Below are positions 1 to 44,242 of a stretch of 44,242 bases of DNA, in pieces (positions within the stretch are counted from its first letter, which is position 1; the number at the start of each line of letters is the position of its first letter). The translations under genes were made by a program, and so were the position numbers. Where the stretch lies: NCBI RefSeq assembly GCF_019599295.1, contig NZ_JAIEWN010000002.1:149821-194062 (forward strand), written 5' to 3'. This stretch comes from Oscillochloris sp. ZM17-4. GTDB lineage: Bacteria; Chloroflexota; Chloroflexia; Chloroflexales; Chloroflexaceae. A model generated the notes under the pieces. It did not search any database. It was not told the DNA's origin and saw nothing but the letters and a program-made list of their open reading frames with translations.

Positions 1-1544
1 AAGGTCGAGAGCACGCGGTGGGCGCGCAGGGCCAGCCAGAGCGCGAAGTGCTCCTCGGAGTTGTCCAGATCCATCCCGCTGATCTCCTTGATCCGCTCGA
101 TGCGGTAGAGCAGCGTGTTGCGGTGGACGTGGAGCGCCTCGGAGGTGGCGCGCAGGTTGCCCAGGTGGGCGAAGTAGGCCTCCAGGGTCTTGATCAGGTC
201 GGCGCGCTGGCGGGTGTCGTAGTCGGACAGCTTGGAGAGCGTCTCGCGGTAGAAGGTCCAGAGCTCAGGCGTCTCGCGCAGGCGCACTAGCAGCCGGTAG
301 ACGCCCAGGTCGCTGAAGGCGAGGACGCGGGCGGTGCCGAAGAGCTGGCGGCCCAGGATGAGCGCCTGCTCGGCCTCCTCCACGGTGCGACGCCATTCGG
401 TCAGCGCCGTGACCTGGCCGCCGATGGCGACGGCGATACTGGGGTAGTCGGCGGCCATACGCTCGCGCAGCTGCTCGACGAGCTCGCGCGGGCGGGAGCT
501 CCCGCCGATCGGGATCATCGTGAGGATGCTGCTGTCGCGGCGCGAGATCGGCGCGGTGATCCCGCGGCGGCTGAGCTCGCTCTGCACGCCGCTGGCGATG
601 CGGCCGAGGGCGGCGGGGCCGCCATCCTCAAGGTTGACAAGCACCGCCATGTGCGGCAGCGTGAGGCTGTACCCGAGCTCCTGGCCGCGCTGGATGGCGG
701 CGGCCATGTCGGATGGCGGGCCGGCGAGGATGTTCGAGAGGAAGTCGCCGCGCAGGCGATCCTCGGCGGCCTGGACGGCCTGCTCCTTGGCGAGCTCCAG
801 GGCCAGGGCGGCGGCGCCGCGCAGGGCGGCCTCGCGGTCCCACGCGTCTAGCCCGCTGCCGGCGAGGGCCAGGTAGCCGGCCGGGTAGTCGCTGGGGCCG
901 ATCGGCTCGATCCAGACCTGCTGGTTGAGCATGCTGGAGTCGCCCTTGCTAGTGGGCCGGAGCGCCTGGAGCGCGATGCGGGCCGAGCCCTTGCTGCGCT
1001 GGCTGCGCAGCTCGCCGTTGGGCGCGTAGCAGGCCACGCTCTGGCCGGTGCGCTCGGCCAGGGCGTCGAGCAGGCCGGGCAGGCCCTGGCCCGAGATCGA
1101 CCGCTGGGTGAGCAGGTCGTAGAGCTGGGCGCTGCGCCGCTCGAACTGCGCCTCGTAGTCGGCGATCAGGCGCGTGATCTCGCGCTCAACCTCGCGCAGA
1201 TCGACGCCGCCGGGCAGCTGGAGCAGGGGCAGGCGGCCCTCCTCGGCGGCGGCGGCGTCCTCGGCGGTGATCGCCCCGAGGGCGACCACGCCGGCCACCG
1301 GCACCGGGGCCTGGGCCAGGCGCCGCACCAGCACCGCCAGGCTCAGCCGTGAGTCGAGCTCGCGGACGGCGTCGACTGAGAGCAGGGCCAGCTCGCCGCC
1401 GCGCAGCTCGGCGAAGGCGGGCAGGGTGGCGCGCAGCGTGGCGACCCATGTCACTTGGCGGCCCAGCCCAGCGGACCCTGCGGCGATCTGTGTCCCGAGT
1501 GGCAGCGCTAGGCGAAGAACATCGCGCACGGTGACAGAGGGCAT
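1..1544 (-). CDS. PucR family transcriptional regulator (3' end outside window)
   Basis: The minus strand reads open for 514 codons from the ATG at 1544 and runs off the left edge. The N-terminal ~120 residues match the PucR/purine-catabolism sensor domain (start MPSVTVRDVLRLALPLG). The middle resembles the CdaR GGDEF-like domain. The C-terminus carries the PucR helix-turn-helix, seen as TSEALHVHRNTLLYRIERIK, followed by the usual LALRAHRV tail, so only a few residues are probably missing. Such proteins are cytoplasmic activators or repressors of purine, amino-acid or other catabolic operons. The target cannot be told here because the next gene is outside the window. The N-terminal domain and the HTH are clear; the ligand is unknown. 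Confidence 0.85.
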   Translation of the reverse strand, partial: MPSVTVRDVLRLALPLGTQIAAGSAGLGRQVTWVATLRATLPAFAELRGGELALLSVDAVRELDSRLSLAVLVRRLAQAPVPVAGVVALGAITAEDAAAAEEGRLPLLQLPGGVDLREVEREITRLIADYEAQFERRSAQLYDLLTQRSISGQGLPGLLDALAERTGQSVACYAPNGELRSQRSKGSARIALQALRPTSKGDSSMLNQQVWIEPIGPSDYPAGYLALAGSGLDAWDREAALRGAAALALELAKEQAVQAAEDRLRGDFLSNILAGPPSDMAAAIQRGQELGYSLTLPHMAVLVNLEDGGPAALGRIASGVQSELSRRGITAPISRRDSSILTMIPIGGSSRPRELVEQLRERMAADYPSIAVAIGGQVTALTEWRRTVEEAEQALILGRQLFGTARVLAFSDLGVYRLLVRLRETPELWTFYRETLSKLSDYDTRQRADLIKTLEAYFAHLGNLRATSEALHVHRNTLLYRIERIKEISGMDLDNSEEHFALWLALRAHRVLST

Positions 1545-1582
1545 GATAGTGTCGCACTTCGTATTCCTTAGCCGCGAGAAGA

Positions 1583-1591
1583 ATTATAGCA
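1583..1591 (-). promoter_or_regulatory. Extended -10 promoter for the PucR gene
   Basis: On the minus strand TGCTATAAT is a consensus extended -10 (TGnTATAAT), 39 bp upstream of the ATG at 1544. No convincing -35 box lies at the standard distance, which fits an extended -10 promoter. Confidence 0.45.
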
Positions 1592-1681
1592 TGGCTGTGT
1601 CCGCGCCTGGATATTCCTCTGGGAGACAAGGCTTCAGGTTGCTTTACAGTTCGATGCCGTGAACGGCATTCTATTGCACCA

Positions 1682-1735
1682 AATCTGCAATCTGCAATCT
1701 ACAATCTGAAATCTCGCCTGGCGCACAGATTGCAG
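1682..1735. repeat. (AATCTGC)n heptamer repeat, copy 1
   Basis: Four to five tandem heptamers (AATCTGC, AATCTGC, AATCTAC, AATCTGA) are followed after a short spacer by the inverse CAGATTGCAG, giving an imperfect hairpin. The same heptamer palindrome recurs at 8606-8692, inside ppc, and at 9096-9193, after ppc. It looks like a dispersed palindromic repeat of this genome. Confidence 0.8.
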
Positions 1736-1773
1736 TATAATGAAAGGGCCAGCACACTCCTATATACACCTCC

Positions 1774-1802
1774 TTGACGATTTGCGGAAAGCGTAGTAAA
1801 CT
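1774..1802 (+). promoter_or_regulatory. Candidate sigma-70 promoter for the MarR gene
   Basis: TTGACG and TAAACT are separated by 17 bp, about 65 bp upstream of the MarR start codon. Five of six and four of six positions match the consensus. Confidence 0.4.
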
Positions 1803-1867
1803 CCTCCCCATACAACTGTTGCAGAAACAATAATTGCATAAACAACGATGAAGTTGAGCTACGCCGT

Positions 1868-2305
1868 ATGTCACCGCTCGCCGAGCAGCAGTATCGTATG
1901 ATCCACGATATTTACGTCATGCTTGATGACGGCGACCGTCATCTGCTGCGTGCGTTCGACCTGAGCACCTCGCAGTACGCCGCCCTGCGCCTCCTCGACG
2001 AGGCTGAGGGGCTGCGCCTGACCGACATCGGCGAGCGTCTACTGCTCGACAAGAGCACGGTGACACGCATGATCGACCGCCTTGAGCGGCTCGATCTTGT
2101 GCGGCGTCTCCCCGACCCGCTCGATCGGCGCGTCCTGCGGGTCGTCCTCACACCTCATGGGTCGTCCGTCCGCGACGCCTCCTCCGCCACCTACATACGC
2201 TCCCTCGTACGCCGCATGCACACGCTGACCGATGATGAGCAGCGGCAGCTCTATGCACTCCTTGATAAGCTCTATGTCGGCCTGAGATCTGATCTGATTC
2301 CGTAA
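1868..2305 (+). CDS. MarR family transcriptional regulator
   Basis: This is a 145-residue protein of the usual MarR length. It has the winged helix at about residues 30-105: the recognition region LLLDKSTVTRMIDRLERLDL is followed by the wing DPLDRRVLRVVLTPHG, with the DxRxxxxxLT signature. MarR proteins are dimeric repressors that release DNA on binding small phenolics or oxidants. The following gene, a truncated E1-like gene, is 197 bp downstream in the same direction, so it could be a target, but nothing in the sequence proves it. The ATG lacks a strong ribosome site; it was chosen because the protein then starts as typical family members do. Confidence 0.85.
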   Translation: MSPLAEQQYRMIHDIYVMLDDGDRHLLRAFDLSTSQYAALRLLDEAEGLRLTDIGERLLLDKSTVTRMIDRLERLDLVRRLPDPLDRRVLRVVLTPHGSSVRDASSATYIRSLVRRMHTLTDDEQRQLYALLDKLYVGLRSDLIP

Positions 2306-2502
2306 GGGCGCAGCAGCGGCCGATCCATGAGCAATATAGAACAGGTGTCTCTGCTGCTGCGCACCAACATAAACCTTTCCGAAAGGGGGTGGTTCTCAGC
2401 CTCTATCCCGACCATTTCTTCTGAGTCTGTACAGGTTCCCCAGGTTCTCGTGCGCGGGCCAACGTTGGCCATTATGATCATCGCTAAGGAGCAACACTAC
2501 CC

Positions 2503-3582
2503 ATGAAGCGGTTCAACCTTTCGCTGATGGCGTTCCTCACGCTGTTGATCGTCACCGCCTCGCCCGATGTCGCCGTCTCCACCAACCTCTCCGGCTGGCT
2601 CGCCAAGGTCGGCATGTTCGCCCCCGACAACCTGCGCGGCCAGCACATCGAGCTGGGCATCTCCGAGATGAACCTGTTCATGCTGCTGGGCGTCTTCGGG
2701 CTCTCCGCCGACCTGCTGGGCGAGCAGATCATCCCGATCGGCACCGTGTACGACCCCTTCGTCTGCCGCGGGCTCGACGCGATGATCTACGGGCTCTACT
2801 CCGGTGCCCGCTTCATTGTCGCCGGCACGCCCTCCGGCATCACCCTCTCGCCCGAGGGCGGCGCCCACCAGTCCACCGTCACCGCCTCCCTGGGCATGGA
2901 GCTGCCCAGCCTGGACAGCTTCGAGCCCTGCTTCGCCCAGGAGCTGGCCTGGATCATGCCCGAGGCCCTGCGCCAGTGCCGCGACCGGGAGGGCGGCCGC
3001 AGCACCTACCTGCGCCTCTCCACCCGCGCGATCGACCAGGGGCTGCTGGCCCCAGCCCTGCGCCGCCTCGGCCCGGACGAGCTGCGCCGCCAGGTGCTGC
3101 GCGGTGGCTACCGCCTGATCGACCGCCGCGACCACGATGACCACCCCGCCGCGCCGGTCGTGCAGATCGCCGTCGCCGGGGCCATGGTGCCCGAGGCGGC
3201 CCTCGCGGCGGGCTACCTGCGCCGCGAGGGCGTGGCGGTGAATGTCCTCTGCCTGACCAGCCCGCGCCGGCTGTACGAGGCGTGGCGCGGCGGCGACGAC
3301 CTGGCCTGGCTGATCCCGCCCGACGAGCGCCGCGCCCCGATCATCACCGTCCACGACGCGGCGTCCCACGCCCTGGCCTGGCTCGGCGGCGTCCATGGCG
3401 CGCCCGTCACTGCCCTCGGCGTGGACGGCTTCGGCCAGTCGGGCGAGCGGGCCGCGCTCTACCGCAGCTTCGCGATCAGCGCGGAGGGGGTTATCAGCGC
3501 AGCCTTCGAGGCGATCGACCGACAGGAGGCAGGAGGCGGGAAGCGGGAGGCGGGGGCCGGAGCGCAGCCTCCCGAAGCCTGA
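2503..3582 (+). CDS. Pyruvate dehydrogenase E1-like (transketolase-type) protein, N-terminal half missing
   Basis: The 359 residues match the C-terminal half of homodimeric AceE-type 2-oxoacid dehydrogenase E1. Recognisable pieces are VSTNLSGWL, QHIELGISEMNLF, GTVYDPFVCRGLDA, SPEGGAHQSTVT and STYLRLSTRAIDQ, then the transketolase C-terminal domain. A full AceE is about 890 residues, and the thiamine-diphosphate-binding half that should precede this is absent. The 197 bp upstream encode nothing similar in any frame. The start has a good ribosome site (AAGGAG at 2486-2491), but residues 1-20 do not resemble the family, so the gene seems fused to a new start after a 5' deletion. It may be a decaying remnant, or a stand-alone domain that partners a separate subunit. 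The last ~20 residues come from a purine-rich repeat. Confidence 0.7.
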   Translation: MKRFNLSLMAFLTLLIVTASPDVAVSTNLSGWLAKVGMFAPDNLRGQHIELGISEMNLFMLLGVFGLSADLLGEQIIPIGTVYDPFVCRGLDAMIYGLYSGARFIVAGTPSGITLSPEGGAHQSTVTASLGMELPSLDSFEPCFAQELAWIMPEALRQCRDREGGRSTYLRLSTRAIDQGLLAPALRRLGPDELRRQVLRGGYRLIDRRDHDDHPAAPVVQIAVAGAMVPEAALAAGYLRREGVAVNVLCLTSPRRLYEAWRGGDDLAWLIPPDERRAPIITVHDAASHALAWLGGVHGAPVTALGVDGFGQSGERAALYRSFAISAEGVISAAFEAIDRQEAGGGKREAGAGAQPPEA

Positions 3583-3652
3583 CCCCAACCACTGACCCCG
3601 CGCCGGGGCCGGAACACCGACTCCTGACCCCTGCCCCCCGACTCCCAACAGA
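3522..3652. repeat. Purine-rich palindromic repeat overlapping the end of the E1-like gene
   Basis: Units like GGAGGCAGGAGGCGGG on the left face their inverse (CTCCTGACCCCTGCCCCCC) on the right. The left half is translated as the odd Gly/Glu/Ala-rich tail of the E1-like protein; the right half is intergenic. Confidence 0.6.
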
Positions 3653-3661
3653 GCAGCACCT

Positions 3662-5377
3662 ATGCCACTACGTATACCACCAGAGGGCACAGGCCCGCCC
3701 GCGTCGCCCCCGACGCACGACGGGCGATTCGCCAGCCTCTCGCTCGACCTGCTCTGCATCATCGACGAGGATGACGCGATCATCCAGACCAACCGGGTGT
3801 GGCTCGATGCCCTGGGCTACCCGACTGAGGAGCTGGGCAGCTCGTTGTTCATCGACCTCTGCTGGACAGAGGACCGGCTGGCCGTGGCGGACGCGCTGGC
3901 GCAGCTCGACGCCGGCACGCCAAGCGTGCGCTTTGACTGCCGTCTGATCGGCCGCGATGGTGAGCAGCACTGGTACGCCTGGCAGATCACGCGTGACCCG
4001 CAGAACGGACTGGGCTACGGCATCGGCCGGGACATCAGCGTGCAGAAGCACACCGAGCAGATGCTGGCCTACCAGACCCACTACGATGTGGTGACTGGGC
4101 TGCCCAACCGCTACCTCTTCCACAACCGGCTCGACCAGGAGGTGATCGCGGCCCGCGCCGCCGCCGACAGTTTCGCCCTCTGCGTGATCGACCTCGACCG
4201 CTTCAATCAGATCAACGACGCCCTCGGCCACGCGATCGGCGACGAGGTGCTGGCCTTCGTCGCCCTACGACTGCGCAGCCTGGTCGGAAGCCACGCCCTG
4301 CTGGCGCGCATGGGCGGCGACGAGTTCACCCTCATCCTGCGCCAGATCCAGTCGCCCGAGGAGGCCATCGCACGCGCCGGGCGCATCCTCGCCGTCCTGG
4401 AGCAGCCCTTCCCCGTCCGTGGCCAGGAGCTCTTCATCAGCGCCAGCATTGGCGTCAGCCTCTTCCCCCGCGATGGACAGGACGCCATGACTCTGCTCAA
4501 GCACGCCGACAGCGCAATGTACCGGGTGAAGGCCACTGGGCGCAGCGAGGTCGGCATCTTCGAGCCATCGATCGGCGCGGCCGCCCGGTGGCGCCTGGAC
4601 ATCGAGCAGCAGATGCGCCGGGCGCTCAGCCTGGACCAGTTCGAGCTGCATTTCCAGCCACTGCTCGACCTGCCGAGCCGCAAGGTGGTGGCCGTCGAGT
4701 CGCTGATCCGCTGGCGTCACCCCGACCAGGGGGTGATCATGCCCGGCGACTTCATCAGCGTGGCAGAGGAGACCAACCTGATCGAGCACCTGTTTAGCTG
4801 GGGGCTCGTCGAGGCCTGCCGGCGAGCGGTGGTGTGGCAGCGCGCCGGCAGACGCCCGCTGCGCATGGCGGTGAACATCTCGGCCCGCCAGTTTGAGCGC
4901 GCCGACCTGGTGGAACGTGTGGCCGAGGCCCTGCTCGTGAGCGGGCTCGACCCGCGCTGGCTCGAGCTGGAGATCACCGAGAGCATGCTCATGCGCGACC
5001 CCGAGGGCAGCGCGGTGCGGATCCGGCGGCTGCACGTGCTCGGCGTGCGGGTGGCGATCGACGACTTCGGCACCGGCTACTCCTCGCTGGCCTACCTCCA
5101 GCGCTTCCCCGTCGAGCGGCTCAAGATCGACCGCTCCTTCATCTGGGCGCTCGGCTCCGAGCCCGACCCCGAGAGCAGCGCGGCGGCTCTGCTGCGGGCG
5201 ATCACGGCCATGGCCCACAGCCTGCGCCTCAAGATTGTCGCCGAGGGCGTGGAGAGCGCCGGGCAGCACCAGTTCCTCGCCGGCCTGCGCTGCGACGAGG
5301 TCCAGGGCTTCTTCTACGCCCGCCCCACCAGCGCCGACGCCCTCTGGGATGTGATCGCGAAGATCGAGGGTTCATGA
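3662..5377 (+). CDS. PAS-GGDEF-EAL cyclic-di-GMP synthase/phosphodiesterase
   Basis: This 571-residue soluble protein has no membrane segment. A PAS sensor occupies about residues 20-135. The GGDEF domain (about 140-305) keeps an intact GGDEF at 218-222, but the RxxD inhibitory site normally just upstream is absent (the segment reads VGSHALLARM). The EAL domain follows: ESL at 346-348 with the downstream Arg, NISARQF, ELEITES, DDFGTGYSSL at 467-476, KIDRSF, AEGVE and QGFFYARP. All the usual metal and catalytic residues are therefore present, and both activities are possible. The PAS domain probably sets the balance between them. A strong hairpin follows the stop codon. Confidence 0.92.
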   Translation: MPLRIPPEGTGPPASPPTHDGRFASLSLDLLCIIDEDDAIIQTNRVWLDALGYPTEELGSSLFIDLCWTEDRLAVADALAQLDAGTPSVRFDCRLIGRDGEQHWYAWQITRDPQNGLGYGIGRDISVQKHTEQMLAYQTHYDVVTGLPNRYLFHNRLDQEVIAARAAADSFALCVIDLDRFNQINDALGHAIGDEVLAFVALRLRSLVGSHALLARMGGDEFTLILRQIQSPEEAIARAGRILAVLEQPFPVRGQELFISASIGVSLFPRDGQDAMTLLKHADSAMYRVKATGRSEVGIFEPSIGAAARWRLDIEQQMRRALSLDQFELHFQPLLDLPSRKVVAVESLIRWRHPDQGVIMPGDFISVAEETNLIEHLFSWGLVEACRRAVVWQRAGRRPLRMAVNISARQFERADLVERVAEALLVSGLDPRWLELEITESMLMRDPEGSAVRIRRLHVLGVRVAIDDFGTGYSSLAYLQRFPVERLKIDRSFIWALGSEPDPESSAAALLRAITAMAHSLRLKIVAEGVESAGQHQFLAGLRCDEVQGFFYARPTSADALWDVIAKIEGS

Positions 5378-5379
5378 GC

Positions 5380-5414
5380 GGGTCTGCGGGAGAGCGAAGC
5401 TCTCCCGCAGACCC
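5380..5414 (+). terminator. Hairpin after the GGDEF-EAL gene
   Basis: A perfect 15-bp stem (GGGTCTGCGGGAGAG and its complement) has a 5-nt loop, two bases after the stop codon. There is no U-tract, so it may act as a transcript stabiliser or a weak terminator. Confidence 0.6.
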
Positions 5415-5508
5415 TCAGTGCTGATCATTCGCACGATCCCCCAAACCGGCCTATAATAACCCCGGCAGCGCCGCCCCGACCACCCGCCCTCACCACCACA
5501 AAGAAACT

Positions 5509-6138
5509 ATGCGACTCATCCTCGTGCGCCACGGTGAGACGCCGTGGAATGTCACCCTGCAGTACCAGGGGCAGGTCAATGTGCCCCTGAATGACCGCGG
5601 GCGGGCCCAGGCCCGCCACACCGCCGAGCGGCTGGCCAGGCTCGGCGCCGACGCGCTGTACACCAGCGACACCGCCCGCGCCGCCGAGACGGCCGCGATC
5701 ATTGGGTCCGCCCTCGGCCGCACGCCCGCGCCCATGCCCGAGCTACGCGAGATCGACGTCGGCCAGTGGGAGGGTCTCACCCCCGAGCAGCTCTACCGGC
5801 GCTTCCCCGACCACATGGCTGAGTATGAGCGCGACCCGGCCCGCACCGTGCGGCTCGGCGGCGAGAGCTACGCCCAGCTCCAGGCCCGCGCCCTGGTGGC
5901 CCTGGGCCGGATCTACGACGCGCACCAGCCCGGCGACGTGATCGTGGCCGTCTCCCACGGCGGCACCATCCGCGCCCTGCTCTGCCACGTGATCGGCCTG
6001 GAGCTGGCCAACTTCGGCAAGATGTGGCTCGACAACGGCTCGCTCACCGAGATCCGCTACGGCAGCCACGGCTGGCGCCTGGTGCGCCTCAACGACGCCG
6101 CCCACCTGGAGGGCATGGTCGCCGAGGGCGGAGAGTAA
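5509..6138 (+). CDS. Histidine phosphatase (phosphoglycerate-mutase-like)
   Basis: The protein is 209 residues. It begins MRLILVRHGETPWN, the RHG catalytic motif with phospho-accepting His8; the acid LREIDVGQWEG and the second catalytic SHGGTIRAL follow. This matches the alpha-ribazole phosphatase/GpmB branch of the histidine phosphatase superfamily (EC 3.1.3 or 5.4.2). The substrate cannot be fixed from sequence: alpha-ribazole phosphate, phosphoglycerate or other small phosphates are all possible. No cobalamin genes are nearby to favour the first. It lies in the same direction as ppc, separated by a 100-bp gap filled by a perfect palindrome. Confidence 0.88.
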   Translation: MRLILVRHGETPWNVTLQYQGQVNVPLNDRGRAQARHTAERLARLGADALYTSDTARAAETAAIIGSALGRTPAPMPELREIDVGQWEGLTPEQLYRRFPDHMAEYERDPARTVRLGGESYAQLQARALVALGRIYDAHQPGDVIVAVSHGGTIRALLCHVIGLELANFGKMWLDNGSLTEIRYGSHGWRLVRLNDAAHLEGMVAEGGE

Positions 6139-6144
6139 ATTCAT

Positions 6145-6217
6145 GTAGGGCCGAAGCATTCGCCCCAGATGCGTCAAGAGAAGCCGCATCGATATGGGGC
6201 GAATGCTTCGGCCCTAC
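6145..6217. repeat. Long palindrome between the phosphatase gene and ppc
   Basis: The two arms at 6145-6167 and 6195-6217 are perfect 23-nt complements beginning GTAGGGCCGAAGCATTCGCC. Inner arms at 6168-6173 and 6185-6190 (GATGCG/CGCATC) extend the stem past a 4-nt bulge. It is probably a dispersed MITE- or REP-like element, and may also attenuate ppc transcription. Confidence 0.85.
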
Positions 6218-6238
6218 GGGCACACCGGAGACAATGGC

Positions 6239-9094
<2,856 letters not shown>

Positions 9095-9095
9095 T

Positions 9096-9193
9096 GGATT
9101 GTAGATTGTAGATTGCAGATTGCAGATTGGGTGCGGCGATGCTCTGCGCTCTACAATCTACAATCTGCAATCTGCAATCTGCAATCTGCAATC
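9096..9193. repeat. (AATCTGC)n palindrome after ppc, copy 3
   Basis: Five GATTG(T/C)A heptamers (9097-9129) face six CT(A/G)CAAT heptamers (9151-9193) across a short GC-rich loop. The element starts two bases after the ppc stop codon and could act as its transcript end. Confidence 0.9.
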
Positions 9194-9255
9194 CCCCCGG
9201 GGCGAGGTGTGGTATTATTTGCCGGCCATACGCCCTCAGCGGAGATCTTCATTTC

Positions 9256-9765
9256 ATGTATCGCCAGCACAGCCACTGCTCATTCTGCGGCAACACCTTC
9301 AGCGACGGCCATCGCTGGCCGCGGGTCTGCACATCCTGCGGCAGCACCACCTACCGCAACCCGCTCCCTGTCGTGATCGTCCTCTTGCCTGTCGACGACG
9401 GGCTGCTCCTGATCCGCCGGGGCGCCGCCCCGCGCCAGGGCCAGCTCGCCCTCCCCGGCGGCTTCATCGAGGTGAATGAGAGCTGGCAGCAGGCCGCCGC
9501 CCGCGAACTCTACGAGGAGGCCGGCATCCATATCTCGTCCGAGCAGGTCGATGACTTCGGCGTGCGCAGCACCCACGATGGCTACCTGCTGGTGTTCGCC
9601 CTCGGCCCGCAGCTGCGCGAGGTTGACCTGCCGCCCTTCGTGCCCAACAAGGAGGCCGGCGCCCGCGTGCTCATCGCCGCCCCCGCCGAGCTGGCCTTCC
9701 CCCTGCACACCGAGGCGGTCGCCCGGTTCTTCGCCCGCCGCAGCCAGTGGCGGACGATGACCTAG
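9256..9765 (+). CDS. NUDIX hydrolase with zinc ribbon
   Basis: The protein is 169 residues from the ATG at 9256; the in-frame upstream stretch is heptamer repeat and was excluded. Two CxxC pairs near the N-terminus (CSFCG at 8-12, CTSCG about 14 residues later) form a rubredoxin-like ribbon as in NADH-pyrophosphatase-type NUDIX proteins. The NUDIX box GGFIEVNESWQQAAARELYE, continuing EAGI, fits Gx5Ex7REUxEExGU exactly. It hydrolyses a nucleoside diphosphate linked to another group, substrate unknown. The 3' end (ACG ATG ACC TAG) is the left target site of the large element, and the same 12 bases are repeated on the element's far side, so the stop codon survived insertion. Confidence 0.88.
   Translation: MYRQHSHCSFCGNTFSDGHRWPRVCTSCGSTTYRNPLPVVIVLLPVDDGLLLIRRGAAPRQGQLALPGGFIEVNESWQQAAARELYEEAGIHISSEQVDDFGVRSTHDGYLLVFALGPQLREVDLPPFVPNKEAGARVLIAAPAELAFPLHTEAVARFFARRSQWRTMT
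9754..9765. repeat. Left flanking direct repeat (ACGATGACCTAG)
   Basis: This 12-bp sequence is identical to 42646-42657 and brackets the mobile element. It is longer than the 5-bp duplication usual for Tn7/Mu-type transposition; ACGAT within it would be a 5-bp duplication. By symmetry with the right end, the terminal inverted repeat could begin at 9758, inside this repeat. Confidence 0.8.
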
Positions 9766-9769
9766 GATA

Positions 9770-9828
9770 GTATTTTTAGACATCTCGGGGTGCTTATTTT
9801 TAGACATCGAGAAGTATCTTTAGACATC
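9770..9828. repeat. Left-end transposase binding sites L1-L3
   Basis: Three direct copies of GTATTTTTAGACATC lie at 9770-9784, 9794-9808 (TTATT...) and 9814-9828 (GTATCTTTAGACATC), spaced 24 and 20 bp. Multiple terminal sites of this kind are bound by TnsB/MuA-type transposases. L3 overlaps the 3' end of the ATPase gene. Confidence 0.8.
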
Positions 9829-10869
9829 TTCTTCCCCTATTACTCCGCCCGCTGCAGGAGTCTCCTCTGAGGCTCCCGGCGGCGTTGTGGCCTCCTCAGG
9901 TGGCGGTGGGCTATTTGTACCTGCAGGTTCCTGGTTGACCTGGGGGCGACTAGCGCTACCTGTGCTTTTACTATCGAAGGTTTTGAGAATCGTCCGCCGA
10001 CGGAGGAAGATTCTCTCGGCCATCTCCTCCGTGATGAGCCGTGGATGACGATTCTGGCGATCGAGTTCTACCTTGAACTCTGATGTGAGGGTCGTGATCC
10101 TATCCCAATTGCCCGTAGTCGCAAGCCAGGCATCAGTATCGAAGGTAGCCTTACCTTTACCCTCGGCTAGCCCTTTTGCGCGCTTGGCGTCAAGCCCGTT
10201 GAGCCAATGATCGAGCAGTTCGTTGCGAAACGCACTGATGCTCATTGTTGGCACTGAAAGCATATCCGTCACTGAATTCTGTACGGGCGTCACGGTTCCG
10301 ATAAGCCGCTGTGTGAACTCCTCAATCGAGACATTCGTCGCCTGACTACCACAGAGCACCACAGCAAATTGGCGATTACATGTTTCCCAAAGCTCTACAA
10401 TGCGCCAGAGGGTAATCTCGTCAATATATTGCGCATCGTCAATGATGAAGCATCGTACCTTTTTCATCGCGTCAGCAACGCTGAAGGATAGGTCGTGCCA
10501 TCTGTCATCGGAGTACCTTCGACGATGCGGATCTTGCTGCAGCTTATCGCGTAAGAGATCTCGCTCCTCACTACGCGGGACAGCAAAGAGGAGGCGTAGA
10601 TCTGTCAGAAGTTTGGTGAACAGATCGAGTGTGACGGTGCTGGTAAAACGCCCGGTATCCGGCTTCTTGGGGCGCGAGAGACGCACTCCAGCAACCTGAT
10701 CGAACTCGGCGGAGGTAAGCTCAGTCAGCACAAACTGTCTGAGCAAACGACTCTTACCAGTACCACCACCTCCCGCCATCACCGTAAATCTGCCGACCTG
10801 GAGCGCGTGGTTCAGCTGCGCGAAGAGGGAGGTGTATAGAGACAACCTGATGAAGGGAAGCGTGAGCAT
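9820..10869 (-). CDS. TnsC/TniB-like AAA+ ATPase
   Basis: This AAA+ protein of about 349 residues has Walker A GGGGTGKS at 33-40 and Walker B CFIIDDAQ at 140-147, the TnsC/TniB/MuB-type arrangement of an ATP-dependent target selector that recruits the transposase. The C-terminal 60 residues are Pro/Thr/Glu-rich and poorly conserved. I chose the ATG at 10869 because GTAGGTGG precedes it; an in-frame GTG at 10902 is possible. It lies 50 bp downstream of the transposase gene in the same operon. In V-K-type elements TnsC forms a filament that bridges the RNA-guided effector and TnsB; a similar role is an inference here. Confidence 0.8.
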   Translation of the reverse strand: MLTLPFIRLSLYTSLFAQLNHALQVGRFTVMAGGGGTGKSRLLRQFVLTELTSAEFDQVAGVRLSRPKKPDTGRFTSTVTLDLFTKLLTDLRLLFAVPRSEERDLLRDKLQQDPHRRRYSDDRWHDLSFSVADAMKKVRCFIIDDAQYIDEITLWRIVELWETCNRQFAVVLCGSQATNVSIEEFTQRLIGTVTPVQNSVTDMLSVPTMSISAFRNELLDHWLNGLDAKRAKGLAEGKGKATFDTDAWLATTGNWDRITTLTSEFKVELDRQNRHPRLITEEMAERIFLRRRTILKTFDSKSTGSASRPQVNQEPAGTNSPPPPEEATTPPGASEETPAAGGVIGEEDV

Positions 10870-10919
10870 GGTACCACCTACACAGAACCAGGCCGGAAGC
10901 ACTTTGGGGGCGACAACTC

Positions 10920-12851
10920 CTAACTGGCGATCCTAGCTGCATCCTCTGCAAGGAATTGAGCGATGAGTGCATCGCGCATCTCCTGCTGTGGATTCACCTG
11001 TGTATCCTGCGCCGTGCGGTTCGACTGTTTACGACGTGGCTGTGATGGCTTAGTTGTGTGATCAGAAGCTGTTGTGTCCTGATCATTCTGAGCTTCGCCA
11101 GCGCTTCCCTTGCCATTTTCGACCAGCTGCGGAGCATCGGTCAAAAGCTCCTCGAAAAGCGCCTTATCATCATCGCTAATTCGTGGGAGCGAGCAGCTGT
11201 AATCAGCAAGCACCTCAAGGAATCTCCGTCGGAATTCAAAGACTTCAGCGCGCAGCGCGCGCACTGCGGCCCACTGCTGCTCAATATGGGTTTGGCGGCT
11301 CGGAGGATCATCGCCGACAGGGATTAGCCGACTCCACTTCGTCCCGTCCAGACATGCATATATCTGCTCCCCTTTGCTTGAGGGGATGATGGCATAACGC
11401 ACTATCCCACGTGCGGCAGCATCAAGCCAAGGTCGGTAGTCGGACAGGTTGGTTGGCTTATATTTCCCTCGCTTTGGGATATGGATTCCCCTGTCATAAA
11501 TCCGCGTCTCATTGCCATGGATAAGAGCCTGGCCACAGAGGCCAGCACTGCCTAGATACAGCATTCGGTCGAAGGAAGGAATAGGTAACAGGAGCGGATT
11601 GTCATTCTCAAAATGGTCACGGCGCGTTCGCTTTTTACCCGTCACAGCCGAAGCATTCCATCTCTCCTCATGCGCAGACGCCACAGCGCGTAGGTCGCTG
11701 AGGGAAAGCTTCGCAGCTTTTTTGGCCCTACGCCAGGACTCGAGATCATTTTCATCGCGTACGACCCCAGCATATTTTAGGAGGGCCTTGTCGTACTCAC
11801 GCTGCGTAACCTCGACCCCGCCACGGCCCCATGGATGACCAGGAAAGCCAAACATGTGTACAATCTCATCGGCCGGACTTGTCGAAAGTAGCGGAAGAAA
11901 GCCCTCAAGAAACCTGAACTGCGAACCTTTGTCAGTGTAGATAACTTGTGGGCGCACCCTATGAATCAAGATGGCATAGAGCAACAACAGGCGTACATCA
12001 TCGGCTGTGAAATCAACCCGGCGCGCCTCGCCATCGTTGTCGTCAACTGCACGGACGACAAGATGTGATGCGATGATAAAGCCGCTGTACGCGTCGATAA
12101 TACAGAGCAGCGTGACGGTACAACGCCTCTTCCCATGGCGGATGTAAAAAGGCAGCGTTCGGGCATCCATAATCCAGCACTCATTCGGGGCACGAAAGTC
12201 GTTAGGCAGCTTGGGCATCCACTTCACCCATACCTCGCGAGCACCTTCACGGCCCATTTTGAACAGCGCGGGCTGGCGCTTTTGCTGATCACGCAGGCAA
12301 CGCTTGATCATATCAAGTGTTATCAAGCGGCCCCGGTGCTGGGCGTTGGGAAACATTTGACGGAACATGTCAAAAATAAAACCTATCTTGACCCGCTCTC
12401 GTGTACGAACGGTCAGGCCATTAGGTAGCACAGCCTCCCAGTCACCGAACAAATAGGCTCCTGTCACAATTGCCTGCTGGTCTTTAGAAAGCTCCATTGG
12501 CGGTTGCCCTGCTAGGCTCACCACGCTGTAGATATACGCATTGGGGTCTTCTGGTATTCCCAAGCGGAAGCGCTGTAGGTTACGAGCCTTGTTCTCAACA
12601 GATTGGGCGCTCTTGACCTTCAATTCTGCTATAGCGGTCGCGCGAGCACCGTCAGGTAAACGTCGTTTCTCGTCAATCGGCCCAACAGATCCATAAAGCA
12701 TGTCGGCATATTTGCGAACTAGACCTGCAAAGTGGATCCTCTCCATCTGCACTTCAGGCGACATCCGATTGAAGCGGCGCTTCGCCTCATCGTAATCTTC
12801 TCTGCTAAAGACGTTGAGCTTGCTAGCATCAGGCAACGTCTGCTGCTCCAT
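10920..12851 (-). CDS. TnsB/TniA-like DDE transposase (Mu family)
   Basis: The protein is 643 residues. The N-terminal ~220 residues are DNA-binding helices. The integrase core follows with the acidic triad visible: D229 in WIMDAR, D307 in IYTDKGSQF and E347 in WGRGGVEVTQRE. The C-terminal part has the Mu-transposase barrel region, then a basic tail rich in Arg, Lys and Thr, a plausible ATPase-binding tail. It performs strand transfer of the element ends. The start has GGAGGATCCTA just upstream and overlaps the end of the preceding 867-residue gene by 23 bp, so the two are translationally coupled. With no TnsA recognised, replicative (co-integrate) transposition would be expected unless another nuclease cuts the 5' ends. 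Confidence 0.85.
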   Translation of the reverse strand: MEQQTLPDASKLNVFSREDYDEAKRRFNRMSPEVQMERIHFAGLVRKYADMLYGSVGPIDEKRRLPDGARATAIAELKVKSAQSVENKARNLQRFRLGIPEDPNAYIYSVVSLAGQPPMELSKDQQAIVTGAYLFGDWEAVLPNGLTVRTRERVKIGFIFDMFRQMFPNAQHRGRLITLDMIKRCLRDQQKRQPALFKMGREGAREVWVKWMPKLPNDFRAPNECWIMDARTLPFYIRHGKRRCTVTLLCIIDAYSGFIIASHLVVRAVDDNDGEARRVDFTADDVRLLLLYAILIHRVRPQVIYTDKGSQFRFLEGFLPLLSTSPADEIVHMFGFPGHPWGRGGVEVTQREYDKALLKYAGVVRDENDLESWRRAKKAAKLSLSDLRAVASAHEERWNASAVTGKKRTRRDHFENDNPLLLPIPSFDRMLYLGSAGLCGQALIHGNETRIYDRGIHIPKRGKYKPTNLSDYRPWLDAAARGIVRYAIIPSSKGEQIYACLDGTKWSRLIPVGDDPPSRQTHIEQQWAAVRALRAEVFEFRRRFLEVLADYSCSLPRISDDDKALFEELLTDAPQLVENGKGSAGEAQNDQDTTASDHTTKPSQPRRKQSNRTAQDTQVNPQQEMRDALIAQFLAEDAARIAS

Positions 12852-15432
12852 TAGGATCCTCCTCCGTGTCTAAAGAAGGTTGGGGGTCAATGGCCAACCT
12901 ATTGTTGCTACGCGACAAGTAGACCAACCGTTCGTCGATCTCCACAAAGATTCCCTGCTCGGGCAGGCTGGTCCGGTATGGGTATGCTCGATAGGGAATC
13001 TCACGGGTTAGGCCACCTAGGCGTGCGAAGGAGGATGTATACACATTTCCCTTCAACACGACACCTAGCTCGGTCAACTCTGCGCGGCCCTCACGTGGAA
13101 GTAACCACCCGGCTGCAGGGCTGGTGAAGCCAGGCACAGCGTATCCAGCGCGCCGAGCATCGCCCTCAGCCGGCACGGAAACCTGATTTGAGAGGCGTTC
13201 ATCGTATTCCGCACGCTGCTCGCCACCTTCAACCGGTGTGGTGTTTTGACGACGCGCGTGATACAGCCAGGAGAGCGCAATGCGTTGTAGCTCTGGAAGA
13301 CTCACGTAGCCATTGCCGGTACGGCGTCGAACCTCCTCTGGCAGCACCTTACACACTTCATTAACCAATCGTTGCTTCTGCCAGTGAAGCTCACGAGGAT
13401 TTGGCTGGATCTCGGAAGCCAGCCAGTATGCGGCCTGCCGAAGATCTCCCAAGTCATCGTCATCAAGATTGAGGGAGCGCATGGGCACATGGATACTGCG
13501 AGGGATTCCTCGTAACGGCCACCAGACTACGCCGGGATGGAAAAGTGCCTGGTAGATTGCCAGCCCCAGTTCCTGAGCATGGGGCAAATGAAGCGAGGGC
13601 CAACAACTTATTGGCAGCACACTATCGTGATCGAAGACCAGCATCAGATGGGCCTGTTGTTCGATCCGCGACGTTCGCTCGTTAAGTACAGGGACAGCTA
13701 TCTTGACCGGTACTAACACCCATGCTCGGTGGATCAGCGGCGCCTTGGGGAGGTAGATCGAGACGCGCTTGTGGAGATGATCGGTCTGCATCCCCACACC
13801 GCTGTTCCAGAAAGGCGCTTTCTTTAAGCGGTTAAATAAGGCCAGGATAACTTGTGGCGAGAATTGTGGGAGATCATTCAGGCGGCACAGCTCCCCGACA
13901 CGCTCACGCACATCGCGCGGCGATAGCGCTCCCTCAGTGTGACCAAGCTTGAGGAAGTGGATATAGTGTGTGATCAGATCGGGAACTATTGTTCGCAGCC
14001 GCTCCTGAGTCATACGCCTGAGGCCTAAAGCGCCATACGTTGCCAAGCCATAAAGCCGGCCTGACGACTCTTTATTATTGGGTAAGCGGCCTTGACGACA
14101 AAACTCAGAGATAATCCGCGGGTCTTCCTTCAATCGTTTCTTGAACCCCTTACGGCAGGAGTTACCTGGATAGGTATCAGCTAGCGGAAAAAGCGAGATC
14201 GGAATTTCAAGTGATTCTAGCACCTCCTGTAGTGCGATGAGCAGGCGCTCAATCTCAATGCGCTCAGCATCTGCCAGCCATTCGAGATGCACATTGAGTG
14301 CGATCCGTATATGTTGCATTGTGAAAGTCTGTCCCGTCCCTGTAGGGGAAAGTAGATGATCAGCGATGGCCGCTAGCCCCCGCGTCATGTATTGCTCGAA
14401 AACCTGACCATCAGACTCACAACCCAGGCGCTCCTGTAGCCCTTTCATGACAAGGGAGTTAATCGCTGGCGTAATATGCTCTCGGTAGATTCTCCTGGCC
14501 TCGTCAAATGGCGGTCGATGAAGCAGATCTTGGCGCCAGAGTCCTACCGCCATAATCCTCTGGGCCTCCCGTACCTTGCGCCGCTCATCTCGTGACAATT
14601 GCTCCAGAGGCACATCAGGTGAAGAGGTAGGAAGCTTGTGTTCGGATAGGACTGACTCAATGACCGGCCGGGAGGTGAGTACTTCACGGAGAGCAATGAC
14701 TATCCGACGAATCTGACCCATCGCCTCTTCGGCTTTGTCGGTCATGAGGGCGACGGTTGCGGCGTAGCGCTCCACAAAAATGATGTCGCTTGCAAATGGG
14801 CAGTTCGAGCGGAGCAGCAAGTGAACCGGATGCTGCTCCAGACCTGCAAGCATGATCGCCCAAGCTTCGATAGCCGCATCACGATCAACATGGCCAAGTT
14901 GCTTAACAACGCTTGCTGCCAGCGACTTATCCTGGCAGATTTGCTGATCGAGGAGCGCCTTGATCTGACTCTTCGCTGTCGTTTCCTGCTGAAAGATGCC
15001 TTGAACCTGACGAAGGCATTGCTCATAGGCTGGAGAGGTGAGGCGATGAGGCTTGTGAGAAGAGCGAGGTTTTGCGAACAGGTTGTGCTTGTAACACGAG
15101 GTAAATTCCTTGGTCCATACCTGCTCGTGGATGTACTTCCACACGCGCAGGTCATGGGCAAGCGGGAGTAATGTCTCCCGCATCAAGGTATTCCAGCCGT
15201 TCTCCTGATCTTCGTATGATTCCGAGTTCGCGTGGGTAACTTGGGCTTCTAATATCCTCAACCAGCGTGCTACTTCCTGGGACTGGGATGGGTGAGAAAG
15301 CTTGCTATCCCACATATCATGTTTAGCAAGCACGAGGCGCGCATGGCGCATAATAATGCGCCAACGCTCTGCGATGATCGCATGCGCACCTGTTGGCAGG
15401 CCCAAAACATGGGGTACGGGAAGACGTGTCAT
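12829..15432 (-). CDS. Large transposase-operon protein, possible catalytically dead TnsB-like paralogue
   Basis: This 867-residue protein is the first gene of the transposition operon. I do not recognise the first ~530 residues, which look mostly helical. From about residue 560 the order of elements resembles a Mu/TnsB integrase: a strand pair ending HLMLVFDHDSVLPISCW, a helix HAQELGLAIYQAL, a strand VVWWPLRGIPRSIHVP where the second catalytic Asp should be, a helix PRELHWQKQRLVNEV, then LPELQRIALSWLYHARR and a C-terminal barrel (ELGVVLKGNVYTSSFARLGG). The acidic triad is not where it should be, so I infer an inactive integrase fold that may bind ends or partner the active transposase. It could also be an unrelated accessory or target-selection subunit standing in for TniQ. 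The fold call is tentative. Confidence 0.5.
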   Translation of the reverse strand: MTRLPVPHVLGLPTGAHAIIAERWRIIMRHARLVLAKHDMWDSKLSHPSQSQEVARWLRILEAQVTHANSESYEDQENGWNTLMRETLLPLAHDLRVWKYIHEQVWTKEFTSCYKHNLFAKPRSSHKPHRLTSPAYEQCLRQVQGIFQQETTAKSQIKALLDQQICQDKSLAASVVKQLGHVDRDAAIEAWAIMLAGLEQHPVHLLLRSNCPFASDIIFVERYAATVALMTDKAEEAMGQIRRIVIALREVLTSRPVIESVLSEHKLPTSSPDVPLEQLSRDERRKVREAQRIMAVGLWRQDLLHRPPFDEARRIYREHITPAINSLVMKGLQERLGCESDGQVFEQYMTRGLAAIADHLLSPTGTGQTFTMQHIRIALNVHLEWLADAERIEIERLLIALQEVLESLEIPISLFPLADTYPGNSCRKGFKKRLKEDPRIISEFCRQGRLPNNKESSGRLYGLATYGALGLRRMTQERLRTIVPDLITHYIHFLKLGHTEGALSPRDVRERVGELCRLNDLPQFSPQVILALFNRLKKAPFWNSGVGMQTDHLHKRVSIYLPKAPLIHRAWVLVPVKIAVPVLNERTSRIEQQAHLMLVFDHDSVLPISCWPSLHLPHAQELGLAIYQALFHPGVVWWPLRGIPRSIHVPMRSLNLDDDDLGDLRQAAYWLASEIQPNPRELHWQKQRLVNEVCKVLPEEVRRRTGNGYVSLPELQRIALSWLYHARRQNTTPVEGGEQRAEYDERLSNQVSVPAEGDARRAGYAVPGFTSPAAGWLLPREGRAELTELGVVLKGNVYTSSFARLGGLTREIPYRAYPYRTSLPEQGIFVEIDERLVYLSRSNNRLAIDPQPSLDTEEDPNGAADVA

Positions 15433-15547
15433 TGTTGACCCACGATGCCGCTATCTTTGAGCAGATATTGGCGTTCTGTGCCAGCATGCCGTCAGGGACG
15501 TTAAGAGGTAGCCTGAATAGCTTTGTGTAGAGCAGGTTGATATGAAT

Positions 15548-15576
15548 ATAGTAGCACGTCTGTACAGCCGTGACAA
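15548..15576 (-). promoter_or_regulatory. Promoter of the transposition operon
   Basis: On the minus strand TTGTCA (15571-15576) and TACTAT (15548-15553) are separated by 17 bp. They lie about 115 bp upstream of the first transposition gene. Confidence 0.5.
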
Positions 15577-15697
15577 GAGGTTATATGCCATTTATATGAG
15601 CTGTAGATCTGGCTCACAAGGCTGTTGGCAGCTGAGGACACTGAGATAGGGTTTGGGCTTAAAACCTGAAGGAGAGTTTCTCATCCCCATCCTTGAG

Positions 15698-15717
15698 AAC
15701 CTGTCTCTCTGGTTACA
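15698..15717 (-). repeat. Left copy of a 20-bp inverted repeat flanking the cargo island
   Basis: The minus strand reads TGTAACCAGAGAGACAGGTT, 19 of 20 identical to the plus strand at 35084-35103. The pair faces inward around the defence cargo. No other feature was recognised between the transposition operon and the recombinase gene apart from the operon promoter and the hairpin at 15792-15821. Confidence 0.65.
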
Positions 15718-15791
15718 AGAATGCACTCGCGCAACTCGGTATGCGAAGCCAGATGACGTACGCCATCGCTACCATATCGGCCAAAGGAAGT

Positions 15792-15821
15792 AGGGCAAGA
15801 GAAGGTACATTCTCTTGCCCT
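15792..15821. other. Hairpin upstream of the recombinase gene
   Basis: A perfect 11-bp stem AGGGCAAGAGA/TCTCTTGCCCT has an 8-nt loop. It lies about 95 bp before the recombinase start; a recombinase or regulator binding site is possible. Confidence 0.5.
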
Positions 15822-15915
15822 TTGTGGTACAATATCTCCAGAAACCGCCTGTTTACGGTACGGGATGCCCGCAAAAAAGCGCAAGAGAATACATCAGGGC
15901 TTGGAGAAGGACAAA

Positions 15916-16896
15916 ATGGCAGAACTTGCGAACCTTGTGAGTCCCTGGCTCAGCGACCTCGGCAGCCGCGACCGCTCGCCGCGCACAGTCACCCGCTACC
16001 GCGCGGCGGTCAGTCGGTTTCTGGCATGGTACGAGGCGGAGGAGCGCCGACCGCTCGATCTCGGTGACGTGACGCCGATTGCCTTACAGGGCTACCGGCG
16101 CGCGCTCCAGAAGACCGCGGCGACGAGCACGGTGAATATCCACACCTGCGCCCTGCGGGCCTGGTGCGGTTGGCTGACGGCGCAGGGCCACCTCGATACA
16201 AACCCGGCCACGCATCTGCGGCTGGTGCGCACCACCGCGCCCGATGCCCCGAGCGGGCTGAGCGACACAGCGGTTAATGCGCTGCTGCGTGAGGCCCAGC
16301 GATCGCGGCACCCGGCCCGCGACTACGCGCTGGTTCAGGTGATGCTCCAGACTGGCATCCGCATCGGGGAGTGCGCCGCGCTCTGCTGGCGAGACATCAC
16401 CTTCGGCGAGAAGAGCGGGAGCCTGCTGGTGCGGGCTGGCAAGGGCAACAAGGCGCGCACGGTGCCGCTCAACGGCTCGGCGCGCACCGCGCTGGCCAGT
16501 TACGTCGGGCCAATCCTGGAGGTTGAGCTGACCCTACGCGCAGTGGCGCAGGCGTGGCCACAGCTCCAGGGTGCTCATGCCTCCGAACATGTGTGGCGGA
16601 GCCAGATGGGCAAGCACCTCACCGATTCGGGGATCTGGCGGGTGATCACGGGTTTGGTACGCAACTGCGCGGCGCGTGGCTTGGTTCCCGCCGAGACGAC
16701 CCCACACGACCTGCGCCACACCTTCGCCCAGCACTACCTCGATGAGCACCCCGGCGATCTCGTCGCCCTGGCCCGGCTGCTGGGCCACAGCTCGCTCGAC
16801 ACGACAGCGATCTATACGCAGCCCACGGCTGATGAGCTGGCGGATCGGGTGGAAAACCTACCGCTGAACGCGTACGATACGCTCAGGCGCTCATAG
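15916..16896 (+). CDS. Tyrosine recombinase (XerC/D-like)
   Basis: The protein is 326 residues from the ATG at 15916, which has GGAGAAGG just upstream; an in-frame ATG at 15865 would add 17 basic residues. The N-terminal SAM-like core-binding domain occupies about 1-95. The catalytic domain shows R149 (TGIRIGE), a Lys in GKGNKARTVPL, H264 and R267 (HDLRHTF), H291 (LGHSSLDTT) and nucleophile Y300 (AIYTQP). All residues needed for strand cleavage and exchange are present. It sits at the left border of the cargo, where it may have brought in or may still mobilise the island, or resolve co-integrates made by the transposase. GC content is higher than that of the transposition genes, suggesting separate acquisition. 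Confidence 0.88.
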   Translation: MAELANLVSPWLSDLGSRDRSPRTVTRYRAAVSRFLAWYEAEERRPLDLGDVTPIALQGYRRALQKTAATSTVNIHTCALRAWCGWLTAQGHLDTNPATHLRLVRTTAPDAPSGLSDTAVNALLREAQRSRHPARDYALVQVMLQTGIRIGECAALCWRDITFGEKSGSLLVRAGKGNKARTVPLNGSARTALASYVGPILEVELTLRAVAQAWPQLQGAHASEHVWRSQMGKHLTDSGIWRVITGLVRNCAARGLVPAETTPHDLRHTFAQHYLDEHPGDLVALARLLGHSSLDTTAIYTQPTADELADRVENLPLNAYDTLRRS

Positions 16897-16935
16897 TTGA
16901 TGCCATGTAAGTGTCAGGCATTGTTGGGTAATTGG

Positions 16936-16957
16936 GCAGCGTTTCACGCTGCTTTTT
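16936..16957 (+). terminator. Intrinsic terminator after the recombinase
   Basis: The stem GCAGCG/CGCTGC with a 5-nt loop is followed directly by TTTTT, 40 bp after the recombinase stop codon. Confidence 0.75.
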
Positions 16958-16970
16958 GCCTACACAGAGG

Positions 16971-16999
16971 TTGAAATATCCTTGGCAACATGGTACACT
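16971..16999 (+). promoter_or_regulatory. Promoter for the three-Cys radical-SAM gene
   Basis: TTGAAA and TACACT are separated by 17 bp, directly after the recombinase terminator and about 41 bp before the start codon at 17040. Confidence 0.5.
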
Positions 17000-17039
17000 T
17001 ATTTACATAAAGAACTTTTGTTCTCACCAGAGGGCTAGT

Positions 17040-18149
17040 ATGACCACTCCTATCGACGAACGGGCGATTGCGCTCACTGGGGCTGGACGCCCGCTCACCT
17101 GGTATGTCGATGAGCAGGCACAGTCAGGAACCTGGCGCGAAGAACTTGTTCCCCCTCAGATATCCGGCTTGGCCCGGCCGATAACGGTCTTTCGGGCGCC
17201 GCGACGCACGAACCTGATCGCCTACGACTGGCACGGCGATGCGCAGACGTTTTGCCCGCCAATGTGGTGGGATCTGGCGATTGGCTCGGGAGCGTGTGGC
17301 CTAGGGTGTCGGGCATGCTTCCTGATGCTCACGCATCGCATTCGGCGCGATCCGATGCGCCATCTGCTCTATGACAATGTGGACGATTTCGTCCGTGCCG
17401 CCGAGCGCTGGCTGCAGGTGCCCGACCGTCGTTGGCAGCATACGCTGGGGGTCGGGATCGACCGGAGCGACTCGCTGCTTTACGAGGGCATCACCGGGCA
17501 CGTGCGCCAGCTCGCGCCGCTGTTTGCCTCGGCGAAGGCGAACCCACAGCGCTGTAAGCTCATCCTGCTTACCAAGTCAGCGAATACGCACTATCTCAGC
17601 GAGATTGCTGAGGCCGATCGGAAGCAGGTTGTCGTCTCGTTCTCGCTCAACCCCCAGATGATCGCCGATTGCTGGGAGGGGGTGTGGGAGGATGGCAGCC
17701 CAATCCCGCCCTCAGTCGAGCGGCGCCTGGAGGCGGCCCGATATGCGCAGGAGCTCGGCTACGAGGTTCGCGTGCGAGTCGATCCCATCCTGACGCCGGC
17801 AGGCTGGGAGGATGCCTACGCCGATTTCGTCCGCCAGGTGCAGCGTGCTGGGGTGCAGTTCCGCTATTGGACGCTCGGCACCTACCGAGAGAAGAATGCA
17901 CAACTGCTCTCCTGGGCGCAGCGCTGGGGTTTGCCGGCGATGGACTGGCAGCCCGATGAGGCTGACCTCGTGCAGGACGGCACCCATCGCCACCTGTCGG
18001 AAGAGCGGCGGATCGCGATCTATACAACCGTGACCAAGCACATCCGGGCAGTATTCTCCAAGGCGCGGGTCAACCTCTGTAAGGAGACCCACACGGTGCG
18101 CAAGGCAATGCCGCACGCCTGTAAGGCTGACTGCAACTGCCTGGTGTAG
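17040..18149 (+). CDS. Three-Cys-motif radical SAM-like protein (DUF5131/phage Gp37-Gp68 type)
   Basis: The protein is 369 residues from the ATG at 17040, with AGAGGG upstream. The cluster motif C86-x3-C90-x2-C93 (ACGLGCRACFLML) is a radical-SAM type 4Fe-4S site. The rest fits the photolyase-like DUF5131 family: LLTKSANTHYL, VVVSFSLNPQ, VRVRVDPILTP. The family is usually encoded next to a 'three-Cys-motif partner' (TcmP), which is exactly the next gene, in convergent orientation with stop codons one base apart. The pair recurs in mobile elements, and a nucleic-acid modification or defence role is suspected but unproven. The C-terminus ends in extra cysteines (ACKADCNC), perhaps another metal site. 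Confidence 0.75.
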   Translation: MTTPIDERAIALTGAGRPLTWYVDEQAQSGTWREELVPPQISGLARPITVFRAPRRTNLIAYDWHGDAQTFCPPMWWDLAIGSGACGLGCRACFLMLTHRIRRDPMRHLLYDNVDDFVRAAERWLQVPDRRWQHTLGVGIDRSDSLLYEGITGHVRQLAPLFASAKANPQRCKLILLTKSANTHYLSEIAEADRKQVVVSFSLNPQMIADCWEGVWEDGSPIPPSVERRLEAARYAQELGYEVRVRVDPILTPAGWEDAYADFVRQVQRAGVQFRYWTLGTYREKNAQLLSWAQRWGLPAMDWQPDEADLVQDGTHRHLSEERRIAIYTTVTKHIRAVFSKARVNLCKETHTVRKAMPHACKADCNCLV

Positions 18150-18150
18150 G

Positions 18151-19332
18151 TCATCCGACGATGCGAAACTCGGTGCCTTTGCGCCAGGCCCGCCCATCGC
18201 TGATACGCTCGATGCTCCCGCTCGCTGCCAACCCTTTGCACGCTGCGCGGTAGTCCTTCTCGCTCAGGCGCGCAAACCAGTTGTGGCTACGCAGGAGCTT
18301 GTAGAACAGCTCCTCAAATTCCCATGTGCGCTTTTTCTGCTGGCCTACCTCGTGTAGACTCGCCTGGACTGCTGCGATGTGGGCCTGGTGCAACTGCTCC
18401 GGGTCAGGCTCTTGTTTCTCATCACCGAAGAGCCCCATCTGGATCGCTGTCTGTGCTGCCAGAGCCTGCTGGCGACGTGTCTCCTGATCATCGCGGTAGC
18501 TCGCTTCGGCGCGGAGGAGCACGTCGCTCATGATCTTGAAGCCGAGCTTATCACCGGTCGCAAAGACTAGGTGATATTTGAGGCGCTCGTCGATTGTCCG
18601 TATCGGATACGCAGCAGCAAAGCGAAAGCGACCTGATGGGATGTGAACCAGCTGCTCCAGGTAATGATTGAGCAGTGCGTCATCGCGATCCGGCCCTCTG
18701 GAAATCGTTGCCACGATATCTCGCCAGACCTGGCCTCGAAAGATCTGGTCGAGGTTCTGGCCGTGGGCGACGCTGCGTGGGTCATCGGTGCATTCGTATG
18801 CGCCGACGACGCGCCGGATTCCCTCGGTGTCGTAGCGCAGCAGGATGTCGGTAGGAAGTCGCCGCATCGCAATCCGCTCGATCAGCTGCACCATGTGGAG
18901 GTTCCGCATCCCAAACGGATCGAGAAAGAAGAAGGCCGGGCAACGCTGAACTGTTAACAGGACTTGATCGATGACCTGGCTAAAGTCGCCCTGGATATTT
19001 GTGACTCTGGGGTAACTGGTAGTCTCGCGCTCCAGGATGGCGTAGCAGTCCGGATCCTTCTCCACATTCAAGCAGCGGATGTCATAGGGTAAGCCCTGAA
19101 TGGCTTCAACTGCAAGCAGCGGCGACCCGGTTGCACCATCATCGTACCGCCCCGCGCCGGCGAAGCCATCGACATACCAGATCGTCTCCGAAGTGCGTGA
19201 AAGCGCGGTGCAGAAGGCTGGGAGATAGTGCTGAAGTACGGCGTGTTTCCGGGCAGACCATTCGCGTCGGTAGTCAAAGTGTTGGTGGGTCATGGGTGTG
19301 CCCTCAGGATCAGGGTAGATGGTAGTGAGCAT
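18151..19332 (-). CDS. tcmP: Three-Cys-motif partner protein TcmP
   Basis: The protein is 393 residues. The N-terminal half shows the TcmP signature: WSARKHAVLQHYLPAF, IWYVDGFAGAGRYDDG, TGSPLLAVEAI, then FFFLDPFGM. This resembles a Rossmann-fold methyltransferase-like core, with DGFAGAG as the possible cofactor loop. The start at 19332 has GGAGATGAGCG upstream; a second ATG at 19293 also has a GAGGG and cannot be excluded. It converges with the three-Cys radical-SAM gene, its usual partner. The biochemical activity is not known to me. Confidence 0.78.
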   Translation of the reverse strand: MLTTIYPDPEGTPMTHQHFDYRREWSARKHAVLQHYLPAFCTALSRTSETIWYVDGFAGAGRYDDGATGSPLLAVEAIQGLPYDIRCLNVEKDPDCYAILERETTSYPRVTNIQGDFSQVIDQVLLTVQRCPAFFFLDPFGMRNLHMVQLIERIAMRRLPTDILLRYDTEGIRRVVGAYECTDDPRSVAHGQNLDQIFRGQVWRDIVATISRGPDRDDALLNHYLEQLVHIPSGRFRFAAAYPIRTIDERLKYHLVFATGDKLGFKIMSDVLLRAEASYRDDQETRRQQALAAQTAIQMGLFGDEKQEPDPEQLHQAHIAAVQASLHEVGQQKKRTWEFEELFYKLLRSHNWFARLSEKDYRAACKGLAASGSIERISDGRAWRKGTEFRIVG

Positions 19333-19640
19333 CGCTCATCTCCAACAGCAGGAGATATGTCTATAGGTATGCACTCGTGGTGCCACATATCCAAAGAAGC
19401 GACTGGATTATAGTACTACGGATGCCCAGGTCGTTGGGTGAAATCTTGTTTATTTCGGTTCAGCATGCCGCTGTGCGTGCTATACTGGCGCAGGTAACGC
19501 AAAACCCACTCCCCGCCGGCAAGCAGAAGAGTGGGCCTTGGTTTTTACGATCATTGAATTGTGCTGCGCCGCTATTGTAGCATCTCCCCTGTGCCGCTGG
19601 CAAGGGGCGTGCGCGGGCGCAGCCGGGCTCAGGTACACCT
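19333..19640. other. Intergenic region with TATACT box and hairpin before hsdR
   Basis: TATACT at 19481-19486, with a weak TTCAGC 16 bp upstream, is followed by a hairpin: CCCACTC (19505-19511) pairs with GAGTGGG (19529-19535), with AAAACC/GGTTTT able to extend it, then a T-run at 19542-19546. This could be an hsdR promoter with an attenuator, or a very short transcript. The left part should hold the tcmP promoter on the other strand; I see no clear boxes there. Confidence 0.4.
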
Positions 19641-22481
19641 ATGCCGCCCCGCCGCCGCTCATCTCCTAGGCCATCCTCACCTCGCCCCGAGGCGCGCACC
19701 CGCGCGGAGTTGATCGACCCCGCGCTGCTCCACGCCGGCTGGGATGTGCGCGACCCGGCGAAGGTCGGCCTGGAGATCCCGGTCGATGGAACTGACCCCG
19801 CCGCCTGGCAGCGGCTCCAGGCTGAGCTGAACCGCCTGCGCGGCCAGCACCGTATCGCAGAGACACCGCTGCCCGCCGGGATCAGCGACTATGTGCTCTA
19901 CCGGCCCAACGGCGAGGTGATCGCGGTGGTCGAGGCGAAGAAGACCAGCGTCGACCCCCGGCTGGCTCAGGCCCAGGCGGAGTTCTATGTCGATCAGATC
20001 GCCCAGCGCCAGAGCTTCCGGCCCTTTGCCTTTATGACCAACGGCGAGGTGATCTATTTCCTCGACGCCGGGATGGCGCATAAGCGCGAGGTGTTCGGCT
20101 TCTTCTCGCCGGCCGACCTGGAGAACCTGCTGTTCCTGCGCCAGAGCGGGAAGCCCCTCGCTCCGATGACGATCGCGACGCGGATCGCCGACCGGCCTTA
20201 TCAGCACGAGGCTATCCGGCGGGTCTGTGAGGCCTTCGACGCCGGCAAGCGTAAGGCGCTGCTGACGATGGCCACCGGCACGGGCAAGACCCGCACGGCG
20301 ATGGCGCTGATCGACCTGTTTTTTCGCGCTGATCAGGCCCGCCGGGTGCTCTTTGTGGCCGACCGCGATGAACTGGTGAAGCAGGCGCTCGATGATGGCT
20401 TCCGCAAGCATCTGCCCGATGAGCCCTGCACGCGCATCTTCAGCCAGCACATCGCCACCGATAGTCGGCTCTATGCGGTGACGCTGCAGACGCTCAGCCT
20501 CTGCTTCGAGCGCTTCTCGCCGGGCTTCTTCGACCTGATTATCTTCGATGAGGTGCATCGCTCGATCTTCAACCAGTGGAGCGAGCCGCTGCAGTACTTC
20601 GATGCGCGCCAGATCGGGCTGACCGCCACCCCGGCCGACTTTATCGAGCGCAATACCTTCCTCAGTTTCGACTGCACCGAGGGCATCCCGACCTTCCTCT
20701 ACGCCTACCCGCAGGCGGTGGCCGAGAAGTATCTGGTTGACTATGCGCTCTATCGGATGCAGACGAAGTTCCAGCGCCGTGGCATCCGTGGGGTCGACCT
20801 GGCCGAGGAGGATCGCAATGCGCTGATCGCGCAGGGCATCGACCCCGATGAATTGGACTATTCCGGCACCGACCTGGAGCGGCGGGTCAGCAATACCGAC
20901 ACGATCCGCAAGCAGTGGCAGGAGATCTGGGACGCCTGCCTGAAGGATGAGTCGGGCCAGCAGCCGGGCAAGACGATCGTCTTCGCGATGACCCAGAAGC
21001 ACGCGCTGCGCCTGGCCGAGGTGTTTGGCGAGATGTTCCCGCAGTTCCCTGAGACGGTGCAGGTGATTACCGCGGAGTCGAACTATCGCGGTACGCTGAT
21101 CGATGAGTTCAAGAAGCAGGACCAGCCGCGCATCGCAATCACGGTCGACCTGCTGGAGACCGGGGTGGATGTGCCCGAGGTGGTCAATCTGGTCTTTATG
21201 AAGCCGGTGCAGTCGCGGATCAAGCTGGAGCAGATGATCGGGCGGGGCACGCGCAGCGATGCGGCCTGTCACTTTCGCCAGTGGCTGCCGAATGCGCGCA
21301 AGACCGAGTTCTATATCCTCGACTTCTGGGAGAATGACTTTAGCCGCGACGCGGCCGAGGAGCAGCGCCAGAGCCTGCCGGTACTGGTGACGATCTTCAA
21401 CACGCGGCTGCGTCTGCTGGCCCTGGAGCTCCAGCAGCAGAGCGGCGAGCAGGCACTGCGCCTGGTCACCCAGCTGCGGGCGCAGATCGCCGAGATCCCG
21501 GTCGACTCGTTCTCGGTGCGCCGCCTGCTGCCCGATATCCAGTCGGCCTTTGCGGACAGCTTCTGGAGCTACCTGACGGCGAACAAGCTCGACTTTCTGC
21601 GCACGAAGGTCGGCCCGCTGCTGCGCTATGTGCCCGGCGTCGATGTGGCGGCGGCCACCTTCACCAGCAAGATCGAGCGGCTCAAGCTCCAGCTGGCCTC
21701 GGGCACCGACACGCACGCCGCCGCTGAGTCGATTGCCGAGGATGTCAGCCGGCTGCCGAGTGACGCGGCCGACGACCCGGCCAGCCGGGCGGCGGTCGCG
21801 ATCTGTCTGCCGCCGACGCGGCTGCAGCAGGCCACGCCATCCGAGCTTGACCAGGTGGCCGACACGCTGGCCCCCGCGATGCGCCGGCGGCGCGCGCACG
21901 AGAATAGCTTCCTGACCCTTGACCTGCCCGACTTTGTGGAGCTGCGCGGCTACATCCTGCTCAAGGGCGGCACCGAGCGGATCTACATCGAGGAGTACAA
22001 GCGGCGGGTGGACGAGCGGGTATTATCCCTCATCGACGCCGACCCGGCGGTGGGCCGGATCGCCGCCGGGGCGAACCTGGACGACGAGGAACTGCTCGCG
22101 ATCGAGCGGCTGCTGCGCCGCGAGCTTGGCGGCGTCGGCCTGGAGCTGGACGAGTCGAATGTGCGCAAGGCCTACGGCTGGAAGGTCGGCAGCCTGCTGG
22201 AGTTTATGCGCCAGCTCTTCGGCATCGGCGGCATCCCGGCCTACGCCGAGATCGTGCAGCGCCAGTTCGAGACCTATATCACCGCACACCCCTTCAATGC
22301 CGACCAGATCCGCTTCCTGCGCGCCCTCCAGAGCGTGTTCCTCAACCGGCGGCGGATCGCGCCCGCCGAGCTGTACGAGTCGCCCTTCACCCAGTTTGGC
22401 GCCGACGCCGCCGACCGCTGGTTCGACCCCGCGCAGCGCGCGGATCTGCTGGCCTTTGTTGAGACGCTGACTGTTTTATAG
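19641..22481 (+). CDS. hsdR: Type I restriction enzyme, R subunit
   Basis: The protein is 946 residues. The N-terminal nuclease motif is visible as D83 and E98-x-K100 in VVEAKKT. The helicase part has Walker A ATGTGKT at 211-217, DEVH at 303-306, a later LLETGVDVPEVVNLVFMKPV and QMIGRGTR (motif VI). Together with HsdM and HsdS it cuts unmethylated DNA after ATP-driven translocation. GC content is high and host-like, unlike the STAND genes that follow. A large palindromic repeat separates it from hsdM. Confidence 0.92.
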   Translation: MPPRRRSSPRPSSPRPEARTRAELIDPALLHAGWDVRDPAKVGLEIPVDGTDPAAWQRLQAELNRLRGQHRIAETPLPAGISDYVLYRPNGEVIAVVEAKKTSVDPRLAQAQAEFYVDQIAQRQSFRPFAFMTNGEVIYFLDAGMAHKREVFGFFSPADLENLLFLRQSGKPLAPMTIATRIADRPYQHEAIRRVCEAFDAGKRKALLTMATGTGKTRTAMALIDLFFRADQARRVLFVADRDELVKQALDDGFRKHLPDEPCTRIFSQHIATDSRLYAVTLQTLSLCFERFSPGFFDLIIFDEVHRSIFNQWSEPLQYFDARQIGLTATPADFIERNTFLSFDCTEGIPTFLYAYPQAVAEKYLVDYALYRMQTKFQRRGIRGVDLAEEDRNALIAQGIDPDELDYSGTDLERRVSNTDTIRKQWQEIWDACLKDESGQQPGKTIVFAMTQKHALRLAEVFGEMFPQFPETVQVITAESNYRGTLIDEFKKQDQPRIAITVDLLETGVDVPEVVNLVFMKPVQSRIKLEQMIGRGTRSDAACHFRQWLPNARKTEFYILDFWENDFSRDAAEEQRQSLPVLVTIFNTRLRLLALELQQQSGEQALRLVTQLRAQIAEIPVDSFSVRRLLPDIQSAFADSFWSYLTANKLDFLRTKVGPLLRYVPGVDVAAATFTSKIERLKLQLASGTDTHAAAESIAEDVSRLPSDAADDPASRAAVAICLPPTRLQQATPSELDQVADTLAPAMRRRRAHENSFLTLDLPDFVELRGYILLKGGTERIYIEEYKRRVDERVLSLIDADPAVGRIAAGANLDDEELLAIERLLRRELGGVGLELDESNVRKAYGWKVGSLLEFMRQLFGIGGIPAYAEIVQRQFETYITAHPFNADQIRFLRALQSVFLNRRRIAPAELYESPFTQFGADAADRWFDPAQRADLLAFVETLTVL

Positions 22482-22482
22482 A

Positions 22483-22549
22483 CCCTCACCCCCGCCGCTG
22501 ACGCGGCTCCCCCTCTCCCGCTTGTGGGAGAGGGGGCTGGGGGTGAGGG
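22483..22549. repeat. Nested palindrome between hsdR and hsdM
   Basis: Outer arms CCCTCACCCCC/GGGGGTGAGGG and inner arms CCCCCTCTCCC/GGGAGAGGGGG, with a 6-nt loop, fill the 83-bp gap. It looks like a dispersed genomic repeat that has entered the hsd operon. It may terminate or modulate transcription between the nuclease and methylase genes. Confidence 0.8.
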
Positions 22550-22564
22550 CCAGGAAATACACTG

Positions 22565-24268
22565 ATGCTCACCGACCCCCGGCTCCGCTCGCAGGTGGAC
22601 CAGCTCTGGGAGAAGTTTTGGTCTGGCGGGCTGACCAATCCGCTCGACGCGATCGAGCAGTTCTCCTACCTGCTCTTCCTTAAGCAGCTCGACGAGGCCG
22701 AGCAGCGCCGCCAGCGCCTGGCCACGATGCGCAAGCAGAGCTTCACGCCGCGTATCCCCGAGCCGATGCGCTGGGACGCCTGGAATAAGTACCAGGCCGG
22801 CGTGATGCTTGCGCACGTGCGTGATCAGGTCTTCCCCTGGTTCCGCACCCTCGGCGTCTCGGGCAGCTCCTTCGAGCGCTATATGCAGAGCGCCGAGTTC
22901 AAGATCAACAAGCCCAGCCTGCTGGTCGAGGCGGTGAATGCGATCGACGCCATGCGCATCTCCGAGCAGAACCAGGATGTGCAGGGCGACCTCTACGAGT
23001 ATCTGCTGAGCAAGCTGAACACCGCCGGGCGCAACGGTCAGTTCCGCACGCCGCGCCATATCATCCGCATGATGGTCAAGATGCTCAACCCGAAGCCGGG
23101 CGAGCGGATCGGCGATCTGGCGGCGGGCACGGGCGGCTTCCTGGTCGGGGCCTACCAGCACCTGCTGGAGCAGGCCACCCCGCAAGCGCAGCTGCAGTAC
23201 GACGAGGAGGGCTGGGCGCACGGGGCGACCGGCGAGCTGCTCACCGACGAGCAGCGCCGCTTCCTCCAGGAGCAGGCGTTCCGTGGCTACGACAATGACT
23301 CGGGCATGACCATGCTGCGGATCGGCTCGATGAACCTGATGCTGCACGGGATCGAGTCGCCGCGCTTCTTCTACTTCGACACGCTGGGCAAGGAGTTCCG
23401 CGAGGCGAGCGACTACGATGTCATCCTGATGAACCCGCCCTTCAAGGGCGCGGTGGACAAGGGCGATGTCAGCCCGACCCTGCCGAGCACGACGACCAAG
23501 TCGGAGCTGCTGTTCCTGCACCTGATCCTGCGCGCGCTCGACCAGGGCGGGCGCTGCGCGGTGATCGTGCCCGACGGCGTGCTCTTCGGCTCCAGCGGCG
23601 CGCACGTGGCCCTGCGCAAGCTGCTGGTCGAGTCGCACCGGCTCGACGGGGTGGTCTCGATGCCGGGCGGCGTGTTCAAGCCCTACGCCGGGGTCTCGAC
23701 GGCGGTGCTGCTCTTCACCAGGGGCGCGACGACCGGGCGGATCTGGTACTACGACATGGAGCACGACGGCTTTACGCTGGACGACAAGCGCCTGCCGACG
23801 GCGGAGAACGATATCGCCGACCTGCTGGCCTGCTGGGCCAGCCGCAAGGACACTGCCTTCGACACCGCGCGGCAGGCCGAGCTGGCCGGGCTGCGGGCCG
23901 AGGCCGCGCCGCTGAAGGTCGAGCGGCTGCGCCTGGAGGCCGAGCTGGATCGCCTGAAGTTCGCGCGGGCGGTGGCCCCCGAGGGCGACGCGACGGCGGG
24001 CACCGCGCTGGAGCGCGCCCAGGCCGAGATTGACGCGCTGCGGGCGCGGCTGGCCCCGCTGCAGAGCCAGATCAACCGGCTGAGCCGGCAGTTCTGGGTC
24101 GAGAAGGCCCAGGTGGCGGCGAACCGCTACGACCTCTCGGCCAGCCGCTACCGCCAGGTCGAGCGCGACGAGCCCTACCAGGCGTCGCCCCAGCTCACGC
24201 TGGAGCGGCTGCGCGAGCTAGAGCGGGCGATGGGGGAAGAGATGATTGCCCTTGAGGGACTCCTGTGA
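22565..24268 (+). CDS. hsdM: Type I restriction-modification, M subunit (N6-adenine methyltransferase)
   Basis: The protein is 567 residues with an N-terminal HsdM helical domain (QLWEKFWSGGL), SAM-binding motif I DLAAGTGGF at 184-192 and catalytic motif IV NPPF at 290-293. A C-terminal coiled coil (about 440-500, Leu/Glu/Ala/Arg-rich) should contact HsdS. The start has AGGA upstream. It overlaps hsdS by four bases (GTGA), the usual translational coupling for these subunits. Confidence 0.93.
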   Translation: MLTDPRLRSQVDQLWEKFWSGGLTNPLDAIEQFSYLLFLKQLDEAEQRRQRLATMRKQSFTPRIPEPMRWDAWNKYQAGVMLAHVRDQVFPWFRTLGVSGSSFERYMQSAEFKINKPSLLVEAVNAIDAMRISEQNQDVQGDLYEYLLSKLNTAGRNGQFRTPRHIIRMMVKMLNPKPGERIGDLAAGTGGFLVGAYQHLLEQATPQAQLQYDEEGWAHGATGELLTDEQRRFLQEQAFRGYDNDSGMTMLRIGSMNLMLHGIESPRFFYFDTLGKEFREASDYDVILMNPPFKGAVDKGDVSPTLPSTTTKSELLFLHLILRALDQGGRCAVIVPDGVLFGSSGAHVALRKLLVESHRLDGVVSMPGGVFKPYAGVSTAVLLFTRGATTGRIWYYDMEHDGFTLDDKRLPTAENDIADLLACWASRKDTAFDTARQAELAGLRAEAAPLKVERLRLEAELDRLKFARAVAPEGDATAGTALERAQAEIDALRARLAPLQSQINRLSRQFWVEKAQVAANRYDLSASRYRQVERDEPYQASPQLTLERLRELERAMGEEMIALEGLL

Positions 24269-25473
24269 TCGACTATATCGAGCTAGGCGAAGTCGCGAAG
24301 ATTGACCGCTCGGCGGCGAGCGCTAAAGAGTGCGCCGAGCTGCCATATATTGGCCTGGAGCATATTGAGAAAGATACAGGACATTTTGCCGCTGGGTATG
24401 AGCCTCGACCTGAAGCTTTGCTGGCAACCAAGTTCCGGTTCACGCCCAAGCATGTGCTCTATGGCAAGCTCAGGCCCTACCTGAACAAAGTTCTGCTGCC
24501 CTCATTTGACGGTGTGTGTACAACAGAGATTTTGCCGATCTTGCCGAATGAGCGAAAGCTAGATAGAGCCTACCTGTGGGCATATCTGCTCTCGCCTGAA
24601 TTTGTAAGTTGGGCTTCTGAGAGCGTCTCTGGTGCCAACCTGCCTCGTATTGACCCCAAGCTCCTGGCAGATCATCCTATTCCCCTGCCCCCCCTCGCCG
24701 AGCAGCGGCGCATCGCGGCGGTGCTGGCCCGCGCCGACCGGCCGCGGCGGCTGCGGCGCTACGCGCTGGAGCTCAGCGCGGGCTACCTCCAGGCGGTGTT
24801 CGTGGAGATGTTTGGGGAGCCCTTCACCAATCCCAAGAATTGGTCAGATGTATCTCTTGGTGATGCACTTGCCCTAGAGCCACATATTGGAACGATTGAG
24901 CCAGCACAGGACACCGGTTTACAACGCTGCATACGAGTTGGCGAGCTTGGATCTTGGTTTGTAGAGCTTGAAAAATGTCAGTTCGTTTCGCTTCAAGGAC
25001 GCGAGCTACGGAGGTTCCAAGCCTTACCAGGTGACATCCTGTTAGCAAGAGCGATTGCCAGCGAAGATCATCTTGGAAAGCTGTCTCTAGTACCCCAGAT
25101 ATTAGAAGATGTGATTTTCGACTCGCATGTGATGCGTTTACGGACAGATAGTTCTCGTCTGATCAATCTTTACCTCGCCACATTCTTGCGTACCGATGGC
25201 GGCAGAGCGCGCTTTATGCGCCAAGCTCGTCGTACTGCTGTGCAGTTCAATGTAAATGCTGAGCAGATATCTGGATTGCAGGTACCTCTCCCTCCCCTCG
25301 CCCTCCAGGAGCGCTTCGCGGCCATCGCGCGGCGGCACGAGCGGCTGCGCGGGCAGCAGCGGGAGGCGCTGCGCCAGGCGGAGCAGCTCTTCGACGCGCT
25401 GCTGGGCCAGGCGTTCCGGGGGGAGCTGGGCGAGGCGGCGGGGGCGATAGAAAGCTTGGCAGTAAGAATGTAG
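24265..25473 (+). CDS. hsdS: Type I restriction-modification, specificity subunit
   Basis: The protein is 402 residues, starting with GTG in a GTGA overlap with hsdM. It has two target-recognition domains (about 1-135 and 185-340), each followed by a conserved spacer: PLPPLAEQRRIAAVLARADR (with long helix) and PLPPLALQERFAAIARRHER. The recognition domains are clearly AT-richer than the spacer helices, a mosaic expected when recognition domains are exchanged by recombination. The recognised sequence cannot be predicted. Confidence 0.9.
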   Translation: MIDYIELGEVAKIDRSAASAKECAELPYIGLEHIEKDTGHFAAGYEPRPEALLATKFRFTPKHVLYGKLRPYLNKVLLPSFDGVCTTEILPILPNERKLDRAYLWAYLLSPEFVSWASESVSGANLPRIDPKLLADHPIPLPPLAEQRRIAAVLARADRPRRLRRYALELSAGYLQAVFVEMFGEPFTNPKNWSDVSLGDALALEPHIGTIEPAQDTGLQRCIRVGELGSWFVELEKCQFVSLQGRELRRFQALPGDILLARAIASEDHLGKLSLVPQILEDVIFDSHVMRLRTDSSRLINLYLATFLRTDGGRARFMRQARRTAVQFNVNAEQISGLQVPLPPLALQERFAAIARRHERLRGQQREALRQAEQLFDALLGQAFRGELGEAAGAIESLAVRM

Positions 25474-25482
25474 GTATCGCTT

Positions 25483-28400
25483 TTGAGCAAGCCAGCCTAT
25501 CAATGGAAACGCTTCTGGTATCCCCAGGGTGAACCCGTCGATATTTCAGACGGCGGGTATCTGCGTGACCCTGATATATCCAGGCCACTTAGCTATGCCC
25601 CACAGCCCGTGCCCTCAGAGGCGCTCTTCGACGTGCCATGCCTCGTGCTGCTTGGTGAGCCAGGTATTGGCAAGTCCACTGCACTCAAAGCCTTTCAAGC
25701 ACATACGGAACGCCAGATTGCAGCGACAGATGATCGCTTGCTGCTTGTAAACCTAGCAGATTGTCCAACCGACAATACCCTCTACCATAAACTTTTCGAT
25801 AATCGCATTCTGCAACGCTGGAAAGAAGAAAGCTTTCGCCTTCACCTATTCCTCGATAGCCTTGACGAGACGCTGATGCCGGTCGCTACGGTTGGCAGGA
25901 TGCTTGTCGATGAGTTCCAAAACTATCCAGCCGAACGCCTTCTCCTGCGGATTGCCTGTCGCAGTGCAGACTGGCCAGAAGTGAGCCTCGGAGAGCAGCT
26001 TAAACTACAATGGGGCAAGCAGGCAGTTCACATCTATGAACTGGCCCCGCTACGGCGTCTTGATGTTGCGGTAGCAGCTACGGCAAACGGCTTTGATAGG
26101 GATGCATTCCTGCAAGCAGTTGATCAAGCTGATGTGGTGCCACTCGCTATTAAGCCGATCACGCTGAGGTTTCTCCTAGACACATTCAGGCATGGTGGAG
26201 GGCACTTTCCAGACACGAAAGCAGAGCTTTATGAAAAGGGCTACTGTGAACTGTGCAAGGAGCAAAACTCGTATCGCCGCGAAATGGGCAGAGTGGGTTC
26301 CTATACTGCGGAGAAGCGACTCTCAGCAGCAAAACGTATTGCAGCCATTACCATCTTCACAAAGCGTGCGACGATCTGGACTGATCGCATTCATGGCGAT
26401 GTGATGCCTGAAGATGTGAGTGTCCAGTCTCTGATATCAAGTGATGATGATCAGTCGCCCTTCCCCAAGCCCTTGATCGAAGAAACGCTCTCGACTGCAC
26501 TCTTCTCGTCACGCGGCCCCGGTCGTCTCGGTTGGTCTCATCAGACCTACCCTGAGTACCTCGCGGTTCAATATCTCACGGAGCATCAGGTAAGACTACC
26601 CCAAATCCTCAGCCTCATCACTAGCGGTGACGACTACGAAAATAGGATCGTGCCGCAACTTCGGGAAGTGACAGCGCGCCTATGTAGCGTCAACCCGGAT
26701 GTCTACGAGTTTGTTTTACGCCACGACCCCAAGGTATTGCTACGGAGCGATTTGTCTGGTTTGAGATCAGAGCAGCGCAAAGACCTGGTTGATGCACTGC
26801 TCGCATCGCTCCAGCGTGACGAGCACCAGGAGACCAGCGATATCGTCGTTGGCAGCCTCAAAAGACTTACACACCCTGATCTGGCTGAGCAACTGCAAGC
26901 GTATTTCCGCAACGAGACAAACAACACTAGTGTTCGTCGTCTAGCAACTGACATTGCCGAAGCATGCGCGTTAATGGAATTAGGCTCTGATCTGGTCGCC
27001 ATTGCCTTGAACAACGATGAACCGTATCCGCTGCGTGTCGATGCCGCGTCTATGGCAGCGCGTATTGGAAGCCCGGATGACAAGGATGCGCTTAGGGCAA
27101 TACTGACACCTGGTATAGATGACCCTTCAGATGAACTAAAGGGCGCCGTGTTACGCGGATTATGGCCCGCCTCAATCAGCGCCACTGATCTTTTCGCTAC
27201 TCTAGCGCCACCAAAGAATCCAGAAGCCCTCACCCAGTATTGGATGTTTATTGAACATGAATTGGCGCAATATTTATGGCCTGAACATCTCCCAGTAGCA
27301 CTTGGCTGGGTTGAGCAACAGGCACTCGAACCAGAAGAACCTAAATGGCGGGCATTCGACCAACTTGCAGGTAACATCTTTCTCCGAGCCTGGGAACATC
27401 TGGATGACCCTGCGACCCTAGCTGCTTTTGCGCGGGTGCTTCCAGTACGTGCGCGTGAGCGGGGCAGGATTTTTGGCGAAGCAATCGGTATCGACCAAAC
27501 CGCCAAAACGGCTTTTCACCAAGCCTTTGAGAAAGCTGTATCAATCCGTCGTAAAGTCGTGCAAGCTATCATTCCTCTGCTAGTTAGTAAACCAGATGAA
27601 GGAGTATGGCTTGTCTTTTCACAGCCATCACTGCTTACTTCAAATGACCTTGAGTGGTTACTGACGCAACTTGAGAGGGCTGTTGATCCAGAAGAGCGTG
27701 GGGTCATTGCAAAGCTTATATGGCGGCTTTACAACAACGAAAGCACAGAGCACCTTAATCTGCTTTATCCGGCTACCGAACGTTTTCCCGATCTCGCTAG
27801 CTATTGGTCGTCCCTATTTGAGCCGACTCTGCTCGCGTCGCCGGATGCCCGTATCCGGCGTGCAGGGTATAAAGAACAGCTCAAAGCAACCCAGGAAGAA
27901 GTCGACCCTGAAGTCCAACGTCAGACCATAGTTCAAAGATTAGAGGTCTGGCTAGACAAGATTGAAGCAGGTGAAACTATTGAGTGGTGGCGCCTCAATG
28001 ACCTTATGCGACGTGGCCCTAACGGTAGACCCACTCACTTTGATCATGAAACGGATCTTACACTTCTACCTGGCTGGCAGTGGAGTGACGAAGCCACGCG
28101 CAGACGAATAATATTGGCTGCTGCCCAATATCTTGAGACTCAGGAGTCTCATCCTGAGGAGTGGCTAGGCAAATCTGTTATATCGCTACCTGCCTACGCT
28201 GGCTATCGTGCCCTTCGCCTTATCCAGCGCATCATGCCAGAGCAAATCGATAATCTTCCGACTCATGTCTGGCAACGCTGGGCGCCGATTATTGTTGCCA
28301 TGCACTCTCACTCTAATAGTTCAGATGCTCCTCAGCTGCATCGGAAACTTGTAGCGCAGGCGTACAAGAATGCACCTGCGATTACCATAGAGCACCTTCT

Positions 28401-31400
28401 CTACTCCATTGACAACGAAAATCGCATCCACGGCGCAGTTTTCATTCTGAACAACTTTGACTTGTGTTGGGATGAGCAATTTGCCCAGGTGCTGTTGGAC
28501 AAACTGGCAGATGAGACATTGACACCCGCGAGCATGTGCATCATTCTGGAGCACCTTTTTACATACGAGGCGCCGGAGGCCCGTGCTTATGCAGAAAAGT
28601 TAGTCGTCACTCCCAGCCCTGAAGAGCAAATCGTACGCAAGCGTGCGATTTTTGCCGCTTGGCTTCTCTTCAAGCAGACCAACGATAGTGCCTGGGACAT
28701 GCTCTGGCCAATATTCCAGCACGACCCTGAGTTCGGTAAGGAGGTGGTGACGCTTATTGCCGCACAACCAAGCAGGCAGACTCACGGAAGCCAACTCACT
28801 GAAGAGCAACTGGCCAACCTCTCTATCTGGCTTGAGCGACAGTTTCCCTACGACAAGGAAGTTTTTGCTATTGGCCCTCGTGACTTCACTGATCGTGATC
28901 ACATTGAGATGTGGAAACAAAGCCTCCTCACCCACCTTCAAGCCAGAGGCACTCCCGCAGCAGTACAAGCGATTCAGCGGGTTATACGAGAACTTCCTGA
29001 TCTCACCTGGCTACAACGGCTCCTCGCTGGAGCACGTGAGCAGGCCCAACGCAGCACCTGGATTCCTCCTAAGCCGGATGAGATTGTTAAGCTGGCAGAG
29101 AACAGCAACCTGCACTCTGTTCAGGATGTACACCGACCCTATGCCAAAGATAAGGACAACTTATCTAATTACCTGAATCAAGATCTTGCCGCTACGGCCA
29201 ACCTGGAGCTAAACCTCGCCCCGCTAGGCGGCAGGCTCGGGTTAACGCTGCGCTATAGCCGTCCGGACGACAAAGGTGAAGATCTGCCTGGCCCCTTCCC
29301 AGTAAACCTGGACAAGGAACGCTTGATCGCCCTGGAAAATGATCCCAAAGCCTACGGCGCCGAGCTAACGGCACAACTCCTTGCCAACCAGACAGCCCGC
29401 CAGGAATTCATCAGCCGATGCGACAGTGCCCTTGAGGCCGGCTATAACCTACGCGTGAGGCTGCATCTCAGCGCCCCTGGTCTCCACGCGCTACGCTGGG
29501 AACTACTTCACGACCCGACCACGCAGCGCCCGCTGGCACTCGACTCGCGGCTGCTTGTCACGCGCTATGTGAGTGCCGAGCGGCGAGGTGAGGTAAGGCT
29601 GCGCCCCCGTGGCGATCTGCGCGCCCTCATCGCCGTCGCCGCCCCGACGAATCTGGGTAAGTTCGACCTTGCGACAATCGATGCACCAGCCGAGATTTCA
29701 CGCGTGAACGTGGCTCTAAAAGATATTGCCGTAGATCCATTACCGGCTACAGGGAAAGACAGCATACTGAATGCCCTCGGCAACGCGCTGCGTGTCGGCG
29801 CAGGCTACGATATTCTCTACCTGGTTGCCCACGGCGCATATACCCACGGCGTTCCCCATCTCTACCTGGAAGACGCCAGCGGCAAAGTTGTGGTGACAGA
29901 TGGCAACACGCTCGCTGAGCTGATCCGCAACCTCGATGATCGCCGCCCACGATTGATCGTGCTGGCCTCATGTGAGAGTGCTGGCAACAGCTACGCCGAT
30001 GCACTGGCCGCCCTGGGACCACTGCTTGCCCAGGCAGGCGTGCCGGCAGTGCTGGCGATGCAGGGCAAGGTGCAAATGGCCACTGTCGAGCGGTTTGCGC
30101 CTGTCTTTTTTAGCGAGCTACTGCGTGATGGATTGGCCGACCGAGCACTGGCAGTGGCCAGGCTCGCGGTACAGGATTGCCCTGACTGGTGGATGCCGGT
30201 ACTTTACACGCGGCTGCTCCGAGGGAGGGTGTGGGAGGAAGGGACTGCCAGCGTTGTATCGCCAGCTGTACACATCATCAAAACAGATGGCGGCGACTAT
30301 GCAGAGGGCAACATTGACAAGCGCCAGGGGATCTTTGCACAGGTGGTTCATATCCACGAATCTCCGCCCCTCCCGCTAATACCGACTGTTTCCGCCGCCA
30401 TGCCAGATCTCCGACAGGCTGTTCCTACCTACCTCGCGCGGTTACAGAGCGAACTGGCGCATACTGACGTGGTGCCCATTCCAAACGCCTATGCATGGGC
30501 TGATACGCGAGCCTATGTGCCACTGCAAGTCAGGAGCGACGCTGCTGCTGAGCCCGCCTTCGCTGCGCTCACGGAGCATGATGCCTTGAGGCGACCCGCT
30601 GGCCTGATTCTCGTCGGCGAGGCGGGCAGCGGTAAGTCACATACTCTACGTTATGCTGCACTGGTATTGGCTCACGCCTGGCCGATGATCGCACCAGAGC
30701 TTCGCGACGACCTCGGCCTCGATCTCAGTGCGCCACTGCTGCCGATCTATGTACAGCTGCAGGATCTGCCACGCTGCCGAGCTGAACTGCACCGGGCTGA
30801 GCCAGATAAGCGGCCCACCTTACTGCGCCTCATCGATTACCACCTCTGCCGGCTGGCCAGCGATGATGAGCCATTGCCCGCGACACTATTCCGTTCGCTA
30901 GCCGCAACTTCGGGCCAGCCCTGCCTATTCATGCTCGACGGGCTCGATGAGATAGACGATCATCGGGAGCGCCATGATATCCAGCAGGCGCTGGTTGCGC
31001 TCCAGCACGAACGACCGGAGCACATGTATCTTGTGACGAGCCGCCCTTTGCCGGACATTTCCCTTAGCGCTGCCGGCTTTGTTGAACGCCAGTTGGCGCC
31101 ACTCCAGCCCGACCAGATGCGCAATATTCTGGTTCATTGGCACCGCACCGAGTATGGCCGCGGGCGGCTGTTGCCTGAGGTCGAACACCAGATTGCCGCA
31201 CAAGCCGACAGTCTCCTTGCGACAATCTTGCACGATCCAGATCTCGCGCCGATGGCGCCCAATCCACTCTTCCTGACAGCAATGGCCCGTATGGCTCTGT
31301 CCCAGCTTAGATTGCCCCGCCTGCGCGTGCAGAAGTACGAGCAGATTGTCGATCTACTGCTCGAATGGCGCCGCAATCGCTTGCGCGTAGAGGATCGCAC

Positions 31401-31986
31401 CAGCCTCTTTGCTGAAATCCCGCATCGTGCTGCCCTTAGCCGGTTGGCTGAACTGGCAGCCTGTATGCTGGCCTTGGGACGTGACGAACTAACTCTCGAA
31501 GCCTTTGTGCGTGGAGCATGCCTTGATATCCTGCCTGATCGCGACCCTCAGGACAAGCCCGATGCCGATGTACTGGATCGCCTACTGCGCTCGGTCGTGC
31601 GCCATACTGGGCTGCTAACCGAGAATCGTGGGCGCTATCGGTTTACCTATGGCTTTCGCGACTACCTGGCGGCCCAAGCCCTCGCATACTCCGCCGACAT
31701 GGCTGATCGGCTCTTTGAGAAACGCGCCGAGGCAGGCTGGCGCACTACGATCATGCTGGCAATTGGCTACCAAGCCACAAACAATCCACGTATACTCAAG
31801 CCACTGTTCTCCCGGCTGTTGGCCGATGGCGAGGAGAGCACGATTTTGGCCGCAGAGGCTTTGTGTGAGGCCCTCGACGGGCGTGTGCCTGAGCTAGAAC
31901 CGGAGCGTCGCCAGCTGCTGACCCGGTTACGCGAGATGGGCGCCAATAATGGACTGATGCGTCGGCTGGAGCCTCTTGATGAGTGA
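25483..31986 (+). CDS. Giant NACHT-CHAT-NACHT STAND protein (putative defence effector)
   Basis: The protein is 2167 residues from a TTG start (AGGTAT upstream), only 9 bp after hsdS. A first NACHT-type ATPase has Walker A GEPGIGKS at 58-65 and Walker B LHLFLDSLDE at 120-129. A long helical region of about 900 residues follows, likely HEAT/ARM-like sensor repeats. A CHAT caspase-like domain (about 1240-1585) keeps the His-Cys dyad: H1450 in LVAHGAY and C1497 in LASCESAG. A second NACHT has Walker A GEAGSGKS at 1712-1719 and CLFMLDGLDEID at about 1811-1822. STAND proteins of this type sense phage or self damage and activate a protease that kills or arrests the cell. Two NACHT modules around one CHAT domain is unusual; it may be a fusion of two ancestral genes. 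Confidence 0.88.
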   Translation: MSKPAYQWKRFWYPQGEPVDISDGGYLRDPDISRPLSYAPQPVPSEALFDVPCLVLLGEPGIGKSTALKAFQAHTERQIAATDDRLLLVNLADCPTDNTLYHKLFDNRILQRWKEESFRLHLFLDSLDETLMPVATVGRMLVDEFQNYPAERLLLRIACRSADWPEVSLGEQLKLQWGKQAVHIYELAPLRRLDVAVAATANGFDRDAFLQAVDQADVVPLAIKPITLRFLLDTFRHGGGHFPDTKAELYEKGYCELCKEQNSYRREMGRVGSYTAEKRLSAAKRIAAITIFTKRATIWTDRIHGDVMPEDVSVQSLISSDDDQSPFPKPLIEETLSTALFSSRGPGRLGWSHQTYPEYLAVQYLTEHQVRLPQILSLITSGDDYENRIVPQLREVTARLCSVNPDVYEFVLRHDPKVLLRSDLSGLRSEQRKDLVDALLASLQRDEHQETSDIVVGSLKRLTHPDLAEQLQAYFRNETNNTSVRRLATDIAEACALMELGSDLVAIALNNDEPYPLRVDAASMAARIGSPDDKDALRAILTPGIDDPSDELKGAVLRGLWPASISATDLFATLAPPKNPEALTQYWMFIEHELAQYLWPEHLPVALGWVEQQALEPEEPKWRAFDQLAGNIFLRAWEHLDDPATLAAFARVLPVRARERGRIFGEAIGIDQTAKTAFHQAFEKAVSIRRKVVQAIIPLLVSKPDEGVWLVFSQPSLLTSNDLEWLLTQLERAVDPEERGVIAKLIWRLYNNESTEHLNLLYPATERFPDLASYWSSLFEPTLLASPDARIRRAGYKEQLKATQEEVDPEVQRQTIVQRLEVWLDKIEAGETIEWWRLNDLMRRGPNGRPTHFDHETDLTLLPGWQWSDEATRRRIILAAAQYLETQESHPEEWLGKSVISLPAYAGYRALRLIQRIMPEQIDNLPTHVWQRWAPIIVAMHSHSNSSDAPQLHRKLVAQAYKNAPAITIEHLLYSIDNENRIHGAVFILNNFDLCWDEQFAQVLLDKLADETLTPASMCIILEHLFTYEAPEARAYAEKLVVTPSPEEQIVRKRAIFAAWLLFKQTNDSAWDMLWPIFQHDPEFGKEVVTLIAAQPSRQTHGSQLTEEQLANLSIWLERQFPYDKEVFAIGPRDFTDRDHIEMWKQSLLTHLQARGTPAAVQAIQRVIRELPDLTWLQRLLAGAREQAQRSTWIPPKPDEIVKLAENSNLHSVQDVHRPYAKDKDNLSNYLNQDLAATANLELNLAPLGGRLGLTLRYSRPDDKGEDLPGPFPVNLDKERLIALENDPKAYGAELTAQLLANQTARQEFISRCDSALEAGYNLRVRLHLSAPGLHALRWELLHDPTTQRPLALDSRLLVTRYVSAERRGEVRLRPRGDLRALIAVAAPTNLGKFDLATIDAPAEISRVNVALKDIAVDPLPATGKDSILNALGNALRVGAGYDILYLVAHGAYTHGVPHLYLEDASGKVVVTDGNTLAELIRNLDDRRPRLIVLASCESAGNSYADALAALGPLLAQAGVPAVLAMQGKVQMATVERFAPVFFSELLRDGLADRALAVARLAVQDCPDWWMPVLYTRLLRGRVWEEGTASVVSPAVHIIKTDGGDYAEGNIDKRQGIFAQVVHIHESPPLPLIPTVSAAMPDLRQAVPTYLARLQSELAHTDVVPIPNAYAWADTRAYVPLQVRSDAAAEPAFAALTEHDALRRPAGLILVGEAGSGKSHTLRYAALVLAHAWPMIAPELRDDLGLDLSAPLLPIYVQLQDLPRCRAELHRAEPDKRPTLLRLIDYHLCRLASDDEPLPATLFRSLAATSGQPCLFMLDGLDEIDDHRERHDIQQALVALQHERPEHMYLVTSRPLPDISLSAAGFVERQLAPLQPDQMRNILVHWHRTEYGRGRLLPEVEHQIAAQADSLLATILHDPDLAPMAPNPLFLTAMARMALSQLRLPRLRVQKYEQIVDLLLEWRRNRLRVEDRTSLFAEIPHRAALSRLAELAACMLALGRDELTLEAFVRGACLDILPDRDPQDKPDADVLDRLLRSVVRHTGLLTENRGRYRFTYGFRDYLAAQALAYSADMADRLFEKRAEAGWRTTIMLAIGYQATNNPRILKPLFSRLLADGEESTILAAEALCEALDGRVPELEPERRQLLTRLREMGANNGLMRRLEPLDE

Positions 31987-32015
31987 GCCTTGTAGCTGGA
32001 TGCCCAGCTGATAGG

Positions 32016-32030
32016 GCTCAGTGGTAGAGC
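32016..32030 (+). other. tRNA D-arm-like 15-mer before the NACHT-FGE gene
   Basis: GCTCAGTGGTAGAGC is the D-arm signature of many tRNAs, but no anticodon or T arm follows. It may be a remnant or chance; it lies 6 bp before the start codon at 32037 and its GGTAGAG may serve as ribosome site. Confidence 0.3.
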
Positions 32031-32036
32031 TGTCAT

Positions 32037-34949
32037 ATGAAGCTGAAAGATGCAAACACCATTATTCGTACCGCCTATCTCACCTGGCTTCGCAGCGAGA
32101 TTCAGCTACTACCAGTGATCCCGATTAAGGCGGCAGATCGCACGGCACGTCTACCACTCGAAGATGTCTATGTGCAACTACGCGTTACTGGGAGAACGCA
32201 GAGCGAGGCATTTGAGCGTATTACAAAGGGCGAGTTCGGGTCTGATCGTGAGCATCGTATGCGCATGCGCATGCTCGAACGAGCTCAAATCGAGGCATTT
32301 CAGCCGCTAGCAAAGGATGAATTCGAGTCTGATCGCGGGCGTCATATGCGAAGTGAAGGGGCTTTTGCCTTCTTCAGCGATCTTCCATCTAGTATTGCTC
32401 CATACAAGATGCGAAGTGAAGGGGCTTATACCTTCTTCAGTGATCTTCCATCTAGTATTGCTCCATACAAGATCCGTCGCACTACACAGTCGCGAATTGA
32501 GCGCATGCTACTGATTGGTGACGCCGGCAGTGGAAAGACGACGACACTGCATTATGGCGCTCTGACCCTAGTTGATGCACTCCTGCATGATGACGCTACT
32601 AGTGTGCGCAAACGCATTAACCTTATCAGCGACCCACTACCTTTCCCCATCTACATTCGTCTAACCTTCGTGATGAAGTGGTTACGAGAGAAGCAAGATG
32701 GTCAGCAATTCACGACGTCAGCTAATCCAATGCTCGACTGGCTTGATAGCCAGGTAGTACCCCAAATTGGGAGATTTCTGACCTTGCGTGCAGCAGAATC
32801 CACACCTCCCCTTCCCAATGAGCCAGTGATACCAGCACCAGCTGACTGGCAGGCAGCGATAGATACCATACCACTCTCAGCAATCATTCGATCTGGCGGC
32901 TGCTTAATACTCCTCGATGGACTTGACGAGACAGGTGACGCACCACGCCGCAGTGAGATGCAACGCTGGATCTCTGATTTGGCTCAGTCCTGTCCCAACA
33001 ACCGCTATCTGGTCGCTACCCGCCCCTTCAAGGGTATTCAGATCGCCGGCTTTGCTGAGCGTCATCTGAGTCCTCTTAATGGTAGCGAGATCCAGTCATT
33101 GTTGGGTAAGTGGTTCGGAGCAGCCTACCAAAATGACCCTAACCACTACCGCCAACGTAGCGTCAGCGAAGAGGTCGACTATCTCTGGGCCATCCTGGAA
33201 CAGAATTCGCGCCTGTTCGACATGTGTACTAATCCGCTATTGCTCACCAGCGTGGCGTTACTCGTCTATACCGGAGTTGGGCTACCGCGTGAGCGCGCTG
33301 AGCTCTACAATCGGTTGGTCTATTTGCTACTGGAGACCTGGCGCGTGCTCCAGTTGAGTGGCGGGCGTCTACCTGAGAGCCAAACTGCACGGCCGGTGCT
33401 TTTTGGCGAGAGCGTGAGCAGTGTACAGCGCCGCTTACAGCAACTCGCTGCCAGAATGCAGACAGAGCAGCGTCGCGAGGCGACCCAGGACGAAATCGCC
33501 ATCTGGCTTGCACCGCAGTATGCCGAGGATATGGAATGGAACACCGAGGAGTCCCAAGCGTACGTGACAAAGCTGCTCGACTCACTGGCACTCGATAGCG
33601 GCATCCTGCAACGGCGGGAAGCCGGCTTTAGTTTTACACACTATACGCTCCAGGAATACTTGACAGCTCGTGACTATGATCAGCGCCCCGACGGTATTGA
33701 TCAGCTTCTAGCACTCCGAACTGAGGCCCGATGGAAAGAGGCGATCCTACTGGCTATCGGCCACTGGGTTACGAGCGGTGTGACGGAGAAAGCACGGGTA
33801 TTGCTGCGTGGCCTGCTTGACACGAACGAGGTCGACGCCCTGTTGCTCGTCGGCGATGCGCTCAACGATGCGGATGCCAGTCGTGTGCCAGATCTGGCAC
33901 CAGTGCGCCGTATAGCCATAGCACGTCTGCGCAATCTCGCTGGCCTGAGTACAGATTGGGCCAGCATAGCCCATCCCGATCCGATGCTGCGTAATCGCGC
34001 TGCAACGATGCTCGATCGCCACAATGCGGACAACGAGCGCCCTGGCCTCGACCTGACCAGAGCCGACTATTGGGCAACCCGGATCGAGCCGGGAAAGTTT
34101 AGTATGGGTGACAACAACGGGAAATGGGATGATGAAAAGCCACAGTTTGACTACGTTATCTCCCAGCCGTATGCCCTAGCCCGATTCCCGGTGACCAACC
34201 GTCAGTATCTGCTCTTTGTCGAGGCTCTGGCCGGACGTGGTTCTACCGAGAGCAGAGCAGCGGCTCAAAAGCTCTTACAGTTAATGGAACAGCATAAACA
34301 AACGCCAGAAGATTTTCACCCACGCTATTGGCCCGGTGCGCATTACCGCACCGGTGAGGGCAACTATCCGGTAGTTGGCGTGACCTGGTATGCAGCTACG
34401 GCGTTCGCCTGGTGGGCTGATGCTTGGCTGCACGCCCTTGGCGTGCTCACGCCAGAAGAGGCACTGCATCTGCCAACCGAAGCTGAGTGGGAACGCGCTG
34501 CGGCCTACCCACCGATGCTGCTACACACGGCGGATACTCGTGCTGGACGAAGCTTATATCCCTGGGACACTTCGCCCAATGTGACAGCACCGATACATGT
34601 AATAAGTGCTAGGACACCGGCCAATACCAGAGAAAGCACGATTAGGGGTGCATCTGTTCTAGGAATCTTCCCCCACGGTGCGGCGGCTTGTGGAGCAGAG
34701 GATCTGGCTGGCAATGTCTGGGAGTGGTGCAGCACCCCGAAGCTGACCTATCCGATTGAGCAAGAGGTGGGCGCGGAAAGTATCTATATAGCAAACAGAC
34801 AAACTAGTAGCTTATATGTACTCCGCGGTGGCGCGTGGAACACCGATGTTGATCGCGCCTGTTGCGCCTTTCGTGCTCATATTCATCCTACTAGTGCATC
34901 CAGCCGTTATGGGTTTCGTCTTGCCTGTTTGTTATCCTTGTCGTCGTGA
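32037..34949 (+). CDS. NACHT-formylglycine-synthase-fold (FGE/SUMF1) protein
   Basis: The protein is 970 residues. The N-terminal ~150 residues include degenerate and fresh internal repeats (a 63-bp tandem duplication at 32346-32471). The NACHT ATPase has Walker A GDAGSGKT at 161-168 and Walker B ILLDGLDE at 291-298. The C-terminal ~290 residues are an FGE/SUMF1 domain: PGKFSMGD, ARFPVTNRQYLLF, YPVVGVTWYAA, LPTEAEWERAA, DLAGNVWEW, LRGGAWN and RYGFRLA. In STAND proteins such a C-lectin-like fold is a ligand-binding sensor, and related ones are targets of diversity-generating retroelements; no reverse transcriptase or template repeat is seen here. It is 50 bp after the NACHT-CHAT gene, and the two probably act together. 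Confidence 0.85.
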   Translation: MKLKDANTIIRTAYLTWLRSEIQLLPVIPIKAADRTARLPLEDVYVQLRVTGRTQSEAFERITKGEFGSDREHRMRMRMLERAQIEAFQPLAKDEFESDRGRHMRSEGAFAFFSDLPSSIAPYKMRSEGAYTFFSDLPSSIAPYKIRRTTQSRIERMLLIGDAGSGKTTTLHYGALTLVDALLHDDATSVRKRINLISDPLPFPIYIRLTFVMKWLREKQDGQQFTTSANPMLDWLDSQVVPQIGRFLTLRAAESTPPLPNEPVIPAPADWQAAIDTIPLSAIIRSGGCLILLDGLDETGDAPRRSEMQRWISDLAQSCPNNRYLVATRPFKGIQIAGFAERHLSPLNGSEIQSLLGKWFGAAYQNDPNHYRQRSVSEEVDYLWAILEQNSRLFDMCTNPLLLTSVALLVYTGVGLPRERAELYNRLVYLLLETWRVLQLSGGRLPESQTARPVLFGESVSSVQRRLQQLAARMQTEQRREATQDEIAIWLAPQYAEDMEWNTEESQAYVTKLLDSLALDSGILQRREAGFSFTHYTLQEYLTARDYDQRPDGIDQLLALRTEARWKEAILLAIGHWVTSGVTEKARVLLRGLLDTNEVDALLLVGDALNDADASRVPDLAPVRRIAIARLRNLAGLSTDWASIAHPDPMLRNRAATMLDRHNADNERPGLDLTRADYWATRIEPGKFSMGDNNGKWDDEKPQFDYVISQPYALARFPVTNRQYLLFVEALAGRGSTESRAAAQKLLQLMEQHKQTPEDFHPRYWPGAHYRTGEGNYPVVGVTWYAATAFAWWADAWLHALGVLTPEEALHLPTEAEWERAAAYPPMLLHTADTRAGRSLYPWDTSPNVTAPIHVISARTPANTRESTIRGASVLGIFPHGAAACGAEDLAGNVWEWCSTPKLTYPIEQEVGAESIYIANRQTSSLYVLRGGAWNTDVDRACCAFRAHIHPTSASSRYGFRLACLLSLSS
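32346..32471 (+). repeat. 63-bp in-frame tandem duplication in the NACHT-FGE gene
   Basis: Copies at 32346-32408 and 32409-32471 differ at three bases, and encode MRSEGAFAFFSDLPSSIAPY(K) twice with F-A to Y-T changes. Upstream, two older and diverged ~30-residue repeats (AFERITKGEFGSDREHRM and AFQPLAKDEFESDRGRHM) precede it. Confidence 0.92.
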
Positions 34950-34998
34950 TGGGGTGTGACAACACCTCAACCCGCAGCGGATGATTAATGGTATAGCA

Positions 34999-35034
34999 AG
35001 AGGCCCTGATCCAATATTTCGGATCAGGGCCTCT
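34999..35034 (+). terminator. Strong hairpin after the NACHT-FGE gene
   Basis: A perfect 14-bp stem AGAGGCCCTGATCC/GGATCAGGGCCTCT has an 8-nt AT-rich loop, 50 bp after the stop codon. There is no long U-tract. Confidence 0.65.
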
Positions 35035-35082
35035 CAATGAACCTACCTACATTGGCGCCTGCCGATAGCTACCGAGCTCATC

Positions 35083-35107
35083 CTGTAACCAAAGAGACAG
35101 GTTACAG
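35083..35107 (+). repeat. Right copy of the cargo-flanking inverted repeat, within a hairpin
   Basis: TGTAACCAAAGAGACAGGTT (35084-35103) is the inverse of 15698-15717 (19/20). Here it also forms its own hairpin, CTGTAACC/GGTTACAG. A partial third copy in the other orientation, AACCTGTCTCT, is at 35174-35184. Confidence 0.65.
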
Positions 35108-35565
35108 CGCATCAGCAAGCATTATCGGCTTCAAAATTGACAGCGCCGCACGTCAATGCTACGCTCTGCCCACAACCTGTCTCTGTGTCACGACGGCGTA
35201 CCGCCGCCAGGGCACCCGGGCCAGCGCACCGCGCTCGTGCGCTACGATTGTGGAGACGCTTCAGAAAGCCAGGCGCGGTGTCGGCGTCAGCCGTGAACCG
35301 GCTAAACTTGGCGGCCAGGACTCTCGCCCCTCACAGGGGAAGGTAAATCGTTGGCAACAGCGGCAAACAGCGCCAGGCGTGTGCGGCCCATAATCATCCC
35401 CTAGACGCAACTTCAACCTCCCTCTGCGGAGAGCGCCTCTTTTTGAGGTACCCTCAACCCTCATGGTGGCGCCGCACCCGCGGCGTTCAGAGGGAGATCG
35501 GTGCATCACCTCACAGCATTCCTCTACTTCCGTTATCGCGACGACAACGAACTCGCTCCGAGCAC
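35108..35565. other. Noncoding stretch with an RNA-like motif at 35418-35470
   Basis: No convincing gene is seen. At 35418-35448 the series CTCC-loop-GGAG, then CCTC-TTTTT-GAGG, has the same order and much the same bases as the hairpins just upstream of the IscB-like gene (36259-36290). It looks like a diverged second copy of that RNA element. Confidence 0.45.
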
Positions 35566-36054
35566 TCACGCCGATAAGTCGGCGGAGTCTTCGCTGTGTA
35601 AGAGGTAGTCAGTCGTTACAGCAAACAGATCGGCGAGGCGCACCACCAAATCGATCGATGGCGTCTTGTGCCCCCCCTCAATAAAGCTAATATGGGCGTT
35701 TGCAGAAAGACCCAGGCGGCTCGCAAGTTCCGCCTGGGTCATATCGTGCTCCAGGCGCAGCTTACGCACTCGATTGGCAAATGCCTCACCCCAGGGCGCT
35801 ACAGTCTCTCGTGACAGTGGCACGACCAGCACAGGTGGCTGAATAGGCGTCTGCTCGCGAAGCAGATACTCTGTGGTCGTGCCAAGTACAGCCGCCAGGA
35901 GCACTACAAGCTCCAGCGAGGGCGGTTTCCGTTCCGCCTCTAAATGGCTGATGTACGTATGAGAAGCAAGACCGAGCCGCCGGGCTAGCTCAGACTTGCT
36001 GAGACCACGGAGCATACGCAATGCAGTGAGCTTGCCGGCGAACCGACCTGGCAT
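35566..36054 (-). CDS. Regulator with two XRE-type HTH domains
   Basis: The protein is 162 residues from the ATG at 36054, chosen because GGGAG precedes it closely; the open frame extends further upstream without a ribosome site. The first HTH is at about 8-62 (RGLSKSELARRLGLASHTYI, then LEAERKPPS), and the second at about 92-150 (HDMTQAELASRLGLSANAHI, then IEGGHKTPS). Each ends in T-T-[ED]-YLL, as in Cro/CI-type regulators. The tandem arrangement suggests one protein binding two half-sites. It diverges from the IscB-like gene, and a perfect palindrome lies in the shared region, so it may control the effector module, as small regulators do near cas12k in V-K elements. Confidence 0.82.
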   Translation of the reverse strand: MPGRFAGKLTALRMLRGLSKSELARRLGLASHTYISHLEAERKPPSLELVVLLAAVLGTTTEYLLREQTPIQPPVLVVPLSRETVAPWGEAFANRVRKLRLEHDMTQAELASRLGLSANAHISFIEGGHKTPSIDLVVRLADLFAVTTDYLLHSEDSADLSA

Positions 36055-36116
36055 AAGCTCCCAAGGGAGGGAGCCACTTGACATCGTGAACGGACGTGCG
36101 CTATACTGTGACCGTT

Positions 36117-36126
36117 GGTTATAACC
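36117..36126. promoter_or_regulatory. Palindrome GGTTATAACC, candidate XRE operator
   Basis: This perfect 10-bp palindrome lies 63 bp upstream of the XRE start, next to TATACT-like sequence at 36102-36107. Its position suits autoregulation and control of the divergent effector genes. Confidence 0.4.
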
Positions 36127-36141
36127 AGCACGTGGCCGAGA

Positions 36142-36319
36142 ACCTTCCATCCTGCAGGCTCCCCAGCTCAGCTCATGGAAGGTCTCGCTGCGTTTCTGAT
36201 AGCGCTGGCGCATTGTAGCATAGCCGCCCTCGCACGCCGCGATTCACAATCACCCCACCTCCTGACGGAGAGTAGCCTCTTTTCGAGGCTGGACAAGCCC
36301 CATCATTCGGGGAGTGCCT
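36142..36319 (+). ncRNA. Candidate omega-RNA-like element directly upstream of the IscB-like gene
   Basis: Known IscB genes have their guide RNA scaffold directly upstream of the start codon. Here a chain of hairpins ends 7 nt before the ATG: ACCTTCCAT/ATGGAAGGT (36142-36150 with 36175-36183), CTCC/GGAG (36259-36270), AGCCTC/GAGGCT (36274-36290) and CCCC/GGGG (36298-36312). A diverged copy of the central hairpins is at 35418-35448. RNA function is inferred from place and structure only. Confidence 0.45.
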
Positions 36320-37825
36320 ATGTCCAGCCCCGTGTTTGTTCTGGATACTCAGGGGAGGCCACTCATGCCAATGGGTGCCGCATACGCTCGTAAGCTTCTG
36401 CGTAGCAGCAAGGCGCGTCGTGTGACGCATCACGCGTTCTTTGTCATCCAGCTTACCCAGCCCGTTGCATCCCCTGATCTCCGCCCGATCACGCTCGATA
36501 TCAGCATCCAGCTCGCCACTGCCGAGTTGCTGTTGGTTACAGTAGGCCCCAAACAGGCTCATACGCTCCTTCGCATTCTCGTCGATCTCCAAACGGACTT
36601 ACCCTCGCGGCTGCGTCGACGTGCGGCACATCGCCGCCGCCGTCGGCTGCGCGGCCGCTATCGAGTAGTACGGCGGCAGGGTCTGCCCTACAGGCTGCGT
36701 CGGCCCAACTTGCGCCGCTCTACCTGGGGTGCGATACATCGGAGGATCCGTCCTGAAGAAAGCCCTGCTACAGCAGCAAAGCCATCAGCTGTTATCCGCT
36801 GGCGCGTTGAAGCCATTGATCGGGTTGTTGCTGCGCTGCGCCGCTACATCCCTATTAGCCATGTGCAGATCAGAGATCGCACTATTGGCAGGCTCAGCGG
36901 AATCTCCAACTTGACGCCTGCCGAGCGGCGAGAGGCTCTCATTAATGCATATGGTCACGAGGTAAGCCCAGGCCGGCGCGTGCCACGGTGCGGCTACTGC
37001 GGGACAAGCGCTGGTTCCATCGAGGTCGATCATATCTTGCCTATAAGCCGTGGTGGCACTGACGCCTGGTCAAACCTCACTCTCGCCTGCAAATCTTGTA
37101 ACCGCCGTAAAGGCAGCCGCACACCCAAAGAGGCAGGGATGCGCTTGATCTGGGATCCTAGCCGCCTACCTGCCTCCCCTCGCCGCACTAACCCTTACCT
37201 TTACTGGACAAGCCGCCTTCTCCGCGATCGATTGAACAATGTTGCGCTCGCTCCTGCGCAGGTAGCAGTGGGTGAGCCAACAGCGACTACTCCCAACCCG
37301 ACACCTAACACGGGGAAGAGTGGCAGAGTTCCAACCTTTGTCGCGAAGCCAATCAGCCGCCAGCGCAAGCAGGTCTATACCGCACGCAACCTGTCGCAGA
37401 ACACGCCGCTAGGACAGGGTATTGAGCGTGTCGGCAATGTAGTCAAAAAGCGAACCCGAGTAAACACCGGGCTACTTATCTCGTCTACAAAGCCCACACG
37501 CATTCGGGTTATCAGTGCAGGCGAGCTAGGAAGCAACATATCCTCTAACGCCCCCTCACACCGCCTCATTCGACTGGGCCTGCTCTGTGCAGCTCGCAGA
37601 TCTGGCCAGCGCGTAGTCGGGATCGTCAGCGCAGTCCATTCTCTGGGCAGGCTTACTCTGCTCACAATTGCCGCTGCAGATACGAACCGCATCACCTGGA
37701 AGCGCGTAGTTGTGAGTCCTCGCCAGGAGCTACAGGTTCTGTCTAACGACAGGGTTATTTTCTTGCCGGGACCGCCTGAAAAGGCAGCAAACTCATCATC
37801 GGCCAGTAGTTCTCTCCCTACTTAA
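36320..37825 (+). CDS. IscB-like HNH protein with degraded RuvC
   Basis: The protein is 501 residues from the ATG at 36320. The N-terminus is the IscB PLMP domain: FVLDTQGRPLMPMGAAYARK with PLMP at 14-17. A strand with D60 (ITLDISIQL) stands where RuvC-I belongs, but lacks the GIDPG context. A very Arg-rich bridge helix covers 97-145. At the RuvC-II position VQIRDR has R185 instead of Glu. The HNH domain is intact: C224GYC227, D237-H238, N252, CKSCN at 257-261 and GSRTP. After ~300 the sequence is unlike IscB and has no RuvC-III HHxxD. The RuvC nuclease is therefore probably lost while the HNH nickase could work. The gene is followed 27 bp later by the Cas12-like gene, so they are probably co-transcribed. 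Confidence 0.72.
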   Translation: MSSPVFVLDTQGRPLMPMGAAYARKLLRSSKARRVTHHAFFVIQLTQPVASPDLRPITLDISIQLATAELLLVTVGPKQAHTLLRILVDLQTDLPSRLRRRAAHRRRRRLRGRYRVVRRQGLPYRLRRPNLRRSTWGAIHRRIRPEESPATAAKPSAVIRWRVEAIDRVVAALRRYIPISHVQIRDRTIGRLSGISNLTPAERREALINAYGHEVSPGRRVPRCGYCGTSAGSIEVDHILPISRGGTDAWSNLTLACKSCNRRKGSRTPKEAGMRLIWDPSRLPASPRRTNPYLYWTSRLLRDRLNNVALAPAQVAVGEPTATTPNPTPNTGKSGRVPTFVAKPISRQRKQVYTARNLSQNTPLGQGIERVGNVVKKRTRVNTGLLISSTKPTRIRVISAGELGSNISSNAPSHRLIRLGLLCAARRSGQRVVGIVSAVHSLGRLTLLTIAAADTNRITWKRVVVSPRQELQVLSNDRVIFLPGPPEKAANSSSASSSLPT

Positions 37826-37852
37826 CGCACTGTCAGACCTTCCCCCATATTC

Positions 37853-40800
37853 ATGCGAAAGGCGTACCTCGTGCTAAAACAAGAAGAGCCGCCCAGATCA
37901 GGACAGCCCTGGCAAGAGATCAGCGCTGAGCTCTGCGCCGAGTCCGTCGCTTTCATCGCCGGCTTTGGGCGCCCTAAACAGCTCTACCTGACCGAACGTT
38001 GTGCGCTACGCGCCTCCCGTGAGAAGGAGACAGAAACGATCTGGGCACAGGTAACAAAGACCAATGGAACGGGAGCGGCGTGGGAAGTAATCTGGTCTGA
38101 CCTCAAAAAGCCACAGCCAGACGGCTTCCTTACCCATGTCCAGCAGATATATGAAAAAGAGGGCGATCACCCATGGCTACGAGGGAAGCCTCAGCGCACG
38201 CTGTCCAACTTCATCTCGCGCTACTTCTCCAGGCGACCGGGCTTTAGTGAACGGAATATTCCGCTAAATGCGACCTTGCGCGAAGATATCTGGCGCATGG
38301 CAGCTAAGGGAATTCTTCTTTGGATCTGGGCTGTCCATTACAAATGGCAGCAAAAGGCACAAGAAGATTGGAGAGATTTTACTATTCAACATCTCCGCCT
38401 GATTATCTCCACTGTCTATATCGTAGATCGCCACGCTCGTCGAGTATATGGCCCTGAGCCTGCGGCCAAGGCAGTACAAGGGCTATACTGGGCCTGGCTG
38501 TGTATAGTTTACCGCCGCGTGCTCTATGAGGAGACACTGACAGGAGCGCAAGACCGTGCGCCTACATGTAAGGAACCGGCTGAGATCGAATCCGAGCCAG
38601 GGGAAGGAGATGCTCGCAACGGTTCCGAAGATGACATGTTGGATCAAGAGGTTAACGACACGATCATCCGAGGGCGTAACTACTACATAGTACTCACGGA
38701 GACGATCAAGCTCTGGTCATACCTGGACAGCTTGTATCAGCAGGCATCAAGCCGGGTAGTGCCTTTCAAGCCTCATGAAGGAAAAACACTGGCACAAGTC
38801 GGCAAGGCCACCGTCCGGCAATTGGCGAAGCGCATTCCACCAAGCTCTGTGATTGAACGAGTCCGCGAGGCGATAAAAAAGCTGCTTAATCCGAAGTCTT
38901 TCCTTCCCAGCGAGATTGAGGCGGCCGGTGCATTGGAGCATCCCTGGAAACGACGACGACGTTACCGGCAACAGACGCGGCAGAAAGAGCGCCGCGTTCG
39001 GTCTGGTGTGATGGCACGCAGCCAGCTTGACCCTACCTGGTTTCGTCCGATCCTGTTACACGAGCTTGACGACTTCGAGTTAACAATGCTTGATCGCGAG
39101 CTTAGCGACCTCCTGGCGCTTCATAAGCAATATGATATCGTTCGCAAGGACATCGAAACCTTTCTGCGACTCAAGCCACCCGGATTTCCACGTCGTCCCC
39201 GAATAACACCCAACTCCCCAGGAGAGCGACTAACCGTATATCGCACCGATCTCGGTTGGTTTGATGACCCCTTCCCTACCAACGCGCCTTGGGCAACCTG
39301 GCATCACTATAAGCCTGATGAGTTGCTACAATTTGAGGCAAACGCTCGTGCAAAGTGGCTTCGCGCAGCGCAACTTCAGGGTAAGCACACATTGCATCCG
39401 CTGACGTACTTACGTGCCATGAAGCCGAGCAGCGACTCGGGCGCAAAATTACGTGACTTCTCGATCATTTTCTACGAGCAGCTACCAAATGAGCAGGCGC
39501 TCCTGAAACGCTACAGCTTCCTTCCCGATCCAATCCGCCAGCATCGTGTCGACCTCGATATGCAACGCGGCCGATTATATCGCTACGAGTTGGTGATCAC
39601 ACTCCACGGAAGATATGCATTCGACAAGCCACATAACCGTACCCCTCCACGACGGCGGCAAGTCGCTACAGCGGATATTGTTGCTAGTCAGGAGGCCAAA
39701 TCACCATCAGACGCGAATTTCACTCTCCATCCTGAGAAAGCGCATACTTTCCAGCATCTGAATGCGCCGTATACGTCCTACGAACTTTCGAGCAATTTGC
39801 CCCATATCGTATTCCCTATAGATTGCGGAACACGTCTTGCAGAGTTGCTGAATGAGATTTTAGCTCAACAGTATGCAGCGCAGAAAATGGCCTACGAGCG
39901 GTGGAATTCCCCTCGGCGCACCCCTGGTCGCAGATCATCCTACCGTAGCCGGCTAGTGCGTTGGACACGCACGCGCAAAAAGAACCGCCGCAAAAGTGTG
40001 CGCCGAGGGCCGGACCATCTTGAACGTAGACCTCGTTTCCACTATGCAGAGAAGCCCCTGCATAAATGCCTTCCCAAAGCAGCAATTGCGAACGCCCACG
40101 TGGTAAGCCAGCCAGGTGGCAGAAAAAATGCACGGCTGTTTCTTCACCTCCAGCTGTCTCACAAGGTTCCCCCGGTTATTGATGGCCTAGAAAATATTAT
40201 CGGCATTCATATGCGAAGGGATGGCAGTATGTCCTATGCCGTTATCACCTTTGCAGGGGAAGGTGTTGAGATTGGCGATGTACCGTTGCCAACCAACCTG
40301 CGGATCGACCCTGACCAACCGGAGTACGGCGACGAATATGTCTACCAGATGGCTAGCATACTCGTAAGGCTCGCATTGCGACACCGAGCATTCATTGTGA
40401 TCGAGGATCTGTTCTACCTCACACAGGAAGCTGATGCTTCTCGCAAGGTGAACCGGCAAAACTTTGCGCTGCCAATCAAACGTGTTCAGCAGGTACTCAC
40501 CGACAAAGCAATGCTTGCAGGTCTACCCGAACCGCATATCACTCGAGGCGTGGCATGGTCAAATGCCTGTGCGGAGTGCGGGCATCACCTCCGATCAGGC
40601 GATGTTCAGATCCATCAGGAGGAACACGCCTGCCCAAATTGCCGCCCAGACGACTTTATCGGCGTGCCAGTCCTGCTCGACGCTGCTGCGCTGGTGTACA
40701 ACCTACCAGGTACAGAACGATTGCAGCTCACACCTGACGTTGTAGCCGATATGTTCGCTCGCCGTATTGTGTGGTGGGATGACCTGCGACTCGTAGCAGA

Positions 40801-41737
40801 CAACCCGTGGCTCGCTGGTTACACCAAGCCAATCAAGGTTATCTTCCAGACTGATGATGAACGGGCAGCCTATATCCTCCGGGCCTACCTACGGGAAGCA
40901 GGCCCTCTCTGGCGAGCTCGTATCGATCAGGGGGCATTGGTGCTCCAACCTGACGCAGGCCTGGCCTTGGAGCGCCAGACCGTTGGGCGCGTGCTTAGTG
41001 AGCCGGATACAATCGCGTGTGTAACTTTGGCAGCGGCCCGCGCAGCGCATTTGCCAACTGCCGTACTACAGAGCGACAGCGGACGCTTCGTTAAGCCATC
41101 GATAGAGACGCTGCAGAGCGCGGCAACACGCGCATTCATATTGCCCAGCTTGCCCATAAAGTCCGATCTCGTATACCCGCTCACTGGCATAACCTGGGCT
41201 TATATCAGATGCAACCCCCAGAGTCTCTGGCGAGCTCATGACGAGCGACAGATCGCCTTAGGACTAACGGCAGTAGCAGGTGGAGAGAATCTACCGGCAA
41301 GTTATATTCCTCTGACAACTCATGTCGGGGAGGAGGTGCAGAAACGACTTGAGGCGATCACCGCAAATGGACTTCCCTGGCATCAGTGGCGACACGATCT
41401 GCCAGAGCCTCAGGTCACGACAAGCGACGAAGCAAAGGCCAGCCCACGCTATATCAGCAACCTCTGGATAAATGGGCCGACAATCAGTTCGGCATGTTTC
41501 CGCGCTTGGCGAGGGCAGTTTCGTGAAGCAAAGCTTTCAGCAACAGTAATCGCTGGACTGCTTCCGCCCTTGTATAGACAAGAGGCGCAGTGTGGTCAGG
41601 AGAAGGAGCTTGTTATGCACTGCCGGCGGTGCCGGACACGCCTGCGCGCCACTCACAACACGGCACTGGTCGTAGCTCGGCTAGGGCGAGAGCAGCTTAT
41701 ACGCCGATACCGTGAGCAGATGGCGAAAGCCACCTGA
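37853..41737 (+). CDS. Large TnpB/Cas12-superfamily protein, predicted nuclease-dead
   Basis: The protein is 1294 residues. The first ~700 are unrecognised, with a basic stretch at about 690-730 (RRTPGRRSSYRSRLVRWTRT and more). From 778 the RuvC-like part appears: IIGIHMRRDG with H786 where RuvC-I has Asp; IVIEDL with E851 (RuvC-II Glu kept); the helix LPIKRVQQVLTDKAMLAGLP; then the TnpB/Cas12 zinc finger SNACAECGHH ... HACPNCR (C906, C909, C927, C930) and LLDAAALVYN, where the RuvC-III Asp is displaced or lost. A unique C-terminal ~340 residues follow, with another CxxC (MHCRRC). Loss of the first Asp predicts no DNA cleavage, as in Cas12k of V-K transposons or TnpB-derived repressors. No standard ribosome site precedes the ATG. 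It may be an RNA-guided targeting subunit; alternatively a repressor. Confidence 0.65.
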   Translation: MRKAYLVLKQEEPPRSGQPWQEISAELCAESVAFIAGFGRPKQLYLTERCALRASREKETETIWAQVTKTNGTGAAWEVIWSDLKKPQPDGFLTHVQQIYEKEGDHPWLRGKPQRTLSNFISRYFSRRPGFSERNIPLNATLREDIWRMAAKGILLWIWAVHYKWQQKAQEDWRDFTIQHLRLIISTVYIVDRHARRVYGPEPAAKAVQGLYWAWLCIVYRRVLYEETLTGAQDRAPTCKEPAEIESEPGEGDARNGSEDDMLDQEVNDTIIRGRNYYIVLTETIKLWSYLDSLYQQASSRVVPFKPHEGKTLAQVGKATVRQLAKRIPPSSVIERVREAIKKLLNPKSFLPSEIEAAGALEHPWKRRRRYRQQTRQKERRVRSGVMARSQLDPTWFRPILLHELDDFELTMLDRELSDLLALHKQYDIVRKDIETFLRLKPPGFPRRPRITPNSPGERLTVYRTDLGWFDDPFPTNAPWATWHHYKPDELLQFEANARAKWLRAAQLQGKHTLHPLTYLRAMKPSSDSGAKLRDFSIIFYEQLPNEQALLKRYSFLPDPIRQHRVDLDMQRGRLYRYELVITLHGRYAFDKPHNRTPPRRRQVATADIVASQEAKSPSDANFTLHPEKAHTFQHLNAPYTSYELSSNLPHIVFPIDCGTRLAELLNEILAQQYAAQKMAYERWNSPRRTPGRRSSYRSRLVRWTRTRKKNRRKSVRRGPDHLERRPRFHYAEKPLHKCLPKAAIANAHVVSQPGGRKNARLFLHLQLSHKVPPVIDGLENIIGIHMRRDGSMSYAVITFAGEGVEIGDVPLPTNLRIDPDQPEYGDEYVYQMASILVRLALRHRAFIVIEDLFYLTQEADASRKVNRQNFALPIKRVQQVLTDKAMLAGLPEPHITRGVAWSNACAECGHHLRSGDVQIHQEEHACPNCRPDDFIGVPVLLDAAALVYNLPGTERLQLTPDVVADMFARRIVWWDDLRLVADNPWLAGYTKPIKVIFQTDDERAAYILRAYLREAGPLWRARIDQGALVLQPDAGLALERQTVGRVLSEPDTIACVTLAAARAAHLPTAVLQSDSGRFVKPSIETLQSAATRAFILPSLPIKSDLVYPLTGITWAYIRCNPQSLWRAHDERQIALGLTAVAGGENLPASYIPLTTHVGEEVQKRLEAITANGLPWHQWRHDLPEPQVTTSDEAKASPRYISNLWINGPTISSACFRAWRGQFREAKLSATVIAGLLPPLYRQEAQCGQEKELVMHCRRCRTRLRATHNTALVVARLGREQLIRRYREQMAKAT

Positions 41738-41763
41738 GCTGTTTTTATCGACAGAGCTTTTAG
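41736..41763 (+). terminator. Weak hairpin plus T-run at the end of the Cas12-like gene
   Basis: CTGT/ACAG around a TTTTATCG loop is followed by a CTTTT tract, overlapping the stop codon. The stem is short, so this is a weak call. Confidence 0.3.
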
Positions 41764-41764
41764 C

Positions 41765-41985
41765 ATCCCCCTGTGCGTACCTCCCGCAGGGGTGCCTCCC
41801 TATCGAGAACGTTAGGGCAGGCAAAAATGGCCATAACTGCCCAGGGCCATGGGCCGGGCGACGTGATATTCAAGGCAGGCGCGCGCTGGTCGGGCGCTGT
41901 CGAAATCTGCCGAAATGCATTGTCACGTGACCATCTGGAGGCTGCACACTGAGGCCGTCGCCCAATATCCCTAGAGGGATTTTAG
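41765..41985 (+). ncRNA. Candidate structured RNA, unit A (tracrRNA-like)
   Basis: It begins with hairpin CCCCTG/CAGGGG (41768-41792), then CCCTA/TAGGG, then GGCC-ATG-GGCC. A long-range 7-bp stem GGGCGAC (41856-41862)/GTCGCCC (41957-41963) encloses the perfect palindrome GTCACGTGAC (41922-41931) and TGGAGGCTGCA (41936-41946). The last pairs with the array repeat's TGCAGCCGCCA with one mismatch in 11, as an anti-repeat would. It ends with ATCCC-TAGA-GGGAT-TTT (41967-41983). Its core is repeated in unit B. Position between a Cas12-like gene and a repeat array is that of tracrRNA in V-K elements. Confidence 0.5.
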
Positions 41986-42021
41986 TGCTTATGTTCTCAT
42001 TTCATTGAGGACACAGAGATC

Positions 42022-42050
42022 TTCACAAAGGAGGCTCGGCAAGATATACT
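42022..42050 (+). promoter_or_regulatory. Strong promoter for the unit B/array RNA
   Basis: TTCACA and TATACT are separated by 17 bp, each five of six to consensus. A transcript would begin near 42057, at the base of the hairpin GCACGGA/TCCGTGC (42055-42061 with 42077-42083). Confidence 0.6.
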
Positions 42051-42253
42051 GGACGCACGGATGAGTAACCTTCCATTCCGTGCATCCCTATCGGGCAGGT
42101 TAGGGACTGCGAACATCCAGGGCCATGGGCCGGATGACATGCAAACAAGGCGTGCTTCGCAAGTAGCCTGAGCTCACTCAGCAAGGAACGGTTTGCGAGG
42201 ATTCTGCCCCTGAGGCCACGCATTTAGGGCTTCCTGATGCGGCGAGATCCCAG

Positions 42254-42365
42254 GGTTGCAGCCGCCAAAGCGTGTAGTGATGACTGAAGGTTGCAGAGGA
42301 GGGGTATTTAAACCATCGACCGCAGCGGTTGCAGCCGCCAAAGCGTGTGTGACCATGACTGAAAG
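42254..42365 (+). CRISPR. Mini CRISPR-like array (two repeats, one 36-nt spacer)
   Basis: Repeat 1 (42254-42290) and repeat 2 (42327-42365) share the first 22 bases, GGTTGCAGCCGCCAAAGCGT plus GT, and end ATGACTGAAGG and ATGACTGAAAG, with small differences between. The 3' TGAAAG end resembles type V repeats. The spacer (42291-42326) has no match elsewhere in the window by eye. The 19 bases after repeat 2 before the terminator are also unmatched. Two degenerate repeats next to a transposon end resemble the shortened arrays of V-K elements. Chance duplication of an RNA end is the alternative. Confidence 0.5.
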
Positions 42366-42384
42366 TAAGACTTGGAAACTTCTC

Positions 42385-42418
42385 GAGACAGCCTGCGCTT
42401 CCGCAGGCTGTCTCTTTG
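42385..42418 (+). terminator. Intrinsic terminator after the mini-array
   Basis: A perfect 13-bp stem GAGACAGCCTGCG/CGCAGGCTGTCTC with a CTTC loop is followed by TTTGTC. It lies 20 bp after repeat 2. Confidence 0.8.
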
Positions 42419-42594
42419 TCTCTGCTTAGCTTAGCTTAGTGTAAATAAGCGACTAAGTGATTGCCAAGCCATCCAGAAAAATGCAGAATCACAGCATCCA
42501 GAAAGAAAAAACGCGGAGGCTGTCAGAGGCAGAGATGTAAAGACTTACGAGCGTCAGCATAATAGCCATTGGCCTTCCAGAAGACCTTCAGCGC

Positions 42595-42645
42595 GATGTC
42601 TAAAAATACTAATACTGAAATGTCTAAGAATACTCACCTGTATCA
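42595..42645. repeat. Right transposon end with binding sites R1 and R2
   Basis: Inverted copies of the left-end box lie at 42595-42609 (GATGTCTAAAAATAC) and 42619-42633 (AATGTCTAAGAATAC), 24 bp apart as L1 and L2 are. The outer box is 12 bp from the terminus ...TGTATCA at 42645, mirroring the left end. The preceding 42419-42594 holds no recognised gene or further box. Confidence 0.8.
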
Positions 42646-42657
42646 ACGATGACCTAG
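42646..42657. repeat. Right flanking direct repeat (ACGATGACCTAG)
   Basis: Identical to 9754-9765 at the NUDIX stop codon. The chromosome resumes at 42658; 42658-42841 is intergenic with no other recognised site. Confidence 0.8.
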
Positions 42658-42841
42658 CGCCGCTGAGGTGATCTCGGCATGCCGCTGACCGCTGTCGCTC
42701 GCCCTGTCATGTGGATCGAGATCTTTTTCACGAATAATAGCATCACCTTCACAGGGTGTAGCCAAACCTTTCCGACTCAAGTGTAACCGGGTGCTACCAT
42801 AGCTGCGGTGAAACTTCGCTGTGAACGGAGCAGGCATCGCT

Positions 42842-43369
42842 ATGGCTACACCCCCTCTCTCGCCGCGCACGCGTGGCGCGTCCGCCAACGGCGGCGATAA
42901 TCGCCTCAAGATCCTTGAGGCGACGATGAAGCGAAACCAGTACCGCCCCGACGCGCTGATTGAGGTGCTGCACAAGGCCCAGGAGCTCTACGGCTTCCTC
43001 TCACCGGCCCTGCTCACCTCGATCGCCCGCAGCCTCCGCCTCCCGCCCAGCCGGGTCTACGGCGTGGCCACCTTCTACCACTTCTTCTCGCTGGCCCCCC
43101 AGGGCGAGCACACCTGCACGATCTGCCTCGGCACCGCGTGCTATGTGCGCGGCGCGGGCGACCTGATGGCCGCCGCTGAGGCCGCCGCCGGCGTGGGCGC
43201 GGGGAAGACCACCGCCGACGGCCGCTTCTCGCTGGCCAGCGCCCGCTGCCTCGGCGCCTGCGGAATCGCCCCGGCCATCATCATCGATGGCGTGGTGGCC
43301 GGCCACGCCTCGCCCGAGGATCTCGCCGCGCGGCTCACAGCCCTGCTGACAGCCCCATCAGAGGATTAA
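42842..43369 (+). CDS. hoxE: HoxE/NuoE-type 2Fe-2S subunit
   Basis: The protein is 175 residues from the ATG at 42842 (GGAG upstream); an in-frame GTG at 42821 is possible. The thioredoxin-like 2Fe-2S domain shows C-x4-C in CLGTACYVRG and C-x3-C in ARCLGACGIAP. CLGTACYVRG and the GxxTxDGxFSLxxARCLGACG context resemble HoxE of NAD-linked bidirectional hydrogenase more than classical NuoE. It transfers electrons within the diaphorase module with the next gene, 6 bp downstream. A NADH dehydrogenase or formate dehydrogenase module is the alternative, since later genes are not visible. Confidence 0.75.
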   Translation: MATPPLSPRTRGASANGGDNRLKILEATMKRNQYRPDALIEVLHKAQELYGFLSPALLTSIARSLRLPPSRVYGVATFYHFFSLAPQGEHTCTICLGTACYVRGAGDLMAAAEAAAGVGAGKTTADGRFSLASARCLGACGIAPAIIIDGVVAGHASPEDLAARLTALLTAPSED

Positions 43370-43375
43370 CACCGC

Positions 43376-44242
<867 letters not shown>

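What the first reader, a model, noticed from the sequence alone, without database searches (positions are those of the whole stretch)
41765..42160. Duplicated RNA-like unit A/unit B between the Cas12-like gene and the array
Both units share TCCCTATCG, GTTAGGG, CCAGGGCCATGGGCCGG, GAC and CAAGGC in the same order with different inserts. Shared paired segments with variable loops suggest selection on RNA structure. Unit A alone carries a near-complementary stretch to the repeat.
Basis: seen in the sequence. Interest (0 to 1): 0.8.

Follow-up and report, generated by a model that had tools for sequence, protein, structure and literature searches.

The report
Homing guide RNA of CRISPR transposon
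The duplicated RNA unit turns out to be two guide-RNA genes of an RNA-guided transposon: one copy is a natural all-in-one guide that matches the exact gene next to which the transposon is inserted, the other is the helper RNA of a small CRISPR array, so the element appears to find its home site with a built-in guide RNA.

Summary
The duplication is real and is under selection as RNA. Sixteen copies of the unit in nine loci (Chloroflexales-related genomes) fold into the same three helices, with strong covariation. [quoted passage not shown] The guide matches (20/22, both mismatches silent third-codon positions) the 3' end of the NUDIX gene at 9703-9724, 55-62 nt from the left end of a ~33-kb Tn7-like element that carries the whole locus. 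Guides of unit-A copies in relatives match tRNA-Arg, tRNA-Met and tRNA-Glu genes at the same distance from left ends of such elements (one on the same contig, the rest in the same genome). Unit B (from 42055, own promoter) is the tracrRNA of the CRISPR array at 42255-42365. Each unit's first loop pairs with the 3' end of its own repeat partner, and these pairings co-vary. The effector is a RuvC-dead Cas12-like protein beside an IscB-like protein with dead RuvC and intact HNH motif, a pair reported in 2023 without, in the text I could read, a transposon or homing RNA. New variant of a known kind. No expression or transposition data exist here.

The parts
41769..41941 (+). Unit A scaffold: P1 hairpin (41769-about 41793, loop UACCUCC), P2 hairpin (CCCUA..UAGGG), P3 hairpin 41839-41859, anti-repeat (about 41871-41900), repeat remnant 41908-41941 ending CUGGAGG
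   Evidence: R1 match 41769-41868; covariation; coordinates; remnant vs repeat alignment
41942..41963 (+). Guide of unit A: CTGCACACTGAGGCCGTCGCCC
   Evidence: 20/22 match to 9703-9724; of all 22-mers between the cas12 stop and the terminator the one starting at 41942 is the best match to the left-end flank (2 mismatches; shuffled guides never below 5 in 20,000); in the own genome at <=3 mismatches only unit A itself and this site match
9703..9724 (+). Protospacer in the 3' end of the NUDIX gene, just outside the left transposon end
9127..9765 (+). NUDIX hydrolase gene (attachment gene), conserved in the genus
   Evidence: search in 6 congeneric genomes; uninserted copies in three relatives, vestigial left end at the same place in a fourth
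9754..9765 (+). Direct repeat ACGATGACCTAG at the left junction (contains the target duplication; exact transposon end 9758 or 9766)
42646..42657 (+). Direct repeat ACGATGACCTAG at the right junction
9771..9826 (-). Left end: three TGTCTAAAAATA-type transposase sites
   Evidence: 5 matches in the window, 0.05 expected
42597..42632 (+). Right end: two TGTCTAAAAATA-type sites
42022..42050 (+). Promoter-like site TTCACA-17-TATACT before unit B
   Evidence: TATACT also precedes the B units of L028 and L031
42055..42254 (+). Unit B: tracr core (R1 match 42057-42144; P1 42055-42083, P3 42115-42135), anti-repeat and leader hairpins up to the array
42255..42290 (+). CRISPR repeat 1 (ends CUGAAGG, pairs with unit B P1 loop CCUUC)
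42291..42327 (+). Single spacer, no match elsewhere in the window
42328..42365 (+). CRISPR repeat 2
42385..42414 (+). Terminator hairpin after the array
37853..41737 (+). Cas12-like effector, 1294 aa; RuvC-I Asp replaced (conserved GxHEH), RuvC-II Glu kept, RuvC-III Asp lost; PstS-like domain inserted at residues 934-1190
   Evidence: Cas12 fold of the L027 homologue
36314..37825 (+). IscB-like protein: PLMP/RRXRR and HNH, RuvC acids not conserved, HNH residues conserved
35566..36213 (-). HTH regulator, conserved next to the IscB/Cas12 pair
10920..12851 (-). TnsB-like DDE transposase, catalytic D229, D307, E347 conserved
9820..10902 (-). TnsC-like AAA ATPase
12829..15432 (-). TnsB-fold protein (867 aa) without the catalytic triad, conserved partner of tnsB

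Best explanation
The locus belongs to an RNA-guided Tn7-like transposon (about 9758-42645) whose targeting protein is a RuvC-dead Cas12-like effector. Unit A is a natural single-guide RNA, made at the 3' end of the cas12 transcript. Its tracr-like core binds the effector, its anti-repeat folds onto a fused repeat remnant, the P1 loop (ACCUCC) pairs with the remnant's 3' end (GGAGG), and the 20-22-nt guide that follows addresses a fixed chromosomal attachment site (here the 3' end of a NUDIX gene, in relatives tRNA genes). The effector bound there recruits TnsC/TnsB, which inserts the element 55-60 nt downstream of the protospacer's 5' end. Unit B, from its own promoter, is the tracrRNA that serves the crRNAs of the small CRISPR array. 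Shown by sequence: structure and covariation, cognate loop/repeat pairing, guide-target matches, constant spacing, transposon ends. Inferred: transcription, binding to the Cas12-like protein, guided transposition, and the role of the IscB-like HNH protein.
For: (1) Guide-target match 20/22 at the left-end flank, unique in the genome at <=3 mismatches. (2) Same arrangement elsewhere: L030 unit A vs tRNA-Arg 20/20 in its own element; L028 unit 2 vs tRNA-Arg 21/21, L031 unit A vs tRNA-Met 20/21, L033 unit A vs tRNA-Glu 21/22, each beside a left end with repeated transposase sites. (3) Spacing protospacer start to transposon end about 55-60 nt in all five. (4) Core covariation; model finds held-out copies. 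(5) P1 loop pairs with the 3' end of its own repeat partner in all 16 copies, with co-varying sequences (CCUCC/GGAGG, CUUCC/GGAAG, CCUUC/GAAGG, CCUCUC/GAGAGG, CCUUCGC/GCGAAGG); contiguous pairs 90 vs 67 when partners are permuted, 0 of 20,000. (6) B units lead into an anti-repeat ending ..CGCAACT that is the best duplex for the repeat in L025, L027 and L028, and in L032 with a variant ending, then an array. (7) Four A units start 6-31 nt after the cas12 stop without a promoter box, B units mostly have a TATACT-type box. (8) HTH-IscB-Cas12 module conserved, DDE transposase intact.
Against: No RNA-seq, binding or transposition data. Pairs 3-5 of the guide-target list join different contigs of one draft genome, so that they belong to one element is likely but not shown. 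L027 has a unit A whose guide has no credible target in its genome and no transposase gene was found on its contig; L025 has only B units. The window guide has two mismatches. Copies within a locus are related, so permutation numbers overstate independence. Remnant-repeat similarity is weak in some copies (L028_2, L027_A, L031_A).
Confidence: 0.88

Rival explanations
1. Unit A is a guide RNA for the IscB-like HNH protein (an omega-RNA-like RNA), and only unit B serves the Cas12-like protein.
For: Only about 100 nt separate the HTH and iscB genes in the window, so the usual upstream omegaRNA has no room; no Rfam omegaRNA match in 35.4-42.7 kb.
Against: A and B share the same core and the same P1-loop/repeat-end pairing, which ties A to the repeat-using protein; spacing to the insertion site resembles Cas12k transposons; no Rfam match for A itself either. 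In L032 the HNH is fused to the Cas12-like protein, which speaks for one shared RNA.
Confidence: 0.12
2. Unit A is an autoregulatory single-guide RNA that represses the locus, like tracr-L of type II-A systems.
For: Natural single-guide RNAs with this role exist (PMC11417352); L027 carries a unit A without a transposase nearby.
Against: In five loci the guide matches an attachment site at a left end, not a cas promoter.
Confidence: 0.04
3. Unit A is a decayed duplicate of the tracrRNA with no function.
For: Duplication is frequent here (three copies in L028, two in L025).
Against: Core covariation in A copies, own P1-loop/remnant pairing, and a guide that matches the site.
Confidence: 0.02
4. 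The elements were inserted by a protein that recognises the site by itself (TnsD-like selector, for example the 867-aa protein), and the guide match is secondary.
For: Tn7-like elements often use protein selectors at tRNA genes (PMC11406308).
Against: The targets differ (NUDIX, tRNA-Arg, tRNA-Met, tRNA-Glu) while guide and target agree each time; the 867-aa protein has a TnsB-like fold and no TniQ match.
Confidence: 0.06

Closest known systems
Cas12 + OMEGA-IscB + HTH system (Altae-Tran et al. 2023, PMC10910872)
   Same: Inactivated Cas12, IscB with dead RuvC and active HNH, HTH gene, CRISPR array; Cas12 reported to co-purify with its RNA.
   Different: That text does not mention a transposon, a second guide-bearing RNA or attachment-site matches for this pair; its supplements could not be read.
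Type V-K CAST (Cas12k) with truncated att-targeting repeat-spacer
   Same: RuvC-dead Cas12 fold (Cas12k top at Z 13.6, rmsd 11.6 over 236 residues, tied with Cas12f), TnsB nearest to ShCAST TnsB, separate guide for a tRNA-type att site, similar spacing (from memory).
   Different: Guide is fused to its own copy of the tracr core; IscB-like partner; extra inactive TnsB-fold protein; no TniQ match among the transposition proteins tested; Chloroflexota host.
CasMu-V / CasMu-I (Altae-Tran et al. 2023)
   Same: Transposase, ATPase and, in CasMu-I, an inactivated transposase paralogue; a homing spacer was seen in one CasMu-V.
   Different: Homing spacer lay in the array; no single-guide unit or IscB reported; transposase here is nearest to TnsB by sequence.
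tracr-L natural single-guide RNA of S. pyogenes Cas9 (PMC11417352)
   Same: tracrRNA-derived RNA that acts as a single guide.
   Different: Represses the cas promoter; here the guide addresses an insertion site and comes from a duplicated unit with a repeat remnant.

Membership tests
Cas12 + IscB + HTH system | Cas12-like effector with inactivated RuvC | tested here: met
   A1: RuvC-I Asp replaced by His in GxHEH, RuvC-III Asp not conserved; by alignment only, no activity test
Cas12 + IscB + HTH system | Adjacent IscB with lost RuvC acids and conserved HNH | tested here: met
   NCBIfam guided_IscB E 1.3e-30, below the curated cut-off; HNH residues invariant, RuvC-I Asp absent
Cas12 + IscB + HTH system | Adjacent HTH gene and CRISPR array | tested here: met
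Type V-K CAST | Cas12k effector by sequence | tested here: inconclusive
   No Cas12k sequence match; weak Cas12f/TnpB matches; model fold places Cas12k first but tied with Cas12f
Type V-K CAST | TniQ subunit | tested here: inconclusive
   No TniQ match in the TnsB, TnsC and 867-aa proteins; not every small ORF of the element was scanned
Type V-K CAST | att guide as a truncated repeat-spacer apart from the tracrRNA | tested here: not met
   Here each att guide follows its own copy of the tracr core
Type V-K CAST | RNA-guided transposition | not testable with these tools
   needs an assay
CasMu | Inactivated transposase paralogue (CasMuC-like) | tested here: met
   867-aa protein: TnsB fold (Foldseek E 1.2e-6, model pLDDT 65), no DDE triad in the alignment; direct comparison with CasMuC not possible
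CasMu | MuA-type transposase | tested here: inconclusive
   Best solved-structure matches are TnsB of ShCAST; MuA not matched by sequence
tracr-L type autoregulator | Guide matches the cas promoter | tested here: not met
   Genome hits of the window guide are unit A itself and the NUDIX site only

The most novel reading that the evidence does not exclude
A distinct class of RNA-guided transposon that runs two insulated RNA channels: a natural single-guide RNA, co-transcribed with the effector, for homing, and a tracrRNA/array for other targets, kept apart by co-varying loop/repeat-end pairing, and in which a RuvC-dead Cas12 and an IscB-derived HNH nickase act on one guide RNA, the nickase supplying a strand cut that single-effector transposons otherwise lack.
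Probability: 0.3. Interest if true: 0.92.

Novelty: new variant of a known kind. Interest (0 to 1): 0.82.

Why it matters
If right, it gives a function to the Cas12 + IscB pair that was reported without one, adds a single-effector transposon outside the cyanobacterial Cas12k group, and shows evolution making the fused 'sgRNA' that engineers made by hand. The natural guide-target pairs give the guide length, orientation, flanking bases and spacing needed to design a first assay, and the HNH nickase bears on the open question of how single-effector transposons could avoid cointegrates.

Tried and rejected
Rfam found nothing in the window or at relaxed threshold around the locus. A scan of named genomes with the Cas12-like protein found no relative; with the IscB alignment only Chloroflexales bacterium ZM16-3 gave a full-length match, other hits were HNH domains alone. 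Among 400 genomes of the phylum only the same order-level group had the effector. Most hits of the first protein search were PstS proteins matching the inserted domain, not Cas12. RNAalifold on the 16-row alignment found only helix 2, so the three-helix count rests on the 12-row alignment and on the model structure. The L027 guide has no target with <=2 mismatches apart from itself. The target duplication length stayed unclear: 5 bp (GCTGC) fits the G049 element, while the window and a second G049 element show longer direct repeats. Foldseek alone ranked CasX and Cas12f above Cas12k for the effector model. A chance match of the guide was rejected by the 22-mer scan.

Full report
The window lies on contig C95 of a 6.7-Mb draft genome. 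A congeneric genome (G005) corresponds to Chloroflexales bacterium ZM16-3, so the host is a Chloroflexales-related bacterium. The finding sits near the right end of a Tn7-like element. Its left end has three and its right end two copies of a TGTCTAAAAATA-type site (5 found, 0.05 expected). A 12-bp direct repeat ACGATGACCTAG lies at both junctions (9754-9765, 42646-42657). The element carries a TnsC-like ATPase, a TnsB-like transposase with an intact DDE triad, an 867-aa protein with a TnsB-like fold but no triad, cargo (type I restriction genes and NACHT proteins), then HTH, IscB-like and Cas12-like genes, units A and B, and a two-repeat CRISPR array.

The two units share the named motifs in order. 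To learn what they are I collected relatives. The Cas12-like protein has homologues in the same genome (L025, L027) and in G001, G005, G028 and G049, nearly all next to an IscB-like and an HTH gene. Only the same order-level group had it among 400 genomes of the phylum. Downstream of most complete genes lie CRISPR arrays with ~37-nt repeats starting GTTGCAG and one to three copies of the same RNA unit.

RNA structure. Twelve copies aligned by MAFFT give three helices. On the RNAalifold structure 86.4% of cells pair, against 25-46% when the partner is slid; the covariation score is 0.463 against 0.206 in shuffles. A covariance model made from them finds a copy that was not used to build it, at E 2e-8 (L030, 16764-16862), and two weaker ones (L033, L029) next to Cas12-like genes. 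With 16 copies the score is 0.548 against 0.220, though that alignment is fitted to the model. RNAalifold run freely on the 16 rows recovers only helix 2.

Two kinds of unit. In B-type copies the core is followed by an anti-repeat that mostly ends in ..CGCAACT, the strongest duplex partner of the repeat in L025, L027, L028 and L032, then leader hairpins and the array. Most B copies have a TATACT-like box just upstream, in the window TTCACA-17-TATACT at 42022-42050. In A-type copies the anti-repeat is followed in cis by a repeat remnant and then about 20-22 nt of unique sequence; four of them start 6-31 nt after the cas12 stop codon with no promoter-like box. The window has both: A at 41769-41963, B from 42055.

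Pairing of the P1 loop with the repeat end. The first hairpin's loop carries ACCUCC or a variant. In every copy it can pair with the 3' end of that copy's own partner: the fused remnant for A, the array repeat for B. The sequences change together: CCUCC/GGAGG in W_A, CCUUC/GAAGG in W_B, CUUCC/GGAAG in L025 and L027, CCUCUC/GAGAGG in L030_A, CCUUCGC/GCGAAGG in L031_A. Permuting partners lowers contiguous pairs from 90 to a mean of 67, none of 20,000 permutations reaching 90. In W, L030 and L031 swapping A and B within the locus is worse than the cognate pairing; in L028 and L027 it is not. Related copies make these numbers optimistic.

The guides. The 22 nt after the window's remnant (41942-41963) match 9703-9724 in the NUDIX gene at the left junction, 20 of 22, both mismatches being silent third positions. 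Of all 22-mers between the cas12 stop and the terminator this one is the best match to the flank; shuffled guides never come below 5 mismatches. Genome-wide at up to 3 mismatches it hits only itself and this site, and in G005 and G003 it hits the same NUDIX gene. That gene is uninserted in G002, G003 and G004 and carries a vestigial left end in G005. In L030 the guide equals 20 nt of a tRNA-Arg gene beside the left end of the same element, which runs over about 31 kb on one contig. The guides of L028 unit 2, L031 and L033 match tRNA-Arg, tRNA-Met and tRNA-Glu genes, each beside a left end in the same genome but on another contig. In all five the insertion lies about 55-60 nt from the protospacer's 5' end, in the same orientation. 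Bases 5' of the protospacers are CCC, CCA, CTA, ATA and CCC, too few for a motif.

Proteins. The effector is Cas12-like: weak Cas12f/TnpB matches by sequence, and a moderate-confidence model of the L027 homologue (pLDDT 63) whose best structural matches are Cas12k and Cas12f. Its RuvC-I aspartate is replaced by histidine (GxHEH) and the RuvC-III aspartate is lost. The IscB-like protein keeps HNH but not the RuvC acids. In L032 an HNH domain and the Cas12-like protein form one reading frame, which suggests that the two act together. In the window only about 100 nt precede iscB, leaving no room for a usual omegaRNA; sharing of unit A or B is possible but untested.

Comparison. Altae-Tran et al. 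2023 described an inactivated Cas12 with an HNH-only IscB and an HTH protein and found RNA bound to that Cas12; their text discusses transposons for other systems (CasMu) but not for this one. Type V-K transposons keep a truncated repeat-spacer for tRNA att sites apart from the array. Here the att guide is fused to its own tracr core, which makes a natural single-guide RNA. No paper found in the library describes this, but preprints and most subscription papers are not held, so priority cannot be settled. I rate it a new variant of a known kind.

Noticed in passing
window 40652-41420 (Cas12-like residues 934-1190): A PstS-like phosphate-binding domain (TIGR00975 E 1.8e-19, Pfam PBP_like_2 E 4.2e-10) is inserted in the zinc-ribbon region of the Cas12-like protein; none of the six relatives aligned has it.
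   Followed up: partly
L032:2774-5170: An HNH domain and the Cas12-like protein form one open frame of 798 aa, a natural fusion of the two partners.
   Followed up: partly
L025 and L027 (same genome as the window): Two more HTH-IscB-Cas12 loci with arrays, without a TnsB gene found on or near them; L025 has its unit plus array duplicated with period 660, L027 has A and B units and a guide without a target in the genome.
   Followed up: partly
window 9754-9765: The left transposon end begins TGACCTAG, which restores the last codons and stop of the interrupted NUDIX gene; either a 12-bp target duplication or an end adapted to its site.
   Followed up: partly
L105 (G005:C40): A sister species has the same left-end sites directly after the same NUDIX gene but no tnsC directly behind them, a likely remnant of a lost element.
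   Followed up: partly
L030:16600-16900: In the G049 element the B unit and a repeat lie about 7 kb from the A unit, next to the recombinase gene.
   Followed up: no
L028:12990-14010: Left-end-like and right-end-like sites and a second tnsC/tnsB pair follow the array, suggesting tandem or nested elements.
   Followed up: no
window 15865-16896: A tyrosine recombinase gene sits beside the 867-aa gene in several of the elements (window, L030, L057, L058, L059).
   Followed up: no
window 16932-34949: Cargo looks like defence genes: an SPL-domain protein with a neighbouring gene on the other strand, a type I restriction-modification set, and NACHT/CHAT-like and NACHT/FGE-sulfatase proteins.
   Followed up: no
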